64,000 nucleotides of DNA from Aggregatilinea lenta (GTDB taxonomy: Bacteria; Chloroflexota; Anaerolineae; Aggregatilineales; Aggregatilineaceae), in NCBI RefSeq assembly GCF_003569045.1, contig NZ_BFCB01000002.1, positions 1,841,506-1,905,505 of the forward strand, given 5' to 3'. The notes under the pieces are model-generated. The model searched no databases, had not been told where the DNA came from, and saw nothing but the letters and a program-made list of their open reading frames with translations. Below are positions 1-64,000 of this stretch, one piece after another; position 1 is the first letter of the stretch, and each line of letters begins with the position of its first letter. The translations under genes were made by a program, and so were the position numbers.

Positions 1-2
1 AG

Positions 3-902
3 TCTGGACCGCGCGTCTCGGTGATCGGCATCGGTACATGGCAGTTCGGCGGCGAGTGGGGCAAGGACTTCACCCAGCCCGAAGCGGACCGCATCCTGGG
101 CCGCGCGCACGATCTGGGCATCAACCTGATCGACACGGCGGAATGCTACGGCGATCACCTCTCGGAAGAGATGGTCGGGCGTGCCGTCCGCCACAACCGG
201 CAGGACTGGATCATCGCCACCAAGTTCGGCCACCGCTTCAATGGGCGTTTCGAGCGCGATCAGGTCTGGTCGCCGGACGAGGTGCGCCAACAACTTGAGG
301 ACTCGCTGCGCGCGCTGGGCACGGACACCATCGACCTGTACCAGTTCCATTCCGGCAGCGATGAAGACTTCGACCAGCCAGAGCTGTGGGCGATGCTGGC
401 CGAGCAGGTCCAGGCAGGCAAGATCCGCGCGCTGGGCCTGTCGATCAGCCCTAACACCAACATCTACCAGACCGCGCGGGCAGATTCGGTCGGCGCAAGC
501 GCGATCCAGGTGGTCTACAACCGGCTGGACCGTGTGCCCGAAGATGAAGTGCTGCCCGCCTGCATCGAGCACGACCTGGGTGTGCTGGCCCGCGTTCCGC
601 TCGCCAGCGGCCTGCTGAGCGGCAAATACCAGCCCGGCACGCGCTTCACCGACTCGACCGACGTGCGCTCCCTGCGCGACGACGCGAAGGTTCAGGCGCA
701 GCTGGACGAGGTCGCGGCGATCAAGGCGGAGGAAGTGCCCGACGGCGTCGATATGGCGACCTGGGCGCTGGCGTGGTGCCTCGCGCACCCCGCCGTGACA
801 TGCGTGATCCCCGGCTGCAAGTCGCCGGAACAGGTCGAAGCCAACGCCCGCGCCGCCGACCTGAATATGGTCAGCCCGGAACATCCGCAGGCGGTGGAGT
901 AG
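3..902 (+). CDS. Aldo/keto reductase (5' end outside window)
   Basis: NAD(P)H-dependent oxidoreductase of the aldo/keto reductase superfamily, a cytosolic TIM-barrel enzyme that reduces aldehydes or ketones; the substrate cannot be told from sequence. The family's catalytic tetrad is visible: Asp and Tyr in IDTAECYG, Lys in IATKFGH and His in YQFHSG. The C-terminal cofactor loop shows as VIPGCKSPEQVEAN. The open frame runs to the left edge without a stop, and the residues before the first GTG (SGPRVS, then VIGIGTWQFGG) match the usual N-terminal strand of the family. The real start therefore lies left of base 1 and the GTG at 21 is not the start. About 299 residues are visible, close to full family length. 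Identification is firm; the role is unknown. Confidence 0.9.
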   Translation, partial: SGPRVSVIGIGTWQFGGEWGKDFTQPEADRILGRAHDLGINLIDTAECYGDHLSEEMVGRAVRHNRQDWIIATKFGHRFNGRFERDQVWSPDEVRQQLEDSLRALGTDTIDLYQFHSGSDEDFDQPELWAMLAEQVQAGKIRALGLSISPNTNIYQTARADSVGASAIQVVYNRLDRVPEDEVLPACIEHDLGVLARVPLASGLLSGKYQPGTRFTDSTDVRSLRDDAKVQAQLDEVAAIKAEEVPDGVDMATWALAWCLAHPAVTCVIPGCKSPEQVEANARAADLNMVSPEHPQAVE

Positions 903-1041
903 ATCCGTATTCCGCGCGAGCCGACGGTCTCCGTAGGCGCGTATCGTAATACGCCCCAGGATCGGCCATCACCATCCCGAAACCGCACCCCGTCCGCGCC
1001 CGGTGCTATACTCCCGCCGTCAACGGGTACAGGAAGGCCAG

Positions 1042-1641
1042 ATGTCGGACTTTATCACGCTCACCTGCCCCAACTGCGGCGGGCGGCTGGAAATCACCAA
1101 CGACGTGGATCGCTTCGCGTGTGCCTACTGTGGCGCGGAACATCTCGTGCGGCGCGGCGGCGGCATCGTCACCCTCGCGCCGGTGCTGGACGGCCTGCGG
1201 GACGTGCAAGTGGGCGTCAACCGCGCCGCGTCAGAACTGGCGATCCACCGCCTGGAGACGGAGATCAACCGCCTCGCGGATCACTACCGCGTGGTGGCGA
1301 GCCAGCTTGCCGCCCTGCCCAAACGCCCGGCCCGGCGATCGCTGTGGCGCGCGGCAATCCGAGCGGTCTTTGCAGCGGCGCTGGTCGCGTTGGGTGTGTT
1401 CGTGGCCGGAGCGCTGCTGTTTGGCGGACGCGGCGCGGCGCTCGCCTTCGGCTTGACCCCTGTCGCGGCGATCTTCGTCATCGTCGGGCGGGTATGGCTG
1501 CACTGGCGTGTTCTGCAACGCGATACACAGCAACTCATCGCCAGCCGCGCGCAGATGGAATCGACCCTGATGACGCTCACCCGCGAAATCCAGGACCGGC
1601 AGCGCCAGCTTGCCCACCACCGGCGTGTCGTTTCCGGTTAG
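1042..1641 (+). CDS. Zinc-ribbon membrane protein
   Basis: A 199-residue protein of unknown role. The N-terminus carries a rubredoxin-like zinc ribbon: CPNCGG, then CAYCGAEH about 20 residues later, giving four Cys ligands. A short helical region (residues 60-100) follows, then two hydrophobic stretches near residues 120-165 that look like a transmembrane hairpin, and a Gln/Arg-rich helical tail. The ATG at 1042 is preferred over upstream starts because AGGAAGG lies just before it. A TATACT-like -10 element at about 1007-1012 could be its promoter. This zinc-ribbon plus two-helix layout is common in small uncharacterised bacterial membrane proteins. The stop overlaps the end of the convergent gene remnant on the other strand. 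Confidence 0.7.
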   Translation: MSDFITLTCPNCGGRLEITNDVDRFACAYCGAEHLVRRGGGIVTLAPVLDGLRDVQVGVNRAASELAIHRLETEINRLADHYRVVASQLAALPKRPARRSLWRAAIRAVFAAALVALGVFVAGALLFGGRGAALAFGLTPVAAIFVIVGRVWLHWRVLQRDTQQLIASRAQMESTLMTLTREIQDRQRQLAHHRRVVSG

Positions 1642-1840
1642 GCCCCGCCTTTCTGGCTGAGGTTCGCCCCCTCTTTGTGCAACAGGTCGAACGTATCTTC
1701 CGTCACCCAGTGAAGTTCAGCTCGGTCGTGTCGAAGTGCTGGCGGTAGACGTCGAGAAAATCGGTCTTCTTCGTCCCGTCCGGGTAAAACGGCCCAACCC
1801 AATCGTCATACGAGTAGCCGCTGGTTCCCACGTGAATCAT
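1638..1840 (-). pseudogene. DUF72 (YecE-like) gene remnant
   Basis: On the minus strand an ATG at 1840 opens a frame starting MIHVGTSGYSYDDW and continuing through WVGPFYPDGTKK and FLDVYRQHFDTTELNF. This is the recognisable N-terminal motif set of DUF72/YecE proteins, which are normally about 240-300 residues. After about 52 codons the frame hits TGA. A second frame then runs LHWVTEDTFDLLHK to a TAA at 1638. The middle of the gene is gone, so this looks like an internal deletion joining the 5' end to a short 3' piece. It overlaps the stop of the zinc-ribbon gene. The family match is from memory of the motif. Confidence 0.6.
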
Positions 1841-2006
1841 GTCGAAAGCGCTCCATGACTCGCTCGATGGTAGGCAGATTATAGGATTCGCGGCGTGGGG
1901 GTGTCACGCAAGGCGGGCGGCGATGCCCAAAATTTTGGGGCACACGCGCGGGGTGCGGCGTGATATCTTCAGATCATCAGATTGGCACACAGCAGAGGTC
2001 CCACAC

Positions 2007-2147
2007 ATGAACCAGCAACCGATGATCGACCTGTCCGGCAGGCACCTGACGGTGATCGAGTGGCGCTATTGGCTCGGCTGCCTGATGCCATTCGTGTGGT
2101 TCGTATCGGTGATTTTTGTGGTCAAAGTGGCGATTCTGGTGTTTTAA
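2007..2147 (+). CDS. Small single-pass membrane protein
   Basis: A 46-residue frame starting at ATG 2007 with AGAGG just upstream. It has a short polar N-terminus (MNQQPMIDLSG) and one long hydrophobic stretch (roughly residues 22-46, WLGCLMPFVWFVSVIFVVKV) reaching almost to the C-terminus, as in small tail-anchored membrane proteins. A longer frame in the same register begins at 1839 but has no good ribosome site. No family is recognised. It is convergent with the next gene, 19 bases away. Confidence 0.4.
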   Translation: MNQQPMIDLSGRHLTVIEWRYWLGCLMPFVWFVSVIFVVKVAILVF

Positions 2148-2166
2148 GGGGAAAAGCAAACAGGCC

Positions 2167-2556
2167 CTACGGCATCTCGCGCAGGGCCATCTCCATCAAC
2201 CGAATCGAGAACCGGATCCGTTCGCCAATTTCGGGGAAGAGTTCCTGGTTCAGCAGGTCGCAGGCCGTTTCGTACTGCGCCCACGTCGGGCGGTTGCGGG
2301 TGAGCCAACGGAACGAGCCGTTTGACACCCGCATCCAGTGTTCCGTCTCCAGGCGGCGCGTGCCTTCCGGCGACTGGTAGAAGCGCGTCGTGAGATACGC
2401 CGCAAAACGGTCGTGCTCGCGGAATCCGCACGTGTAGAACGTACCGTCCGGCGACAACCAGCCGTTAATTCCCAGGGGCCGGTCACCTACATCCGAGTTC
2501 AGCGCGGCATTATCCCGCGTCATATCGGGAGGGGAAAACAGTAGTGGACCTGTCAT
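2167..2556 (-). CDS. Hypothetical protein, 129 aa
   Basis: Unrecognised soluble protein. The chosen start (MTGPLLFSPP) has a GGAG eight bases upstream; two in-frame ATGs 6 and 18 bases further up fit the ribosome site less well. The middle is rich in aromatic and charged residues (GTFYTCGFREHDRFAAYL, HWMRVSNGSFRWL) and the C-terminal 40 residues look helical. No signal peptide or membrane segment is seen. Codon usage fits the GC-rich neighbours. It lies between two genes of unrelated function, with about 90 bases to the MutS-like gene upstream of it on the same strand. Confidence 0.6.
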   Translation of the reverse strand: MTGPLLFSPPDMTRDNAALNSDVGDRPLGINGWLSPDGTFYTCGFREHDRFAAYLTTRFYQSPEGTRRLETEHWMRVSNGSFRWLTRNRPTWAQYETACDLLNQELFPEIGERIRFSIRLMEMALREMP

Positions 2557-2667
2557 CGACATTACTCCGTTCAACTTTTCCGACTTTTACTTTAGGCCAC
2601 ATCACCCAACCTCACATCCGACCAATGACGGAGATCCATATAGGCCAGATGGCTATGTGCAACACTA

Positions 2668-4389
2668 TTACGCTCCATTTAGACCACGATCATGCAGCCT
2701 GCGGCGAAGCTGCTCGAAACTGATTCCGTAGCGCGCGGCGATCTCGCGCGCATAGCTTTTGCCGATGGGTGGTCCCGGCTCGATGCGGTACGTCTGCCGC
2801 ACGCCGCCCTGCCCTGCCGGGTTCTCCACCACGCGCGCCACCAGGCTGGCCGCCGCGCTGTCGCCGGGTGTGGAGCCGTTCAAGGTCTCCAGGTCCGCCG
2901 CCAGCTCGTGCAAGTGCGTCGCGTAGACTGCCCGCGCGCCCAGCAGGCGCAGCGCTCGCACGAGATCGCGCGCCAGATAGAGGCCCTCGCCGGGGCTGGT
3001 TGTCGCCAGCGACTCATTGAGGAGTATCAGGCTATACCGCGTGGCGCGCTCGAAAATGACGCCCAATCGCTGCGCCTCCTCGCCCAGACGCCCCGCATCC
3101 GCTTGTGGATTTTCCTCGACTGGGAAGTGCGTATAGACCGCATCCACCGGGCTGATCCGCGCGCGGCGACCCGGCACATACAGCCCGGCCTGCGCCATCA
3201 CCTGGATCAGACCCACCGCCTGGGTATAGGTCGTCTTGCCGCCTCGGTTTGGCCCGGTCAGGATCAGGATGCGACCGTCCGCATCGAACCGAACGCCGTT
3301 CAGCACGACTGTGTCACTCACATCATGCGGCTCGCCCATCCCGATCACCCGCAGCGCGAGGTACAGGTTATAGGCGTCGTCCACCTCGCAGATTCGCTCG
3401 TCCCGCGGGGCCAGCTCCGGCCTGCACACCGGCAGGCCGCTGCGCCGCAGCCGCGTGATCAGCCGCGCCGCACCCAGATAAAACGCCAGGTCGATCCGCA
3501 GCCGGTCCAGGAAGCGCACGTTGATGCGCTGGTACCGCTCCAACGCCGCCGCGACGGGCTTGGTCACCTGCTTGAGCACGTCCGCCAGGTCGCGGAACAG
3601 CGGGTGCAGCATGGGGTTGTCCATGCCCAGCCGCGCCGACTCCGCCGTGGGACGCGGCATGGCGTGTAACTGCGCCAGCCCTTCCCACTCACCCTGCGGC
3701 CCGGCCCGCCCCAGCAGCGCGCCAATCAACGAGTACGACGCGCCGTGAAAGCGCTCCTTGTTAACGGCCAGCAGAGTCGCCTCGACCGGACGCAGGTGAT
3801 CGTCCAGGTTCACGCCGATGGTCACGCTGACCGCGCCGCGCACCTGCGCCGCCAGATCGGGCAGCGTGCGCGCCAACTGCTCGAACTGCGGATCGTCGTG
3901 CTGGCTGGCGATCGTATCGCGCAGCCGCCGCAATCCCGCCGAACGGATCCCAACTCCCGCCGCTTCGCACGTCGCGTGCAAAATCTGCACACACTCGACG
4001 TACAGCTCCAACTGCCCGATGCGCCAGATCACCTCGTGCAGCGCCGTCTGGTCCCGCGAGGGAAAGTACACGTAGCGTTCGAGCGCGTTGGCCTTGGGTA
4101 GAAACGCCTCGAACCGCGTCGCCAGCGCGGGCGCCTCCAGCAGATCGTCGAGCACGTCCTGCCGGTAGCGGATCACGGCAGGATCGGTGCACAGTGTTCC
4201 AAACAACTCCTGAAGATCCGCTGCACGCGTATAGCCTGCACTGAACGCCTCCAGTACGGGTCCCAGGCTCAGATCGCGCTGCGCGCCCGCGCTCAGGCGC
4301 TCGCCATGCGGCGTCGCATCCGTGTCCGGCGGCCACAGCAAGCTGAGGCCCGCGCTGTCCGGCGGATTCATTAGATTCATCGGACTCAT
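2668..4389 (-). CDS. MutS-family DNA mismatch repair-like ATPase
   Basis: A 573-residue MutS-like ATPase. The C-terminal ABC-type ATPase domain is clear: Walker A GPNRGGKTT at residues 379-387, a following helix, a LNESLATTSPGEG segment where MutS has its Walker B/D-loop, and the ATHLHEL switch histidine. The N-terminal half is the helical lever/clamp region; there is no mismatch-recognition domain I and no C-terminal Smr nuclease. That separates it from MutS1 (about 850 aa) and MutS2 (about 780 aa) and places it with short MutS-related proteins of poorly known function. The usual Walker B Asp-Glu appears as Asn-Glu, which I recall from other short MutS-like proteins. Clustered in-frame ATGs at 4389, 4380 and 4371 leave the exact start uncertain. 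Confidence 0.85.
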   Translation of the reverse strand: MSPMNLMNPPDSAGLSLLWPPDTDATPHGERLSAGAQRDLSLGPVLEAFSAGYTRAADLQELFGTLCTDPAVIRYRQDVLDDLLEAPALATRFEAFLPKANALERYVYFPSRDQTALHEVIWRIGQLELYVECVQILHATCEAAGVGIRSAGLRRLRDTIASQHDDPQFEQLARTLPDLAAQVRGAVSVTIGVNLDDHLRPVEATLLAVNKERFHGASYSLIGALLGRAGPQGEWEGLAQLHAMPRPTAESARLGMDNPMLHPLFRDLADVLKQVTKPVAAALERYQRINVRFLDRLRIDLAFYLGAARLITRLRRSGLPVCRPELAPRDERICEVDDAYNLYLALRVIGMGEPHDVSDTVVLNGVRFDADGRILILTGPNRGGKTTYTQAVGLIQVMAQAGLYVPGRRARISPVDAVYTHFPVEENPQADAGRLGEEAQRLGVIFERATRYSLILLNESLATTSPGEGLYLARDLVRALRLLGARAVYATHLHELAADLETLNGSTPGDSAAASLVARVVENPAGQGGVRQTYRIEPGPPIGKSYAREIAARYGISFEQLRRRLHDRGLNGA

Positions 4390-4618
4390 TTGACTTATAT
4401 AGTTTATTGTACCAACAATGTCTCTTCATTATCGCACGTTATGGGGTCGGCGGCTCATCTTTCACAGAAAATTCACGTGATCAGTAGGAGGGTGCGTAAG
4501 CGCTCTCACTCCCGGTTCCGCGCACAGATTGGGCTGTCCCGCCGGGCGAGCGCCCGCCCAACGCCGGAGCGTGCTAAAATGGAAACTTGACCGGTTCCTC
4601 AGACATCGGGGCGAAGCC

Positions 4619-5467
4619 ATGCCATCCAACCCACCGACCGATCAGGGGATCATCTGGTGCCTGCCGCACGTCGATAATCTGCGATTCATGCGCGCCCGCT
4701 ACGTCCAGCACGCCTTCAAGCCCCATGCGCACGACTACTTCGTGATCGGCATCATTGAGGAGGGCGTGCAGTCGTTCACGCACGAGCACGAGCGCCACAT
4801 TACGATCCCCGGCAAGCTGATCGTGATCAACCCCGGCGAGCTGCACACCGGCGAGGCAGCGATCGAGGAGGGGTTCAGCTATCGCGCTCTGTACCCGTCC
4901 GTAGACCTGATGCGCGCCATCGGGCGGGAGTTCGTCGCGTCGTCCGGCGCATCCGGCGACGTGCCGCGCTTTTCCGGCAGCGTGATCCAGGACCCGCAGT
5001 TGTTCCGGTGGATCCAGAAGCTGCACCGGCTGAGCGAGCACCTCGCCCCAGGGCTTCAGTTCGAGGAGGCGCTCAACACCTTCCTGGTCGAGCTGAGCCG
5101 GCGGCACGCGGCAGACAGGCTGGCCCTGCCCGACTACCACGACGCGCACCGCGCCGTGCAACAGGTGTGCGATTACCTCGAAGCGCACTTCGACGAGGGC
5201 ATCACGCTGGCCGACCTGTCGCAGCAGGTGCACATCACGCCCTATCACCTGACGCGCCTGTTCAGCCAGCAGGTCGGCATCCCGCCGCACCGCTATCTGG
5301 AAAACGTGCGCGTCCGGCAGGCCGAGCGCCTGCTGACCTCCGGCATGCCCATTGCGGACGTGGCCTACGCGACGGGCTTTTCCAGCCAGAGCCACTTCAC
5401 CCGCCGCTTCAAGCAGTTCATCGGCACGACCCCCGCCCAATTCGCCCAACAGCGCAAGATTGTGTAA
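4619..5467 (+). CDS. AraC-family transcriptional regulator
   Basis: A 282-residue one-component regulator. Residues 1-90 form an AraC-type cupin sensing domain (HAHDYFVIGIIEEG, then NPGELHTGE). Residues 180-282 hold two helix-turn-helices: GITLADLSQQVHITPYHLTRLF and the signature PIADVAYATGFSSQSHFTRRFK. This matches the group that binds a small ligand in the cupin and often controls an adjacent efflux or catabolic gene. The ATG at 4619 gives a normal family start; a frame open further upstream lacks ATG. The DUF2000 gene begins 70 bases downstream on the same strand and could be co-transcribed or its target. Confidence 0.9.
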   Translation: MPSNPPTDQGIIWCLPHVDNLRFMRARYVQHAFKPHAHDYFVIGIIEEGVQSFTHEHERHITIPGKLIVINPGELHTGEAAIEEGFSYRALYPSVDLMRAIGREFVASSGASGDVPRFSGSVIQDPQLFRWIQKLHRLSEHLAPGLQFEEALNTFLVELSRRHAADRLALPDYHDAHRAVQQVCDYLEAHFDEGITLADLSQQVHITPYHLTRLFSQQVGIPPHRYLENVRVRQAERLLTSGMPIADVAYATGFSSQSHFTRRFKQFIGTTPAQFAQQRKIV

Positions 5468-5537
5468 GACACCGCGCCGTGCGTCGCATATCCTTCCCCT
5501 AGAGGCAGACAAAACAGCACTCGGAAGGATAGCTCTC

Positions 5538-5954
5538 ATGTCGATGACGTTTGACACCAAGATCGCAATCGTGCTGTGCGACGATCTGGAAACGTGGCAG
5601 AAGCTGAACGTGACTGCGTTCGTCGCCAGCGCGGTGGTGGGGAAGACCGGCGAGATCCTCGGCGCGCCCTACCAGGATGCCGCCGGGAACCAGTACCTGC
5701 CGATGGTGATCCAGCCGATAATGATTTATCAGGCGAGCGCGCAGGAATTGGTCCGGGTCTACCAGCGGGCGCGCGAGCGCGAAGTGAAGTTAGCGATCTT
5801 CACCCGCGAGCTGTTCTCGACCGGCAACGACGACGACAACCGCGCCGCCGTCGCGGACAAGCTGCCAGAGCAGCTCGATCTGGTGGGCGTCGCCATGCGC
5901 GACCTGAAAAAAACCGTGGACAAGGTCACGAAGGGTCTGAAGTTCCACCCGTAA
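5538..5954 (+). CDS. DUF2000 family protein
   Basis: A 138-residue protein matching the DUF2000 pattern: an N-terminal strand with KIAIVLCDDLETWQKLNVTAF, a central ILGAPYQDAAGNQY and PMVIQPIMIYQA segment, and a C-terminal DLVGVAMRD. The biochemical role of this family is not established; it adopts a PTH2-like fold as I recall. The ATG at 5538 has GGAAGGAT about 10 bases upstream. It follows the AraC gene on the same strand, so the regulator may control it. No signal or membrane segment is present. Confidence 0.8.
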   Translation: MSMTFDTKIAIVLCDDLETWQKLNVTAFVASAVVGKTGEILGAPYQDAAGNQYLPMVIQPIMIYQASAQELVRVYQRAREREVKLAIFTRELFSTGNDDDNRAAVADKLPEQLDLVGVAMRDLKKTVDKVTKGLKFHP

Positions 5955-6065
5955 AAACGGCAGCAAAACAGGACCTTGCAGTGTTCCCTGACCTCACGCA
6001 CAGCACACGATTCTGTGCTAGGATGACAGGCGAGGACGGTATAGGTGCGGGGGAGTGCGATCCGT

Positions 6066-6578
6066 ATGTTTGACATGGCGGTTCCGGCGTGGGACATCGT
6101 ACTGCGCACGACGGTGGTTTACCTGATCATCCTGATCGGGCTGCGGGTAGCAGGCAAGCGCGAGATCGGCCAGATGGCGATCTTCGACCTCGTCGTGCTG
6201 CTGCTGTTGGCGAATGCGGTACAGAACGCGATGGTCGGCCCCGACACGTCGCTGCTGGGCGGCGTGCTCGCCGCACTGGTGCTGCTGGCGCTCAACGGTA
6301 TCGTGGCCCAGCTCCGGCTGCGCTGGCCCCGGTTAGGTCGTATCGTCGAAGGCTCGCCGACCGTCCTGGTGCTTCACGGCGAAGCCGTCACGCCGCACCT
6401 GCGGCGCGAGGGCATCGACCAGGAAACGCTGGAGGCCGCGCTGCGCGAACATGGCATCGCCAACATCCGTGACGTCGAAATGGCCGTGCTGGAGATTGAT
6501 GGCAGCATCAGCATCGTGCCGGTGAACAGCACCCACCACGCGGTCAAACGAATCGCGAGGCCGTTTCAGAACCATTAA
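6066..6578 (+). CDS. YetF-like DUF421 membrane protein
   Basis: A 170-residue integral membrane protein of the DUF421/YetF family. Three hydrophobic segments (about residues 10-30, 38-58 and 62-82) are followed by a soluble domain (residues 90-165) with the family's patterns RIVEGSPTVLVLHGEAV, TLEAALREHGI and DVEMAVLEIDGSISIVP. The function is unclear. GGGGGAG upstream favours the ATG at 6066 over a GTG at 6045. The gene stands alone and is followed by about 190 bases to the convergent ABC exporter genes. Confidence 0.85.
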   Translation: MFDMAVPAWDIVLRTTVVYLIILIGLRVAGKREIGQMAIFDLVVLLLLANAVQNAMVGPDTSLLGGVLAALVLLALNGIVAQLRLRWPRLGRIVEGSPTVLVLHGEAVTPHLRREGIDQETLEAALREHGIANIRDVEMAVLEIDGSISIVPVNSTHHAVKRIARPFQNH

Positions 6579-6711
6579 GGGGAATTGCGGCGCAAGGGCT
6601 GAAAAATTTGCCCACGAGCGTGGTACCCGACCGGATGATAGGGCGGACAGGGAAAAGCCCTACCCTCTGCGGTCGGCGATGAACTGTGCCTCGTCCGGCA
6701 TCCATGCCCGG

Positions 6712-6745
6712 CGTGGGTGGGTGGAGAAAGCTCCGCCCACCCACG
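6712..6745 (-). terminator. Strong hairpin after ABC exporter operon
   Basis: An almost perfect 15-bp stem with a 4-base AAAG loop (arms 6712-6726 and 6731-6745, one G-T wobble) lies 25 bases beyond the stop of the minus-strand ABC permease. There is no strong T-run on either side, so it is either a terminator of the T-poor kind or a 3' end protector. Confidence 0.45.
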
Positions 6746-6769
6746 AGATCTGATCCACTAAGCAGGCCG

Positions 6770-7564
6770 TTAGCTCGACGCGCTGGCGTAACGCCGGACG
6801 CCCGTGCGGAACAGAACCGTTGCGCCCACGAACAGTGCCACCGCCAGCGCCAGACTGCCGAATGCCATCTCCGGCGCGAGATCGCCCGTTAGCGCCTGGG
6901 CGGGAATGGTCGTCATCACGCCAACCGGCACGATCCACGTCAGCACCAGCCGCACCCCGGCGGGATAGAGGCTGACTGGGTAGCGCGCCATCTGGAACAG
7001 GCCGTCGAACACCCACCCGAATAGGAAGCCGGGACTCCAGAAGATCATCCCGGCGAAGGCCAGCAGCAGCGAGTACATCACCAGCATACCCAGCGCCAGC
7101 AGCGCCAGGAACGCCGCGATCCGCCCGGCAGACAGCGTCGCGTCGAGCTGCGTCACCGCCGCGACGAGCACGCCCAGCCCCAGCACGAGATCGATCAGCG
7201 CGAAGGGCCGCCACTGGCGCACGCTCGCCAGAAATTGAATATCAACCGGGCGCAGCATCACGTAGTCGAGCCGCCCCGTCCACACATCGCCGTCCATCCC
7301 GGCCAGCGCGTCCAGGCTGGGCGAGATGAACAGCCCGCGCAGGGCGCTGATGCTCATAAACACGCCCAGGATCGCCAACGTGGAGGCGAACGTCCAGCCG
7401 CGCACGTCGTCCACCTGCCCGAATAACACCTCGATCCCGATCACGCCGCCCGCCAGGGTGATCAGCCCATAGACCAAACTGATCACGAAGTTAACCGGGT
7501 AGGCGATCTCCTGCTGCACGGACGCGCGCAGAAACTTCCAGATCAAGCGGATGTGGTGTCCCAT
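6770..7564 (-). CDS. ABC-2 type transporter permease
   Basis: A 264-residue polytopic permease with six hydrophobic segments (for example YPVNFVISLVYGLITLAGGVIG and FLALLALGMLVMYSLLLAFAG). The pattern fits the ABC-2 'DUF990'-like half-permeases that pair with a second permease and an ABC ATPase to form an exporter. The ATG at 7564 (MGHHIRL) has GGAGG upstream and lies two bases from the stop of the preceding permease, so the two are translationally linked. It is the last gene of a three-gene minus-strand operon (ATPase, permease, permease). The exported substrate is unknown. Confidence 0.85.
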   Translation of the reverse strand: MGHHIRLIWKFLRASVQQEIAYPVNFVISLVYGLITLAGGVIGIEVLFGQVDDVRGWTFASTLAILGVFMSISALRGLFISPSLDALAGMDGDVWTGRLDYVMLRPVDIQFLASVRQWRPFALIDLVLGLGVLVAAVTQLDATLSAGRIAAFLALLALGMLVMYSLLLAFAGMIFWSPGFLFGWVFDGLFQMARYPVSLYPAGVRLVLTWIVPVGVMTTIPAQALTGDLAPEMAFGSLALAVALFVGATVLFRTGVRRYASASS

Positions 7565-7565
7565 C

Positions 7566-8357
7566 TCAGCCTCCCACCGCGGTATAGTGCCGCACGCCAC
7601 GCCGCCACGTCAGCCGGTAGAGGCCCAGCGCAACGAGCAGCCAGCCGCCTTGCAGCGCGAACCCGGTCAGAATCTCCGCACCGGAAAGCCGCCCCATCAG
7701 CAGCTCGACCGGGAAGCCGAGCATGTACCGGAACGGCAGCAGCACCGCCAGTTGGTCGAGCGGCGCGGGCAGCAGCGCCGTCGGGGCGATCTGGCCCGCC
7801 AGCAGGAAGACCAGCGCCTCCTGAATGACCAGCAGCGCTTCCGTGCGCGTGAACCAGAACGACAGCAGCGCCTGGGCGTACCCCAGGAAGAAGCGCAGCG
7901 CCCACGCCAGTCCCAGCGCGACCACGAACAGCGCGATATTACCTACCGTGGTCGAGAGCGTCGGACGCAGGATCAGCGCCAGGACCACCGTCACCGGGAT
8001 CACGAAGGTCATATACACGACCTTTCCGGCGATCTCGGACGCGATTGCGTCGAAAACGGGGGCCATCGGGTAGAGCAGCAGGCGGTTGAAGCTGCCCATC
8101 TGGATCATCATGCCCACCGTCCAGTACGTTTGCGAGTACGTGATCTGGTTGACGTTGATCAGCACGAGGTAGTAGGCGACGAACTGCCCGCGTGTCCAAC
8201 CGTCCACCGCGCCCTGCCCCGCCGCCGTGGACCACACGAACAGGTAGATCAGTGGCCCGATCAGCCAGCCGAACGCCAGCAGAAAGAAGAAGCTGCGGCT
8301 CTGCATCCACGACGACCACGTGCGGCGTACCAGCATCCAGCCCGCGCGCACGTTCAT
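7566..8357 (-). CDS. ABC-2 type transporter permease
   Basis: A 263-residue permease and partner of the following gene. It starts MNVRAGWMLVRRTW and has six predicted membrane segments, including FFFLLAFGWLIGPLIYLFV and VVYMTFVIPVTVVLALIL. The start overlaps the stop of the ATPase gene by four bases (ATGA). The cytoplasmic N-terminal amphipathic helix and the membrane pattern fit the ABC-2 exporter fold. With a second permease and one ATPase, the set probably forms a heterodimeric exporter of a drug, lipid or other hydrophobic compound. Confidence 0.85.
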   Translation of the reverse strand: MNVRAGWMLVRRTWSSWMQSRSFFFLLAFGWLIGPLIYLFVWSTAAGQGAVDGWTRGQFVAYYLVLINVNQITYSQTYWTVGMMIQMGSFNRLLLYPMAPVFDAIASEIAGKVVYMTFVIPVTVVLALILRPTLSTTVGNIALFVVALGLAWALRFFLGYAQALLSFWFTRTEALLVIQEALVFLLAGQIAPTALLPAPLDQLAVLLPFRYMLGFPVELLMGRLSGAEILTGFALQGGWLLVALGLYRLTWRRGVRHYTAVGG

Positions 8358-9337
8358 ACCGCACCGCCGGTGTAGATCTGGTCGATCACCGCTTCAATGG
8401 GCGGATTCTCGACGGCGAGATCGACCACCGGCAGCGCGCCGAGCAGCCGGGCTGTCACTGCCGCCGTATCCGCGCGGCTGGCGCGCAGCGTGATCGTGCC
8501 GTTTTCCCGCTCGATCAGCTCGGCCTGCGGCGGCAGATCGAGCGCGCCGTCCGCGTGATCGCCATCGAGCGTGAGGCGAATCAGCTTAAACGGCGCAAGC
8601 TTCTCGATCAGTCCAGCCAGCGGCCCGTCGTAGATCAGCTTGCCCTCATGGATGACGAGCAGCCGCGAGCAGAGCGCTTCCACGTCCGCCATGTAGTGGC
8701 TGGTGAGGATGATAGTCGCCCCGGTGCGGCGGTTGTACTCGCGGATGAACTCGCGCAGACGGCGCTGAACCGAAACATCCAGGCCCAGCGTCGGCTCGTC
8801 CAGAAACAGCACCGCCGGTTGGTGCAGCAGCGCCGCCACCAGCTCGCACTTCATGCGCTCGCCCAGCGAGAGCATCCGTACCGGCTTAGTGATCAGATCG
8901 GTGACGCCGAGCATGGCGGCCAGCTCGTCGATACGCCGCTGAAGCTCGCGCGGCGGAACCCGGTAGATCTCGCCCAGCACGGCATAGGAGTCCAGCGAGG
9001 GAATGTCCCACATCACCTGGCTTTTGTTGCCCATCACCATGCTGATCTGGCGCAAGTAATCCGGCCTGCGCTCCCAGGGAATTTCCCCCGCGACACGTAC
9101 TTCGCCTGCCGTGGGGTGCAGCAGGCCAGAGAGGATCTTGAGGGTCGTGGTTTTCCCCGCGCCGTTCGGCCCGATGAAGCCCACAACCTCGCCCGGCTCG
9201 ATATCGAAGCTGATGTCCCGAATCGCCTCTACGGTGGAGTGTTGGCGGCGAACCACTCCGCGCAAGGCCTTCAGCCCGGTTTCCCGCACCGGGACCTGGT
9301 ACGACTTCTGCAAATTGCGAACGTGTACCTGGGACAA
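8354..9337 (-). CDS. ABC exporter ATP-binding protein
   Basis: A 327-residue ATPase that powers the two downstream permeases. Walker A is GPNGAGKTT at residues 56-64, the signature is LSLGERMKC, Walker B is VLFLDEPTLG, and the switch His is in LTSHYMADV. The insertion WERRPDYLRQISMVMG between Walker A and the signature and the C-terminal 80-residue extension match the Daunorubicin/NatA-type exporter ATPases. No ATG is near the family start; the frame begins at a TTG (9337) preceded by GGAGGG, so I take TTG as the initiator. Four-base overlap with the next gene supports one operon. Confidence 0.9.
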   Translation of the reverse strand: MSQVHVRNLQKSYQVPVRETGLKALRGVVRRQHSTVEAIRDISFDIEPGEVVGFIGPNGAGKTTTLKILSGLLHPTAGEVRVAGEIPWERRPDYLRQISMVMGNKSQVMWDIPSLDSYAVLGEIYRVPPRELQRRIDELAAMLGVTDLITKPVRMLSLGERMKCELVAALLHQPAVLFLDEPTLGLDVSVQRRLREFIREYNRRTGATIILTSHYMADVEALCSRLLVIHEGKLIYDGPLAGLIEKLAPFKLIRLTLDGDHADGALDLPPQAELIERENGTITLRASRADTAAVTARLLGALPVVDLAVENPPIEAVIDQIYTGGAV

Positions 9338-9490
9338 GTTTTGAAGCCCTCCTCTGCTATCAAGGTCACAGTTCCCAGTTTACAGGGGTGGGGGACAGTT
9401 GGAAGGTTGGGCCGTTTTTGAACCTGAGAAATGCCAAAAACCTTTGATATGTATTGGAGGGTTTGGCGCAGTTCGATGCCGCGCCCGGGA

Positions 9491-10255
9491 TCAGGCGTAT
9501 TTGGGGCCGCGCCGCTTATCGATCATGGTTTCAAGCTGGGCGATGATGTTCAGTGCGCGGCGCTCCTGGGCCTTCAACGTGGAGTGCCACGTATCGCCCG
9601 CGGACAGAATATCGTCGTCAGACAGTGGGGTATTCAGCGCCTGCCGCAGATCGGCCTGCCGGTCCTGGTCGAACAGGCGCAGCATCCGCAGCACAGCCAT
9701 CATGCTGTAGCCCGCCAGCCGCAGCATGCGGATCACGCGCAGCCGCCCGATCTCGTCCGCGCCGTACTGGCGGTAGCCGTTGGAGGGATCGCGCGGCACA
9801 CTGAGCAGCCCGTTGCGCTCCCAATTGCGTAACATGTCCGGCGTCAGATCGAGCAGCCGCGCCGTGTCCTTGATGCGCAACTGCGCGTCCGAAAAATCGA
9901 ACATACTTCCCTGCGCCCATCGCTCCAGAAACTCAATCGCCGCGTCCGCCTGGATCAGCTCGCCACGCACGCGGGCCAGGTAAGCGAAGGCCAATTCCAG
10001 CGCGCCGCCCAGGTCGTTGGCCGCCGATTTTTTCACCAGTGACTCGACCAGCGACCGTCCGCCGGGAAACGGTCCTTGCAGCGCCAGGTGTGCCAGCCGC
10101 ATCTGGTCCAAATGTGTTTCGGAAAAGCGCCGGTAGCCGCTGGGCGTGCGTGGAATCTGCGGGAGGTAGCCGCACTGTTCGTAGTAACGCACCGTGTTGG
10201 GGTGCACATTCACCGCCTGCGCGATTTTCGAGGTGGTCAGAAATTTGGGTGGCAT
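9491..10255 (-). CDS. Regulator with two MerR-type DNA-binding domains
   Basis: A 254-residue transcription regulator. Residues 5-70 form a first MerR winged helix (KIAQAVNVHPNTVRYYEQCGYL, PSGYRRFSETHLDQM). Residues 145-215 form a second one (IKDTARLLDLTPDMLRNWERNGLL, NGYRQYGADEIGRLRVIRML). MerR proteins normally have a single DNA-binding domain and a C-terminal effector region, so one chain carrying two is unusual, although MerR-like pairs are known. No cysteine metal site is evident. The ATG at 10255 (MPPKFLTT) is preferred to the upstream ATG because the longer N-terminus is unconserved-looking. It is 153 bases upstream of the exporter operon on the same strand and may regulate it. Confidence 0.8.
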   Translation of the reverse strand: MPPKFLTTSKIAQAVNVHPNTVRYYEQCGYLPQIPRTPSGYRRFSETHLDQMRLAHLALQGPFPGGRSLVESLVKKSAANDLGGALELAFAYLARVRGELIQADAAIEFLERWAQGSMFDFSDAQLRIKDTARLLDLTPDMLRNWERNGLLSVPRDPSNGYRQYGADEIGRLRVIRMLRLAGYSMMAVLRMLRLFDQDRQADLRQALNTPLSDDDILSAGDTWHSTLKAQERRALNIIAQLETMIDKRRGPKYA

Positions 10256-10312
10256 CGTCTCGCCGGGAAATATAGCTGCGCATCCAACATTATACCTGGA
10301 TCGCGGCTGCAA

Positions 10313-10716
10313 CGGCGCGAGGCATCCAACCCGGCTGCCATTCGATATCCGGCGTGATTGTGAAAGCTTTCAGGTGCGTTGTGAGAAGGCGGAGACTGAC
10401 CTTTTTACCGGGCGGCAGTGATGCGGACGCCAGGGCGTGTTATGCGTTCTTTAGAGGCTGTTATGAACTTTTTGAGCGAACAGGATCGCGGAACCGAAAA
10501 CCTCCCCCCCACTCGCTAGCGCTCGTTTTCCCCTCTCCAACTTGGCCGCACGAATATCACCATCACGGCGAGCTGCTACCGGTTCTATGGGACAGGATAT
10601 TTATTGTTCATTACGTTTTTATTCCGTTTTAAGATTCTCCCTCTATACTGGGTAAAGGATGCAACCGCCGCACCTTCGCTCCTAAACGCGAAGATGTTTT
10701 TGACTAAGAGGACCTA
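10313..10716 (+). promoter_or_regulatory. Intergenic region before sensor kinase
   Basis: 404 bases without a credible gene, between the divergent MerR-like regulator and the sensor kinase. A TATACT -10 element at 10644-10649 precedes the kinase start by about 70 bases; no good -35 element is seen at the right spacing. A GAGG ribosome site precedes the ATG at 10717. The stretch around 10440-10530 is low in structure and holds no coding pattern I recognise. Confidence 0.3.
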
Positions 10717-12759
10717 ATGCCGCTTCGCCAGAAGACAGCGCTTATCATTGGAGCCGCTATTTGTGGCCTGTTGCTGCTCATGTTCCTCTTCGCCCGGCTG
10801 ATCATGCTTGCCGGCTTCGAACGCCTGGAACAAGACAGTGCGCACCGCAATCTTGAGCGCATCGTGAACGCACTTGATGCCGAAATCGACCACCTGGAGA
10901 AAACAACGACCGACTGGGCATACTGGGATGATACCTACATTTTCGTGCAAGACCTCAATGAAGCCTACAAAGTCGCCAATCTCACGGACGGAACCTTCGA
11001 AACCCTCAATCTTAGTTTGCTACTGGTAATGAACAACGCGGGGCAGGTTGTTTACGGCAAAGCATATGATGTCGGTCTGGGGCAAGAGGTCCCTTTGCCA
11101 GCAGGCCTGGACTCGCCCCTGATATCGGGTCTACTACTCTCTGATGGCGATGCCGACAGCCTCCACGGCGGTGTGCTGGTGTTACCTGGCGGACCCATGT
11201 TGATCGCCGCACGCCCGATCCTCACCAGCGGCGTCGAGGGGCCAGTAGAAGGAACGCTGATTTTTGGTCAGGCACTCGACGACGCGCTCCTGGCCGACCT
11301 CGCCGAAACCACCCGCCTCTCACTGGAGATCTCCCTTTCGGACGATCCACGTCTGGCCAATAACGCACGAGCTGTCCCGGATACGCTAACGCTAGAATCG
11401 CCCCTGGCCGTGAGTCCTTTGAACGGCAAAACGCTCGCCGGGTACGTCCTGATACCGGACCTCTATGGCAACCCGGCACTGATCATTCGCTCCGAATTTT
11501 CGCGGAGCATTTACGCCGAAGGCCAGCGCGACCTGGCGTTCTTTATGGCAGCGACCCTGGGCATAAGCCTGGTCGTGGCGGTCGTGCTGCTCATCCTGCT
11601 CGAAAGATCGATCCTGACTAAAGCGCAAATGGGAGCGGTGCTCGAACACAGCAGTGACATCATTGTGCTGACACGGGCTGATGGTTGCATTGATCGCGTC
11701 AACCCGGCCTTTAGAGCGAAATATAACGGCGCGAGCGTGCAATTTACCGGACGGCCTTTAGCCTCGCTGTTCACAGACACGTTCAGCAACGCCGTGTCGG
11801 ATGCACTGCACGCCGTGCTGACCACCGGCACGCCACACCAGTTGGATGTCGACCTGGCTGCCGGGTCAGGCGAGGACCTGCACCTGAATATGGCGCTGTC
11901 GCCGATCCAGGTTGCCCGTAACCCGGTATCCGGCGTGGTGTGCAGTCTGCGCGACATCACCGAGCACAAGCGCCTCGAGACGCAGCTTCGGCAAATGCTG
12001 GCCCACGAAACTGAACTCAAAGAACTTAAGTCGCGCTTTGTGTCAATGGCGTCGCACGAACTGCGCACCCCACTCGCAGTTATTCGTTTGTCAAGCGACA
12101 TGCTTTTACGGTATGCCAACCGGCTAAGCGTCGAGCAAATGGGCGAACAACTGCATCAGATCCAGGCCGAAATCAACCGAATGGTCGACGTACTGGAAGA
12201 CGTACTCACGCTTAGCAAGTCCGAGGCAGATTCCTTCGAAATTCAGCTCGTGGATACTGACTTGGTGCAACTGTGCGAAAGCCTGACAGCGGCGCTGCAG
12301 AAATCCAGCAAGAGTGTACCTTCTGTCCACTTAGAAGTGAGCGGCAACCGGAATGACCGTCTCATCGATCGTAAGCTGGTCACATACATTCTAAACAACC
12401 TGCTATCAAACGCGCTGAAGTATTCCCCGCCCGACGCCCCTGTCACGCTCTCTCTTGTCTACGAACCGGACCAGATCCGGCTCCAGGTGGCAGACGAAGG
12501 CATCGGCATTCCGCTAGAAGATCAGAGCTGTCTGTTTGACGCCTTCTTCAGGGCCTCCAATGTCGGCTCCATCTCTGGGACAGGGCTGGGGCTAGCGATT
12601 GTGAAACAGGCTGTAGACGCACACGGCGGTGCAATCACCTACCAGAGCGAGCTGGGCACCGGATCGACATTCACCGTTACGCTCCCCGCTTCGCCAGCGA
12701 ATGGACAGGGTACGGAGCGCGTGCCAGCGGAGATAGTAGCCGCCAGTCAGGCCATGTGA
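10717..12759 (+). CDS. CHASE4-PAS sensor histidine kinase
   Basis: A 680-residue membrane sensor kinase. A first membrane helix (residues 8-33) is followed by an extracytoplasmic CHASE4-type sensor (WAYWDDTYIFVQD is characteristic) and a second helix near residues 270-292. The cytoplasmic part has a PAS domain (about residues 300-420), a HisKA helix with FVSMASHELRTPLAV where His447 is the expected phosphoacceptor, and a HATPase domain with N box NNLLSNALKYSPP, G1 VADEGIGIP and G2 GTGLGLAIV. All catalytic motifs are intact. No response regulator gene is adjacent, so it is an orphan kinase. The start at 10717 has a GAGG ribosome site. Confidence 0.92.
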   Translation: MPLRQKTALIIGAAICGLLLLMFLFARLIMLAGFERLEQDSAHRNLERIVNALDAEIDHLEKTTTDWAYWDDTYIFVQDLNEAYKVANLTDGTFETLNLSLLLVMNNAGQVVYGKAYDVGLGQEVPLPAGLDSPLISGLLLSDGDADSLHGGVLVLPGGPMLIAARPILTSGVEGPVEGTLIFGQALDDALLADLAETTRLSLEISLSDDPRLANNARAVPDTLTLESPLAVSPLNGKTLAGYVLIPDLYGNPALIIRSEFSRSIYAEGQRDLAFFMAATLGISLVVAVVLLILLERSILTKAQMGAVLEHSSDIIVLTRADGCIDRVNPAFRAKYNGASVQFTGRPLASLFTDTFSNAVSDALHAVLTTGTPHQLDVDLAAGSGEDLHLNMALSPIQVARNPVSGVVCSLRDITEHKRLETQLRQMLAHETELKELKSRFVSMASHELRTPLAVIRLSSDMLLRYANRLSVEQMGEQLHQIQAEINRMVDVLEDVLTLSKSEADSFEIQLVDTDLVQLCESLTAALQKSSKSVPSVHLEVSGNRNDRLIDRKLVTYILNNLLSNALKYSPPDAPVTLSLVYEPDQIRLQVADEGIGIPLEDQSCLFDAFFRASNVGSISGTGLGLAIVKQAVDAHGGAITYQSELGTGSTFTVTLPASPANGQGTERVPAEIVAASQAM

Positions 12760-12908
12760 ACTTGCTGTTAAAGCGTTGACCTGCCCCCGCCCGCCCATGA
12801 CGGCCTATCGCACGAACAGATCCGTAGGATCGATTGGGCGGCTCGACCACAAGGTTGCGCGATCTGACAGCCTGCAGGCGCAGTTGGACGGGCCGATTTC
12901 TGAACGAA

Positions 12909-13403
12909 CGGCGCGATGCCGCCGAAGTCGTTGTCAAGTCCACGCCGTGCATGAAGACCGCGTCCGCCGGGTCCAGGTCCGAGCGCCGCACCAGCAGGTC
13001 GAAGCCGCTCAGCACCGGCTGCGCGCGCGTGTCGAAGTGGGGACGGTACAGCTGCGGGTTGAGCCACTGCAGGTCGGCCACGCCCGGCTGCCGCGCCAGG
13101 CGGCGCTTGTACAGCAGGGTGTGGCCCCAGAAGCACAGCGTCAGCTCGCTGCGCTCCAGCGCCTCGGCAATCCCTAGGTTGTCGCGGAAGAGCGCGTTGA
13201 GCGGGTGGTCCTCCAGCGGCTCGCCCTTCGCGTCCACCACGCGGAACGGCACCTGCGAAACGACCATCGCGCGCAGGTTGGCCGCGCGGTAGGCCGTGAC
13301 GCACACCGCGTACACGCGCGCCAGCTCCGCCGGGGTGGCATCACTGCGCTCCAGCGCCAGCAGGTCCTCCAGCTGCGCCTTGAACGCGTGGCCCGTGCGG
13401 TCC
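12909..13403 (-). pseudogene. Displaced fragment of phage portal gene
   Basis: 495 bases nearly identical to 61515-62040 inside the intact portal gene, on the same strand. The encoded segment (from DRTGHAFKAQLEDLL to VFMHGVD) differs by only a few residues. Two lesions are visible: a 30-base deletion removing APEGFIRRAD, with endpoints in an 8-base direct repeat GCGTCCGC, and a one-base deletion near 12935 that shifts frame. Homology stops abruptly at both ends. The surrounding open frame (12677-13531) is only accidentally open. No capsid, terminase or integrase pieces lie nearby. Confidence 0.85.
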
Positions 13404-13611
13404 AATCCAGTGACTGCATGATACGATGGAAGGCCGCCCCGACCGGAGGCTGATGCGCCGATCCTGCCTGAGCGAGATGTAATACCAGTTCTGGTCGTGG
13501 ATTGCATGTAAACGGTCGGGGGCTCAAGCACGAATGCGTCAAACTACGTTTTCAAGATCAGAAATATGCGCCGACCTCGATCAGAGTTGGCGTGACCTAC
13601 AATCTTTGAGA

Positions 13612-14403
13612 TTAGTCCAGTGCAGAGAGAAACGTTTGCACCTCGTGGATGAACAGATCGGGTGCGGTGTAATGGGCAATGTGCTGCTGCCCAGGCAAGA
13701 TGACCAACCGGCTGTTGGGCAGAACCTCGTGCCATCTTTCCATAGAGGTTTTCGCAAAGTCTGGACTATCCCCACCCAGGAGGAGCAACGTTGGCACATT
13801 CATCTGTCTGAACTGCTGTGTCTCAAACTGATACGCATCTACCGCGCGTATTTCACGCGGAAAAGTGTCGGCGCCTGCTACCATTGCCGGAAAAGTAGGC
13901 CATTTCTCAGCGCCTTCGATTTCTTGCGGGGTCATCTGGAGGGCTTCACGAAAAAAGGTGATGACTGCACCAGCGCGGTCGCCCGCCTCGACCAGCGACT
14001 CAAACTTGTCGACCAGACCTGCCGGCATTGACTCTGCATACATGCCTTCCGGCGCATCGGTTTCGTACACCACCAATCCCCGAATGTTGGAAGTCAACAG
14101 AGACGCTCCAAGGACACAGTGTCCGCCGAATGAATGACCCAGCACATTGACCTCAGAGCCAATCGCGTCCACCACGGCGGCAATGTCCTCAAACTCGCGC
14201 TCGATGGCATACTGATCAGCATCCCCACTATCGCCGTGACCGCGCCGGTCAACAGCGTAGACCGTAAAGTGGTTACCCAGAGTCGGCAGAATTGGCCATT
14301 GCCTGCTGGAGGTCAGCACGCCAGGCACGACCACTAACGGGGGCCCTTCTCCGCTGCGTTCAAAGGCGATGAGGGTGCCGTCTTTGGATTGTACCTTTTC
14401 CAT
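13612..14403 (-). CDS. Alpha/beta hydrolase
   Basis: A 263-residue soluble hydrolase. The nucleophile elbow is GHSFGGH with Ser91; the oxyanion-side motif is in PGVLTSSRQW; YAVDRRGHGDSG is the classic strand-4 motif; GGDSPDF holds the likely acid and GQQHIAHY the catalytic His. Length and motifs fit small esterase or haloperoxidase-like enzymes; the substrate is unknown. The ATG at 14403 has GGAGGG 10 bases upstream. It stands alone, with the phage gene fragment on one side and a 445-base non-coding stretch on the other. Confidence 0.9.
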   Translation of the reverse strand: MEKVQSKDGTLIAFERSGEGPPLVVVPGVLTSSRQWPILPTLGNHFTVYAVDRRGHGDSGDADQYAIEREFEDIAAVVDAIGSEVNVLGHSFGGHCVLGASLLTSNIRGLVVYETDAPEGMYAESMPAGLVDKFESLVEAGDRAGAVITFFREALQMTPQEIEGAEKWPTFPAMVAGADTFPREIRAVDAYQFETQQFRQMNVPTLLLLGGDSPDFAKTSMERWHEVLPNSRLVILPGQQHIAHYTAPDLFIHEVQTFLSALD

Positions 14404-14848
14404 TTTTGATATCCCTCCATTATTTATTCCCGATTATACGTTACCAAATTCCTTTCCAGGCGATGGGTTTCCATGACTAGAGACCGAGGTCACAGCAACT
14501 TTGATCCATTGCCAGCCGATGAGTTGTCTCAAATCTACCTTGTCAGCATTCAAACGACGCAGCACGTGGTCAATGTGCAAGCGTCTGTGACAGAATGGAG
14601 CTGCGCAAAGAATAAGTCCATCATGAACCGCCAAGAAATTGGACGGAGATTGTTTCTGAGAGAGAAAAAGGTGTTTGCGAGCACAAGGGGGATTCTGTCT
14701 AGTAACTGACAATGACCATCACCTAACTCGACGGGTCGTACTGAACCGGCGGCAAGTCAAGGCCTCTCTATATGAGAGGCCTTGTTTCGCGCCAGGAGAA
14801 AACTGGTTATGCAAGGCGCGCACCGAGTCGTCAGGTCGTGACACATCT
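14404..14848. other. Intergenic region with one hairpin
   Basis: 445 bases with no convincing gene. A short minus-strand frame (14434-14712, 92 codons) has no ribosome site and no recognised motif beyond a faint transposase-like feel, so I leave it out. A perfect 11-bp stem with a TATAT loop (arms 14758-14768 and 14774-14784) followed by TTT lies about 65 bases beyond the end of the large secreted-protein gene and may be its terminator or a two-way one. Confidence 0.4.
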
Positions 14849-17800
14849 TTACTCGGGGCTGTTACTGGCTTGCCAGCGCAGCATGCTGGACGGGATATTC
14901 GGCATCCGCACCAGCGGCGTTACCAAGCTCAGATCCTCACTGGCCAGATAGATAGTGCTCCCATCGTCAAACGCGAAGTAGCCATCGATCGGACCAGGGG
15001 CCGGATGCCGCCCCGCGATGTCGCCTACCTCGATCGGTTCCACGCCTCTAATTCCGGCACGGAACATCACATCCTGGTCCTCGACCTTACACGTGAAGTA
15101 CAGGTTCAGCGAGTTCGGCGCGAACAGAGGCATCAAGCAAATCGCGCCGTTCTCCAGAAGTGCGCGGCTCTCCGCCACATTGGCCAGTGCCGAGACGAAG
15201 ATCGCGCTCCCATCGCCGCGATCCAGTTCGTAGGCGATATAGCGCCCGTTCGGCGAAACCGATGGTGCCTGCCCGTCCGGTATGAGAAGCTGGGGTGCGA
15301 CACTGGGCGCGGTCAGGTCATAAACATAGATGCCGTCCGTCAACCCAACGTACAACGTCGTACCGTCCGGCGACCACGCAGGGGGGTAATCCGCCAGCGG
15401 CAGCGTATCGTCCACCGGCGCGGCCACCCCCTGCGCGATGTCCAGGACACGCAGATGCAGATCGCTCGTCAGGTAGGCGACCCGTTGCCCATTCGGATCG
15501 AGCACCGCGTAGTGAGCATCCTCGCGCAGGAACACCGGATCGGAGCCGTTCAGCACGTAGATGCTATCCGGCTCCGCCTGGAACACGGCAACCGGGCGGG
15601 AGACACCATCTGGGAAAGCGGCTGCCCGCAGATCGGCTGGCAGATCGAGGATGTTGACGAGTGCATGGGGATCGCCTTCCAGCAAAACCGGGTCCAACAC
15701 AACTTCTTGCGGCGGTGGAGGCGGCGCGGCAGCAGTAACTGTGACGTTGAACATCACGCTGCTGGCGGCTCCGTTCGCTCGGGCAACCAGCGTCACAACA
15801 GCCATGCCCGGCTGCACGCCGGTGAGCACGATCTCGCCGTTTACCACCTGCGCGATCACCACCTGCGGATTGGATGACACGGCGGCGATTTCATCGAACG
15901 GCGCGCCGCTGTTGGTGATGGGGACGCGCAGTTCCGCCTGGATCGCCAGGCTTTGCTCTGCGATGGCTGCAAGCTGCGGCGCAGCAGGTGCGGCAGCAGC
16001 ACCAGGCAAAACAACATTCACCGTGAACGTCACGGTAGAGACGACGTGCGGGTTATCGCCCATTTCCATGATGCTGATCGTGATTTCGCCGCTGCCCGGT
16101 GAGATCGCCATCAGATTGACCAGCCCCTCGTGCACCACCTGGGGCGCGGCGGCGACAAACGCCAGCACGATCTCAGGCGCGCCTGTCTCGGCGGTCAGAA
16201 TCAGCAGGCGATCATCCGCGTTCTCAAAATGCACCGGGAGATCCACGATGTCACCAACAGCCAGAGTTTGATCGGCAACAGGCGCGATGCGGGGCGGCGT
16301 GCTTGCGGCTACCTCGACTGCAAACACGACTGACTCCGTCTCACCGCTGTTGGTATCGGTATAGAACAGGGTCACCATCGTCTGTCCCGGCGCGACGCCG
16401 GTCAGCTTAAGCTGGCCGTTCTCCAAACTGGCGAGCGCGACCGTGTGATCGACCGTATTGGCGGCGAAGAGACTGCTGACCACCTGCCCAATCGCTTCAG
16501 GCGGAGCGTAAGGCAGCCAGCGCACCTCACCCGGCGCGAGCCGCACATCGGCTTGCGGGTAGAGCACCTGATTAGCAGCGGTTCCCGCTGGCAACGCGGA
16601 ATTCTCACGGGTGAAAGCAACCGGACAACCATCCAACCCTGCCCCAGCTTCGCCCGGGCAGAGATCCTCTTCGTCGGGAATGCCGTCCCAATCCACATCG
16701 CTGGGATTGATGATTATAGGGAAGAATTCGCACAGATCCTCATCGTTGAGGATCGTCACGTAGTCTTCCCAGGCGTGTACGTCGTTCCAATCCAGATTGG
16801 TGACGGGATCGCCGTCCATCTCGAAGCGCCCCGTGCCAGGATTGAAGCAGTGAGGCAGCGGGTCCCCTATCTCTGGAATCTGTCCCGTGTTGATGTAGCC
16901 ATAACCCGCCTGACAGCTATTTGGGCCGTGTAGAATACTGTACAGTTCCAGTTCAGTCAGCTCTGCGCCATACGTACTGAGCACGTTCGCAATCCACGAG
17001 CAGGTTTCAAACTGCGGAACATCTTCGAGCGGCTTCTCGAACTTTTCATAACTTCTGATTGTGTCCAGCGGCTCGGCGCAAAATGCATAAAAGTCCGCTT
17101 CGCGCAGCAGGCGTGAGATGTCCGTGTTATAGATCAGCGAGCCAAACCGTATCATCTCGATACTCAGTGGATTGGTGTAACCGCATTCACGCAGCGCGTC
17201 TTCGAGCAGGTCTTGTTCAGCAGTTCGCCTGCGCCCCGCGGCATTCAAGATCTGGATTTGCCCGCAGTCTACGGCCAGCCCTCCTGGGTCCAGGCTCATC
17301 GCCTGCGCTTTTTCCAGCAGCACCTGGACACGTTCATCATCCACATTCAAACATGTCGCGGCGGAAAGTTGCACGACCGTCTCCAGACTGCCGTGCCACA
17401 GCTCCGGCGGAAGGTGGCCCTGGCGAAGATCGTCCTCCACGGTGCACGCGTTCTCGGCGGTCAGGCCGTCAGCAACCTGCTGCCACAGCCCACTGTTGGT
17501 ATGGTAGAGGTCACCCAGGTACGCTGATAGGCTGGCGAGCTTCTCCGGGCAAGTCTCGCTCATCGCGGCGCGAATCCGACCCGGCACGATCTCCGGAGCG
17601 AGACCAAACACCACGTCGGCCAGCATCGCGTCCGCGTCGTCGCAGCCGTTATCCATCGCGGCGAGATCCAACTGGACGTAGACGGGCAGTTCCTGCGCCT
17701 CGGCTGCGATCTGCGGGCAGTCGCTCAGCGTGTCCTGCAAATCGACCGAGTACTTGAGAAGCTGCGGAGCGGCTGCCTCGACCGGCGGAGGCGCATCTTC

Positions 17801-18652
17801 GACATCAGCCGGCTCCGCTGCCGGCTCGCTCTCCGCACTCGGCGGATAGGTCACTGGGACGCCGCCGCATTCGCCGCCCTGCTGCGTCACATAGCCAGCC
17901 ACCCAGCCGTCGCTCACCTCATACCAGGTTCCATCGCTCATCTCGGCGCGCCCCAGCACATCGTAGCCGGTGAAGGGCGGCAAGTTGCCGACCAGGTCGC
18001 CGCCAGTCGAAGGCGTCGAGCGGACGTTCACGCGGGCATCGCCCCAGGGAGCCACTTGGCAAGGCCCGTCATCGGGCAGAATGAAGGTGCTCACGACTGG
18101 CGGTGCCGGGTTGGTATCAGGTGCAGGATTCGGATTAGCAGGTGGATTAGCATCAGGAACAGGGTTCGCGTCAACCGAAGGACTGGAATCCACAGGCGGA
18201 TTGGGATCAGCCGGAGGACTGGAATCCACAGGCGAACTGGGATCAGCCGGAGAGGTGTCGTCTGACGGTGGACTGGAATCGCTCGATGGGGGCGCAAGAT
18301 CGTTGCCAATCACCTGAAACGCGGATGAGGCCAGCATCACTCCGCCTTCATCAGCCCACACCGAGTACATCCCGCCAGGATCTTCCGGATAGACGTAGAT
18401 TGAAAAGTAGTTTGACATAGCGGTGATGGTGATCGGTCCATCCCACGTAGCGCTGCCGTCTGGGCTGGACACGTGGATATTGATGGTAGACCCCGGACTG
18501 AAGCAGTAAAGTGTAATAGTGAAATCGCTGCCCGCGAATCCACTTGTGGGACTTACTGAAATCGAAGAACCGCATTCTTGTGCATGAAGCGGCAGTGGTA
18601 CAGTGAAAAGTGCAATGATAGCCGCCAGAACCAACAAGCCTTTCAGTTTCAT
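14849..18652 (-). CDS. Very large secreted SH3b and beta-propeller protein
   Basis: A 1267-residue exported protein. The N-terminus is a clear signal peptide (MKLKGLLVLAAIIALFTVPL, cut near LHAQ). Next come a beta-sandwich-like domain, a Pro/Ser/Asp-rich linker (about residues 115-190) built from degenerate PxDxSPPxD repeats, and an SH3b domain (DARVNVRSTPSTGGDLVG, WYEVSDGWVAGYV). A Cys-containing helical region follows, then a calcium-binding thrombospondin type 3-like motif (DVDWDGIPDEEDLCPG), several repeats of about 90 residues with Ig/cadherin-like pattern, and WD40/PD40-type propeller blades near the C-terminus (PPAWSPDGTTLYVG, APSVSPNGRYIAYE). The role is probably at the cell surface, in binding or sensing. 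No enzymatic domain is visible. Confidence 0.85.
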   Translation of the reverse strand: MKLKGLLVLAAIIALFTVPLPLHAQECGSSISVSPTSGFAGSDFTITLYCFSPGSTINIHVSSPDGSATWDGPITITAMSNYFSIYVYPEDPGGMYSVWADEGGVMLASSAFQVIGNDLAPPSSDSSPPSDDTSPADPSSPVDSSPPADPNPPVDSSPSVDANPVPDANPPANPNPAPDTNPAPPVVSTFILPDDGPCQVAPWGDARVNVRSTPSTGGDLVGNLPPFTGYDVLGRAEMSDGTWYEVSDGWVAGYVTQQGGECGGVPVTYPPSAESEPAAEPADVEDAPPPVEAAAPQLLKYSVDLQDTLSDCPQIAAEAQELPVYVQLDLAAMDNGCDDADAMLADVVFGLAPEIVPGRIRAAMSETCPEKLASLSAYLGDLYHTNSGLWQQVADGLTAENACTVEDDLRQGHLPPELWHGSLETVVQLSAATCLNVDDERVQVLLEKAQAMSLDPGGLAVDCGQIQILNAAGRRRTAEQDLLEDALRECGYTNPLSIEMIRFGSLIYNTDISRLLREADFYAFCAEPLDTIRSYEKFEKPLEDVPQFETCSWIANVLSTYGAELTELELYSILHGPNSCQAGYGYINTGQIPEIGDPLPHCFNPGTGRFEMDGDPVTNLDWNDVHAWEDYVTILNDEDLCEFFPIIINPSDVDWDGIPDEEDLCPGEAGAGLDGCPVAFTRENSALPAGTAANQVLYPQADVRLAPGEVRWLPYAPPEAIGQVVSSLFAANTVDHTVALASLENGQLKLTGVAPGQTMVTLFYTDTNSGETESVVFAVEVAASTPPRIAPVADQTLAVGDIVDLPVHFENADDRLLILTAETGAPEIVLAFVAAAPQVVHEGLVNLMAISPGSGEITISIMEMGDNPHVVSTVTFTVNVVLPGAAAAPAAPQLAAIAEQSLAIQAELRVPITNSGAPFDEIAAVSSNPQVVIAQVVNGEIVLTGVQPGMAVVTLVARANGAASSVMFNVTVTAAAPPPPPQEVVLDPVLLEGDPHALVNILDLPADLRAAAFPDGVSRPVAVFQAEPDSIYVLNGSDPVFLREDAHYAVLDPNGQRVAYLTSDLHLRVLDIAQGVAAPVDDTLPLADYPPAWSPDGTTLYVGLTDGIYVYDLTAPSVAPQLLIPDGQAPSVSPNGRYIAYELDRGDGSAIFVSALANVAESRALLENGAICLMPLFAPNSLNLYFTCKVEDQDVMFRAGIRGVEPIEVGDIAGRHPAPGPIDGYFAFDDGSTIYLASEDLSLVTPLVRMPNIPSSMLRWQASNSPE

Positions 18653-19023
18653 GAAGACTCTCCAGTCTGGCTATTCAATTTTATTGATCCTAGGTGGTGT
18701 ATTGACACTAAGTCGAGTGTCATATACCACTTTTTTCCTTGTTACTTGGCTGATTTGCTCTCCTAGAACTGCTCCAGATATTATGTTAGGCATAAAAGAA
18801 GGGGAGGCCAGATCCCGTCCTCCAGTTGGAAGTGGCACAGTTTGTCCGATTTTGGAGTTAGGTGCGGGTGCTTGTTGCAATCCCTCAATAGAAAGTGTGT
18901 CTAGTAAAAAACAAATCGGCGGACAATGAATATCCATCATAGTTGGCCTTTCGATGAAATGAGCGCACCGGTGTGGTGCGCTCATGACGTTGTACTACTC
19001 CGCAGACGCTCCTGAGTGGGGCG
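18653..19023. terminator. Intergenic region with strong hairpin 18959-18985
   Basis: 371 AT-richer bases. I see no gene in 18653-18958. A perfect 11-bp stem with a GGTGT loop (18959-18969 and 18975-18985) lies 38 bases beyond the stop of the minus-strand winged-helix gene and is a plausible terminator for it, though the T-run is short. The promoter of the large secreted protein should also lie here; I cannot point to a convincing pair of boxes. Confidence 0.4.
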
Positions 19024-19266
19024 TCATATCCCTTCCGGCCCGTACCACTCGCTGCCGACCACCAGCAGCTTGCCATCGCGCTGCTCCAGCCGTCCCTCGA
19101 TGATGAGCTTCAGGATGTGATGATACGTCGTCGAGTAGCCCAGGTGCATCGACTGCGAGATCTCGCGGATGCTCGGCGTCGGGCCGTTCTTCTCGTCGGC
19201 ATACGCGCAGATGAAATCGTAGATCTCGTCTCGCCGGGTCCGACGTCGGAAGCAGGTGGTATGCAT
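19024..19266 (-). CDS. LexA-like winged-helix protein without peptidase
   Basis: An 80-residue DNA-binding protein. Residues 10-65 match the LexA N-terminal winged helix: RRDEIYDFICAYADEKNG, PTPSIREISQSMHLGYSTTYHHI, then LIIEGRLEQRDGK. LexA itself has a further 120-residue self-cleaving S24 domain, absent here: the chain ends 15 residues after the wing. It could be a small stand-alone regulator or a truncated lexA. The ATG at 19266 (MHTTCFRRRT) is chosen; a TTG 45 bases upstream is possible, and neither has a good ribosome site. A hairpin lies just downstream. Confidence 0.65.
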   Translation of the reverse strand: MHTTCFRRRTRRDEIYDFICAYADEKNGPTPSIREISQSMHLGYSTTYHHILKLIIEGRLEQRDGKLLVVGSEWYGPEGI

Positions 19267-19368
19267 ATTTGAGTCAGAACAAGTATTTTGGCCGGTTCTC
19301 AATGAATTCAAAGATGCTAACTTTGGGGAGTTTACATCCCTTGTCTGCCACCCTTGGAGGGTGCAAGT

Positions 19369-19713
19369 TCATTTTTCCTCAGAGGCACTAAAGCCTTTCT
19401 TTTTCTCTTCTCGAAGAGCTTCCAGTTCTTCCAACGCATTTTCTAGATTGTTTTCTGTATCTTCTAAAATTCCACGCGTCTCTTTAGATATAAAAATCGA
19501 GAACTTGCAGAAGAGGTCGGCAAAATCCTCCCAATCGAGTTCAACACCCTTTGAACTTAACGCTGAAATATTCACTCGCCATGCGTTATCTTCGTAAAAT
19601 ACTACGGCGAAGTACTCATCTCCTATACGAGCCTCCATCACCATGGAATCAAAACGCGTATCGCTCGCAGTGGTGTACCATAATTTAGCAGATGCAGGTT
19701 TCTCGGTTTTCAT
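19369..19713 (-). CDS. Hypothetical acidic coiled-coil protein
   Basis: A 114-residue protein without recognised family. The first 75 residues alternate short strands (AKLWYTTASDTRFDSMVMEARIG, YFAVVFYED). The last 40 are a Glu/Leu-rich helix (TENNLENALEELEALREEKKK), probably a coiled coil. The ATG at 19713 has GGAGAG five bases upstream; the longer frame from a GTG at 19785 lacks a ribosome site. Base composition is lower in GC than the flanking chromosome. It is the last protein gene before the tRNA fragment. Confidence 0.6.
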   Translation of the reverse strand: MKTEKPASAKLWYTTASDTRFDSMVMEARIGDEYFAVVFYEDNAWRVNISALSSKGVELDWEDFADLFCKFSIFISKETRGILEDTENNLENALEELEALREEKKKGFSASEEK

Positions 19714-19903
19714 TCTGCTCTCCAAGCTCACTCCGTATGTGGTACGCAATTGGTTTTCGATGGCTGATCCAAGACTCCGAGCCACCCACCTTCACAAGTC
19801 CATCTGACACCATGTCGCACCATGATTATTCAGGATGTCGATGAGAGTGATCTTCGTGCGGCGGGGCAACTTCTAACTTCGTAGGTAATCAGGGTCCAAA
19901 GTG

Positions 19904-19933
19904 ATCCACGCTCAGCATGTGCTGAGCGTGGAT
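19904..19933 (-). terminator. Perfect 14-bp palindrome beyond tRNA-Pro 3' half
   Basis: Arms 19904-19917 and 19920-19933 are perfect complements with only TG between them. It begins six bases past the tRNA discriminator base in the direction of tRNA transcription, so it reads naturally as the original terminator of the tRNA-Pro gene. This supports the view that this side is the undisturbed chromosomal downstream flank. Confidence 0.6.
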
Positions 19934-19938
19934 GGCTG

Positions 19939-19987
19939 TCGGGGTGCGGGGACTTGAACCCCGGACCTCTGCGTCCCAAACGCAGAG
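19939..19987 (-). tRNA. 3' half of tRNA-Pro(UGG), probable attachment site
   Basis: Read on the minus strand: an anticodon stem-loop with stem CTGCG/CGCAG and loop TTTGGGA (anticodon TGG), a five-base variable loop, a perfect T arm (CGGGG, loop TTCAAGT, CCCCG), the acceptor 3' strand CACCCCG and discriminator A. CCA is not encoded. Upstream of the anticodon stem there is no D arm and no CGGGGTG acceptor strand, so the tRNA is not complete here. The break lies at the anticodon stem, a classic tyrosine-recombinase crossover zone. The missing 5' half is expected at the other end of the inserted element, to the right of the window. Confidence 0.8.
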
Positions 19988-20061
19988 CAAAACTCCGAAA
20001 GTCCCTGATCCTACATCGTCCTTGGGCGGCAGCTCATATGCAGCTTTTAAAGTGCGTGGGG

Positions 20062-20100
20062 GTGGCTCATCTGCAATAGCGGGTGAGCCACAGGCTTTTT
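20062..20100 (+). terminator. Hairpin with T-run near element end
   Basis: An 8-bp stem (20062-20069 and 20084-20091) with TTTTT at 20096-20100 has the form of a plus-strand intrinsic terminator. No plus-strand gene lies upstream, so it may insulate the element from chromosomal read-through or end an unannotated transcript. Confidence 0.4.
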
Positions 20101-20192
20101 AAACAACACGTAATTACCGAAAAATACCTTGTTTAATCTGCTAAAATAACATTTGGCTTGCCCTGCCTATACAGGACAATGCCAGGGCGAAG

Positions 20193-20465
20193 CTACGCGG
20201 TTGCCGTGGCTTCGCCCACTATCTGCCCCGGATCAGTCTCTTCGTAAACAAATTCCTCGATCGGAACTCCAAAGTAAGTTGCCAACCGAGCGACTGTTTC
20301 ATAGTCCGGTCGTGGTATCTGCTTAGTTGCATAACGATGAACCGTCATATATGAAAGTTCCGTCGCTTCTGCAATATCCTGGTAGCTGATGTCATGCCCG
20401 ACATCTTTGGCTTTCGCCAGCTTCATCGGGATCAGCTTAGTTCGGTAAAAGCGTTTCTCGGGCAT
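20193..20465 (-). CDS. XRE/Cro-CI family repressor
   Basis: A 90-residue helix-turn-helix protein. Residues 22-75 carry the XRE fold (ISYQDIAEATELSYMTVHRYATKQ, then YETVARLATYFGVPIEEFV). The chain has only the DNA-binding domain, with no dimerisation or peptidase domain. A strong AGGAGG site precedes the ATG at 20465. It faces away from the six-gene plus-strand operon, and both genes are driven by consensus promoters inside 20492-20567. This is the geometry of a lysogeny switch or element repressor controlling early genes. Confidence 0.85.
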   Translation of the reverse strand: MPEKRFYRTKLIPMKLAKAKDVGHDISYQDIAEATELSYMTVHRYATKQIPRPDYETVARLATYFGVPIEEFVYEETDPGQIVGEATATA

Positions 20466-20491
20466 GATACCTCCTCTAGAATTTCACCCAC

Positions 20492-20520
20492 AGTATAAAG
20501 CAAACTATAAAGGATGTCAA
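20492..20520 (-). promoter_or_regulatory. Consensus promoter for XRE repressor
   Basis: On the minus strand TTGACA (20515-20520) and TATACT (20492-20497) are separated by exactly 17 bases, a near-perfect sigma-70 promoter 27 bases upstream of the repressor ATG. Confidence 0.75.
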
Positions 20521-20538
20521 TTAGATTCATTGCGAACG

Positions 20539-20567
20539 TTGACAATCATAACGATCTGTAGTAATCT
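20539..20567 (+). promoter_or_regulatory. Consensus promoter for early-type operon
   Basis: TTGACA (20539-20544) and TAATCT (20562-20567) with a 17-base spacer, pointing right. Its -35 is 18 bases from the -35 of the opposing promoter, so one bound repressor could govern both. The ATG it serves is at 20652. Confidence 0.7.
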
Positions 20568-20589
20568 ACTCATGATCGCAATTAAACGC

Positions 20590-20629
20590 GAACGGCTCAC
20601 CCTAAGCCTGGCAGCCCGGTGAGCCGTTC
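20590..20629 (+). promoter_or_regulatory. Leader hairpin in early operon mRNA
   Basis: A perfect 12-bp stem (20590-20601 and 20618-20629) with a 16-base loop lies in the 5' leader about 15 bases downstream of the likely transcription start. No T-run follows, so it is not a terminator. It may stabilise the mRNA or act as a regulatory leader; the ribosome site AGGAG follows it. Confidence 0.45.
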
Positions 20630-20651
20630 TAGACAAAGGAGACTAGCTCCC

Positions 20652-21053
20652 ATGTTGTCAGCCATTAGTGTATCCTCGCCTGCGCTTCGCCGCAACCAGA
20701 CCTCGCACGCCTACCGCGTGCACCGTGTTCCGCGCAGCAGCACCACGAACCAGATCCTCGCGCAGCTCGACACCCTTTCCATTCGCACCCGCACCTTCGT
20801 CGCCCGCGCGCTCGCCTTCCATGGCGGACGTTGGGCAGCCCTCCGACCCGGTACTATCCGCATCGGCGACAACGCCTTCCGCACGAAGTTTTTCCTCCAC
20901 ACGTACGCCTGGGGCACCGAGATTCGCCAGCGCGACACGGGCCGCGGTCGCTGCATCATCGACGCACGCAGCCGCGACGCTGAGTACCGCCGCGCAGCGC
21001 GCCGGTCGGATGGCGAGATCCTCTGGTCGCCGGTCACCCCGCTGGCCGCGTAG
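20652..21053 (+). CDS. Hypothetical basic protein, first gene of early operon
   Basis: A 133-residue Arg-rich, probably basic protein of unknown function, likely nucleic-acid binding only by charge. The ATG at 20652 has AGGAG upstream; the frame is open from 20619 but no better start exists. The middle (TFVARALAFHGGRWAALRPG) is followed by a strand-rich stretch (FRTKFFLHTYAWGTEIRQRD). Twelve bases separate it from the next gene. Its leader (AGGAG, then CTCCCATGTTG) closely resembles that of the fourth gene of the cluster. Confidence 0.5.
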   Translation: MLSAISVSSPALRRNQTSHAYRVHRVPRSSTTNQILAQLDTLSIRTRTFVARALAFHGGRWAALRPGTIRIGDNAFRTKFFLHTYAWGTEIRQRDTGRGRCIIDARSRDAEYRRAARRSDGEILWSPVTPLAA

Positions 21054-21064
21054 AGGGGGACACG

Positions 21065-21520
21065 ATGACGACCGATTTCCGCACCACGCAGTGGGGTCCG
21101 GTCGTGGTGGTCCAGCGTCTGCTGGACCGCCACGCCATCCCCGCCCAGGCCCATCACTGGACCGGCGACGAGGAGAGCGCTTCCTTCGCCCTCGGCGCCG
21201 AGATGCCCTTCGACGCCGCCTGCGCCCTGGCCGTGCGCTACCAGCCCGCGCTGGCCGCCCTGCCCGGCATCACCGACCTGACGCGCGTCAGCTTTGGGCT
21301 GTTCTTCAAGCTCGACTGGGCCATCTACTACGAGCAGACGCTCACCGCCGCCCAGCGCACCGACGAGTGGACCGTTCTGGCGGCGGAAGCCGACCGTGCC
21401 GCGCGTACCCTGGGCTGCATGCACCCCGACTCGGCCTACCTCGACTCTTGCATCCGCGCCCTGCCGCCTCGCTGGAAGCTGCGTCATCGCCCGGTCTGCC
21501 TGCCGGAGGTGGCCTCGTGA
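21065..21520 (+). CDS. Hypothetical protein, 151 aa
   Basis: Unrecognised soluble protein with acidic and aromatic content (HHWTGDEESASFALG, SFGLFFKLDWAIYYEQ). Compact, with no membrane or signal segments. GAGGGG just before the ATG at 21065 supports the start. Its stop overlaps the GTG of the next gene (GTGA at 21517-21520), indicating translational coupling within the same early-type operon. Confidence 0.6.
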   Translation: MTTDFRTTQWGPVVVVQRLLDRHAIPAQAHHWTGDEESASFALGAEMPFDAACALAVRYQPALAALPGITDLTRVSFGLFFKLDWAIYYEQTLTAAQRTDEWTVLAAEADRAARTLGCMHPDSAYLDSCIRALPPRWKLRHRPVCLPEVAS

Positions 21521-22194
21521 CCCGCTCCGGTGTCGTCGATTGGGATTTCGCGCGGATCGTCGAAGCTTTCTATGCCCCCCTACCTACCGACCCGCGCACG
21601 CGCGAAATCGTGCGCCGACAGCGTGCCGACCGCGACCGCATCCGCCAGGCAGGTCGCCTGCGCACCCGGCGCGACCACGCCGGCCTGCCGGTCGAAGCCG
21701 CCCACCGCCTGATGACGCGCTCGGAGCGCCTGCAGGCGCGCATCACCTACGACCCCGCCCGCAACAACCCGGTCCTCAGCGACCCCGTCCTGGCCAAACA
21801 GGTGCGCCGCGCCGCACGCTACTACAGCCACTGCGCCTGGGCGCTCGTCGATGGCTTCTGCCGTTCGCGCATCCCACTGTCGCGCGCCCTGGTGCCCGTC
21901 TCGCCGGCGGCGCTTAAGCCGCCCATCCCACCCGCGCCGGCCCTGATCCCCGGCCAGTTGCCCGTGCCGCAGGACCGGAGCGTGTTCATCCTGGTCCAGC
22001 AGGGGCGCGCCATCGTCGCGCGCTACCGCCAGGGCGACGAGCGCGGCACGTACACCGTCCAGCTGGCGTCGAACTGGCCGGCGCTGGAGCCGGACGCGCT
22101 CGACGCGGTCGAGGCCGCCGGCGGCGCGTGGTGGGTCGACGACTTCTATCCCTGCCCGCCCGCGCTGGCCGCGCGCGCGCAGTTCGAGAATTGA
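21517..22194 (+). CDS. Hypothetical protein, 225 aa
   Basis: Starts at a GTG overlapping the previous stop by four bases; the frame is open far upstream, but that part is out of phase with real genes. Residues 10-125 are Arg-rich and helical (TREIVRRQRADRDRIRQ, HYSHCAW-like region). Residues 150-225 are a beta-rich tail (RSVFILVQQGRAIVARYRQG, TYTVQLASNWPAL, GGAWWVDDFYPCPP). No family is recognised. It ends about 90 bases before the next gene. Confidence 0.55.
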   Translation: MTRSGVVDWDFARIVEAFYAPLPTDPRTREIVRRQRADRDRIRQAGRLRTRRDHAGLPVEAAHRLMTRSERLQARITYDPARNNPVLSDPVLAKQVRRAARYYSHCAWALVDGFCRSRIPLSRALVPVSPAALKPPIPPAPALIPGQLPVPQDRSVFILVQQGRAIVARYRQGDERGTYTVQLASNWPALEPDALDAVEAAGGAWWVDDFYPCPPALAARAQFEN

Positions 22195-22286
22195 TGGTTC
22201 GGAGGCGGGGCGACGCTCGTCCCGCCTCCGATGCACCCTGCTACCCGCGTTAGTGTACGGTCGCGCCAAACGAGAGAGGAGCTCCC

Positions 22287-22979
22287 ATGTTGTACCCGAC
22301 CGATTTGTTATGTCTCCCTGCGCCGAAGACGAGCGTTTCGACGAGTGAATCCCCGGCTGATCCCCAGGCCGTGCGCCTCGCGCAGCTGGAGCGCGAGCTG
22401 GCCGAAACGAAGCAGAGCCTGATCCAGGCGCGCGACGTGATCCGGAGCCAGCAGCGCAAGATCCAGCGCCTGCTGCCCGCCACGCCGCCCCCGCCGGCGC
22501 GCGAAAGCGACCGGGTGCGCTTCGTCACCCTGCGCCCCACCGAGCCGCTGCAACGGCTGTCCGGCCAGCAGCAGATCCACGACCTGCTGGCCGCCGGCTG
22601 GCAGATTCACTCCATGACCGCCCTGCCCGGCGACCCGCCGGCGGTCACCGTGCTGCTCACCCATCCCGACGCGCGGCCTGCGCCCCAAACAATCGCACGC
22701 CGCATCGTGCGCCCGCGCACAGCCAGCCCACGCCCCACGACGGCTCTCGCCGGCAAATCAGCGCCGATCGTCGTCGACGCGCACGACGAGACGCTCACCT
22801 ACGCCGAGGCGCTGCGTGCGCCACGTGGTGCGTTCACCGACGCCGAGCTGGCCGAGATCGCCGACCGCGAAGTGCACACCGCCGCCCGCCGCGCTTACGA
22901 GCGCGCCGGCGACCCCACCCTCTCCGAAACCCTGACCCGTCTCAACACCCGGAGGTCCTCCGATGCAGCCCGGCAGTAA
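22287..22979 (+). CDS. Hypothetical coiled-coil protein, 230 aa
   Basis: Residues 25-62 form a coiled coil (VRLAQLERELAETKQSL, IQARDVIRSQQRKIQRL). A small alpha/beta segment follows (RVRFVTLRPTEPLQRLSG, DLLAAGWQIHSMTALPG, PPAVTVLLTHP) that resembles the short domain used by phage proteins to handle 'ensure long-row' style queries, but I do not assign a family. The C-terminal third is Arg/Ala-rich and helical. GAGAGGAG precedes the ATG at 22287. Its end overlaps the next start by 17 bases. Confidence 0.55.
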   Translation: MLYPTDLLCLPAPKTSVSTSESPADPQAVRLAQLERELAETKQSLIQARDVIRSQQRKIQRLLPATPPPPARESDRVRFVTLRPTEPLQRLSGQQQIHDLLAAGWQIHSMTALPGDPPAVTVLLTHPDARPAPQTIARRIVRPRTASPRPTTALAGKSAPIVVDAHDETLTYAEALRAPRGAFTDAELAEIADREVHTAARRAYERAGDPTLSETLTRLNTRRSSDAARQ

Positions 22980-23565
22980 CGTGAACGACACACCCGATTA
23001 TTCCGCCCAGCTCGCCACCGTCGAGCTGCAGGTCGGCGCCCTGGCCGATACCGACCAGGTCGTCGAGGAGCTGGCCGGCGCGCTCGACTACCTGTACGAG
23101 ACCGGCGCGGATACTGCCGCGCTGCAGGTCGTCAGCGACGACGCTACGCGCCTGCTGGAAGCCAACCAGCAGCTCGACCAGGCGCTCAAGACCGTGGCCG
23201 AGGTGGCCCGCACCATCCAGCAGCAGCGCGACGCCACCCGCCGCGCCCTAACCGACCTGAAGGCCGCTATCGAGGATGCCGACACCGCCGTGCCAGAGAT
23301 CTCAGACCTGTACGACGCGCTGTCGGAGGTGGCGCAGGAGGACGCCGAGACCTACCTGATGGAGATCCTGTGGGACGTCGTGGTGGACAGCATTACCGCG
23401 AACACCGCCTTGACCTACTCCGAGGCGGTCGAGCTGACCGACCTGCTGACCGGCGGGCTGATCGACCCGGAGCATCCCGCCTGGCAGGACCTGCGCGACT
23501 GGATTTCACGCTGCGTCATGGTGGTAGAAGACGGCATCCGCCCTGAGGCAGAGGCCGAGTACTGA
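22963..23565 (+). CDS. Hypothetical acidic helical protein, 200 aa
   Basis: A strongly acidic, helical protein with a long predicted coiled coil (about residues 20-115: VVEELAGALDYLYETGADT, LLEANQQLDQALKTVAEVA). Asp/Glu-rich, with no Cys motif. Its start lies inside the previous gene with GGAGGTC just ahead, so the pair is coupled. It has the size and composition of a phage structural or DNA-mimic-like acidic protein, but that is speculation. No family is recognised. Confidence 0.55.
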   Translation: MQPGSNVNDTPDYSAQLATVELQVGALADTDQVVEELAGALDYLYETGADTAALQVVSDDATRLLEANQQLDQALKTVAEVARTIQQQRDATRRALTDLKAAIEDADTAVPEISDLYDALSEVAQEDAETYLMEILWDVVVDSITANTALTYSEAVELTDLLTGGLIDPEHPAWQDLRDWISRCVMVVEDGIRPEAEAEY

Positions 23566-23652
23566 GCCGGGCGTTTGCATCACACGGGCGGCAGCTCGTC
23601 GGGCTGCTGCCCGGCTTACCTTGATTTGTGCATCCACATGGAGCGAAGACCC

Positions 23653-24390
23653 ATGTTCAAAAACGAAGCGATTACGATCTGCGCGGGGCGTTGGGATGCG
23701 GGTGCGTTCCACCGCGCCCTGGACGTGGCGCGTTGCCTGCACGACGCGAGCCTATGGGATGGCGTGAGCAGCCTGGCGCTGTGCGATCCCTACGCGCTGC
23801 ACGACCGGCTGTTCGGCGTCCGGCACGAGCCGATCGAGGCGCTGATCCCCGGCGTCGATTACGTCATCCGCCCGGCGAAGAAACCGCGCGATCTGGACGA
23901 TCTGGTGCTGCCCGGCGGCGCCGTCGTCGCTGCAGCGTGCTCCATCCCCCACGTCAGCGGCGACCCCGATCGCCCGGCTATCCCGGCCTCGACGCTCGGC
24001 GTGGTCGTCGACACGCTCGCCTGCAAGGGCAGCTACGTAGTCGAGTTCTGCGGGATTGGGACTGTAGCAGTTTGGGAGAAAGATCTGGCCGTGCTGGATG
24101 CGGGCGCGGTCGAGACTCTGCCGCGGATGGATGGCAGCCGGCTCCTGCAGCTGTTTGTCGCGCAGCAGATGGTCATCCGCTCGCAGCGCGCGCAGCTGAT
24201 GCAGCTCCAGCGCGAGATAGCTGAGGTATGCGACGCGCACGCACAGATCCAGCAGGAGCTGACCGAGCAGGTCGACTACGAGGCAGCGCGGGCCGACGGC
24301 CTACAGGAACGGCTGGACGGGCTGGTTGCGGAGTTGATGGAGGAAGGCCGCGCGCCAGTACGACCGGCATCGCTCAGCCAGCGCGGCTAA
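23653..24390 (+). CDS. Hypothetical protein with DUF4926-like segment
   Basis: A 245-residue protein. I take the ATG at 23653 because GGAG lies 10 bases before it; ATGs at 23575 and 23638 are also in frame. Residues 117-152 (VVVDTLACKGSYVVEF, then GTVAVWEKDLAVL) look like the small DUF4926 beta-barrel, which is often found in mobile regions. Residues 160-230 form a coiled coil (QQMVIRSQRAQLMQLQREI and following). The last gene of the early-type operon; a classical terminator follows at 24419-24452. Confidence 0.55.
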   Translation: MFKNEAITICAGRWDAGAFHRALDVARCLHDASLWDGVSSLALCDPYALHDRLFGVRHEPIEALIPGVDYVIRPAKKPRDLDDLVLPGGAVVAAACSIPHVSGDPDRPAIPASTLGVVVDTLACKGSYVVEFCGIGTVAVWEKDLAVLDAGAVETLPRMDGSRLLQLFVAQQMVIRSQRAQLMQLQREIAEVCDAHAQIQQELTEQVDYEAARADGLQERLDGLVAELMEEGRAPVRPASLSQRG

Positions 24391-24418
24391 GGAAACGACG
24401 GTACCACGAGCAGCTTAG

Positions 24419-24452
24419 TGAGAGCGTGCGTGTCCACGCTCTCATGCTTTTT
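24419..24452 (+). terminator. Intrinsic terminator of early-type operon
   Basis: A perfect 10-bp stem (24419-24428 and 24435-24444), loop CGTGTC, then TTTTT at 24448-24452, 28 bases after the last gene's stop. Confidence 0.85.
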
Positions 24453-24736
24453 CCCGCCTATCATCTGCACATTTGAGACAAAATCATGAGAATGGCGCAG
24501 TAGATTTTACTGATGCTCTACCAAGCAAACGGTCCCACAAATCAACTCGTTATTTGATTACAAGTTTTTATTTCTTTTAAATCGTGGCTTAGTAGCCTTT
24601 AAATCTAGAAATGTAGTATGATAAACTATCAGCAAAAGTCACAGGAAACAAATCGATACAGGTGGTTCACACCCAAGGTAAATCCGTTTGGCACTCCGAA
24701 ACTAGGCGGATCCCTAGTTCATTACTACAGGGGAAA
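24453..24736. other. AT-rich boundary before CHAT cargo
   Basis: 284 AT-rich bases between the terminator and the first gene of the CHAT system. No gene is credible. A TATGAT box near 24617-24622 may be a -10 element for the cargo, without a clear -35. GC content drops sharply at this point and stays low to about 29.8 kb. Confidence 0.3.
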
Positions 24737-27406
24737 ATGCACTTGTCTCTGCAAAAGAAAGTACGTGACTTGTTTTCCCAACCAGAATTTTACTTCACCC
24801 GGAAAGGATACATTTTGGGCGAAGTTGTTGGGGTTGAAATAACCTTAGCACAGATTCGACGGGTTGGAGTTGTTGCGTATCTAGTTTGGCTAATGTTTGC
24901 CACCTCAAATCCATTATGGGTGAGCAAGCTTTCCCTAGTAGCATTTACAGGATTGCTTATTATCGTTCAAATTGTGTTTGGTTATTTGGAAAAAAACCAT
25001 GATCGTTATCAACTGCAGCCGTTTCGCATATTACGCTTCCACTACTACCTCGCAGTTGCGACTTTCCTCCTTGTGCTTGGACGTGGCGCTGGTGAGTTTC
25101 TCTTCTTATATCTACCTTACTTGACATTTGCTGGAATTTACTTTGGACTCGGATGGAGCATTGTAGGTACGTTCGAAGCCACAAGCGCCGTTTACTTAGT
25201 ATTGAAATACTTGGATAATCATGGCATTCTTGCAGCTGATCACAACATTATCACGTTAGCAACAACAGGCATGCTATCAGCAGGGATAATATCAACACTA
25301 TGTTGGTATTATTACATACCGAAGATTCAGCATGAAGTGCGAGCCCTGAGAACAGCCCTCGGCTTAGCCAGTCTCGATCCGACAAAAAACTTAACCGACT
25401 CAACGGTCTATGGAGCAATGTTTGATAGGCTGAGCAAGTTTATCAACATTGACTCAGCCCTGATTGTCGCAGATATAGATGGAGATGGAGTTTTTGAAGT
25501 TGTAGGAGATCACGGATACGCAGAACATCCAGAGTTTGAGTTTGTTATTGGGGGCAGAAAAAGCAAAGAAGGATTAACAGGAACCGTACTAACTAGTAAA
25601 AAAACCTTGCTGTTATCGGATGTTGCTCAATCAAAAACAAAACCGAAGTATCAAAATATTGCCAAAAATCGTCGTCTTGAATCATATCTAGGTGTTCCAC
25701 TTTTACTTGAAGATAACCTTGTTGGAGCGATTGTTCTAACGTCTGACAAAAAGGGGGCTATTGGCCAAGAAGAGAAACTGCTTCTCGAAGCAATTAGCCC
25801 CTGGCTAGCTGTGCTTGTTCAGTCCGCAATCGCACATCGTCATAGTCGCTTGGCCAACAATTACCTGCAGGAAATCTTTGACTTGTCGGACGAGGGGATT
25901 ATTGTTAGTGATTTACATGGACATATTATTCTCTACAATGTGCATGCAACGAATATCCTCGAATTTCCACAAGGCACCATGTCTAGAATTACCCTAGGTG
26001 ATATTTTTGTTGATCCTGAAAAAGAGTTGAGCAAACTTGTAACTGATACAGTTAAAAGCGCGAATATATTCAACAATCACCTTGCAGACATGCAAAATTC
26101 CCGTAGTGAGCGGCGACAGGTAACTCTTAGCAGCTCGAGACTTAAGGGCCCCGATGGTCGCCCGCAGGTAGTACTCTTCTTCAAAGCCGTCCGTGATCTT
26201 CCTCTCGGTGACAAGAGAATTCAAGCATTGATCGAAGTAAGCAAGCTTGCATCTACTCGCCCATTTGACGATATGGACGATCAAGCACACCGCATTCTTC
26301 AATTCTTGTCCATTGGTCTGGAGGATGCCCACTTTGCCGTCTTGCGGCTCAAGCAGGATCAGATTCTTCAGATTAGGAGCTGGAGCGCAACCCTTGATGG
26401 CGAAGGTTTCGAACATCTTGATCTAGGTCTGGGAGAAGGCCTCACGGGAATTTCACTTGGCTCGGGAGAGCCAATTCAGGTCCTTGATGTACAGCAAGAT
26501 TATCATTTTCGGTTTCCCGATTTTGCGAAGAAATACAATCTGCGGGCTGCACTAATCGTTCCACTGAACTACGGCGACCACCCGCTTGGCACCCTAGCAG
26601 TGTATAGATATCAGCCAAAGTTGTTTAGCGAAGCAGAACATGACTTCATCCTACTATTCTCAGAACTGGCATCAATTGTAATTGCCACTAGTAATCTTGT
26701 TGCACCAGGAGTAAAGAAACATAGTCAGTCTCTACTAACTGACTATACCAACGCACTTACTAGAGAAATATGGTCACCACTCTCAACAATACGCGGATGG
26801 ACCCAGTTGCTCCAAGCGGCAGTTGAACCAAAGCTAAAGGATAAAGTTGCCCAGATCGGGGAAGCAACTGAAGAGATAAACAGGGTTCTGTTAGAAAGCC
26901 TTGAATTCCGTAAAGAACTGCCCATCAGAAAGAGGTCTGGTATTGAACTCGCAGAACTCATAATTGATGCAATTGAACGAACAAAAAAGGAAGTGACGGA
27001 AATTCCAGATATTTACGATTTCCAGGTCGATATCCCCAATTTAAGAGTAGAAGCAGATCCAGTACTATTCGGCTCTGCGATTTTCAATATTGTGTCGAAT
27101 GCCGTCGAATTTCAGCCTGATGGCGGCACCATATCGATAAAAAGCACCATGCCGAAAGCAAATAAGGTCAATCTGATCATATCTGATACCGGACCTGGCA
27201 TATCTACCAGACATTTTCCTGAGATAGACAGAATTTTCCTGCCCAACTTCTCGACTAAATCCCATGCGGAACAACAAGGCTATAGTCGAAGCCTCGCATA
27301 CGCGGAACGCATTGTAGAGGCGCATGGATGGAGCATTTTAGCCCGAAACTTGCTTGACCAAGGGGCAGAATTCTGTATATATGGAATTGACACGGCGGTA
27401 GATTGA
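24737..27406 (+). CDS. Membrane GAF-PAS-GAF sensor, degenerate histidine kinase
   Basis: An 889-residue sensor. Residues 30-210 hold about six membrane helices. Then come GAF-like 1 (about 245-390, with GVPLLLEDNLVGAIVL), a PAS-like region (about 395-510, SDEGIIVSDLHGHIILYN), GAF-like 2 (about 530-650) and a kinase-like core. At the HisKA position the sequence reads LTREIWSPLSTIRGW: the usual His is Arg676. The HATPase keeps the N box (FNIVSNAVEF) and G1 (SDTGPGIS), but G2 reads QGYSRSLAYAE instead of GTGLGLAI. Autophosphorylation on the normal His is thus unlikely. The gene ends nine bases before the CHAT gene, in one operon. The start at 24737 has AGGGG upstream. Confidence 0.85.
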   Translation: MHLSLQKKVRDLFSQPEFYFTRKGYILGEVVGVEITLAQIRRVGVVAYLVWLMFATSNPLWVSKLSLVAFTGLLIIVQIVFGYLEKNHDRYQLQPFRILRFHYYLAVATFLLVLGRGAGEFLFLYLPYLTFAGIYFGLGWSIVGTFEATSAVYLVLKYLDNHGILAADHNIITLATTGMLSAGIISTLCWYYYIPKIQHEVRALRTALGLASLDPTKNLTDSTVYGAMFDRLSKFINIDSALIVADIDGDGVFEVVGDHGYAEHPEFEFVIGGRKSKEGLTGTVLTSKKTLLLSDVAQSKTKPKYQNIAKNRRLESYLGVPLLLEDNLVGAIVLTSDKKGAIGQEEKLLLEAISPWLAVLVQSAIAHRHSRLANNYLQEIFDLSDEGIIVSDLHGHIILYNVHATNILEFPQGTMSRITLGDIFVDPEKELSKLVTDTVKSANIFNNHLADMQNSRSERRQVTLSSSRLKGPDGRPQVVLFFKAVRDLPLGDKRIQALIEVSKLASTRPFDDMDDQAHRILQFLSIGLEDAHFAVLRLKQDQILQIRSWSATLDGEGFEHLDLGLGEGLTGISLGSGEPIQVLDVQQDYHFRFPDFAKKYNLRAALIVPLNYGDHPLGTLAVYRYQPKLFSEAEHDFILLFSELASIVIATSNLVAPGVKKHSQSLLTDYTNALTREIWSPLSTIRGWTQLLQAAVEPKLKDKVAQIGEATEEINRVLLESLEFRKELPIRKRSGIELAELIIDAIERTKKEVTEIPDIYDFQVDIPNLRVEADPVLFGSAIFNIVSNAVEFQPDGGTISIKSTMPKANKVNLIISDTGPGISTRHFPEIDRIFLPNFSTKSHAEQQGYSRSLAYAERIVEAHGWSILARNLLDQGAEFCIYGIDTAVD

Positions 27407-27414
27407 GGCTAGGA

Positions 27415-29478
27415 ATGGAATTTTCAGAATCGCAATTACCAACAGCATTAGCACTGATTGATGCAGGGCCAGGAGACTACTTTGGATACCTTTCTGAAGT
27501 ACTCTCCGGTATGGTGCAACTCGATCTTGCTCGTTCCGCATACGAGTTCTTCGTCAGACATGATCCCAGCGTCTATTCACTATACATTATTGATCAGACA
27601 GTAAGAGGTGAACCATTTTTCCCTCTAGATGATGTTGGATTAAATGTAGTCGAAACTCTTATTGACGAAGCTGATGAGACTCCGATTTTATTCTTGTCGA
27701 CGGCAGATATTGACGAAAGCAATCATATTCTAGAAAGACACTCAAACTGCCACTCGGTGCCACGATTTGTACGCCACGAATATGAGATTCCAACTCTCGT
27801 CGAACTGCTTATTCGGACGGCATCGACGAAGCCTAAGTCACAGGTGAGACTTTTTATCACTTATTGGCTCGATCCGCCAGCAGAACACCTTGACGGAGAG
27901 AGCCGTCTCGATGCGGTACTTAATATGGCTTTTTGTCGAACTCATATAGTGACTGTTGACTGCCGTTACAAGTTCAATCGCGTAGACTTTCCTGGTGACA
28001 TTGATACTTTACGAGCCGAAATAAAAGCCAGTGGTTTTAGGACAGGGGTAATTGAAAACAGCAGCATTTCTATTCCTAACAATTCCGAGATCCAGACTCT
28101 GCGAATAGGACTGGAAGATATACAACCTAAAACGGAACCTCATAGAAAAGTGTCTATCCACTTTTTCTCGGATACCGGATTTTTGAATGATCTTCGCTTT
28201 GGCCTGACGGCTAGGGGGGAAAACCTGGGCTCCCGAACTATTCTGCTTAGCCAACGAGAAGTTCCTCAAGTTCATGATGAGAATGGACCTCGTCATGTGC
28301 TGGAGTTAAAATGGCACAAGACTACAGAGGGCGCACCTTACTTAGAAGTAGCAGCGACTTTTCGATATAACGGCAAAGTACATGTTAAACCCTTGGGAGA
28401 AACAAAGTTGACCCTTGGTGACTATACCGACATTCGGGAAAGACTTGAGAATGCCTTGAAAAGGATAGAACTGAAGGCGGCAACTGGAGAAATCTTCAGC
28501 ACAGTACCCGAAACGGTCGAGAAATCGAAAGAGTTGTTTGAAGCAGGGCAAGCTGCTTTCTACAGGATCTTTAGCGCAACGGACAGGGGTTTGACAAGGA
28601 AATTACAAGATTTTTTTGAAAGATCACAAAGCGTTTTCGGTCAGAAGCCAGAAGTACGTGTTGACACTGATAGTCTTCATCTCATTCCTTTCGAACTTCT
28701 ATACACTGCACCTCTTCAGCCTTCAAACGAGTTTCAGCTTAATAGACTCTGGGCAATGGGAGCAGTAGTTAAGCAGTTGCTCCCTAACCAAGACTACGGC
28801 GAAACTCCAGTTCTAAGCTCCTCTAGCCGTATAAATTTTGCATTTATTCGTAATACAAAGATTGAAGCTCCACTGCGCTACGAACTACCTCTGCTTGAAG
28901 CAGTTTCAAATCACATCGATCTATATCGTTGGGAAAAGGATAAACATGATCCATTTGATTTGGCTGGATTTTTAAGAGCGCCATATCAGATACTGCAAAT
29001 TACCGGTCACGGTACCCGTCCACCAGGAGAAAGTATTAACCTTGGCGGAGCATATCTTACGCCGGAATGGTTTTTAGATAACAATATTATGCTTGGCGAT
29101 AGGCCGCTCGTTATTTTGAACGCTTGTGAGGGAGTAGCAATTGATCCAGAATACACAAAATCTTTCCTTACAGCACTCTTTAAAGCAGGAGCGCAAGGAA
29201 TTCTGGGCCCCCACACCAGGGTGGGCACCTATTTTGCGTCGCGATTTGTAACAAGTTTCCTGCGCTATTTTCTTTCCGGCATGCCGGCAAACGATGCGCT
29301 ACAGCGAACACGGCAAGAATGCTTCCTAAATACAGGACATCTTACTGGGTTACTGTATACTTACTATGGTCATCCATCTTTGTCCGTGGAAAACTATATT
29401 CCTATGGGAAACGATCTTAATTTATGTAGTAAGTGCCTTATATTAGGGTGTGTTTCCGAAAAGTCAGAGACAATTTAG
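27415..29478 (+). CDS. Receiver-like domain plus CHAT protease
   Basis: A 687-residue protein. The first 140 residues have the outline of a response-regulator receiver: LYIIDQTV with Asp60 at the phosphoacceptor position, PILFLSTAD with Ser/Thr at 95-96, and VPRFVRHEYEIPTLVELL at the end, where the usual Lys is not obvious. The middle 250 residues are beta-rich and unassigned. The C-terminus is a CHAT caspase-like protease: His532 in QITGHG and Cys571 in ILNACEG form the dyad, and LLYTYYGHPSL closes the domain. CHAT proteases in conflict systems cut host or partner proteins when triggered. It lies between the sensor and a small Pepco-like gene, eight bases after the sensor. Confidence 0.85.
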   Translation: MEFSESQLPTALALIDAGPGDYFGYLSEVLSGMVQLDLARSAYEFFVRHDPSVYSLYIIDQTVRGEPFFPLDDVGLNVVETLIDEADETPILFLSTADIDESNHILERHSNCHSVPRFVRHEYEIPTLVELLIRTASTKPKSQVRLFITYWLDPPAEHLDGESRLDAVLNMAFCRTHIVTVDCRYKFNRVDFPGDIDTLRAEIKASGFRTGVIENSSISIPNNSEIQTLRIGLEDIQPKTEPHRKVSIHFFSDTGFLNDLRFGLTARGENLGSRTILLSQREVPQVHDENGPRHVLELKWHKTTEGAPYLEVAATFRYNGKVHVKPLGETKLTLGDYTDIRERLENALKRIELKAATGEIFSTVPETVEKSKELFEAGQAAFYRIFSATDRGLTRKLQDFFERSQSVFGQKPEVRVDTDSLHLIPFELLYTAPLQPSNEFQLNRLWAMGAVVKQLLPNQDYGETPVLSSSSRINFAFIRNTKIEAPLRYELPLLEAVSNHIDLYRWEKDKHDPFDLAGFLRAPYQILQITGHGTRPPGESINLGGAYLTPEWFLDNNIMLGDRPLVILNACEGVAIDPEYTKSFLTALFKAGAQGILGPHTRVGTYFASRFVTSFLRYFLSGMPANDALQRTRQECFLNTGHLTGLLYTYYGHPSLSVENYIPMGNDLNLCSKCLILGCVSEKSETI

Positions 29479-29505
29479 TCTTTCCAGCAACCAAGGAGAA
29501 TTTAT

Positions 29506-29808
29506 ATGTCCCAATCACCAACAATTCCAGTTTTTGCTGAATCCGTGCCCGACCATGAATACTTAGGCGATGAGCATCAACGAAAAATACACGATGTATC
29601 TGTTGCCACGCTCACTAGTAACCTAAACGATATTCTCAACCAGCTTGAAAAGATTCTTCCTCAACCAGAACGCCAGTACAATAAGTTTAAAATTGAAGAA
29701 ATAGAAATTAAGCTCGAGGTGAGCGCAGAAGGAAAGATCGGAATTCTGGGAACAGGAATCCAGGCTGGAGCGAATGCAGGCTTAAGCATCACACTGAAAC
29801 GAGCTTAG
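29506..29808 (+). CDS. Small Pepco/Trypco-like protein
   Basis: A 100-residue protein. Residues 35-100 match my memory of the small domains that accompany peptidases in bacterial conflict systems (Pepco, and the related Trypco2): SVATLTSNLNDILNQLEKIL, then FKIEEIEIKLEVSAEGKIGI, then LGTGIQAGANAGLSITLKR with the characteristic GTG..AGANAGL strand. In those systems the domain is fused or linked to a trypsin-, caspase- or CHAT-like protease and is thought to be a substrate or activator. Here it follows the CHAT gene by 27 bases, with AAGGAG upstream. The name is inferred from pattern only. Confidence 0.65.
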   Translation: MSQSPTIPVFAESVPDHEYLGDEHQRKIHDVSVATLTSNLNDILNQLEKILPQPERQYNKFKIEEIEIKLEVSAEGKIGILGTGIQAGANAGLSITLKRA

Positions 29809-29882
29809 TCACTAACTGATCTTCACGAGCAGGCGTGCTCGACGGGCCCACCTACCTGTTCATGGGAAATGACGCCGTGCCG

Positions 29883-30020
29883 GTAACTGCGTAGAATATC
29901 GTGATGCTTCTGCTTTGGCTCTTTTTGATCAGAGTGCTCGCGTTTTTAGAAGCGCTTAGGGATCAATAAGGACTATGAAGTTTGCCGTTTTGACGGCCAC
30001 CACGGTATTCTACGACTTAC
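29883..30020. repeat. 138-bp stretch bounded by imperfect inverted repeats
   Basis: The ends 29883-29903 and 30001-30020 are inverted copies of about 20 bases; the core CGTAGAATAYCGTG matches at 13 of 14 positions. The interior has no gene. It looks like a MITE or a small mobile remnant, or a long cruciform. It lies between the AT-rich CHAT block and the GC-rich mutasome. Confidence 0.45.
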
Positions 30021-30210
30021 CGCTGCTCCTAACGACTCACTCTCCCGATTGCAGCTACCATCCCCGACGATAATCCCGCGCAACATACAGCGAACATGCG
30101 ATACGTTTCGATTCTCTACATTCGCAAGTTAATGTTCACCATTAGCGGCGATTTTTACGCGAAGGCCCTAATTCTCTAACCCCATTCCAACCCTGCTCCA
30201 ACATGTTCTA

Positions 30211-30258
30211 TTGTTTTGCCCACCCGACTCATCCTATAATGCATAGCACATGCGTTCG
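30211..30258 (+). promoter_or_regulatory. Promoter and possible SOS operator of mutasome
   Basis: TTGTTT (30211-30216) and a perfect TATAAT (30235-30240) with 18 bases between. Immediately after the -10, AGCACATGCGTTCG (30245-30258) fits 12 of 14 positions of a Gram-positive-type LexA box (CGAAC-N4-GTTCG): right half exact, left half 3 of 5. A palindrome AACATGTT sits just before the -35. The region 29809-30210 upstream contains no gene. Confidence 0.5.
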
Positions 30259-30278
30259 ATTGGGACTGGGGTACTATC

Positions 30279-31013
30279 ATGCGCGCCGACCGCCAGCAAC
30301 GACTGCAGCAGGTCATGGCAGATCTCCAGCACCAGTGGGGGCCGAATGCACTCTACCAACTCGTCCGCACCGAGGCCCCGCTGGGACTTTCAACCGGGTT
30401 TCCGGATCTCGACAAGCTCACCGGCAGCGGCGGCATTGCGCGCGGGCGGATCACCGAGATCCGCGGCGTGCCGACGTCCGGCATGCTGACGCTCGCGCTT
30501 GGAACGGTCGTCAGCGCGCAGGCCGGTGGCGACTACGCAGCTTACCTGGACCTGAGCCGGACGTTCAATCCAGTCTTCGCCGAGCAGCGTGGCGTCGCCC
30601 TGGACCGCCTCATCGTCGTTTGGCCGCCGACGCCCGGCCAGGCGCTGGACATCGCCTACGGCCTGACGGCGCAGCGCGTCGTCGGCCTGCTCGTCGTCGA
30701 CGCCGTCAACGACCTGCTCGACGCGAAGCTGTCGCTCTCGGCCAGCCTGCGCCAGATCACGAGCGCGTTGGCCGCTTCACCGACGGCCCTGTTGTTCCTC
30801 ACCACGCTCTATCCGGATCGACCGGAGCCGGTCGACCAGGCGCTCGCCTACTACGCCTCGCTGCGGCTGGAGCTGCGGCGCACCGGCTGGAAGCGTCGCC
30901 GCGGCCACATCGTCGGCTACACCACCTGCGCGACCGTGCAGAAGAACAAGCTGGCATCCCCCGGCCAACACACGTCGCTCCACTTCACCCTGTCCGACGA
31001 GCCACGCCCATGA
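30279..31013 (+). CDS. imuA: ImuA-like RecA-fold protein
   Basis: A 244-residue RecA-like protein of the ImuA/SulA-like group that serves the ImuB-DnaE2 mutasome. The RecA fold shows as LGLSTGFPDLDKLTG, GGIARGRITEIRG, YLDLSRTFNP and GLLVVDAVNDLL. The P-loop position reads RGVPTSGMLTLA (about residues 62-73), lacking the GKT of RecA, so ATP binding is doubtful; many ImuA proteins are similarly degenerate. GGGG lies about eight bases before the ATG at 30279. Its stop overlaps the imuB start (ATGA), the first of a chain of overlapping genes. Confidence 0.8.
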   Translation: MRADRQQRLQQVMADLQHQWGPNALYQLVRTEAPLGLSTGFPDLDKLTGSGGIARGRITEIRGVPTSGMLTLALGTVVSAQAGGDYAAYLDLSRTFNPVFAEQRGVALDRLIVVWPPTPGQALDIAYGLTAQRVVGLLVVDAVNDLLDAKLSLSASLRQITSALAASPTALLFLTTLYPDRPEPVDQALAYYASLRLELRRTGWKRRRGHIVGYTTCATVQKNKLASPGQHTSLHFTLSDEPRP

Positions 31014-32194
31014 TCGCCTACGTCCGCCTTCCGTACTTCGCCATCTCGCTTGCTTACCGCGACGAGCCGAGCATGACCGGACCGCTCGTGCTCGGCGGCT
31101 ACGCGTGGCAGGCAGGGCAGGTCTACGCCATGTCTCAGACGCCCGAACAGGCCGGGGTGCGCGCCGGCATGGCCCTGCGCCAGGCGCAGGCACTCTGCCC
31201 GGATGCGCGATTCCTGCCCGCCGACGACGCGCGCTGCCGGCAGCTGTTCGAGCAGATCGCGGACGCGTTCGCCACGTACACGCCGTATACCGAGCCGGAG
31301 CCGGCGCTGCAGCATGCCGGCTGTTACCTGGATCTGCGCGCCGGCGATGCGCGGCAGATGGCTCGCATGCTCCATTGCCAGATCGAGGTGCAATTCGGCG
31401 TACACCTCCGGATCGGGCTGGCCGCGACTAAGCACGCGGCGAAGATAGCGGCTGCATCCGCCACGCACGACCCGATCCACCTCATTCCACCCGGCCAGGA
31501 AGCCGCCGCGCTCGCGCCGCTGCCGCTCGCGACCCTGCCCCTGGATGCCGAGACCGTGCGCCAGCTGCACCTGCTGGGCATCTATACCGTCGGACAATTC
31601 GCCGCACTCAAAGGCGGGGCCGTGCTCGGTCGCTTCGGCAAGACGGTCTACACCGTGCACCGGCTGGCGCTGGGCCAGGACCCTCGCCCCGTCGCTCCCT
31701 ACCACTACAAGCAATCCGAGCAGGCCGGCTGCAGCTTCGACGATCCGCTCGACAACCGCCAGGTCGTCGAGACAACACTCCACCAACTGAGCCAGACCCT
31801 CGCACAGCGGCTGGACCCCCGCCACCTGATCGCACGGTCGCTCGCGCTCGACGTCCACTTCGAAGATCGCACGCGCGGCCACGCGGCGACGACGCTGCGC
31901 GAGCCGAGCGCCGATCCCCGCCGTCTGGGCGCCGCGCTCGCGGACCTCTTCAGCCGGATCGCGGTCGAGAGCCGGATCGACGAGCTGCACGTCACGGCGA
32001 CCGACCTGGTGCCGCCGGTTGCCCGGCAGCTGTCGCTGTTCGACAGCGGCGAGACGCAGCGCACGCGCCTGCAAGAAGTCCTGGGGCACCTCGCGGTGCG
32101 GCACGGCGCGAGCTTCTACCGCTCCACGGTCGTCGAGGCCTTTCCTTACCTGCCGGAGCGCCGCGTGCGCTGGTCGGCCCTGGAGGCCGTATGA
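31010..32194 (+). CDS. imuB: ImuB, catalytically dead Y-family polymerase
   Basis: A 394-residue Y-family polymerase homologue. The N-terminal palm (MIAYVRLPYFAISLAYR), fingers, thumb with the DVHF region (TVGQFAALKGGAVLGRFG helix-hairpin-helix) and a little-finger domain are present. The catalytic Asp of motif I is not there (AYVRLPYF) and the DE of motif III is replaced (HAGCYLDL). This loss is the hallmark of ImuB, which acts as a beta-clamp adaptor in translesion synthesis, not as a polymerase. A QLSLF motif near residue 343 fits a clamp-binding site. It overlaps imuA and the following small gene by four bases each. Confidence 0.88.
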   Translation: MIAYVRLPYFAISLAYRDEPSMTGPLVLGGYAWQAGQVYAMSQTPEQAGVRAGMALRQAQALCPDARFLPADDARCRQLFEQIADAFATYTPYTEPEPALQHAGCYLDLRAGDARQMARMLHCQIEVQFGVHLRIGLAATKHAAKIAAASATHDPIHLIPPGQEAAALAPLPLATLPLDAETVRQLHLLGIYTVGQFAALKGGAVLGRFGKTVYTVHRLALGQDPRPVAPYHYKQSEQAGCSFDDPLDNRQVVETTLHQLSQTLAQRLDPRHLIARSLALDVHFEDRTRGHAATTLREPSADPRRLGAALADLFSRIAVESRIDELHVTATDLVPPVARQLSLFDSGETQRTRLQEVLGHLAVRHGASFYRSTVVEAFPYLPERRVRWSALEAV

Positions 32195-32445
32195 ACCGCG
32201 TGTGGCAGGAGGGCTTGCCGATCGCCGTCGCGACCGACGAGTGGGGCCAGCCGCAACGTTTCACCTGGCTCGCACGCCCGCACCCGGTCGTCGAGATCGT
32301 CAGCCGCTGGCGGGTCGACTACGAGTGGTGGCAGCAGCGTATCTGGCGTGACTACTTCAAGGTCTGCACCGGCACCGGCCTGCTGGTCGTGCTGTACGAG
32401 GACCTGATCCAAACCGAGTGGTTCCTCCACCGGCTGTACGACTGA
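32191..32445 (+). CDS. Small DUF6504-like mutasome-linked protein
   Basis: An 84-residue protein lying between imuB and dnaE2 with overlaps on both sides. The pattern (PQRFTWLARPHPVVEIVSRWRVDYEWWQ, then DYFKV, then LLVVLYEDL, then FLHRLYD) matches the small DUF6504-type proteins that often accompany imuB/dnaE2 cassettes. Aromatic-rich, soluble. Function unknown; its fixed position suggests a structural or regulatory partner of the mutasome. Confidence 0.7.
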   Translation: MNRVWQEGLPIAVATDEWGQPQRFTWLARPHPVVEIVSRWRVDYEWWQQRIWRDYFKVCTGTGLLVVLYEDLIQTEWFLHRLYD

Positions 32446-35400
32446 TGGGCGCCTACGTCGAACTCCACTGCCACAGCAACTTCAGCCTGCTCGACGGCGC
32501 CTCGCACCCGGAAGAGCTGGTCGCCCGCGCGGCTGTGCTCGGCATGGACGCTCTGGCGCTCACCGACCACGACGCCGTGTATGGGGCAGTGCGTTTCGTC
32601 GAGGCCTGCCGCCGGCAGGGCATCCAGCCGATCCTCGGCGCGGAGGTCACGCTCACCGGCGGTCACCACCTGACCCTGCTGGTCGAGAACGAGACCGGCT
32701 GGCACAACCTGTGCGAGATCCTGACTTTCGCCCGGCACAATGCGCCGAAGGGTGAAGCGGTGCTGCCGATCGATCGGCTCGCCTCGCGTACGTCCGGCCT
32801 GATCGCCCTGTCCGGCTGCCGGCACGGTGAAATCCCCGCCGCCCTGCTGCGCGGGGACCGGAAGGCTGCGCTCCGTGCCGCGGTGTGTTATCGCGAGCTG
32901 TTCGGCCCGGCGGGGTTCTGGATCGAGCTGCAGCATCACCTGCTGCCGGACGATCCACGCCTCGTCGACGAGCTGGCAACCCTGGCGCGACACCTGGGGC
33001 TGGGTATCGTCGCCACCAACGACGTGCACTACGCCGAGCAGGACGGCCACCGGCTGCAGGACGTGCTGACCTGTATTCGCCACAACACGGCGCTGGACGA
33101 CGCGGCGCAGCTCGTCCGACCGAACTCGGAGTTCTACCTCAAGCCAGCCGGCGATATGGCGCGCCTGTTTGCCGCGTATCCCCAGGCGCTCGCCAACACC
33201 CGGCTGATCGCAGATCGCTGCGTCTTCGAGCTGCGCTACGGCTTGCAGGATCTACCCACTTTCGACGTACCCGACGGCATGACGGCGCAGGCCTTCCTGC
33301 AGCAGCGCTGCACCGCGGCGCTGCCGTCCCATTACGGCACGCCCTCGCGTGAGGTGCTCGACCGGCTGGCGCTGGAGCTGGGCATCATCGAGCGGGCCTC
33401 GATGGCGAACTACTTCCTCATCGTGTGGGACCTGGTGCGCTTCGCCCGCGAGCAGGGTATCCGCTGCCAGGGGCGCGGCTCGGCGGCCAACTCTATCGTG
33501 GCGTATCTGCTCGACGTCACGCCCATCGAGCCGCTGTCCCAGCGCCTGGTCTTCGAGCGTTTCCTCTCCGACGAGCGACGGCTCCTGCCGGACATCGACG
33601 TCGACTTCGACGCCGCGCGGCGCGAGGAGGTGATCCAGTACCTCTACCGGCGCTACGGCCACGCGCACACGGCGATGGCCTGCACGTTCGTCACCTACCG
33701 CACCCGCAGCGCGATCCGCGACGTGGGCAAAGCACTCGGTTTTCCGCTCGACCTGCTCGACCACGTGGCGAAGACGACCGATGCGCGGTCCGCCGACGCC
33801 CTGGCCGAGCAGTACGGCGACGTCGGTCAGGCGCTACCCTGGCAGCAGCTGCTCGACCTGACGGCCCGGATTCGCGGCTTTCCGCGCCACCTGGGTATCC
33901 ACAACGGCGGCATGGTGATCACCGGCTCGCCGCTGGCCCGGCGCGTGCCGACCGAGCCGGCCACCATGCCCGACCGCTCCGTGATCCAGTGGGACAAAGA
34001 CGGCCTGGAGACGGTTGGGCTGGTGAAGATCGACGTGCTGGGGCTGCGCATGCTGTCGCTCATCGCGGAGGCGGTCGAGATCGTGCGCGAGACGACCGGG
34101 CAGGTGCCGGCGCTGGAGCGGCTGATCTACGACGATCCGGCGGTGTACGCCCAGGTCACCGACGCCGATACCGTCGGCGTGTTCCAGGTCGAGTCGCGCG
34201 CCCAGGTCCAGGTGCTGCCCCGTCTGCAGCCCGCGACGTTCGACGACCTGATCGTCTCCATCTCGCTCATCCGCCCCGGCCCGCTCCAGGGCAACATGGT
34301 GCATCCCTACCTGCGGCGTCGATTCGGGGAAGAGCCGGTGACTTATCCTCATCCCAGCCTCGAACCGGCACTGGCGGAGACGCTCGGCGTGATCCTGTTC
34401 CAGGAACAGGTGCTCAAGGTCGCGCACGACCTCGCCGGGCTGACACCGGGCCAGGGCGAGCTGCTGCGCCGGGCACTGGGCAGCAAATTCTCGACCGCCG
34501 GCATCGAGGCGCTGCGCGACGTTTTCCTGCGCGGCGCGCACACGCGGGGTGTACCGGCAGCGGTGGCGGAGGAGGTCTTCGCCAGGCTGCAGGCCTTCGG
34601 CAGCTACTCCTTCCCGAAGAGCCACGCGGCGGCGTTCGCCGTGCTGGTCTACCAGTCCGCCTGGCTGAAGCATTACCATCCGCTGGCCTTCTACGTCGGC
34701 CTGCTGAACAACCAGCCGATGGGTTTCTGGTCGCCGGAAGTGGTCGTCAACGACGCCAAACGGCACGACATCGCGATTCTGCCGGTGGACGTGACTCTCA
34801 GCCGCGCCCGGTGCACCGTCGAGGGTGCTGCCATTCGTCTGGGCTTCAACTTCGTGTCAGGCATTGGTGAGGTGCGGGGGGAAGAGATAGAGGCGGCGCG
34901 AGGCGCCGGGCCGTTCCGGCATCTGGGCGACTTCTGCCGCCGCACCCAGCTGCCGCGCCGGGCGGTCGAGAACCTGATCCGCGTCGGCGCGATGGATGCC
35001 TGGGATATCCCCCGGCGGCAGCTCCTGTGGGATCTCGGCAAGCTGCAGTACCGCGCGAACGAGCTGGACCTGGACTATCCCGACGATGGCGTCGAACTGG
35101 CGCCGCTGAGCGATACCGCCATGCTGCTGGAGGAGTACGAGGTGCTGGGCCTCTCCACCGGTGCGCACGTGGTGTCGCTCTTCCGCGAGCAGCTGAGGCA
35201 GCGTGGCACTCTGACGAGTCGAGATCTGGAAGGCTGCTCTGAGGGGGCGGTGGTCGAGGTGGCGGGCCAGCTCACGATGCATCAGGCGCCGCCCACGGCG
35301 AAGGGCTTTCACTTCCTGACGCTGGAGGACGAGTGGGGCATGATGAACGTGATTGTGAAACCTGACGTGTATCCGGTGTATCGGGAGGTCATTCGATCCG

Positions 35401-35486
35401 AGCCAATTTTGGTCGTGAAGGGGATTGTGCAGCGACGAGGGCGGGTAATCAATGTAGTGGCTAAAGCAATCTACAATGTGAGCTAA
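32445..35486 (+). CDS. dnaE2: DnaE2, error-prone DNA polymerase III alpha
   Basis: A 1013-residue C-family polymerase. PHP domain at the N-terminus (AYVELHCHSNFSLLDGAS, DALALTDHDAVYGA). The palm carries the catalytic acidic residues in RLLPDIDVDFDAARRE (about 381-395). Fingers, a helix-hairpin-helix and an OB-fold tail follow. At about 1010 residues it is shorter than replicative DnaE1 (about 1150), as is typical for DnaE2. It sits directly after the DUF6504-like gene (the ATG overlaps the previous stop by one base). It performs mutagenic lesion bypass with ImuA/ImuB. GC-rich, unlike the blocks on either side. Confidence 0.92.
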   Translation: MGAYVELHCHSNFSLLDGASHPEELVARAAVLGMDALALTDHDAVYGAVRFVEACRRQGIQPILGAEVTLTGGHHLTLLVENETGWHNLCEILTFARHNAPKGEAVLPIDRLASRTSGLIALSGCRHGEIPAALLRGDRKAALRAAVCYRELFGPAGFWIELQHHLLPDDPRLVDELATLARHLGLGIVATNDVHYAEQDGHRLQDVLTCIRHNTALDDAAQLVRPNSEFYLKPAGDMARLFAAYPQALANTRLIADRCVFELRYGLQDLPTFDVPDGMTAQAFLQQRCTAALPSHYGTPSREVLDRLALELGIIERASMANYFLIVWDLVRFAREQGIRCQGRGSAANSIVAYLLDVTPIEPLSQRLVFERFLSDERRLLPDIDVDFDAARREEVIQYLYRRYGHAHTAMACTFVTYRTRSAIRDVGKALGFPLDLLDHVAKTTDARSADALAEQYGDVGQALPWQQLLDLTARIRGFPRHLGIHNGGMVITGSPLARRVPTEPATMPDRSVIQWDKDGLETVGLVKIDVLGLRMLSLIAEAVEIVRETTGQVPALERLIYDDPAVYAQVTDADTVGVFQVESRAQVQVLPRLQPATFDDLIVSISLIRPGPLQGNMVHPYLRRRFGEEPVTYPHPSLEPALAETLGVILFQEQVLKVAHDLAGLTPGQGELLRRALGSKFSTAGIEALRDVFLRGAHTRGVPAAVAEEVFARLQAFGSYSFPKSHAAAFAVLVYQSAWLKHYHPLAFYVGLLNNQPMGFWSPEVVVNDAKRHDIAILPVDVTLSRARCTVEGAAIRLGFNFVSGIGEVRGEEIEAARGAGPFRHLGDFCRRTQLPRRAVENLIRVGAMDAWDIPRRQLLWDLGKLQYRANELDLDYPDDGVELAPLSDTAMLLEEYEVLGLSTGAHVVSLFREQLRQRGTLTSRDLEGCSEGAVVEVAGQLTMHQAPPTAKGFHFLTLEDEWGMMNVIVKPDVYPVYREVIRSEPILVVKGIVQRRGRVINVVAKAIYNVS

Positions 35487-35544
35487 TCATGGCAAAGGGT
35501 CCGCCCTCCCCGCCGAGCAACCCACGACTGGCCAGAGAATTGGC

Positions 35545-35775
35545 TTAATCGTACAGCCAACCATAGAAGCCGGTTTCAAGCTCCTCGGCATCTGCCATCA
35601 TTTTCCGCACTTCGTCGATGGCAGCCTCTCCAACGATCAGCATCCGTCGCATAATCTCCCACGTCACCTCCTCATCGAGTTCGATATTGTAGAAATATCC
35701 ACCCGCAATCCGTACCAGAGCTATCGTCCGCTGGACTCCCAGAGACTCCGCACCTCCACGATGACCACGAGTCAA
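35545..35775 (-). CDS. Hypothetical small acidic protein
   Basis: A 76-codon frame on the minus strand. The last 50 residues look like a genuine acidic protein (GYFYNIELDEEVTWEIMRRM, AAIDEVRKMMADAEELETG, FYGWLYD). The N-terminal 25 residues after a TTG start are less convincing and the start is not settled. It is the only gene in the 385 bases between dnaE2 and the methylase. An 18-codon plus-strand frame (35488-35550) in the same stretch is not called. Confidence 0.4.
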   Translation of the reverse strand: MTRGHRGGAESLGVQRTIALVRIAGGYFYNIELDEEVTWEIMRRMLIVGEAAIDEVRKMMADAEELETGFYGWLYD

Positions 35776-35871
35776 AACATGTGCTGCAGAGGTATAAGAA
35801 ACACAGTATTATAACGGGTATTCTGAACTGCCTTCGCTGTTAAGTCATTTTGTCGAGAGGTCCCGTAAACA

Positions 35872-37893
35872 ATGCCGGGTCTTGCCGAGAGCATCTTGGC
35901 CCTTGTTGAACCCATCGTAGGTGACGTTGATTCACCTGTCCATCGGCGACACCTTGCTTCCGCGTTTGACAAGTATTACGCTGCAATAGAAACATCATTG
36001 GCTCGGTATAGAGATCATCTCGGAAAGAAAACCGTTGAGATTGGGGCTTTGAGAAGGCGCTATATTCTCGAAACCGCAATCTTGCACGTGCTTACTCAAC
36101 TCTTGCTTCTTAGGACAAACAATGAAGGGTCAACTACTTTCTTGTGGCCAGTCAACGAGGAAGAAGGTTTCTTCACGTGGTACCAATTACCATCTAGATT
36201 GCAGGAGGATATCGGCGAATCACTGGCAAAACTCAAAGCGGCACATAATCTTGAACTCACCCTGTCATATACCCTGGATCAAGTCTTTCGCACAACTGGG
36301 ATCGACTATTTGGGAGAATACTATACGCCACTTCCCATTGCCCGACACATTCTTCAGCTATCTGAACTAAAGTCGAGTCATGTTTTAGACTCGCGTAGGA
36401 TCGTTGATCCTTCATGCGGTGGGGGCGTTCTGTTACTACTTGCAGCCCAACAGATAATAGCTGATCTTGATGCCTCAAAATCAGACCCACAAGCCATTAT
36501 CGACATGCTCTCAGCTAGTATCCACGGCTTCGATATTCAACCCTTTGCCGTAACGTTAACGAGAAGTCTCTTAACCTCGGTATGCACTCCGCTGCTACAC
36601 ACGGGCGCCACTTTCCTCGAAAGTCCATTTCCCCGAGTGCAAGTTCAAGATCCACTTGCGACGCGAGACGGTTCTTGGACTCACAGTCAATTTGACTGGA
36701 TTCTTGGGAATCCACCATTTCAACCTGTTAAGAAAGCTGGCCTGGATTATGCTGATGCTTATGCTGACATCCTTTATGGGCATCCCAATTTATATCAACT
36801 TTTTCTTTGGTGGGCCGTCTTGGCTGCTCGCCCAGATGGCAGAATCGCGTTCCTTCTTCCTCAGTCATTACTGGCAGGAAGCTACTTCCAAAGATTACGG
36901 CAAGAGCTTTTTGAAAGGGTGCAGTTACTTGCAGTCACCCGACTGATTGAACGCAAAGGTATTGTCGGGAATGCGGATCAACAGATGATGGCGATTGCCC
37001 TGAAAGCCAATGGGCATGGGGCAACTGAACAGAGTCGAGATGTTGCGATTCGAGTAACCTGGAATGGCGATGACATCGATCAAACTCCTGTGCACTTCGT
37101 GGCATCTGAGCGCGTTACGCAGTCGAAAAACAAGCAAATAATCTGGATAGTCTCTGAGAAAAACGATGATTACGAGTTACTAGAAGCGCTTGAGCGTTCC
37201 AGCAATCTGCTTGCTCAGATGAAACACCTCTTCTTGCTCAACAATGGAGAATATGTCTGGAATCAGCATAAGCATCTATTGAGCAGAGAGTATGTGGAGA
37301 GCTCATATCCTCTTGTATCCTCGGCGTGCGTCGGACGTTACTCAATCAAGTTCCCATACAGCGGCTCGCATCCTACTCGCACACGTTCTTTTTCAAGGCT
37401 TGATCCCAGTGTGTCGAATTACCTTCATTCTGGGCCAATGATTTTGGTCCAGCGCACTACGCGGCGCAAAGTGGGAAGACGGCTAGTCGCAGGAATGTTG
37501 GGTCAGCAGTTCTATACGGAATATGGAAAGTACTTCGTGGAAAATCATGTGAACTACGTTACTCTCGCTTCAGACACGTCAGTGGATTTTCTCTACGGCC
37601 TGTTGGCATGGTTCAATAGCGATCTTATGAATTTCGTATTTCAACTAGAAAATGGGACACCACACGTTTCCATCACTGATCTGGGATTGCTCCCTGTTCC
37701 CCTTGATGTAGTTGCGCACCTTGTCGAGCCGGCAAAATCCATATGCTCTAGCACAGAAGAAGAAAAAGGATCACAAATAGCAGAGATAAATGAACTGTTG
37801 TTTAATCATTATCATCTATCACCTAACCAGCGAAAGAGAATACAGTTTGTACTTGACAGGGCCGAACGCAAACCTCGACAGGGTCATGCCTAG
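35872..37893 (+). CDS. N6-adenine DNA methylase-like protein
   Basis: A 673-residue Eco57I/TaqI-type methyltransferase-like protein. Motif X region GEYYTP (148-153), motif I DPSCGGG (179-185) and catalytic motif IV NPPF (280-283) are intact, so methylation of adenine is plausible. After the catalytic core, residues 420-640 look like a target-recognition region (GIVGNADQQMMAIA, SITDLGLLPVPL). No nuclease motif is seen in the chain, and no separate restriction endonuclease or specificity subunit gene lies nearby. It is first in a four-gene operon (with GHKL/kinase, receiver and HNH), and is AT-rich. Confidence 0.85.
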   Translation: MPGLAESILALVEPIVGDVDSPVHRRHLASAFDKYYAAIETSLARYRDHLGKKTVEIGALRRRYILETAILHVLTQLLLLRTNNEGSTTFLWPVNEEEGFFTWYQLPSRLQEDIGESLAKLKAAHNLELTLSYTLDQVFRTTGIDYLGEYYTPLPIARHILQLSELKSSHVLDSRRIVDPSCGGGVLLLLAAQQIIADLDASKSDPQAIIDMLSASIHGFDIQPFAVTLTRSLLTSVCTPLLHTGATFLESPFPRVQVQDPLATRDGSWTHSQFDWILGNPPFQPVKKAGLDYADAYADILYGHPNLYQLFLWWAVLAARPDGRIAFLLPQSLLAGSYFQRLRQELFERVQLLAVTRLIERKGIVGNADQQMMAIALKANGHGATEQSRDVAIRVTWNGDDIDQTPVHFVASERVTQSKNKQIIWIVSEKNDDYELLEALERSSNLLAQMKHLFLLNNGEYVWNQHKHLLSREYVESSYPLVSSACVGRYSIKFPYSGSHPTRTRSFSRLDPSVSNYLHSGPMILVQRTTRRKVGRRLVAGMLGQQFYTEYGKYFVENHVNYVTLASDTSVDFLYGLLAWFNSDLMNFVFQLENGTPHVSITDLGLLPVPLDVVAHLVEPAKSICSSTEEEKGSQIAEINELLFNHYHLSPNQRKRIQFVLDRAERKPRQGHA

Positions 37894-37932
37894 CACTTAG
37901 ACTGTGTTCGTTAGGGTTGTCGGAGCAATTCA

Positions 37933-40248
37933 ATGAACGAGAACTCAACATATATCCAGCGGGAAGAACTCGATGAGATTGGTTTCTCCGTTAATGCTCG
38001 CGTTGCAATGCAACTGGGACGAGAGAGTATTTCTAACTCCATCGTAGCGATACTTGAACTAGTCAAAAACGCCTATGATGCGGATGCAGATTATGTGAAT
38101 ATCGTGTTTTCAAAGACAGGTTCACCTGATGCACTACTTATTATCGATGATAACGGCCATGGCATGACACAGCAGCAACTTATCAACAACTGGATGGTGA
38201 TTGGAACCGATAATAAAGCAGCAAGCAAGGTGTCACGGAACAAGAATCGAAACTTAGTAGGTGAAAAAGGATTGGGGCGTTTAGGATTGGATCGACTGGG
38301 ACGAATAGCTCGCGTTCAGACGTGGTCCGAAGATGTGGATTTTGGCACAGAGCTAGTAATCGATTGGGATAAGTACGAGGAGCAGAGCCGTAACCGTCTA
38401 GAAGAAATTAAGCACAAGCTTTTCCGCATTGCCAAGACAGTGTCCGATCCAATTACAAGCGAGCTTGAATTCAGAGTAAAAGGAACAAGAATTATTGTTG
38501 AAGGTCTTAAGGAGGACTGGACAGCTACTGTTTTGCACGATCTCTACCGAGATTTGTCTCTGCTTGTGTCGCCATTTTCAGGTGAAGATGATTTCAGTAT
38601 ATGGTTTGAAACGGGTCAGAACTCTGAATTTGATGGACGCATCGGATCACGTGAGATTCTTGAAGCTGCCGAGTGGAAACTCGTATCAAGCCTGCATCGC
38701 AAAGAAGAAAAGTGGGAGATTTCCTATGAAATAGTATCCCCTGACGTGACCTCGACGTTTGTTGAGGATTGGCCGTTATCTTCATCGCCACGGTGTGGTT
38801 CAGCACGATTCGAACTATATTTTTTCTCTCGCGGAGACATCCCAGGCACCGACGACAACGTCACATTTACCAAGGCTCAAGTAAATGAATTCCTCGATCA
38901 CAACCAAGGCATCCGAATTTACCGCGACAGTTTCCGTGTAAAGCCCTATGGAGAACCATCCGGTGCTGGAGACTGGCTTCAACTGGCATTGCGTCGTGTA
39001 CGGCACCCTGGAGGTGTTAGACAGCCTGGCCAGTGGAAAGTAGGGTATAACCAGATTGTTGGCGCAGTATTCATATCTCGCGCAGACAATCCGGCTCTTT
39101 CAGATCAAACAAATCGCGAAGGAATCGTTGATGGTCCTGCGTACTGGGACTTGAAGGCATTCACCCTCCGGGGCGTCGAATTCTTTGAACGTAGGCGGCA
39201 AATCTATGAGCGTTCACAGGAAAGACCTGACGAATTCGATGATGTGAGAAAAGATGCACTGGAGTCTAGTCGGGGCGCATCCAACGCTATAAAGGGTCTC
39301 CGTGACAGTGTTGAACAGCTTTCTCTGCTGATGATCCAAGAAGACCCGTCAGACTCTTCAGAATTGACCTCTACCCTTAATCAGATTGTGGCTACGGCAA
39401 AACAAACAGAAAGCGCGGTCGTAAGTAGTCGAAAAGCCCAGAACCGAATGACGCGTGCTTATAGGCAGGTACAAAGAGATTTCGAAGAGAGAAAAAACAC
39501 TTTAGGCAATCTAGCATCACTCGGAATTCTCGCAGCTGCATTTGGCCATGAAACATTGGCTCATTCAAATCAAGTAGCGACCAATTCTGCATTACTGATG
39601 GAGCAAATTGACTCTATATTTCCCGAACTTGAAGAGGTTGCAGCCTCAAACGTCAATATCATGTTAGACAACATAAATTTTGGTGCCAGTCGGATCAACA
39701 TGTTTGCGGAATTCATGCTCGCCAATGTCCAACGAGACAAAAGAAGGCGTACAGCAGTATATCTGGATCAGGTCATCGAAAGTATCTTCCGGACCTTCGA
39801 TTTGCCCCAGACTCGTCAAATCAACGTCGATCTCGATTTTCCATCTGGACGCGTTCCTCCGATTCTAGCATTCAGGATAGATTGGGAAAGCATCCTCGTA
39901 AATCTACTCACAAATGCTGTTTGGGCCCTCACCGCTACTCCGGCAGAGCATCGCAATATACGTGTACGCATTCGCATACGAAATAAACACTTAATACTAT
40001 CGTTCGCTGATGGAGGACGAGGTATTGAACCGGGAACGATTGACCGGATATTTGAACCAACATTTTCTACGAGACGCAATGACCAAGGCACTGTGATCGG
40101 TACAGGAATGGGCCTAGCAATTGTCGAAAATTTACTGCAGTCATATACTGGGACAATTCAAGTCGAATCACCGTCGGAGCTAGGAGGAGCAGAATTCCAT
40201 ATTTCTGTCCCAATTCCAGCTTTGGACAAGAGGGGCAAACGCTCATGA
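37933..40248 (+). CDS. Double-ATPase protein: GHKL N-terminus, histidine-kinase C-terminus
   Basis: A 771-residue protein with two GHKL-type ATP sites. N-terminal (HSP90/MORC-like): N box LELVKNAYDADA (Asn46), DDNGHGM (72-78) and VGEKGLGRLG (109-118). Residues 430-500 are a coiled coil. C-terminal kinase: His539 in AAFGHETLAHS as phosphoacceptor, N box NLLTNAVWAL (Asn661), ADGGRGIEP (Asp693) and GTGMGLAIVENLL, all intact. No membrane helix, so it is cytosolic. Its stop overlaps the start of the receiver gene. It is the presumed sensor, passing phosphate to the next gene product. Confidence 0.88.
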   Translation: MNENSTYIQREELDEIGFSVNARVAMQLGRESISNSIVAILELVKNAYDADADYVNIVFSKTGSPDALLIIDDNGHGMTQQQLINNWMVIGTDNKAASKVSRNKNRNLVGEKGLGRLGLDRLGRIARVQTWSEDVDFGTELVIDWDKYEEQSRNRLEEIKHKLFRIAKTVSDPITSELEFRVKGTRIIVEGLKEDWTATVLHDLYRDLSLLVSPFSGEDDFSIWFETGQNSEFDGRIGSREILEAAEWKLVSSLHRKEEKWEISYEIVSPDVTSTFVEDWPLSSSPRCGSARFELYFFSRGDIPGTDDNVTFTKAQVNEFLDHNQGIRIYRDSFRVKPYGEPSGAGDWLQLALRRVRHPGGVRQPGQWKVGYNQIVGAVFISRADNPALSDQTNREGIVDGPAYWDLKAFTLRGVEFFERRRQIYERSQERPDEFDDVRKDALESSRGASNAIKGLRDSVEQLSLLMIQEDPSDSSELTSTLNQIVATAKQTESAVVSSRKAQNRMTRAYRQVQRDFEERKNTLGNLASLGILAAAFGHETLAHSNQVATNSALLMEQIDSIFPELEEVAASNVNIMLDNINFGASRINMFAEFMLANVQRDKRRRTAVYLDQVIESIFRTFDLPQTRQINVDLDFPSGRVPPILAFRIDWESILVNLLTNAVWALTATPAEHRNIRVRIRIRNKHLILSFADGGRGIEPGTIDRIFEPTFSTRRNDQGTVIGTGMGLAIVENLLQSYTGTIQVESPSELGGAEFHISVPIPALDKRGKRS

Positions 40249-40931
40249 CTGGCAGTGGTAGTGGTAATCCGATAATTTGGGTTGTGGATGAAAACACACG
40301 CGAGCTAGGAACCAGTGTCCTTGCACTGCAGCAGGCTATTAAGGTAACGGCAGAAGTCGACGTAAAACCGCTAGAGGCGCTCCCCCACAAAGAAGATTAT
40401 CTTGACTACATTATTGACAGTAAGACGGCAATGCTGGTTGTCGATCAGCGGCTTCAGGAAGCAAAAGCCGGCATAGATCACACAGGAATTGAACTCGCAA
40501 GGTTCATCCGATCATATGACTTGAACCTTCCGATCTCACTCCTGACAAATTACGCAGACGAGCAAGATGAATTTGAAGGAAATGAAGAGTTTGTAGACTA
40601 TGTTCTGTCAAAAGCAGATTTAAAGGATACGCGCAAAAAAGAGATTATTGTTAAGCGAATCCTACGTCACATCACAGTTTATCAGAGAATTACTGATGAA
40701 AGGCAAAAACGCCACGACGAGCTTCTGCAGAAGAGCTTAAGGAGCGAGCTATCTGATGATGAACGCGAGGAGCTAGATAAACTTGGCTATTTGAGATCAG
40801 CGGCCATTGCGGCTCGAGATCAAATACGTCGTCAAGAACTTGAGCCACAACTAAATGAACTAGAAAAGTTGCTGAAAGATTTGCAGCAGTCATTAGTGCA
40901 GGGCAACGGAAAAGATACAGATCATGAATAG
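40245..40931 (+). CDS. Response regulator with coiled-coil output
   Basis: A 228-residue receiver protein. Asp67 in MLVVDQRL is the phosphoacceptor; acidic residues DE in WVVDENT, Thr in SLLTNYAD and Lys in VLSKADL complete the set. The C-terminal 85 residues are a charged coiled coil (RKKEIIVKRILRHITVYQ; EREELDKLGYLRSAA; QLNELEKLLKDLQQS), with no DNA-binding domain. Such output suggests it acts by protein contact, most simply on the neighbouring HNH nuclease. Overlaps both neighbours (ATGA with the kinase; eight bases with the HNH gene). Confidence 0.85.
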   Translation: MTGSGSGNPIIWVVDENTRELGTSVLALQQAIKVTAEVDVKPLEALPHKEDYLDYIIDSKTAMLVVDQRLQEAKAGIDHTGIELARFIRSYDLNLPISLLTNYADEQDEFEGNEEFVDYVLSKADLKDTRKKEIIVKRILRHITVYQRITDERQKRHDELLQKSLRSELSDDEREELDKLGYLRSAAIAARDQIRRQELEPQLNELEKLLKDLQQSLVQGNGKDTDHE

Positions 40932-41505
40932 CTCACGACACTTTCCTCGGCTTCAGCGCCGAGAAAACTATAGTGCCTATAACAGATACAGTGAGTATCG
41001 CAGCGAGATTCGGGAGGACTGCCAAGAACGCTGTGTTTACTGCGATATGCATGAATTTGCATGTGGCGGTATCCAGGGCATGCAGATCGATCACTTTAAG
41101 CCAAAGAACCACTTCCCCGAGCTCGAACATGACCCGTGCAATCTTGTATGGAGCTGTGCTCCATGCAACCGGCTGAAGTGGCATAGTTGGCCTCCTATCG
41201 ATTTCCCAGATGAGGTCGATGGAAGACGTGCGTTTCTAGATCCTTTTGATGTTGATCGAAACCATTATTTTGAAATTATTCCAGACGATGGCTCACTAAT
41301 TGCTCGCCAAGATCCCGCGCAATACATGATTGAACGCCTACAACTTAACCGCGACCTGCTACGTTTCATGCGACGTAAAAGAGATGTTTTCGATAAGTTT
41401 GTCGAATTCCTCGATGGTATTGTTGAAAAATCAGGGGACGTCGCAGACAAAAAGCATTGGGTGGCAATCAGGGCGTTAATAGACGAACTCTTCGTTCCTT
41501 ACTGA
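40924..41505 (+). CDS. HNH endonuclease
   Basis: A 193-residue HNH nuclease. Zinc-binding CVYC (37-40) and CAPC (78-81) flank the active site: Asp56-His57 in MQIDHFKPKN, Asn73 in PCNLVW and Asn82 in CNRLKW. The layout (CxxC, DHxxPK, NLxxxCxxCN) is like the HNH effectors of anti-phage systems such as PtuB in Septu and in retron Ec78, as I recall. It is last in the methylase/GHKL/receiver operon. It probably cuts DNA on a signal from the kinase-receiver pair. The ATG at 40924 overlaps the end of the receiver gene. Confidence 0.85.
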   Translation: MNSSRHFPRLQRRENYSAYNRYSEYRSEIREDCQERCVYCDMHEFACGGIQGMQIDHFKPKNHFPELEHDPCNLVWSCAPCNRLKWHSWPPIDFPDEVDGRRAFLDPFDVDRNHYFEIIPDDGSLIARQDPAQYMIERLQLNRDLLRFMRRKRDVFDKFVEFLDGIVEKSGDVADKKHWVAIRALIDELFVPY

Positions 41506-41690
41506 TACTCTCGCAATGTGCGATACTCGTTACCCGCGGTCACTGCAGATCTATCCGAAGGAGTACCTCATAGACTGCAGCGCTTCATAGCGCGATAGAT
41601 TGTGCCGTCGACTTTTCATTACCGTCTGGCACTCAAGTGAGCGTCATCTCAACTGCAAACTTAGTGCGCGCATCTTTCCGAGGCAGTGAC

Positions 41691-41768
41691 CTAGTGGGTC
41701 AATTGGCCTGAATATCGCCATTTTCTACGCTCAAACAATGGCTATGAGCGTGACACATGACCCACTAG
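41691..41768. repeat. Nested inverted repeats around a possible start codon
   Basis: Outer arms 41691-41701 and 41758-41768 (CTAGTGGGTCA and its exact complement) enclose inner arms 41727-41733 and 41745-41751 (ACGCTCA/TGAGCGT). The candidate ATG at 41738 lies in the inner loop. Could form a stem that hides the start, or be a recombination or binding site. The remaining bases of 41506-41690 show nothing clear. Confidence 0.45.
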
Positions 41769-41983
41769 AGATATATGATGAAAAACGCCCAGGAGCAAGC
41801 GATTGCCTTTCCTCACACAAATCAAACGCACCCTTTTCATCATTCAGTGCAGGAGACTATATTATCCTATTCCCAACACAAGAGGCGCTTGAGGTACCAA
41901 TCAACAAAGTCACCCATATCGTATGGGAGCATCAAGGTGAGATACGGCATAAAGTAATGCTTTATGTTACTCTGCCATTTTAA
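41738..41983 (+). CDS. Hypothetical small AT-rich protein
   Basis: An 81-residue frame. Residues 36-81 look like a compact domain (FSAGDYIILFPTQEALEVPI, KVTHIVWEHQGEIRHKVMLY) of alternating strands. There is no strong ribosome site. The end overlaps the 3' end of the convergent phage lysis-side gene by 17 bases. No family recognised; it may belong to the cargo, not the phage. Confidence 0.4.
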   Translation: MAMSVTHDPLEIYDEKRPGASDCLSSHKSNAPFSSFSAGDYIILFPTQEALEVPINKVTHIVWEHQGEIRHKVMLYVTLPF

Positions 41984-42131
41984 GCCTTGCTAGCGCAACC
42001 CTAATCACCGACTCCATCCGATCCCACAGATTCGCCTCCGGCCACGGCCCTGGCGGAGCCGCTGGACTGAGATGCCACAGGGTCACCACACACACGTTGC
42101 CGTTGATCTGCCGGGCAAATGCCGCTGCATC
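41967..42131 (-). pseudogene. Readthrough C-terminus after amber codon
   Basis: Directly after the TAG at 42132-42134 the same frame stays open for 54 codons (DAAAFARQINGNV, VVTLWHLSPAAPP, MESVIRVALARL) to TAA at 41967. The extra segment looks like the last strands of the glycosidase barrel, including a conserved-looking LWHLSP. So the amber codon is either a mutation (CAG to TAG is one base) or is read through. Confidence 0.65.
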
Positions 42132-43805
42132 CTACGGCGTCAGGGGCATATTCCCATCCCCCGCTCCGGCCTCAGTCACCACGAAGCATGGATCGGCCCC
42201 CGGCTCAAACTGCGCCTGGATCATTTCGTAGCGCCACGTTGTCCAGATGGTCCACGCGTCGCGCGTTGAGAGCGGCACACCGACCCTGGCTGGATACAGG
42301 TTCAGCCCGAACAGGTCGCCGTGCGCGGCCATGTCCATTAGCGCGGGCCGCAGCGTTGGCAGCCATTCGATCTGGAATGTACCCGGCGCCCAGACCCACG
42401 GGATAATCTGCTTCCCCGGCCAGCGCGTCCACGCCTGGCGCAGCGCTTCGAGCGTCCAGGCGTTGAGATAACTCGGCGACGGCCACAGGCACTCGTTCGT
42501 GAGCTGTAACGCATCGAAGCCGCTGTGCCGCGTCACCAGATCGACGTAGTCCAGCCGTGCCTGGACACTGGCCGCGACGTCGTCGAGCATCTCCGGGCAA
42601 TCCGGCCAGGGGCGCCAGATGACGTACGCCTGGTCGTCGAAAGCCACGGCCATGCTCGCGTCCATCACCACGGTGAGAGCTGGCATGCGTCCGGCCCCCT
42701 TCACGATATCGACCATCTCCTGCACTGTGGCTTTGTCGGCACCCACCGTCGTCAGTACGCCCCATGCCGTCGCATAGGGCGGCACGTCAAGGCCTACCTC
42801 TGTCCAGCCCGGCACGTCGAGGCACGTCTCTCCCTCGCTGCCCCACACGCCGACGCGCCAGGCGGATTCGGATAACGTATAGAGCGCCGTCCAGCCGCGG
42901 TCGTGCTGGCCCCAGGCGTACGCGCTGTCGGCCACGACTCGCGAGATCTCCAACGGCTCGCCCGCCGTCGCGCTGCCCGTGGCCACATACCCCGTGCCCG
43001 CCCCGGCCCGGATCATCGACCCTTCCAGCAGGGTCACGGTGCAGGCCTTGCCGTCCTCGCTCGTTGGAACCGGCGCGACGCCGCTCTCCGGTGTCGGCGT
43101 GCCCACTGGGCCAGATGGCTCAGTTGCCACCGGTGTGGCAGTCGCCGTCGGGACCGGTGTGCTCGTCGCTTCATCCGTGCCATTCGGCCAGCGCACGGCA
43201 GCACAGGCGTCCGTCGTCTCGAAGCGCACGTAGTCTTCGCCGCCGTAGTGGCTCGCCATCCAGGCGTCGCGCCCATCGTCGAGCCGCACCCGCACCCACT
43301 CATCGGTAGGCGCGTCCGGGTCGGTCGGCCAGACTGCGTAGATCCGCCAGGTCGTGCCCGGTCCGGCCTGGGCGAGCACCGCGGCGCTCGTGGCGTGGCC
43401 ATCGCGCAGATTGAGCGGCAGCGTGGCGATCACGGTCCCGTAGCACACGAGTTCCGGATCTGCCGTGGCGGTGCCCGTCGCGGTCTCGGTTGCCGCCGGT
43501 GTACTGCTGACGGTCGGCGAGCCTGTCGCGGTTGGCAGCGCTGGCGGCGTGTCCGTCGCGCCGAGTGTGGCACTGGGTGCTGCCGGTGGCAGCGCCGTGG
43601 CCGTGCTCAGCCGCGGCACGAACAGCAGCACGCCTGCCGGGTCATCCTCCGGCGTGCTGCACACCGCCTCGAAGACGTAACGCTCCGGCACGCACTCCCC
43701 CGCCGACGAGGCGGGAGAGTCGTGCCGCGCGGACGGCAGCAGGCTGCCGGCCAGCGCCCCGGCCAGCAGGCTCAAGGGCAGTCCCAGCTTCTGAAGCCGG
43801 CGCAT
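42132..43805 (-). CDS. SH3b plus glycosidase-like phage protein, amber-ended
   Basis: 557 residues up to an amber codon. An N-terminal hydrophobic stretch (LGLPLSLLAGALAGSLL) may be a signal or anchor. Low-complexity Thr/Pro/Ala linkers separate two SH3b-like domains (LNLRDGHATSAAVLAQ; SMIRAGAGTGYVATG). The C-terminal TIM-barrel domain has the clan-A glycosidase acid in LTNECLW and a nucleophile candidate in VVTEAG. Likely a cell-wall or exopolysaccharide hydrolase of the phage, with SH3b for wall binding. The frame then stops at TAG (42132) and continues; see the next part. Last gene of the late operon. Confidence 0.7.
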   Translation of the reverse strand: MRRLQKLGLPLSLLAGALAGSLLPSARHDSPASSAGECVPERYVFEAVCSTPEDDPAGVLLFVPRLSTATALPPAAPSATLGATDTPPALPTATGSPTVSSTPAATETATGTATADPELVCYGTVIATLPLNLRDGHATSAAVLAQAGPGTTWRIYAVWPTDPDAPTDEWVRVRLDDGRDAWMASHYGGEDYVRFETTDACAAVRWPNGTDEATSTPVPTATATPVATEPSGPVGTPTPESGVAPVPTSEDGKACTVTLLEGSMIRAGAGTGYVATGSATAGEPLEISRVVADSAYAWGQHDRGWTALYTLSESAWRVGVWGSEGETCLDVPGWTEVGLDVPPYATAWGVLTTVGADKATVQEMVDIVKGAGRMPALTVVMDASMAVAFDDQAYVIWRPWPDCPEMLDDVAASVQARLDYVDLVTRHSGFDALQLTNECLWPSPSYLNAWTLEALRQAWTRWPGKQIIPWVWAPGTFQIEWLPTLRPALMDMAAHGDLFGLNLYPARVGVPLSTRDAWTIWTTWRYEMIQAQFEPGADPCFVVTEAGAGDGNMPLTP

Positions 43806-43806
43806 T

Positions 43807-44166
43807 TCAGGCCTTCGCCCCCTGGGTCACATTCTCCGCATCGGCTGCGGTCGTGTCGCCGGCAATCTCCGGGTCATCGCTGCTGCGTTCGCCCAACGGG
43901 GTGGCGTCAATCAGCTCGTGCAGCGCCTCGCCCAGCGGCGCGGCCTGCGGACGCTCGGCCCAGGCGTAGGCGACGTCGGTTACGGTGTGCCCCGTCAGCA
44001 GCAGCGCACACATCAAGATCACCGCGGGAATCACGTCCTCCAGCAGCTGTTCGGTTTCGGGCGTGAGCGCCACTACCGACGGCAGCAGCGCCAGGATCAC
44101 GGCGGTCACTACCCCCGCCACGGCGTAGGCAAACTTCTTCGACTTGTAGAACGGTTTTTCGGTCAT
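43807..44166 (-). CDS. Holin-like small membrane protein
   Basis: A 119-residue protein with two hydrophobic helices (about residues 13-34 YAVAGVVTAVILALLP and 46-64 AVILMCALLLTGH) and a charged acidic tail. This is the size and shape of a two-helix holin or an antiholin, and it is placed next to the hydrolase at the end of the late operon. It could equally be a phage membrane protein of other role. It overlaps the next upstream gene (ATGA at 44163-44166). Confidence 0.6.
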   Translation of the reverse strand: MTEKPFYKSKKFAYAVAGVVTAVILALLPSVVALTPETEQLLEDVIPAVILMCALLLTGHTVTDVAYAWAERPQAAPLGEALHELIDATPLGERSSDDPEIAGDTTAADAENVTQGAKA

Positions 44167-44936
44167 AGCTCCTGCTCTCCTTGCATGGACGATTCACGCT
44201 CACCGGCCACTTGCGGCGAGCCTTCTCCTTCAGATGACACGGGCGACCCGGCCTCGACCGGCTCCGCCAGCACCTGCTCGGCGACTTTCGCGTCGTCGCC
44301 TTCAGCTTCAGCGCGGGCGACCCTGGCCCGCAGCTCCCCGACCTCGCCGCGCAGCTGCTCCAGCTCGGCAGTCGCCTGCGAGCGGGCCGCTTCGGACGCG
44401 TCGAGCTGCGCCTGCAGCGTGGCCACCTGTGCCTCCAGGCTGGCCACCTTGCCCGTCAGTGCCCGCACCGTCGCTTCGCTGCCGGCGCGCTCCTGCTCCA
44501 GGCTGCCCACATCGGCCACCAGCGTCCGAATGCGCGCCTCCGCCTCCGACATCGTCTGCGCAAATGTGGCCCGCTCAGCCTGTAACTTTGCCTCGAACGC
44601 GTCCTGCTGGACCCTTAGCCGCTGCGCGAAGGTCTCCCGTTCCGCTTTGAGCTGGCCCTGCGTGGCGGTCAGCTGCTCGTTGAGCGAGATGTTGGTGTTG
44701 TGCACTTCCGTCAGCCGCTTCTGCGTGCTCTCGACGGTCTGGTTGCTGGTCTTCAGCGCGTCGGCGACGTCCTTGAGCGCCTCGGCGTAGATCGCCACCT
44801 CCTGCTTCGAGCGCGAGCGGTGGTACAGGACCACGCCCAGCGCCACGCCGGCCACCAGGCACAGCGCCACGACCAGCGGCGGCAGGTTATCCAGCAGCAG
44901 GCGCACGCCCTCACGCACCACCTCGTCCCACACCAC
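44163..44936 (-). CDS. Single-pass membrane coiled-coil protein
   Basis: A 257-residue protein with one membrane helix (residues 17-38, LPPLVVALCLVAGVALGVVL) and then a coiled coil of about 180 residues (ALKDVADALKTSNQTVEST; EQLTATQGQLKAERETF; and onwards). Its end is acidic. The shape resembles phage spanin or Rz-like proteins that join membranes, or a tail-anchoring factor. A GTG start at 44936 is preceded by a G-rich region. It lies in the lysis block next to the holin-like gene. Confidence 0.55.
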   Translation of the reverse strand: MVWDEVVREGVRLLLDNLPPLVVALCLVAGVALGVVLYHRSRSKQEVAIYAEALKDVADALKTSNQTVESTQKRLTEVHNTNISLNEQLTATQGQLKAERETFAQRLRVQQDAFEAKLQAERATFAQTMSEAEARIRTLVADVGSLEQERAGSEATVRALTGKVASLEAQVATLQAQLDASEAARSQATAELEQLRGEVGELRARVARAEAEGDDAKVAEQVLAEPVEAGSPVSSEGEGSPQVAGERESSMQGEQEL

Positions 44937-44952
44937 CCGTCGCCCCTTTCGG

Positions 44953-45507
44953 CTAGGTGAAGCGCGCCACCGGCCCGAAGCGCGTCAACGCGCCGGTGCC
45001 GGCTCTCACGTACAGCACGCGCACGGTGTGCTCGTGAGCGTCGACCGCCACGCCAGCCAGCGCCTCGCTCACCCAGCCGCCGGTGCCCGCCTGGCTGCCC
45101 GCCCGGCGGAACACGCCGTCGAGGTAGAGCCGGTAGCTGTAGCCGTCCGGCGGCGCGTTGAACGACACGTTGACCTGGCCCGGCTCGGACGCGTCGCGCG
45201 CGGCGGTGACCGAGGCCGGGCCGTCTTCGTCGAGCATGTCGGGCAGCGCCGAGGCGAGCAGAATCGGCGAGCCGGGCTGGGCGGTGACGTACTTCAGCAC
45301 CGCATCCAGCGTGTCCATGTTCATCGCCGCCGCCAGGCCGGGGTTGCTGCCGGACAGCGCCGCGACCAGGTTGACCAGCAGGGTCTGCTTGTCGGTGGCC
45401 AGCGGCACCAGCGACCGGATGACGTCCTCGATGCCCGCCTCGATGGCCAGCGGCACGAAGGCCTGGTTGGCCACCTGCGGCACGCCCAGGTTGGTGATGT
45501 CACTCAT
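44953..45507 (-). CDS. Phage tail-end protein with FN3-like domain
   Basis: A 184-residue protein. The first 95 residues are helical (GVPQVANQAFVPLAIEAGIE). Residues 95-184 look like a fibronectin type III-like beta sandwich (ASEPGQVNVSFNAPPDGYSY, RLYLDGVFRRAG, EHTVRVLYVRA). It sits between the collar fibre and lysis-type genes, so it may be a receptor-binding or tail-tip accessory. No exact family is identified. Confidence 0.5.
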   Translation of the reverse strand: MSDITNLGVPQVANQAFVPLAIEAGIEDVIRSLVPLATDKQTLLVNLVAALSGSNPGLAAAMNMDTLDAVLKYVTAQPGSPILLASALPDMLDEDGPASVTAARDASEPGQVNVSFNAPPDGYSYRLYLDGVFRRAGSQAGTGGWVSEALAGVAVDAHEHTVRVLYVRAGTGALTRFGPVARFT

Positions 45508-45525
45508 AGGATTTCCCTTTCTCGC

Positions 45526-46539
45526 TTACGCCCGGATGTAGACCGGCACGGCCAGCCAGGGGTGCATGTTGTTGTGGGCCACGCCACTGCCGGCAGGGGC
45601 GGTGGTCAGGGGACTCAGGTAGCCGCTGCTGCTGACCGCGACGTTCTGGGCGACGAGCGTCCAGTTGGCCAGCCCACTGCCGGCGACCGAGCCCCGGGTC
45701 GCCAGCGTCGCGCCGGTGCCGCTGCTGCCCGCGCCCTGCTCCTGGTGGCTGTGGACCGGCAGCTCGGCCTGGCTCAGGGTGTGCGTCTCGGCCCCGCCCG
45801 CGCCGCCGGTCACGTCGGCGGTGGCGTTCGTCACGCGGTTGGCGCTCGCGCCGCCCAGGTTGTCCGGTCCCAGTGGACTGCGACCGCGGAAGTCGGGCAG
45901 GTTGAAGGTCGTGACCCCATCCCCCGCGCCGAACGTCGCGCCAATGGCATCGAACAGGTCGACGTAGGTGGCGCGGCTCACGGCGCGGCCATCGCACGGC
46001 AGCCAGCCCGGCGCGACGGGCGTCCCGCCGCACCACAGGAGCTGGCCGGGGAAGTCGGCCCGCGCCCAGCGCCGGGTACGCGTGATGTCCGCGTCCGCCA
46101 CGGTGGTGTAGCCGTCCGCCAGGGACACAGTCGCCACCGGCTCCTGCCACAGCGCGCCGGAGATCTGGGTCAGCGCCGGTGCGCCGGGCGAGGCAGAGGG
46201 CGTGCCCTTGACGACCTTCAGGCGCATGGTGCGCGCCGTCCAGTCGGTCTCGACCACGATGCTGTCGAGGCGCGGATTGCCCGCTGTGTTCTCCTCCAGC
46301 GCCAGGTCGAGCGGCGCGGTGGTGGTGTAGAGCTGTCCGGCGCACAGCAGCCTGCCCGCCGAGACGGTCACGGCCTGCGCGGCAGGCGTGGCGGCGGTCA
46401 CCACCAGCCCGGACGTCACGCCGCAACGCTCCCCGGCCACGACCGCCAGCAGCCCGGCCAGCGCCGCAGCGCCGTACGGGCCGCAGTCGCCCACGTCGCC
46501 CGCATTGCGGTTGCCATCCCAGAAGTACGAGGTTTCCAT
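45526..46539 (-). CDS. Tail fibre/collar protein
   Basis: A 337-residue fibre protein. The middle carries the Tail_Collar pattern: GGTPVAPGWLPCDGRAVSR, DLFDAIGATFGAGDG, TTFNLPDFRGRSPLG. The N-terminal 140 residues are a beta-rich stretch with repeated short strands; the C-terminal 90 residues (GGAGGAETHTLSQAELPVH, SHQE) match the usual lever at the tip of collar proteins. It probably binds host receptors. Follows the distal-tail gene by nine bases. Confidence 0.85.
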   Translation of the reverse strand: METSYFWDGNRNAGDVGDCGPYGAAALAGLLAVVAGERCGVTSGLVVTAATPAAQAVTVSAGRLLCAGQLYTTTAPLDLALEENTAGNPRLDSIVVETDWTARTMRLKVVKGTPSASPGAPALTQISGALWQEPVATVSLADGYTTVADADITRTRRWARADFPGQLLWCGGTPVAPGWLPCDGRAVSRATYVDLFDAIGATFGAGDGVTTFNLPDFRGRSPLGPDNLGGASANRVTNATADVTGGAGGAETHTLSQAELPVHSHQEQGAGSSGTGATLATRGSVAGSGLANWTLVAQNVAVSSSGYLSPLTTAPAGSGVAHNNMHPWLAVPVYIRA

Positions 46540-46549
46540 ACAGCCCTCC

Positions 46550-47395
46550 TTATAGGGCGATGTAGCGCGCGCGGTACTCGACGCGCAAGGCCGTCGCGGC
46601 GTTGAAGCCCGTGCCGTTCAGCACCAGCCGGTTTGCGCCCGGCGCGAGGTAGAAGTCCACCAGGTTGCCGTCGCTGACCTCGGCCATCGACGACACCCCG
46701 TCCCGCGTGACATTCACCGCACCCGGCGTGGTGTCGACGCGCACCAGGCTCGATTCCGGCACGGGCCGGCCCAGCACCAGCTGCGCGCCGGTGGCCAGGT
46801 TCGAAAGCGTCGCGCTGTCGTAGGGGCCGTGCAGCGCCAGCTGCGGGTAACCGCGCCACGTGCCGGGATAGTCCAGGCTCACCACGTACTGGCTGCTGCC
46901 CCCGAACCAGAACTCGTCGGGCATGACAAACGGCAGCACCAGCGCCGAGGACGACTCATTTTCGGCGGTGACGGCCTGCCAGGCCGGGTCGACGAACGAC
47001 GGGTCGGGGCACAGCAGGCTCAGCCCCACCTGGGCCGCGCAGCCATCGTCGACGTCCTCGACCGACAGGCTCTCGTCCGCCCACCCCCGGATCTCCCGCA
47101 CCCGGCCATCCGGCAGCACCTTGCGGTAGGTCAGCATGCCGCGCGCCGGACTGACCGCTGCGGCCAGCGCGTCGCGCAGCGCCCACAGCCGCCGCCGGCC
47201 CCGCGCATCCAGCGTGAAGGCAATCGACAGCGTGCGTGACTGCAAGCGGAAGTCGCGCACGGTCACGCCGTGCTGCTTGTAGCCCTGCGCCGTCTGGTAC
47301 TCGACCGGCACGCCACCCAGCCCGGTCACCTTCGCCCCGTACGTCGCCAGCGGGTAGATCTGCCCGTCCGCGGTGATGAGGTACTCGTTCTCCAT
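46550..47395 (-). CDS. Distal tail (Dit-like) protein
   Basis: A 281-residue siphovirus tail protein. The pattern (EYLITADGQIYPLA, DFRLQSRTLSIAFTLDA, LWALRDALAAAVSPARG, LTYRKVLPDGRVREIRG) matches the phage tail-family/Dit proteins that cap the tail tube and hold the baseplate. C-terminal half: galectin-like sandwich (QLALHGPYDSATLSNLATG). Lies between the baseplate hub-like gene and the collar fibre. Confidence 0.8.
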   Translation of the reverse strand: MENEYLITADGQIYPLATYGAKVTGLGGVPVEYQTAQGYKQHGVTVRDFRLQSRTLSIAFTLDARGRRRLWALRDALAAAVSPARGMLTYRKVLPDGRVREIRGWADESLSVEDVDDGCAAQVGLSLLCPDPSFVDPAWQAVTAENESSSALVLPFVMPDEFWFGGSSQYVVSLDYPGTWRGYPQLALHGPYDSATLSNLATGAQLVLGRPVPESSLVRVDTTPGAVNVTRDGVSSMAEVSDGNLVDFYLAPGANRLVLNGTGFNAATALRVEYRARYIAL

Positions 47396-47398
47396 GCT

Positions 47399-47635
47399 CT
47401 AGATCCCTCGCCAGGTCGTGCCGGTATCCACGTACAGCGTGCTGCCGACTACCGCCAGCCGCCCCGCCTGCCCCGCCGGCGGCAAGTCGTCGCTGCTCGC
47501 GTAGACCGGCACAGAGGCGGCCACCTCGGCCCGCGCCTGGCGGCTGGCGCGGCGCGTCTCGGTCTTGAGGTCGGCCAGCTCGCGGCGCAGCGCCTTCCAG
47601 CGCGTCTCGAAGGCCTCAGCCAGCGTCCGGTGCAT
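47399..47635 (-). CDS. Small tail-associated protein
   Basis: A 78-residue protein with a helical first half (TLAEAFETRWKALRRELAD, LKTETRRASRQARAEV) and a small beta domain (PVYASSDDLPPAGQAGRLAV, TLYVDTGTTWRGI) of the kind used in tail-end carbohydrate or fibre linkers. The ATG at 47635 overlaps the end of the preceding gene by 20 bases. Function is inferred from place only. Confidence 0.55.
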   Translation of the reverse strand: MHRTLAEAFETRWKALRRELADLKTETRRASRQARAEVAASVPVYASSDDLPPAGQAGRLAVVGSTLYVDTGTTWRGI

Positions 47636-48746
47636 AGCGTCCTCGCAGGGTGGGTGTGACCGTCTCGGTCTCGTCCGACACATCCACCGTCACACCCACC
47701 AGGCGCATATCGCGCTCGAAGCCCGCCCAGTGCACGGTCACGACGTCGCCCAGGTCCCACACCAGGCCGTACAGGTCCTCCGCCTGGGTCACGGTGCACG
47801 AGAACTCGACGGTCGCCCGGTTCTTGGCCAGCGTCGCCTGGGCCTGCGTGATGTATTCCGTCGCGTCGTCGGCTTCACGCAGGTCCTCGACCACCGCGGC
47901 GTAGCTGTAGGGCGTCTCCTGCGCGTTGGCCGCCATGCTGCCGTAGAACTCGCGGTTGTCGCCCGCGCCCTGGCCCATGAGGTAGACGACCGTCTTCTCC
48001 TCGCGCCAGTCGCGCAGCAGCCGCGGCTCGGCCAGGCGCCCCAGCTCCGGCGACAGCACCACGTACGGGCGCAGGGGGTAATTGGCGGCTTTGGTGCGGT
48101 CACTGCCAATCTGTCGCGCCCGGAACACCACGTTTACGCCCGTGGTGCGCACCAGCTCGAAGTCCATCGCATCCCCGGCGGCCAGATCCGTGAGTACCGT
48201 CAGCAGGTCGTCCCATGCGCGCCGGAAGGGCACCGGGTCACCCACCCCGCCGCTGTCTTCGACCGTCAATCCGGGCACCTGCTGCGAGGGCACGAGGCCG
48301 TGCGGCAGCGCGCCCGGTCCGGCCTGCTCGTGCACCACCTGCGCCATGAGCACGTCGCGTGGCAGCTGCTTCGTCGACCAGCCGCCGGCGGCCAGTGGGT
48401 CGTTGCGCACGTCCAGCACGCGCTGCAGCAGCAGAAACTCCAGGCTGACCCCACTGCAGATGAGCCAGTCCTGGCCGTCCTCGTCGCGGAACTGGTCGAG
48501 CACCACGACCAGGAACGTGCCCTCGCGGACCGCGCTGGCCCGCGTGCGGTGGCGCATCACCTCGAACCAGGTGTGCTTGGCCAGCAGCGCCGCGTCCGGG
48601 TCGTCCAGCGCCAGCGTGAACTGCGCGGTGCTGACGTCGTCCAACACGCGCTCGTAACGCAGGCTGGAGGCGCGTACCGTGTCCAGCAGGGCCACCGTCT
48701 CGCCCTGTGCATCCAGAATATGGATGGTGTAGCTGGCCTGCATCAC
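47616..48746 (-). CDS. Gp37-like baseplate/tail protein
   Basis: A 376-residue protein resembling the siphovirus ReqiPepy6 Gp37-like tail proteins: an N-terminal barrel (SLRYERVLDDVSTAQFTLA, LAKHTWFEVMRHR), the middle FLLLQRVLDVRNDPL and a C-terminal part (VTQAEDLYGLVWDLGDVVTVHW) that resembles a tail-hub domain. Expected at the tail tip after the tape measure. It overlaps the end of the tape measure by four bases. Confidence 0.75.
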   Translation of the reverse strand: MMQASYTIHILDAQGETVALLDTVRASSLRYERVLDDVSTAQFTLALDDPDAALLAKHTWFEVMRHRTRASAVREGTFLVVVLDQFRDEDGQDWLICSGVSLEFLLLQRVLDVRNDPLAAGGWSTKQLPRDVLMAQVVHEQAGPGALPHGLVPSQQVPGLTVEDSGGVGDPVPFRRAWDDLLTVLTDLAAGDAMDFELVRTTGVNVVFRARQIGSDRTKAANYPLRPYVVLSPELGRLAEPRLLRDWREEKTVVYLMGQGAGDNREFYGSMAANAQETPYSYAAVVEDLREADDATEYITQAQATLAKNRATVEFSCTVTQAEDLYGLVWDLGDVVTVHWAGFERDMRLVGVTVDVSDETETVTPTLRGRYAPDAG

Positions 48747-51700
48747 AGCACCCCCAACGCATTCAGCTCGTACAGGGTGCGCTTCATGGCCGCCGCGTCG
48801 GTGCGCCCGTGGAAGGTCTGCGTGACGTTGAGACCGCCGGCGTCGATGACGACCGGTTCCGCGCTCGTGGACGGCGGTGGGGCGTAACTCATCCGGTCGG
48901 CGAGGGTTTCCATCGCGCTCACCCAGCGGGCGGGGAAGACCGAGAACGGCCCGGCGGCCTGGGCCAGCACCTCACCCTGGTGCACCTTGGCCAGACCACC
49001 CCCCGCGAAGAAGCCACCCGTTTTGGCCCCGATGACCGGCGCTTCGCCCACGTCGAACTTCAACTTGTTCAGAAAGTCAGGGATATCGTCCGGTATGAAC
49101 GCATCTCCGAACCAGCCCTCGTTGGCGCTGACCACCGTGCCGAGCAGGCTGTTCCACAGCCCGGCTATCTGGCCGATCGCGCCCCACACCACACCGATGA
49201 GGGCATTGAATACGCCTCGGATCGGCGCGAGGAACGTCCCGTCAAAGGAGGCCGCCATCGTCGAGACGAGGTCGAAAAAGCTGCCGCCTGCTTCCCACTT
49301 GAACAGCCCGGTGAATGCATCCTTGACGTCGCCGAAGAAGCCGACGATGACGCCGTCCGGCCCGAACATGTTGTCGAACTTGTCCTTGACGTTCACCAGC
49401 GAGAGGGCCTCAAACGCGACCTGGAGAGTGCCACCCGCCGCGAACCACGCCGTCACCTTATCGCCGAAACCCTTGACGGCCCCACGCAGCCCGGCATCGT
49501 CCGTGCCGAACGTATCCGTGAACAACGTCGTCAGCCCTGCCAGGCTGAAGCCACCAAAGAGCAGGTCGAGCACGCCGCCCACGCTGAACTTCTCGCTGGC
49601 GAACGTCACGAAGCCGGAAATCTTGGAGCGCACCGACTCTTTGCTGGCGCCCAGCGCGCTCTCGAACGTGCCGGTGAGGCTGTCCAGGCTGAAGGCATCC
49701 AGAACTGCCGGAATATCCTCACTGAAAAACGTGGTGACGTCCGTCACGAAATTGGAGACCTTGGTCTTGAGCGAGTCCTCGCCGTCGCCGAAGACGCTGT
49801 CGAAGGTATTCTTCAGCTTCTGGAAGCCCGACGTCTCGTCGATTTCGCCCAGGGTGCTCTGCAGCGTGTCGATATTCGCCTGGAAATCCGCCACCGTGCC
49901 GTCGGCGGTGGTGAAGTCGAAGCCCTCGGCGAAGCCGCCCGTGATGTCGCCCCACAGCGCCGAAATGTCCTCGTCGGTCACGCCCAGGAACGAGCCGGAT
50001 GGGTCTTCCTGGGTCAGGTCTTCCCAGTTTCCGCCACCACCACCGGCAGCTTCTTCCAGGTCGGACGACCCGCCACCCCCACTGGCTGCCTCCTCCACGC
50101 CGCCGGCGTCCTGGGCGCTGGCCGTCTTGATGGCGGCAGTCGTCGTGGCGGTCGCCGTTTCCTCCGGCTGCACCCGCCGCTGCTGGACCGTGAGCAGCGC
50201 GCGCTCGACCGCCTGGCGCGCTTTGGCCATCGAGAGCTGGTACTGCGCCTCGTCGCTCACGTCCTCGTACAGCCCGATTTGCTCGCTCAGCGCCTCGTTC
50301 TGCCGGTCCAACGCACGCACGGCGCCGGCGGACGCGTCGCCGGCCATGAAGGCCTGCACGGTTTTGTCCAGCCGGTCCCGGATGGCGTCCTGGGCCTCTT
50401 GCAGCGGCTCGACGATGGCGTCCATCTTCGCCTTGGCGATTTCGAGGTGGTCGACGAAGGGCTGTAAGGCGGCGTCGAGCGCGGCCAGGCGCGCCTGCAC
50501 GGCCTGGTACGAGTACTGGCCGATGCTGCCCAGCTCCGCGTCCACCTGCGCGGCCATCTCTTTGACGGGGGTCAGCGGCACGCCGGTGAAGCCCTCCATC
50601 CAGGCGGCCATGACGTTGTAGCCACCCTGGTCGATGGTGCTCAGCGGGCCTTCCTTGGGCGGGCTGAAGCCCATGAGGAAGTCGCGGATGAACTGCGCGA
50701 TGGCGATGACCGTCGGGAAGATGAGGGTGTTGGCCGCGGCCATGATGCCCTGCGCGAACGCCCCGAACACCGCCCCGCCGGCCTTGGCAAACGCCGCCGG
50801 GTCGAGCAGCTTGGCGATGGGTTCCACCACCGTCGCCTTGACGATGTCGGCCACCGGTTTCAGCACGTTGCCAATCTGACGCACCACCCACTGGAAGGCC
50901 GTGCCCAGCGCGCGCACGACGCCGATGACGAGCGTCAGCCAGCGGTGGATGAGGTTGAGCACCGGGGCGAAGGTGCTGCTCAGCAGCCCGGTCAGGCCTT
51001 CCCAGGCCGACGTCAGCGGGCCGAAGATGGCGTTGCTGACCGCGTAGATGATGGGCAGCAGGATGTTCTGGATGGGGTAGATGACGACCGACAGTAAGGT
51101 TTGCCCAATCGCCAGGATGAAGTTGAAGATGGGCTGGATCGACAGTGCGGCGCGGTCCAGCAGGTTCGAGATCTGTGTCTGGATCTGCGCGATGCGCTCG
51201 GCGGCCTGCAGCGGTCCGCTGCCGTAGGTCTCGACCGCATCCTTGCCCGCTTCGAGCGTGGCGTTGAGGATGGCGATCTGTTTTTCCGCCGCCGTGAGCT
51301 GCTCGACCGACTTACCCAGCGACTGCGCCATCTTCTCGTTGGCGTCGCCGACCTTGAGCACCAGGCCGGTGTTGTCGATGAGCATCGGCGAGGAGCGTTT
51401 CACGCCCGATACCAGCGACTGGAACAGGAAGTCGACGTCCTGCCCGGTGGCGCGCGCCTGGGCACGGGCGACGTTCATCAGGCCCGCCAGCCCGCCGCCC
51501 GGTCCCAGCGTCCGCGCGACCTCGTCCGACGCCCCGGCCAGCGCCAGGTTGGCCGACTTCATGAGGGCCAGGTCCGACACGGTGCCGCGCGAGGCGGCGC
51601 GCAGGTCGCCGAGCAGGGTCGCACTCAGCACGCCCGCCTTGGCGCTCGTAATGTCGAAGGCCTGGATGACACCGGGCATGGCTGCGCCGCGCAGCCCCAG

Positions 51701-52108
51701 CGCCACGAACGCCGCGCTGGCGGCCACCGCGGCCACGGCGGCGGCACCCAGCAGCAGCGTCGTGCTGCTGACCGAGATGCCCAGCGCGGATAACCCTTCC
51801 AGCGCGCCCACGGCACCGCTGCCCAGGCTGTCCAGGCCGCCCACCGCGGCGCCGAGACCGGATGGCAGCGCCCCAACGCTGCCCAACAGCTGCGTCACGC
51901 TGCCGGTCAGCTTCTGCGCCGGGTCGAGCGCGCGCTTCATCGCATCGGCGTAGTCGGTCTTCGCCTTCGCCCCGCGCTTGCTGGCCTTCTCGCTGGCGGC
52001 ATCCGCCTGGTTCATGCGTTGGGTGTCGCGCAGGTACTTCTCGACGTTGCCGGTCCACTTCGACATGTCGAGGACTGCGGCCATCCCACTTTCCGGAAAT
52101 GCGCCCAT
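48743..52108 (-). CDS. Tape measure protein
   Basis: A 1121-residue tail tape measure. N-terminal coiled coil (YLRDTQRMNQADAASEKASK). Hydrophobic patches at about 110-150 (SSTTLLLGAAAVAAVAASA) and in the middle (FNFILAIGQTLLSVVIYPI; FPTVIAIAQFIRDFLMGF) are the membrane-insertion type. Long alpha-helical repeats such as DVKDAFTGLFKWEAGG run throughout, and the C-terminus holds an amphipathic (GGLAKVHQGEVLAQ) motif typical of TMPs. Sets tail length and aids DNA entry. It sits next to the tail chaperone genes in the standard siphophage order. Confidence 0.9.
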   Translation of the reverse strand: MGAFPESGMAAVLDMSKWTGNVEKYLRDTQRMNQADAASEKASKRGAKAKTDYADAMKRALDPAQKLTGSVTQLLGSVGALPSGLGAAVGGLDSLGSGAVGALEGLSALGISVSSTTLLLGAAAVAAVAASAAFVALGLRGAAMPGVIQAFDITSAKAGVLSATLLGDLRAASRGTVSDLALMKSANLALAGASDEVARTLGPGGGLAGLMNVARAQARATGQDVDFLFQSLVSGVKRSSPMLIDNTGLVLKVGDANEKMAQSLGKSVEQLTAAEKQIAILNATLEAGKDAVETYGSGPLQAAERIAQIQTQISNLLDRAALSIQPIFNFILAIGQTLLSVVIYPIQNILLPIIYAVSNAIFGPLTSAWEGLTGLLSSTFAPVLNLIHRWLTLVIGVVRALGTAFQWVVRQIGNVLKPVADIVKATVVEPIAKLLDPAAFAKAGGAVFGAFAQGIMAAANTLIFPTVIAIAQFIRDFLMGFSPPKEGPLSTIDQGGYNVMAAWMEGFTGVPLTPVKEMAAQVDAELGSIGQYSYQAVQARLAALDAALQPFVDHLEIAKAKMDAIVEPLQEAQDAIRDRLDKTVQAFMAGDASAGAVRALDRQNEALSEQIGLYEDVSDEAQYQLSMAKARQAVERALLTVQQRRVQPEETATATTTAAIKTASAQDAGGVEEAASGGGGSSDLEEAAGGGGGNWEDLTQEDPSGSFLGVTDEDISALWGDITGGFAEGFDFTTADGTVADFQANIDTLQSTLGEIDETSGFQKLKNTFDSVFGDGEDSLKTKVSNFVTDVTTFFSEDIPAVLDAFSLDSLTGTFESALGASKESVRSKISGFVTFASEKFSVGGVLDLLFGGFSLAGLTTLFTDTFGTDDAGLRGAVKGFGDKVTAWFAAGGTLQVAFEALSLVNVKDKFDNMFGPDGVIVGFFGDVKDAFTGLFKWEAGGSFFDLVSTMAASFDGTFLAPIRGVFNALIGVVWGAIGQIAGLWNSLLGTVVSANEGWFGDAFIPDDIPDFLNKLKFDVGEAPVIGAKTGGFFAGGGLAKVHQGEVLAQAAGPFSVFPARWVSAMETLADRMSYAPPPSTSAEPVVIDAGGLNVTQTFHGRTDAAAMKRTLYELNALGVL

Positions 52109-52126
52109 GTCCCGCTCTCTACACCC

Positions 52127-52414
52127 TCACGTCCGCCTGGACCGGGGTTTCACCCGCGGCCCGCGCCGCCGCCGTCGAGCCTGCTGCTCGCGCTCCCAGG
52201 CCTGCAGCGCCTCGATGCGCCAGCCGATTTCGTGCTGCGCCAGCACCGTGAGACGCTCGTCGCGCGGCAGCGCCATGAACGTGTCGTAGTCGATGCCCAG
52301 CACCGTCCTGGCCGCCTGCGCCGCGCGCCATGCCGCCCCCGCCCGCACGCCCGTCTCGACGCGCAGCGCCGGGTGCTGCAGGTCATATAGCGGCGCGCCG
52401 TGATACGTTACGTC
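52127..52414 (-). CDS. Tail chaperone frameshift extension (GT part)
   Basis: A 95-codon frame without a good start: the only candidates are a GTG at 52348 lacking a ribosome site. It continues the previous gene if ribosomes shift +1 at CTT-TGA-C (52418-52412). This follows the rule of tail assembly chaperones G and GT: a short protein and an extended form made by frameshift, both needed before the tape measure folds. After the shift the chain reads DVTYHGAPLYDLQHPALRV, then FMALPRDERLTVLAQHE. It lies between the chaperone and the tape measure, as expected. Confidence 0.65.
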   Translation of the reverse strand, partial: DVTYHGAPLYDLQHPALRVETGVRAGAAWRAAQAARTVLGIDYDTFMALPRDERLTVLAQHEIGWRIEALQAWEREQQARRRRRGPRVKPRSRRT

Positions 52415-53018
52415 AAAGAAACGTCACCCGCGCGCGCAGCTCGTCCTCCGTCACGTCGGCCACGTCGAAGGCCTTATGCGCCGCCAGCGTCACCGCGCCG
52501 TAGTCGACCGCGTCGGCCACCACGAACATGCGCAGCACGAACTGCCAGTCGTCCAGGTCGCGCATGTCGTCCGGCAGCGTGCCGTACTGCTCGACCGCCG
52601 CCCGCTCCGGCGCGTACTGGGCGACAAGGGCGGCCCTGGCTTCGTCCGTCTCGTACCCCTCGACACTGAGGCGCTCGCGGAAGACGTAGTCCAGCAGGTA
52701 CTCGGCGCGCGCCGCCTGCGCCCGCTCCACGCCCTGCTCGTAGGCCTTATTTGCCGCGGCGAACGCCGGGTCGTCCTCGGACGCCGCCACGCGGTACACC
52801 ACGCCCGTCACCGCCTCGACCGTCTGCACCGGCGGCTCCGGGTCGGGGTGCAGCTCCAGGGCTTTGGCATTGATGGCCCGGATGACCTGCATGCTGGGCC
52901 GGTGCACCCGCAGCGTGTAGCCACTGGAGACGGGCACGGCCAGCCGGTCGCCGAGGGTCGTGGGACTGCTGCGCCGGCCCGGTTTGTTCACGACTTTGCC
53001 GTTGCGTCGCACGCTCAT
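52413..53018 (-). CDS. Tail assembly chaperone G-like
   Basis: A 201-residue protein directly upstream of the GT extension and the tape measure. The C-terminal part is helical and acidic (DDMRDLDDWQFVLRMFVVAD, DVADVTEDELRARVTF). The N-terminal 50 residues are a basic leader (SVRRNGKVVNKPGRRSS). It ends CTT TGA C, the frameshift-prone site. The ATG at 53018 overlaps the tail-tube stop (ATGA). Family identification is by place, size and the frameshift. Confidence 0.65.
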   Translation of the reverse strand: MSVRRNGKVVNKPGRRSSPTTLGDRLAVPVSSGYTLRVHRPSMQVIRAINAKALELHPDPEPPVQTVEAVTGVVYRVAASEDDPAFAAANKAYEQGVERAQAARAEYLLDYVFRERLSVEGYETDEARAALVAQYAPERAAVEQYGTLPDDMRDLDDWQFVLRMFVVADAVDYGAVTLAAHKAFDVADVTEDELRARVTFL

Positions 53019-54436
53019 GATTCGACCTTGACCACCAGCTCGGCCCCGGCGTGCACGCTGCCCAGCAGCAGCGCGTTGTTGGCGTCCACGGCCACCAGCG
53101 CGGCCAGGCCGCTGTTGGTGGGCAGTGGGATACGCTCCACGTTGGGGTTGCCGCCCGCCCCGCCGCTGAAGTCGCGGTAGAGCAGCGACGTCCCGCCGGC
53201 CTGGGCGTGCAGCACGTACAACACCTGGCCCAGGAACTCGACGAAGGCCAGCGCCGTCACGCTGCCCGCCCCGTCGCCGGGGAAGCGCACCGCCGTCCAC
53301 GTCTCACCGTCGTAGCGGTAGACCAGCCCGCTGGAGGTGCCGACGTACACGTCCGTCTCGCGGCTGAAGCCCGCCGGGGCATCCGGCAGCGCGATGCTCG
53401 TCACCGTCGCGGTGGATAACGCCGACGGCAGCGGAATCGTCGACACCACACCGTTGGCCACGTGCAGCAGCGTGCCGCTCGCCCCGCCGGCGTACCAGTC
53501 CGCCACGTGCCGGAAGGCGAGACAGCCCAGCGCCACCGAGACGCCGCTCACCAACTGCCGCCAGCTGGCCGCGCCATCCTCGCTGCGCTGCACCAGCCCG
53601 TCCGCCCCGACCGCCACCAGCGTGGCCGCGTCGATGGCCGCCAGGGCCGCCACCGCCCCCGCTGCCGTGCTCGTGCTCTGCAGCGTGCCGGCCTTGTCGT
53701 ACACCGCCAGGGTCGTGCCCGCCGCGACGACCAGCCGCTCGCCGGCGATGGCCAGCGCCGTGCAGCCGCTGGACAGGTCGGTGAGTTCTTTCTCGGTCCA
53801 GGTCGCGCCGTCGTCGGGCGAGGTGACCAGGTAGGGTTTGCCGGCTTCCGTGGCTGCCGCCGCGGTCACGGCATAGATCGCCCCGTCCTCGTCGACGACC
53901 GCCGCGGTCACCGCGCAGCTCTTGGCCCCGCTCCACGCCGTGGCCAGCTTCTTGCCTTCGACCGGCAGCACGCGCACGTGCGCCGCCGCATTCAGCGGCA
54001 CGGTCAGGGTGATATCTTCCTGCGCGCCTTCGTCGACGGTGAAGTCGCCGTAGTTGAAGCTCTCGACCGCCACGTCGCTCAGGATGTCGACGCGCACGTA
54101 CGAGAGCGGGTCCTGCGGGCGGCGCGTGGTGTGCCGCACGTACAGCGCGAAGCGGTCGTCGGCGCCGAAGCGCTCCAGGTAGTTCGCGGCCACCATCTTG
54201 CACGTCAGCTCCGGCGCGATGGCCTCCGGCGCCTCACGCCGCACCGGGCGCGGCACGTAGCGGTTGGTGCGCGGGCTGATGCGGTAGTCGCGCGTGATGC
54301 CGCCCAGCGACTTGTTGAAGCCGCCCATCGCCGTCTTGACGTCCTGCACGACGTCCAGCACGCCCCGGTTGCCCCGGCCCACCCCGCCGTCCTGGATCTC
54401 GATGACCCCGTCGAAGTTGTTCAGTAACACCGCCAT
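53015..54436 (-). CDS. Tail tube protein fused to BNR-type propeller
   Basis: A 473-residue protein in the position of the major tail protein. Residues 1-150 look like a tube/decoration beta-sandwich (TVDEGAQEDITLTVPLNA). Residues 160-470 form a beta-propeller with Asp-box (BNR) motifs such as SPDDGATWTEK and SEDGAASWRQL, as in sialidases and glycan-binding phage proteins; no catalytic sialidase set is evident. Decorating the tail shaft with such propellers would give many glycan-binding sites along the tail. The ATG at 54436 has AAAGGA upstream. Confidence 0.7.
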   Translation of the reverse strand: MAVLLNNFDGVIEIQDGGVGRGNRGVLDVVQDVKTAMGGFNKSLGGITRDYRISPRTNRYVPRPVRREAPEAIAPELTCKMVAANYLERFGADDRFALYVRHTTRRPQDPLSYVRVDILSDVAVESFNYGDFTVDEGAQEDITLTVPLNAAAHVRVLPVEGKKLATAWSGAKSCAVTAAVVDEDGAIYAVTAAAATEAGKPYLVTSPDDGATWTEKELTDLSSGCTALAIAGERLVVAAGTTLAVYDKAGTLQSTSTAAGAVAALAAIDAATLVAVGADGLVQRSEDGAASWRQLVSGVSVALGCLAFRHVADWYAGGASGTLLHVANGVVSTIPLPSALSTATVTSIALPDAPAGFSRETDVYVGTSSGLVYRYDGETWTAVRFPGDGAGSVTALAFVEFLGQVLYVLHAQAGGTSLLYRDFSGGAGGNPNVERIPLPTNSGLAALVAVDANNALLLGSVHAGAELVVKVES

Positions 54437-54462
54437 GTCTGCGTCCTTTCGTCCTCTCGCCG

Positions 54463-54488
54463 TCGAGGTGATCCACCTCGATCTTTTT
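54463..54488 (+). terminator. Hairpin with T-run facing against the late operon
   Basis: A perfect 8-bp stem (54463-54470 and 54474-54481) followed by TTTTT in the plus direction. All genes here run minus, so this would stop antisense transcripts entering from the left. It sits in the 174-base gap between the tail tube and gp10-like genes. Confidence 0.5.
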
Positions 54489-54610
54489 GGCCCTCTATCC
54501 GTCCCCGGTGGATCTCTTTTCCCCGATCACTTTCAGTCCACCGCGCACGGCCACCCTGTCATGATCTGGCGCAAATCCCCAACATGATCGGGATGAAAAT
54601 CCCCACCCCA

Positions 54611-55150
54611 TCAGCGGTTGTTGTCGCGCGCCATCTGCCGGAACAGCCGCTCGATGCGTGCCCGCAGCTGCGGCGTGGTGCGCTTCTGCACCGTCTCGCT
54701 GAACAAGCGCGCCTCGATGCCGGGATGGGTCACTTCCTTGGGGAAGACCCACGGCCCCGACGCGCTGCCGCTGCCCACGTGCGCCTGTGCCACCGGCAGC
54801 GTGCGCGCGCTGTAGCCCTGCCGGTAGGCCAGCCGCCCGCGCTTGTTCGTGCGCTTGGGTCGGATGGGATACGGTCCCTGCGTGCCCCGGTCGACGTAGC
54901 CGAAGATGGTCGAGGCTTTGCGGCGCTTGTAGGGCCGCACCTCGAGGCGGATTTCTGCCCGCGACACCTTGACCTCGCTGGTGAACTGGGGGCGGTTCGC
55001 GTCCGACCAGTCCGCCACGAAGCCTTCGTACTCGCGCTTGACCGTCGCCGCGTGGTCTTCCAGCGCCTGGCGCATCAGCGCCTGGGTGCGGGTACGGTCG
55101 GCCAGCAGCTGCTGGCGGCGCGGGCTGTGGAGTCGCTGCCGGTAGCGCAT
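54611..55150 (-). CDS. HK97 gp10-like connector protein
   Basis: A 179-residue protein matching the HK97 gp10-like family of tail-completion/connector proteins: LLADRTRTQALMRQALEDHAA at the N-terminus, DANRPQFTSEVKVSRAEIR and RKASTIFGYVDRGTQGPYPI in the core, then HPGIEARLF. Placed between the head and tail genes as expected. One base separates it from the preceding gene. Confidence 0.7.
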   Translation of the reverse strand: MRYRQRLHSPRRQQLLADRTRTQALMRQALEDHAATVKREYEGFVADWSDANRPQFTSEVKVSRAEIRLEVRPYKRRKASTIFGYVDRGTQGPYPIRPKRTNKRGRLAYRQGYSARTLPVAQAHVGSGSASGPWVFPKEVTHPGIEARLFSETVQKRTTPQLRARIERLFRQMARDNNR

Positions 55151-55151
55151 C

Positions 55152-56288
55152 TCAGAAGCTCACTTCCCGCAGCCGCCGCTGGCGCACCACCGACCACGCG
55201 AAGCGTGCTCCCGCCGTCAGCCCGAAGGGGCAGTCTTCCTCGCCCGGCTGCAGCGGGTGCGCCTCGTCGGGCAGCGCCCGGTCGTCGCGCCACTTCACCG
55301 CCGCCAGGTCGTTGAGCGCGTGGGCGGTCTCCGGCAGCAGCGTATTCGCCAGGCGCACCACCGCCGCCTCCAGCCCCACGTCCATGCCTTCACGTTCCGG
55401 GTCCTGGTAGGGGTAGCCCGCACGGATTTCCACCTGGACCGCGTCCGGCGGGGCGGCCAGCAGCGGGGCGACCGCACGAGTTGTGCCGCTCTCGTACACC
55501 GCCGGGCGGGCCTGGAGCAGCCCCAGCACCGGGTCGAGCACGCGCGCCGTCGCGCCCTGATATAGCTCGCCGCCGGGGTCGCCCGTCCGTCCCTGGCCAT
55601 AGGCATCCCAGACCAGCATCACCGCGCCGTCCGGGTCGGTCTGCACGTGGAACAGGTCGACCGCCTCGACGAAACACGCCGCATCGTCGACCGCGCCCGG
55701 CTCGTCCGCGGCCAGCACCTCGGGCCGCACGAACGAGGCCTTCGGGCCGCTGACGACCAGCCGCTTGCCCTCCAGCCGCACGTCCAGGCCGCGGATGCGG
55801 GCGCCGGCGTCGCCCTCTCGGCGCGCGCCGTCGGCGGTGCGCAGGCAGACCCAGATCTCGTCCGGACGCGCCCCGTCCGGCTGCCAGGGCAGCGTCACGG
55901 TGGCCACGTCGCCGCTGTACGTCACCGCCACACCGCTCTGCAGCAGGTCCAGAAAAGGGCGCCCCAACGCCAGCACGTAGCCCACCGGCGCCTGCAGCTC
56001 CAGCTGCGTCCAGTCCGGGATCTCCGGCGAGAAGGCGAGGCGTGCCGTGCGGTAGGTCGGGGCCACGTCGTAGCGCAGCCCCGGCTTCTGGCGGCTGCCG
56101 TCGCGCAGCATGCCTTCCGCCTGGGCCAGCGCCCGCGCCAGCTCGTCGTGGGCCGCCTGGTCCCAGTAGGGCCTGGCCGCCGCCGTGCGCCGGTCGTCGC
56201 GCAGGTGGTTGAAGTGCGCGAGCGACAGCCCCATGCGCGCCGCGTAGCGGTCCAGCGGCAGCAGCGTCGAGACGTCAGAGCGTGCCAT
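55152..56288 (-). CDS. Phage head-tail region protein, 378 aa
   Basis: Unrecognised structural-type protein between the capsid and connector genes. Residues 1-80 look like a helical region (ARMGLSLAHFNHLRDDRR). The rest is beta-rich (LELQAPVGYVLALGRPFLDL, LEGKRLVVSGPKASFVRPE) and may carry two related halves. Start M at 56288 overlaps the preceding gene by 14 bases; earlier in-frame ATG lacks support. Could be an adaptor or decoration protein. Confidence 0.55.
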   Translation of the reverse strand: MARSDVSTLLPLDRYAARMGLSLAHFNHLRDDRRTAAARPYWDQAAHDELARALAQAEGMLRDGSRQKPGLRYDVAPTYRTARLAFSPEIPDWTQLELQAPVGYVLALGRPFLDLLQSGVAVTYSGDVATVTLPWQPDGARPDEIWVCLRTADGARREGDAGARIRGLDVRLEGKRLVVSGPKASFVRPEVLAADEPGAVDDAACFVEAVDLFHVQTDPDGAVMLVWDAYGQGRTGDPGGELYQGATARVLDPVLGLLQARPAVYESGTTRAVAPLLAAPPDAVQVEIRAGYPYQDPEREGMDVGLEAAVVRLANTLLPETAHALNDLAAVKWRDDRALPDEAHPLQPGEEDCPFGLTAGARFAWSVVRQRRLREVSF

Positions 56289-56508
56289 CTGCCGCAGTTC
56301 CTTCCTCCGGCATGCCCTCGTCCGCCGTCTTCTTCGCTTTGGCGGGCGGCTTGACCTCGACCAGCAGGTCGGGGTAGCGTACCAGCAGCGCCGGGCCATC
56401 ACTCGCCTCGACGGCGAACGCCACGCCCGGACGGACCACGTAGTGCAGCCCGCTCGCCGGACCGGTGAAACCGCACTCCTTGAGCGGGCCGCTGTAGATG
56501 AGTTTCAT
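56275..56508 (-). CDS. Small acidic phage protein
   Basis: A 77-residue protein starting MKLIYSGPLKECGF, followed by a small beta domain (FAVEASDGPALLVRYPDLL, VEVKPPAK) and an acidic tail. No family recognised. The size and place suit a head-closure or regulatory protein. The end overlaps the start of the next gene by 14 bases. Confidence 0.5.
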   Translation of the reverse strand: MKLIYSGPLKECGFTGPASGLHYVVRPGVAFAVEASDGPALLVRYPDLLVEVKPPAKAKKTADEGMPEEGTAADGTL

Positions 56509-56558
56509 GCCGTTCTCGCTTCCTGTGTGCAACGCCTGTTCCCTTTTTCAGGAACGAT

Positions 56559-56978
56559 TTACCAGCCTGCCGCGTACTTGGGCAGCCCCAGCAGGTACAC
56601 GCCGCACACGAAGCTCGGCGTCGTGCCCGTCACGTGCAGCACGCCCCGCACCTGCGCCCGCAGCTGCTCGCGTTTGAGCGCCCGCACCTGGAGGCTGGCC
56701 GCGTCCGTCACTGCCACAAAGCCAGCCGGCTGGCCCGTCGCCGGGTCGTACAGCGCCGCCGCCGGCACGTCCGCCCAGTCGTCGCCCTCGCCCGCGCGGT
56801 GCTGAATCGTCAGCGCCAGGGACGGGTCCGTGCCGGCCCCCGCGTCGCTGTCCAGCACGACCACCAGGTTGTCGGCCAGCGTGGTCACGCTCACGCCCTC
56901 GCCACCGACCACGTCGCTGCCCCGCTCTTTGGCGGGATACAGCGCGTGTACCCCGACCAGTCCTGCCATTCGGTCCAT
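56559..56978 (-). CDS. Phage head-region protein, 139 aa
   Basis: A 139-residue beta-rich protein downstream of the capsid gene (LVVVLDSDAGAGTDPSLALTI, DWADVPAAALYDPATG, QLRAQVRGVLHVTG). It resembles head-decoration or minor structural proteins in size and place. GGGAGGA eight bases before the ATG at 56978 fixes the start. A TATATAT box lies upstream, beyond the palindrome array. Confidence 0.55.
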   Translation of the reverse strand: MDRMAGLVGVHALYPAKERGSDVVGGEGVSVTTLADNLVVVLDSDAGAGTDPSLALTIQHRAGEGDDWADVPAAALYDPATGQPAGFVAVTDAASLQVRALKREQLRAQVRGVLHVTGTTPSFVCGVYLLGLPKYAAGW

Positions 56979-57022
56979 GAGAGGTCCTCCCTCACTCACC
57001 CATATATATAAAGAGGTGTCTG

Positions 57023-57210
57023 CCCGGCTCACTGGCCACGTTTCCAGTGAGCCGGGTGCTCGTGTTTTGCCAACGCTGACTGGCAACGGTTGCCAGTCAG
57101 CCGGATACTCGGTCTGCCAGCGCTATCTGTAAACGGTTTACAGATAGCCGGGTGCTCGCGGTCTGCCCGCTCGCGCTTCGACGGCGCATCTGCATAAGTT
57201 GCGCAGATGC
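57023..57210. repeat. Array of tandem palindromes with conserved spacers
   Basis: Hairpins at 57023-57056 (13-bp stem), 57075-57101 (13-bp arms, single-base centre), 57122-57148 (13-bp arms, same single G centre) and a weaker one at 57186-57210 (8-bp stem). Arms differ in sequence from one hairpin to the next but stay perfectly paired. The spacers between them are alike: CCGGRTRCTCG, then a G/T run and TGCC. Lies between the capsid gene and the next head gene. Confidence 0.75.
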
Positions 57211-57220
57211 CCTGCTCTAC

Positions 57221-59515
57221 CTACGCCTGCACGCCGGTGTGGATGTGGAACGCTTCGGGATACGCCACCGCCGTGTCGACGTAGGCGATGCCCATCACGT
57301 AGGTCGCGTTCTGCTTGAGCAGCACGTGCTCGCTGACCAGCAGCTCGACGTCCATGCCCACCCCGATGAGCAGCTCCTGCCAGTCGCCCAGCAGCAGCAC
57401 CGTCTCGTTGCCGCCCGCGCCCAGGTTCTTCGGGATGGCGGTCGTCTTGTAGTACGGGAAGTCGACCAGCGTCTGCGAGCGCACGCCGTCCATCCACGAG
57501 TCGCGCATGAGCGGCTTGCCGTCGGCGTCCTTGCTGTACTCGAAGGTGCGGAACGTGCGCGAGTGCGACAGCCAGCCCCAGGTGTCGCTCTCCTCGACGT
57601 CGGCATCCTCCAGCGCCGCCTGCGCCGCCTTGAGCGTGTCGACGTCCGGCACGTCGTCCAACGCCGTGACCGTCACGCCCGGCGTGTGGCGCACGCCCAG
57701 CGGCTCGATCCCGGTCGACTTGCCGTCCACCGGCACGCCGCCCGTGCCGAACAGCGCCGAGTACTCCATCTTCAGGCGCATCGACTTCACCAGCTGGTCG
57801 GTGATCATGCCCTGCGCGCCGCGCGCCAGGTTGCGCAGCCAGCGGTTGGGCCAGCTCGTCGGCGCGCGCAGCTCCTTGAGCGTCAGCGTCGCCACCGACC
57901 ATTCCGCCTCGTCGCCGTCGGTCTCGGTGTTCTCCGCCGCCCAGTACGCGCCCGGCACGCCGACCATCTTGCGCAGCGTCAGGCTGTCGATGCCGTCCAT
58001 CGGCACGGTCGTCGCGCCCGCCTGCACCAGCACCGTCTTGGAGCGCAGCGGCTCGAGGATGTCCTGCGCCAGGTCCGTGTTGAGCACGAACGCCCCGCGC
58101 GGCCCGTCGCCGCTGTCAGCACGCGCCGCCCGGTCCAGCTGGAACACCCGCGCGCGGATGGCGCTCAGCGGCGCGTCGGCGCGGAAGCTCGGCGGGCGGT
58201 AGCCCAGCGCGACCAGCACCGCGTCCTCGACGCCCGGCCTGCGCGCTTCGTTGAAGTTGAGGTTGGGAGCGTGCAGCGAGCGCGAGCGGCGCCCCTCGGT
58301 CGCCGCCGGCACGCGGACCGGCAGCGGTGCGTTGCCCGGCGCCAGCGTCGCCAGCCGCTGCGAAGCCGCCCGCAGCGCGTAGTAGTTCGCCGTGCGCGCC
58401 GGGGCGACGTCGTGCTCGTCCGGCTCGTCCGCCGCCGGTGTATCCAGCGCCTGGCGCAGCGCGCGCAGGGCATCCACCACCGTCTCATCGGGCGCGCCGT
58501 CGTCCAGGTCGAGTGCCGAGCGCAGCGCCGCGTCGTCCAGCGCCGGCGCGCCCTCGCTCGCCTGGCTGATGAGGCCGTCCAGTTCACCGCGCACCGTCTC
58601 CGGCGTGGCGTCCACGCCGAGGAAGTCCGCCAGTGCGGCCAACAATTCAGGGTCCATAGCCTTACTCCTTGAAGGAATACCTACCGTCGTCTCGTCTTCT
58701 GGGCTGTCGTCGCCGTGCGCCTCCCGCGCCACCGGCGGCACCGCCTGGGGGGAAACATCCGCAGGCACCGTCGGGTCGACCTGCGGCTCGTAGACCGATT
58801 TGCAGGCGGTGAGCGTCAGCTGCGCGCGCCCGCCGTCCAATGGAAAGCGCCGCGCGGGTGCCTGCACCACCTCGGCGATGGTGGCCTGCATGTCCCGCAG
58901 CGTGACCGGCCCCAGCCCCGGCTCCGCCGGTCGCTGCGTCAGCGCCCAGCCCGCCAGTGGCCACACGCGCAGCTCGCCGGTGACCGGGTTGAGGCCCTGC
59001 TCGACGTAATGCACCAGGCTGTCCGAGCTGTACGACAGCTTGCCGGTCCGGATCTCTTTTAGCGTGCGAGCAAACAAGGGGTGGTCCAGAAACAAGGTGT
59101 GCTCGGCCCACACGCCGAAGCCGTAGATCTCGACCCGGCTGCGCCGCCCGATGGGCTTCCAGCCGTAATCCGGGTCCAGGCCGTGCTCGTACCACAGCGG
59201 CGCGTCCTGGTAATAGTCGGCCAGCAGCTCAGTCAGGGTCGAGAAGAAGGTGTCGTAGAAGTCCGGGTCGTCCATGCCGGTGAACTTCATGCCCCAGCCG
59301 ACCACCACCGGCTGGCCATCCACCGTGCGTAAGGCCACCGAGCGGCCCGCTACCGCGCGGTCCTTGCGCACCTCACCCCACGCCGCCAGCCGCGCCTTGT
59401 CCTCGTCGTCGGTCTGAGCGAACACGCGCTCGAAGGTTGCCAGCCACACCTGCTGCTCGTCCGGCTGCAGCGCCTCGCGCACCTCGCGCGGCAGGTCCCA
59501 CAGGCTGCTATACAT
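57221..59515 (-). CDS. Prohead protease-major capsid fusion
   Basis: A 764-residue fusion. Residues 1-180 fit a HK97-type prohead protease (S78): His111 in LWYEHGLD and a Ser in KLSYSSDSLV (161-164) as catalytic residues. Residues 287-380 are a helical scaffold-like stretch (ALADFLGVDATPETVRGEL, AALRSALDLDDGAPDE). From about 430 onwards lies the HK97-fold capsid (TSWPNRWLRNLARGAQGM, TAIPKNLGAGGNETV). AAGGAG lies 8 bases before an in-frame ATG at 58657, so a 478-residue capsid protein is probably also made separately (57221-58657). The start at 59515 overlaps the portal gene's end by eight bases. Confidence 0.85.
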   Translation of the reverse strand: MYSSLWDLPREVREALQPDEQQVWLATFERVFAQTDDEDKARLAAWGEVRKDRAVAGRSVALRTVDGQPVVVGWGMKFTGMDDPDFYDTFFSTLTELLADYYQDAPLWYEHGLDPDYGWKPIGRRSRVEIYGFGVWAEHTLFLDHPLFARTLKEIRTGKLSYSSDSLVHYVEQGLNPVTGELRVWPLAGWALTQRPAEPGLGPVTLRDMQATIAEVVQAPARRFPLDGGRAQLTLTACKSVYEPQVDPTVPADVSPQAVPPVAREAHGDDSPEDETTVGIPSRSKAMDPELLAALADFLGVDATPETVRGELDGLISQASEGAPALDDAALRSALDLDDGAPDETVVDALRALRQALDTPAADEPDEHDVAPARTANYYALRAASQRLATLAPGNAPLPVRVPAATEGRRSRSLHAPNLNFNEARRPGVEDAVLVALGYRPPSFRADAPLSAIRARVFQLDRAARADSGDGPRGAFVLNTDLAQDILEPLRSKTVLVQAGATTVPMDGIDSLTLRKMVGVPGAYWAAENTETDGDEAEWSVATLTLKELRAPTSWPNRWLRNLARGAQGMITDQLVKSMRLKMEYSALFGTGGVPVDGKSTGIEPLGVRHTPGVTVTALDDVPDVDTLKAAQAALEDADVEESDTWGWLSHSRTFRTFEYSKDADGKPLMRDSWMDGVRSQTLVDFPYYKTTAIPKNLGAGGNETVLLLGDWQELLIGVGMDVELLVSEHVLLKQNATYVMGIAYVDTAVAYPEAFHIHTGVQA

Positions 59516-62069
59516 GCACGTCCTCCGGCTCAACCTCGGCGGCGTCCTGGGCGTCACCCCGCGTTTCTTCACTCTCAGCGGCGGCATCGTCGCGCCCACC
59601 CGCATCCGACTCCGACTGGGAAATAGCCACCGTCGCGCCCGGCAAATCGTCGCCACCAATGTTGAGGAGCGACTCTACGGGCGCTTCTTCGTCCTCGTCC
59701 GCCAACGACTTCATGCCGCTGACGGGGATGCGGTCGATGCGCCCCTGCGCCCGCTCGGTCGTGGCCTCGAGCTTGCAGCCGCACACCGGCACGCCGTTGG
59801 CCGACGCCACGCACGCCAGCGCCGGACCGCCCGGATACAAATTGCGCGCCGCCCACGACGAGGCGCGGTGCACCTGCCCGTCCGCCGCGGCGCAGGTGCG
59901 GCAGTGCGCCTTGCCCGGCTGTACCGTCCAGCGCAGCATCTGGTTGCTCTGCCCGCTGGTCTGGCCCTGCCTGTACATGCGTCGCAGCGACTGCGCCCAC
60001 AACGTCAGCCGGTTCACGACCGCGTTGCGCTGGCGCATGAGCGCCTGTTTGACTTCCAGCTTCTCGTCGCTCAGCCGCTGCAATTCGTCGAAGGAGTGCA
60101 GCACCTTGTTCTCCGCCTGGCGAATCTCTTCCAGCCGCGCCACGCCGGACCGCACGTCGTCGTAGACCGCGTTGGCCAGGTGCGTCCAGTAGCGCCGCTC
60201 GGCCATCGCCTGCTCGCGCACGAACGCCGCCTCGCCCGGCTCCAGCGCCTCGACCACCACGCCCGCGTCGTGCAGCCCCTGCTTGAAGGCCGCCTCGAAC
60301 GCCGCGCTGATTTCCGCCCGGCCCAAATCGCCGAACTCGGTGCGCCCCACCTGCCGGCTGTACGCCCGCCGGATGAGGTTGAGCAGCGTCTCGCGGTAGG
60401 TCGCCTCGACCTCGCCGTAACCCTTTATCGCGCGGAAGTCTGCCGTCTCGTGCCAGTACGTCCGCGCCGCGTCCAGCAGCTCGTCCGCCTCGCCGCCCAG
60501 CCCCACCAGCAGCCGCACGTAAGCCACCACGTCGCGCGGCAGCGTCTGCGGCTGGAAGTCGTAGTCGGCGCCACGCCGCGCCACGACCCGCACGCAGTCG
60601 CGCAGCTCCTTGAAGACGTCGTCCGGCAGCCAGGACTCATCTGGAAGTGAGGGAGATGGCAGGGCTAATGCCCCCTCCGGCTGCGGCGCGGATAATGCCT
60701 TGGGACGCGGCGTCTTGGGGCGCGCCGGCAGCTTGTCCGGCACACCATCCGGCCCCTCCCCCGCCTCCGCTTCACCCTCGTCCTCGTCGCCCGCCAGCGC
60801 GGCCTGGAGCTTCGCCTCCAGCGCCGCCCTGCCCTCGCGCGCCAGCTGCACCAGCCGCTCGACGTGCACCGGCTCGCCCCCGATGACGTAGATGTCCTTC
60901 AGCCGCGCGTCCGGCTCGTCCCGCCCGGTGCGCACCTGCGCCTCGTACAGCGTCAGGTAGCCGCCCGTCACCTGGTCGTTGGTGACCTCGGTCTGCTCGC
61001 GCGCGTCGCTGCGGAACACGTCGGCGAAGTCCGGCTCCAGCCGCACCCCCGCGCCGTACTCCGGCACCAGCTGTTGGTTGAACTGCCGTGCGTACCACCG
61101 GCAGCGGTTCTTGGCGAAGTACTCCACCCACGACTTGTTGGTCTGGTACAGCTCGGCGAAGGTCGACGACGTCGGCAGCAGCAGGTCCAGCGGCACGTCG
61201 AAGGCCATCGCGATGCTCTCGCGCGCCGTCTGCGTGAGCGTCTCCATGCCGATCTCGTCGAAGCGTTCCTGCAGCTGAATCCACTCCCAGCGCCCGCTGG
61301 AGACCACTGTGCGCCCCGCGTTGCGCGCGCCCTGCAGCACGCGGTAGATGAGGCGCTTCATGGCGCTGCGGTCCGCCTCCGACGGCGCCGCCACGTCCGG
61401 CCCGCTGTCCTTGGGCTGCAGCAGCGCGGCGGGGATGGCCCGGTTGCGCAGGAACCACACCGCCGTCTGGGCCGCTTCCGTCTCGACGCCCGCCTGGTCG
61501 AACGCCACCTCCGCCGGCGCGATGCCGCCGAAGTCGTTGTCGAAGTCCACGCCGTGCATGAAGACCGCGTCCGCGCGGCGGATGAAGCCCTCCGGCGCGT
61601 CCGCCGGGTCCAGGTCCGAGCGCCGCACCAGCAGGTCGAAGCCGCTCAGCACCGCCTGCGCGCGCGTGTCGAAGTGCGGGCGGTACAGCTGCGGGTTGAG
61701 CCACTGCAGGTCGGCCACGCCCGGCTGCCGCGCGAGACGCCGCTTGTACAGCAGGGTGTGGCCCCAGAAGCACAGCGTCAGCTCGCTGCGCTCCAGCGCC
61801 TCGGCAATCCCGAGGTTGTCGCGGAAGAGCGCGTTGAGCGGGTGGTCGTCGAGCGGCTCGCCCTTCGCGTCGACCACGCGGAACGGCACCTGCGCGACGA
61901 CCATCGCGCGCAGGTTGGCCGCGCGGTAGGCCGTGACGCACACCGCGTACACGCGCGCCAGCTCCGCCGGGGTGGCGTCACTGCGCTCCAGCGCCAGCAG
62001 GTCCTCCAGCTGCGCCTTGAACGCGTGGCCCGTGCGGTCCGTCCCGAGGGTCAGCAGCGGGCCGCTCAT
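59508..62069 (-). CDS. Portal protein fused to MuF-like head domain
   Basis: An 853-residue protein. Residues 1-480 are a portal (LVRRSDLDPADA, FLRNRAIPAALL, GAGVRLEPDFADVFR, and the clamp-region YQTNKSWVEYF). Residues 560-853 hold a MuF-type minor head domain with a late Cys cluster (CRTCAAADGQ, then CKLEATTERAQ around 720-770). Portals and MuF are usually two adjacent genes; here they are one. Its first third has a damaged copy at 12909-13403. It overlaps the terminase by four bases (ATGA). Confidence 0.85.
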   Translation of the reverse strand: MSGPLLTLGTDRTGHAFKAQLEDLLALERSDATPAELARVYAVCVTAYRAANLRAMVVAQVPFRVVDAKGEPLDDHPLNALFRDNLGIAEALERSELTLCFWGHTLLYKRRLARQPGVADLQWLNPQLYRPHFDTRAQAVLSGFDLLVRRSDLDPADAPEGFIRRADAVFMHGVDFDNDFGGIAPAEVAFDQAGVETEAAQTAVWFLRNRAIPAALLQPKDSGPDVAAPSEADRSAMKRLIYRVLQGARNAGRTVVSSGRWEWIQLQERFDEIGMETLTQTARESIAMAFDVPLDLLLPTSSTFAELYQTNKSWVEYFAKNRCRWYARQFNQQLVPEYGAGVRLEPDFADVFRSDAREQTEVTNDQVTGGYLTLYEAQVRTGRDEPDARLKDIYVIGGEPVHVERLVQLAREGRAALEAKLQAALAGDEDEGEAEAGEGPDGVPDKLPARPKTPRPKALSAPQPEGALALPSPSLPDESWLPDDVFKELRDCVRVVARRGADYDFQPQTLPRDVVAYVRLLVGLGGEADELLDAARTYWHETADFRAIKGYGEVEATYRETLLNLIRRAYSRQVGRTEFGDLGRAEISAAFEAAFKQGLHDAGVVVEALEPGEAAFVREQAMAERRYWTHLANAVYDDVRSGVARLEEIRQAENKVLHSFDELQRLSDEKLEVKQALMRQRNAVVNRLTLWAQSLRRMYRQGQTSGQSNQMLRWTVQPGKAHCRTCAAADGQVHRASSWAARNLYPGGPALACVASANGVPVCGCKLEATTERAQGRIDRIPVSGMKSLADEDEEAPVESLLNIGGDDLPGATVAISQSESDAGGRDDAAAESEETRGDAQDAAEVEPEDVHV

Positions 62070-63463
62070 GCCGTCGCCCCCCAGGCCGAGCCGGCCTGCC
62101 CGGCCAGCGCGCGGTGCGCGCCGCTGCTGGCGTCCATCACGTCGTCGTGGTCCCAATCCGGCTGGTGGTGCATGTGCGTCAGCCAGCCCTCGTTCCACGC
62201 CCCGCGCACCAGCACCACGCAGCCCTGCTCCGCCTGCGCCGCCAGCCCCTTGGCGCGCGTGATCTTGTCCCCATCCGGCGCCACGCCACGCGCGTCGAAG
62301 CCGTCCAGCAGCTGCGCCAGGTGGCGCGTGTCGCGCTTGCCCGACGCGCCGCCCTCCATCTCCCAGCGCACGCGGTACTGCGTGTTGCCGCCCTCGCGCC
62401 GGATCTGCTGCCAGTCGCGCTGCGCGGTCGACTTGATGAGCTTGTCGGCTTCCGTCGGGCCGAGCTGCGCCGCGAGGCAGTCCGTGACGTAGTAGGTCTC
62501 GCCCACGTGGCGGATCTTGACGCCCGCCGTGTAGTCCGGGTCGTCGCCTTCCAGCTTCTTGGCCGTCGCGGCCAGGTCCCAGAAGCGGCACTCCACCCCG
62601 CCCGCCGGCACGTCCTCGGGGCGAATAATCTGGAACCACGCCCGGTTGAAGACCTTCCCGCCACTGGGCACGATTTTCCAGTTGCCGCCCAGCAGCCGCT
62701 CGCGCTCGACCAGCGGCAGCGCCATCAGGTTGGCCAGGTAGCCGGGGTCCTGCTGCATCAGGCGGCGATTGTCCTGCAGCCGCGCCGGCACGAACGTCAC
62801 CGACTTGGGCGGGATGCCCGGATGCGAGCGGCGCAGGGTCGCCGGATTGTCGGCCCACACCCACTCGCCCGCGTCGCGCACGAACCAGCGCAAGACCCCG
62901 GCGCGCTCCGGGATGGGTAATCCCGTGTCGGGGTCGATCCACCACGCGATGAAGCGCGCCACCCAGCTGCCCGCGTCGGGATTGGTCGCGGCGCGCACGT
63001 AGGGCCGCACGCCGCAGGTCGAGCGGTTGCGCGACAGCATGTAGAAGAACTGCTGCTCGGTGAAGTGCGTCAGCTCGTCGAAGGCGATGAGCGGGATCTG
63101 CGCGCCCTGCCAGTCGAAGCGGTTCTTCTCGTGCTGCATGTGCGCGAAGCGCACCGACGCGCCGCCGGGGAACGACCAGCTGATGCCGCTGCCGGGGCGC
63201 GCGTCCACCCCGCCGACCAGCGGATACAGCGTCTGGGCTTCGTCCTGCAGGCCGCCGGGGTTGATGATTTGCGGGAAGGTACGGCGGAAGATGACGGCGC
63301 GGAAGGCCGGGTTGTGGATGTGGCGCAGCGATTCGATGAGCAGCGCCCAGGTCTTGCCGCCGCCCGCCGCGCCACCGTAGATGGCGATGTCCGCCGGCGA
63401 GGCCAGGAAACGCTCCTGCGGTCCCGCCTGCGGGCGAATCTCACGCTGCGTGCCCACGCTCAT
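62066..63463 (-). CDS. terL: Large terminase subunit
   Basis: A 465-residue packaging motor. Walker A GGAAGGGKT (30-38), Walker B LIAFDELTH (Asp129-Glu130), a coupling-type motif (ATNPDAGSW) and a C-terminal RNase-H-like nuclease (RFWDLAATAKKL, DWDHDDVMDASSG) are all present. It translocates DNA into the prohead and cuts it. Lies between the portal and small terminase genes in the usual order. Confidence 0.92.
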   Translation of the reverse strand: MSVGTQREIRPQAGPQERFLASPADIAIYGGAAGGGKTWALLIESLRHIHNPAFRAVIFRRTFPQIINPGGLQDEAQTLYPLVGGVDARPGSGISWSFPGGASVRFAHMQHEKNRFDWQGAQIPLIAFDELTHFTEQQFFYMLSRNRSTCGVRPYVRAATNPDAGSWVARFIAWWIDPDTGLPIPERAGVLRWFVRDAGEWVWADNPATLRRSHPGIPPKSVTFVPARLQDNRRLMQQDPGYLANLMALPLVERERLLGGNWKIVPSGGKVFNRAWFQIIRPEDVPAGGVECRFWDLAATAKKLEGDDPDYTAGVKIRHVGETYYVTDCLAAQLGPTEADKLIKSTAQRDWQQIRREGGNTQYRVRWEMEGGASGKRDTRHLAQLLDGFDARGVAPDGDKITRAKGLAAQAEQGCVVLVRGAWNEGWLTHMHHQPDWDHDDVMDASSGAHRALAGQAGSAWGATA

Positions 63464-64000
63464 CTAGTCCGGCTCTCCGTCGTCGCTGTCGTCACTACTG
63501 CTCGCCTCGCGCTCGTTGTCGGGCAGGTAAATCGTCACCCCGCCGGTGGTAATCGGTCCGCCACCCTGCCCGGTGTGCTCCAGCCGCTGCACCTCGACCA
63601 GCTCCGCCGCCTGCCGCTGCAGCTTGCTGGCCAGCTCGACCGCCTTGAACAGCGTCGCCTGGTCCAGCGCCAGCGTGACGACCTCGCGGTCCGGCGCTCC
63701 GTGCTGCCCCTTCACCAGCCGGCGTGTCGTCTTGAGGAACTGCGGCGTCTGCGCCAGCATCTGCGCCGCCAACGCGCGCAGCGCCTCGCCCGCCTGCCAG
63801 TCCGCCTCGCGAATCTGCGTGCGCCGTGCGGCCCACTCGGCCTGCTCGGCGGCCTGCCGGGCCGTGTCCCAGGCCTCGACGCGTGCCTGCCAGTTGAAGC
63901 GCGACGACCACGCCTTGAGCGTCGCCAGGCGTGTCGTCGGCGGCAGAACCGGCGCAGAATCCGGACGCGGTTTGGACGCGCTTTGGTAGCGGTCCAGCAA
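63464..64000 (-). CDS. Small terminase subunit (cut by right edge)
   Basis: The visible 178 residues start at the window edge and the gene continues beyond it. The N-terminal part has a helix-turn-helix-like stretch (RLATLKAWSSRFNWQARVEAW). The core is a helical oligomerisation region (ALDQATLFKAVELASKLQRQ) and the C-terminus is acidic. Directly before the large terminase gene, as small subunits usually are. Confidence 0.75.
   Translation of the reverse strand: MLDRYQSASKPRPDSAPVLPPTTRLATLKAWSSRFNWQARVEAWDTARQAAEQAEWAARRTQIREADWQAGEALRALAAQMLAQTPQFLKTTRRLVKGQHGAPDREVVTLALDQATLFKAVELASKLQRQAAELVEVQRLEHTGQGGGPITTGGVTIYLPDNEREASSSDDSDDGEPD

What the first reader, a model, noticed from the sequence alone, without database searches (positions are those of the whole stretch)
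24737..29808. Degenerate sensor kinase + receiver-like/CHAT protease + Pepco-like protein: candidate new conflict system
Three tightly spaced AT-rich genes (gaps of 8 and 27 bases) build a signal chain: a membrane GAF-PAS-GAF sensor with a kinase-like core, then a protein with a receiver-like N-terminus (Asp60) and a CHAT protease dyad (His532, Cys571), then a small Pepco/Trypco-like protein. CHAT and Pepco/Trypco are recurrent parts of bacterial conflict systems, but this combination, with a two-component-like input and a receiver fused to CHAT, matches no named system I know. It rides in a prophage, as many phage-borne defences do. The simplest model is that the sensor triggers the CHAT protease, which cuts the small protein or a host target.
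Basis: partly seen in the sequence, partly recalled or inferred. Interest (0 to 1): 0.85.

Follow-up and report, generated by a model that had tools for sequence, protein, structure and literature searches.

The report
Prophage-borne sensor-driven caspase-like protease cassette
A probable prophage in a bacterium carries three foreign-looking genes that look like a membrane sensor, a caspase-like cutting enzyme and a small partner protein, probably a self-killing or defence switch whose signalling parts have lost their usual phosphate chemistry.

Summary
The three genes are real and at the stated coordinates. Gene 1 is a membrane GAF sensor with a histidine-kinase ATPase domain; its phosphate-accepting His is replaced by Arg, so it looks like a pseudokinase. 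Gene 2 ends in a CHAT protease with an intact His-Cys dyad; its N-terminus may be a degenerate receiver, on weak evidence. Gene 3 is a solid Pepco protein. The cassette has GC3 0.38-0.40 against 0.86-0.89 in five high-GC genes of the window. Pepco sits beside a CHAT, clostripain or caspase gene in 12 of 15 loci examined; two of the other three are cut by contig ends. One further genome of the order (G470; 154 genomes searched, the window's own included) has the same parts as one operon, with receiver and CHAT as separate genes and better-kept kinase motifs. Sensor, receiver, CHAT and Pepco therefore look like a real but rare module. It works like a two-component defence system (Detocs-like logic) with a CHAT effector, but is not a member of any named system tested. 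The antiviral role, the signal and the cleavage target are inferred. Verdict: new variant of a known kind.

The parts
24737..27406 (+). Gene 1: membrane GAF sensor with pseudo-histidine-kinase core (889 aa); hydrophobic N-terminus, GAF, weak PAS, GAF, HisKA-like stretch with His replaced by Arg, HATPase_c
27415..29478 (+). Gene 2: possible receiver-like N-terminus, middle part without family match, C-terminal CHAT protease (687 aa; His532, Cys571)
27415..27834 (+). Possible degenerate receiver domain, residues 1-140 (Asp16, Asp60, Thr96 fit; second acid and Lys not kept, placed by eye)
   Evidence: Weak. Against:
29104..29325 (+). CHAT core, residues 564-637 as matched by PF12770, containing Cys571
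   Evidence: residues 564-637 of gene 2
29506..29808 (+). Gene 3: Pepco protein (100 aa), ribosome-binding-like AAGGAG before the start

Best explanation
The cassette is a mobile, probably prophage-carried conflict module in which a membrane-anchored GAF sensor with a pseudo-histidine-kinase core controls a caspase-fold (CHAT) protease. A signal (unknown; a GAF ligand, nucleotide state or membrane disturbance) changes the sensor. The sensor contacts the receiver-like N-terminus of gene 2 and relieves inhibition of the CHAT domain, in this copy probably by binding and shape change and not by phosphotransfer. The active CHAT protease cuts one or more cell or phage proteins and stops growth or kills the infected cell. 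Pepco is the small partner of the peptidase (adaptor, inhibitor or first substrate). Shown here: the parts, the dyad, the lost His, Pepco's link to CHAT, clostripain and caspase genes, and a second operon with the same parts. Inferred: that the N-terminus is a receiver, the direction of signalling, activation of the protease, its target, and the defence role.
For: CHAT and Pepco above Pfam cut-offs. CHAT dyad aligned with solved CHAT chains 8rot and 8d9h. Phosphoacceptor His replaced by Arg in 4 of 4 printed alignments with solved kinases. Second operon in G470: GAF-GAF-GAF kinase, receiver, CHAT, Pepco, with 8-base overlaps or a 52-base gap, and recombinase-like genes on both sides of the locus (by eye). 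The G470 receiver matches a receiver in G656 (31%, E 6.8e-6) which matches PF00072 at 1.7e-11. Pepco next to a CHAT, C11 or C14 gene in 12 of 15 loci. GC3 0.38-0.40 against 0.86-0.89. A second AT-rich block nearby carries a restriction-like set, so this stretch collects cargo.
Against: No defence assay, and PADLOC-DB gave 0 of 3. The full arrangement was seen in only one other genome, and no kinase ATPase domain of this kind lies beside Pepco in the other 13 loci. The receiver call on gene 2 is marginal: no Pfam match, no receiver among 4 PDB phmmer hits at E up to 5, BLASTP to G470's receiver E 0.73, hhalign score inside the shuffle range, pairwise Z 1.26 to G470's receiver and -0.47 to G656's. 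Structure models are poor (mean pLDDT 38). Loss of kinase and receiver residues could also mean decay.
Confidence: 0.43

Rival explanations
1. A true phospho-signalling system of the Detocs type: the sensor is phosphorylated at another residue, or another kinase supplies the phosphate, and Asp60 of gene 2 is still phosphorylated, which switches on the CHAT effector.
For: Asp60 and Thr96 are present. The G470 relative has His at the phosphoacceptor column and ATPase boxes that look kept (by eye). The own genome is rich in receivers (124 PF00072 matches at E up to 0.001). PMC12632262 (passages read) says substitutions at DD, T or K do not necessarily abolish phosphorylation.
Against: His to Arg in gene 1, a degenerate last ATP-lid segment in gene 1 (by eye), and loss of the second acid and the Lys in gene 2 (by eye).
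Confidence: 0.15
2. A prophage-serving switch, not host defence: the cassette excludes superinfecting phages or uses regulated proteolysis to control lysogeny or host functions.
For: It lies between a phage repressor-like match and tail, portal and terminase matches and beside a mutagenic DNA repair set.
Against: Its composition differs strongly from the five high-GC genes compared, the second operon in G470 lies between recombinase-like genes and not visibly in a phage (by eye), and no relative of genes 2 or 3 was found in viral contigs.
Confidence: 0.2
3. Neighbours by accident: a generic CHAT protein with an unrelated N-terminus, paired with Pepco, next to a decaying sensor kinase that no longer signals.
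For: Receiver evidence in gene 2 is marginal, the kinase is degenerate, and 13 of 15 Pepco loci have no such kinase in the DNA held (L034, L056, L063 and L064 are short on one side).
Against: Genes 1 to 3 are 8 and 27 bases apart with matching composition, all three frames are open, and G470 has the same set as one operon.
Confidence: 0.17

Closest known systems
Detocs (defensive two-component system; glossary passage read in PMC11249213; component details recalled, original paper not held)
   Same: Sensor-kinase-like protein paired with a receiver-type protein that carries or drives a toxic effector, in a small operon.
   Different: Effector is a CHAT protease and not the ATP-cleaving PNP; no stand-alone receiver partner in the window; kinase His lost; Pepco is an added component.
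Craspase, type III-E CRISPR (TPR-CHAT; passages read in PMC9729208)
   Same: CHAT protease with His-Cys dyad switched on by shape change when a partner senses an invader. The CHAT profile built here matches solved CHAT chain 8d9h; that 8d9h is the Craspase protease is recalled.
   Different: No RNA-guided partner; no TPR match in gene 2; input comes from a membrane GAF sensor.
Peptidase-plus-Trypco/Pepco modules of bacterial conflict systems (Trypco named in PMC7159879, passages read; Pepco occurs 0 times there and is known here only as Pfam PF24393)
   Same: Small Pepco protein encoded next to a caspase, clostripain or CHAT gene.
   Different: Input is a sensor kinase and receiver; no MoxR, vWA, STAND or NACHT match among the three proteins.
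EACC1-caspase two-gene membrane system (System 4, PMC7159879, passages read)
   Same: A membrane protein proposed to sense and activate a caspase-fold peptidase.
   Different: The sensor there is a short single-helix protein; here it is an 889-residue GAF pseudokinase.
DivL-type pseudo-histidine kinases (chain 4q20 matched; biology recalled)
   Same: Histidine-kinase fold without the phosphoacceptor His.
   Different: DivL acts in the cell cycle (recalled); here the partner is a protease.

Membership tests
CHAT peptidases (PF12770) | Profile score above the curated cut-off | tested here: met
   33.5 bits against 24
CHAT peptidases (PF12770) | His-Cys catalytic dyad | tested here: met
   His532 and Cys571; Cys aligned; His and Cys both aligned with 8rot and 8d9h through the profile
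CHAT peptidases (PF12770) | Proteolytic activity | not testable with these tools
   Needs biochemistry
Pepco (PF24393) | Profile score above the curated cut-off | tested here: met
   68.9 bits against 27
Pepco (PF24393) | Encoded next to a peptidase (meaning of the name assumed, then tested here) | tested here: met
   12 of 15 loci; G793 has none; G856 and G318 are cut by contig ends
Sensor histidine kinase | HATPase_c domain | tested here: met
   48.7 bits against 26.4
Sensor histidine kinase | Phosphoacceptor His in the H-box | tested here: not met
   Arg at this position in 4 of 4 printed alignments; HisKA 16.1 bits against 26.9
Receiver domain (PF00072) | Profile match above cut-off | tested here: not met
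   No match at E up to 5 in whole or cut-out form
Receiver domain (PF00072) | Distant similarity to receivers | tested here: inconclusive
   6.8 bits to a profile of 30 own-genome receivers plus the G470 and G656 receivers, 4.6 bits without those two; 2,001 scrambled or reversed copies submitted, 1,459 reported, maximum 4.8 bits; 1 of 319 control segments reaches 6.8 bits. hhalign 19.8 against a maximum of 20.6 in 100 shuffles. No receiver in PDB phmmer
Receiver domain (PF00072) | Five active-site residues (DD, D, T, K; PMC12632262 passages) | tested here: not met
   Asp16, Asp60, Thr96 present; second acid is Ala17 and the Lys position looks like His121, placed by eye (sequence). A pseudo-receiver at best
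Detocs | Sensor kinase plus receiver-effector protein | tested here: inconclusive
   Kinase-like sensor present; receiver fusion only marginally supported
Detocs | Stand-alone receiver protein (recalled) | tested here: not met
   Only three genes in the block, none a lone receiver
Detocs | PNP effector (best-described type, PMC11249213) | tested here: not met
   Effector is CHAT
Any PADLOC-DB 2.0.0 system | Match to a listed defence protein | tested here: not met
   0 of 3 proteins at E up to 1
MoxR-vWA ternary systems (PMC7159879) | MoxR AAA ATPase and vWA genes in the cassette | tested here: not met
   None among the three proteins

The most novel reading that the evidence does not exclude
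A pseudo-two-component immune protease: a histidine-kinase-fold sensor without its His and a receiver-fold domain without its phospho-chemistry relay a signal by contact alone to a fused caspase-like CHAT protease, with Pepco as dedicated partner. The G470 operon preserves the phosphorylating, split-gene form from which it derives.
Probability: 0.28. Interest if true: 0.75.

Novelty: new variant of a known kind. Interest (0 to 1): 0.55.

Why it matters
Bacterial CHAT proteases are known to be triggered by RNA-guided complexes (PMC9729208, passages read). A route from a membrane sensor-kinase fold straight to such a protease would add a new kind of input. The window and G470 copies form a natural pair (degenerate and fused versus better kept and split), so the question of how pseudo-receivers are switched, which the abstract of PMC12632262 calls a mystery, becomes directly testable. 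The survey also shows Pepco beside three different peptidase types of the caspase fold, which makes its shared function worth solving.

Tried and rejected
Close relatives by pattern scan: gene 2 none in genome contigs or viral contigs; gene 1 none in genome contigs; gene 3 none in viral contigs; gene 3 none in phages by tblastn. In plasmids gene 2 matched 5 records, over the CHAT part only, gene 2's first 382 residues none, the G470 receiver none (viral contigs none). In 400 phylum genomes gene 2 matched in 24 including its own, the others over residues 359 onward only; in 154 order genomes in 5 including its own. A two-genome check showed CHAT proteins without Pepco or a sensor kinase beside them (G487, G489).

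Structure of gene 2, whole and residues 1-140: single-sequence models, mean pLDDT 38. The whole-protein fold search gave nothing usable. The 140-residue search had 337 matches at E up to 10 and none at E up to 0.001; of the 50 rows listed, 41 are response regulators or receivers by title or recalled identity, best E 0.043. I treat this as a hint only, because the model is poor and receivers are common in the PDB.

Receiver test by other routes, all against or unconvincing: PDB phmmer gave 4 hits at E up to 5, none a receiver; BLASTP against G470's receiver E 0.73; hhalign 19.8 with a shuffle maximum of 20.6; pairwise Z against 30 own-genome receivers mean 0.70 with 3 of 30 above 2, while one negative segment gave mean 0.65 with 6 of 30 above 2.

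Insertion boundaries: no exact direct or inverted repeat of 10 bases or more between 24381-24740 and 29801-30290. Widening the Pepco survey in the orders of G752 (20 genomes) and G586 (2 genomes) added no locus. The phage gene upstream of the trio has no relative in viral contigs. DnaE2-like relatives in 12 viral contigs are distant (25-33% identity) and I did not examine them further.

Papers: Detocs original not held. Nine searches showed, in the rows listed, no title or abstract start describing a CHAT protease under a sensor kinase or receiver; several searches held more papers than were listed. One paper (PMC5108060, one passage read) reports a CHAT-TPR gene close to a receiver-domain gene in T. 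ingrica.
Full report
WHAT IS THERE. The three frames exist at the stated coordinates with gaps of 8 and 27 bases. The block has GC 0.43-0.44 and GC3 0.38-0.40. Five high-GC genes compared (three repair genes at 30.3-35.5 kb, the gene at 22963-23565 and the tape-measure gene) have GC3 0.86-0.89. The block looks foreign to its surroundings.

GENE 1 (24737-27406). Pfam finds two GAF stretches and HATPase_c above cut-off; PAS and HisKA are below cut-off. A hydropathy scan marks segments near 65-83, 105-123 and 171-189. In phmmer of the kinase part against solved structures, 26 distinct sequences matched at E up to 0.001. The four printed alignments (3a0r, 9jfj ZraS, 7z8n, 3d36 sporulation kinase B) all place the Arg of 'ltREiwsPl' on the phosphoacceptor His. 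The N and G1 boxes look kept and the last lid segment looks degenerate (by eye, alignment). I call it a pseudo-histidine-kinase.

GENE 2 (27415-29478). The C-terminal CHAT domain scores 33.5 bits against a cut-off of 24. His532 and Cys571 sit in 'TGHG' and 'LNACEG'. Of 23 CHAT loci printed, 21 show the Cys motif in the CHAT region (in L005 and L006 the script caught another place). A five-sequence CHAT profile that includes gene 2 matches solved chains 8rot/8rw5 (E 2.2e-6) and 8d9h (E 3.6e-5), with His on His and Cys on Cys in both printed alignments. PMC9729208 (passages read) gives the dyad of its TPR-CHAT as H585 and C627, 42 residues apart; here the spacing is 39.

THE N-TERMINUS AS A RECEIVER is possible but not shown. 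Against it: no Pfam match at E up to 5; 4 PDB phmmer hits at E up to 5, none a receiver; BLASTP to G470's receiver E 0.73; hhalign 19.8 with a maximum of 20.6 in 100 shuffles; pairwise Z 1.26 to G470's receiver, -0.47 to G656's, 0.22 to the window's 40245 protein, and against 30 own-genome receivers no better than one of the nine negative segments. For it: a profile of the 30 receivers plus the G470 and G656 receivers gives 6.8 bits, and 4.6 bits without those two; none of the nine negatives exceeds 0.8 and 1.5 bits. Of 2,001 scrambled or reversed copies submitted, 1,459 were reported and none exceeds 4.8 bits; of 320 control segments two reach 6.8 bits, one being G470's own receiver, so 1 of 319. 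The match covers only residues 75-101. The low-confidence model orders its elements strand-helix-helix-strand-helix-strand-helix-strand-helix with Asp60 right after a strand at 57-59. By eye, Asp16, Asp60 and Thr96 fit DD, D and T, while Ala17 and His121 replace the second acid and the Lys. By the definition in PMC12632262 (passages read) it would be a pseudo-receiver.

GENE 3 (29506-29808). Pepco at 68.9 bits against a cut-off of 27. A four-sequence Pepco profile found no convincing solved relative (best E 0.36).

PEPCO KEEPS COMPANY WITH CASPASE-FOLD PEPTIDASES. (That CHAT, C11 and C14 share this fold, clan CD, is recalled.) Pepco is rare: 2 of 400 phylum genomes, 2 of 154 in the order, 13 of 396 in the class, the samples overlapping; 14 distinct genomes in all. 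With one Azospirillum plasmid (tblastn E 0.07; aligned) this makes 15 loci. The neighbour is CHAT in 4 (window, G470, G586, G752), clostripain C11 in 4 (G565, G593, G637, G654) and caspase C14 in 4 (G822, G846, the plasmid, and G645, the last judged by eye from the ORF). G793 has no peptidase beside it. In G856 and G318 the contig ends next to Pepco. These are not 15 independent events: the four C11 loci are one family, and the five loci of family f124 (G645, G793, G822, G846, G856) all lie next to a glutaminyl-tRNA-synthetase-like gene (by eye). Counted as settings, 7 of 8 have such a peptidase and the eighth (G318) is cut.

THE SECOND OPERON. Of the other 153 genomes in the order, G470 alone has Pepco. 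Its locus L042 carries, in one direction, a GAF-GAF-GAF sensor kinase (967 aa), a 271-aa receiver protein, a 399-aa CHAT protein and Pepco, with 8-base overlaps or a 52-base gap and GC 0.36-0.38. Recombinase-like genes lie on both sides, one about 0.2 kb beyond the kinase gene and one at the far end of the locus with other genes between (by eye). Pfam does not see its receiver either, but it matches a G656 protein at 31% identity, E 6.8e-6, which matches PF00072 at 1.7e-11 and sits just downstream of a GAF sensor kinase. The G470 kinase has His at the column where gene 1 has Arg (MAFFT alignment). Separate receiver and CHAT genes in one place and a fused gene in the other would be the classic sign that two parts work together, provided gene 2's N-terminus is a receiver. 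Similarity between the two cassettes is low (kinase best segment 27%, CHAT 23% over 103 residues, Pepco 20%), so they are old or independently assembled relatives. A kinase ATPase profile found no further such kinase among 481 ORFs of 14 loci other than G470's own; L034, L056, L063 and L064 are short on one side, and the plasmid's caspase protein has a weak HATPase match in Pfam (E 0.007).

SETTING. Tail, tape-measure, portal and small-terminase matches lie at 45.5-64 kb and a repressor-like match at 20.2 kb. RecA-like, Y-family and DNA polymerase III alpha-like genes (labels ImuA, ImuB, DnaE2 recalled) lie at 30.3-35.5 kb. A second AT-rich block at 35.9-41.5 kb has a methyltransferase, a protein with two GHKL ATPase domains, a weak receiver match and an HNH/PtuB-like nuclease. 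The trio is therefore probably prophage cargo; no prophage end was mapped.

HOW IT MOST LIKELY WORKS. Sensor change, contact with the receiver-like domain, release of the CHAT protease, cutting of a target, arrest or death of the cell, with Pepco as partner. Only the parts and their co-occurrence are shown; the steps are inferred.

WHAT IT IS CALLED. It works like Detocs in logic and like Craspase in effector chemistry. It is filed as neither: the PNP effector and the lone receiver of Detocs are absent, and no RNA-guided part is among the three genes. PADLOC-DB gave nothing for any of the three. Nine literature searches of the open library listed no such system; subscription papers are largely missing and some lists were capped, so this does not prove novelty.

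Noticed in passing
35872-41505: Second AT-rich block: type II-like methyltransferase, protein with two GHKL ATPase domains, weak receiver match (PF00072 E 0.0064; also above shuffles by hhalign) and HNH nuclease resembling PtuB. It looks like a restriction-type system that also borrows two-component folds.
   Followed up: partly
30279-35486: RecA-like, Y-family polymerase and DNA polymerase III alpha-like genes (recalled labels ImuA, ImuB, DnaE2) between the two AT-rich blocks of an apparent prophage; relatives of the last occur in 12 viral contigs.
   Followed up: partly
L035 8315-12898 (Azospirillum plasmid): Pepco is followed by a 1,527-residue protein combining caspase, iHD-CE and a weak HATPase match, suggesting another GHKL-linked peptidase system.
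   Followed up: partly
L059, L060, L061: In one family Pepco lies between a clostripain and a large CHAT protein, so two caspase-fold peptidases flank one Pepco.
   Followed up: partly
L034 119-415: 98-residue protein beside Pepco in G318 that by eye looks like a small adaptor-type domain; no Pfam match above cut-off; contig ends there.
   Followed up: no
L036 3200-9859 (Microvirga plasmid): Hypothetical protein with a CHAT-like match to gene 2, followed by a gene annotated as alpha/beta hydrolase, with a gene annotated as thiol-activated cytolysin upstream.
   Followed up: no
L043 and L044: CHAT proteins lie near a glycogen-branching-enzyme-like gene in two genomes with conserved gene order (by eye), so not all CHAT genes here are in mobile regions.
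   Followed up: no
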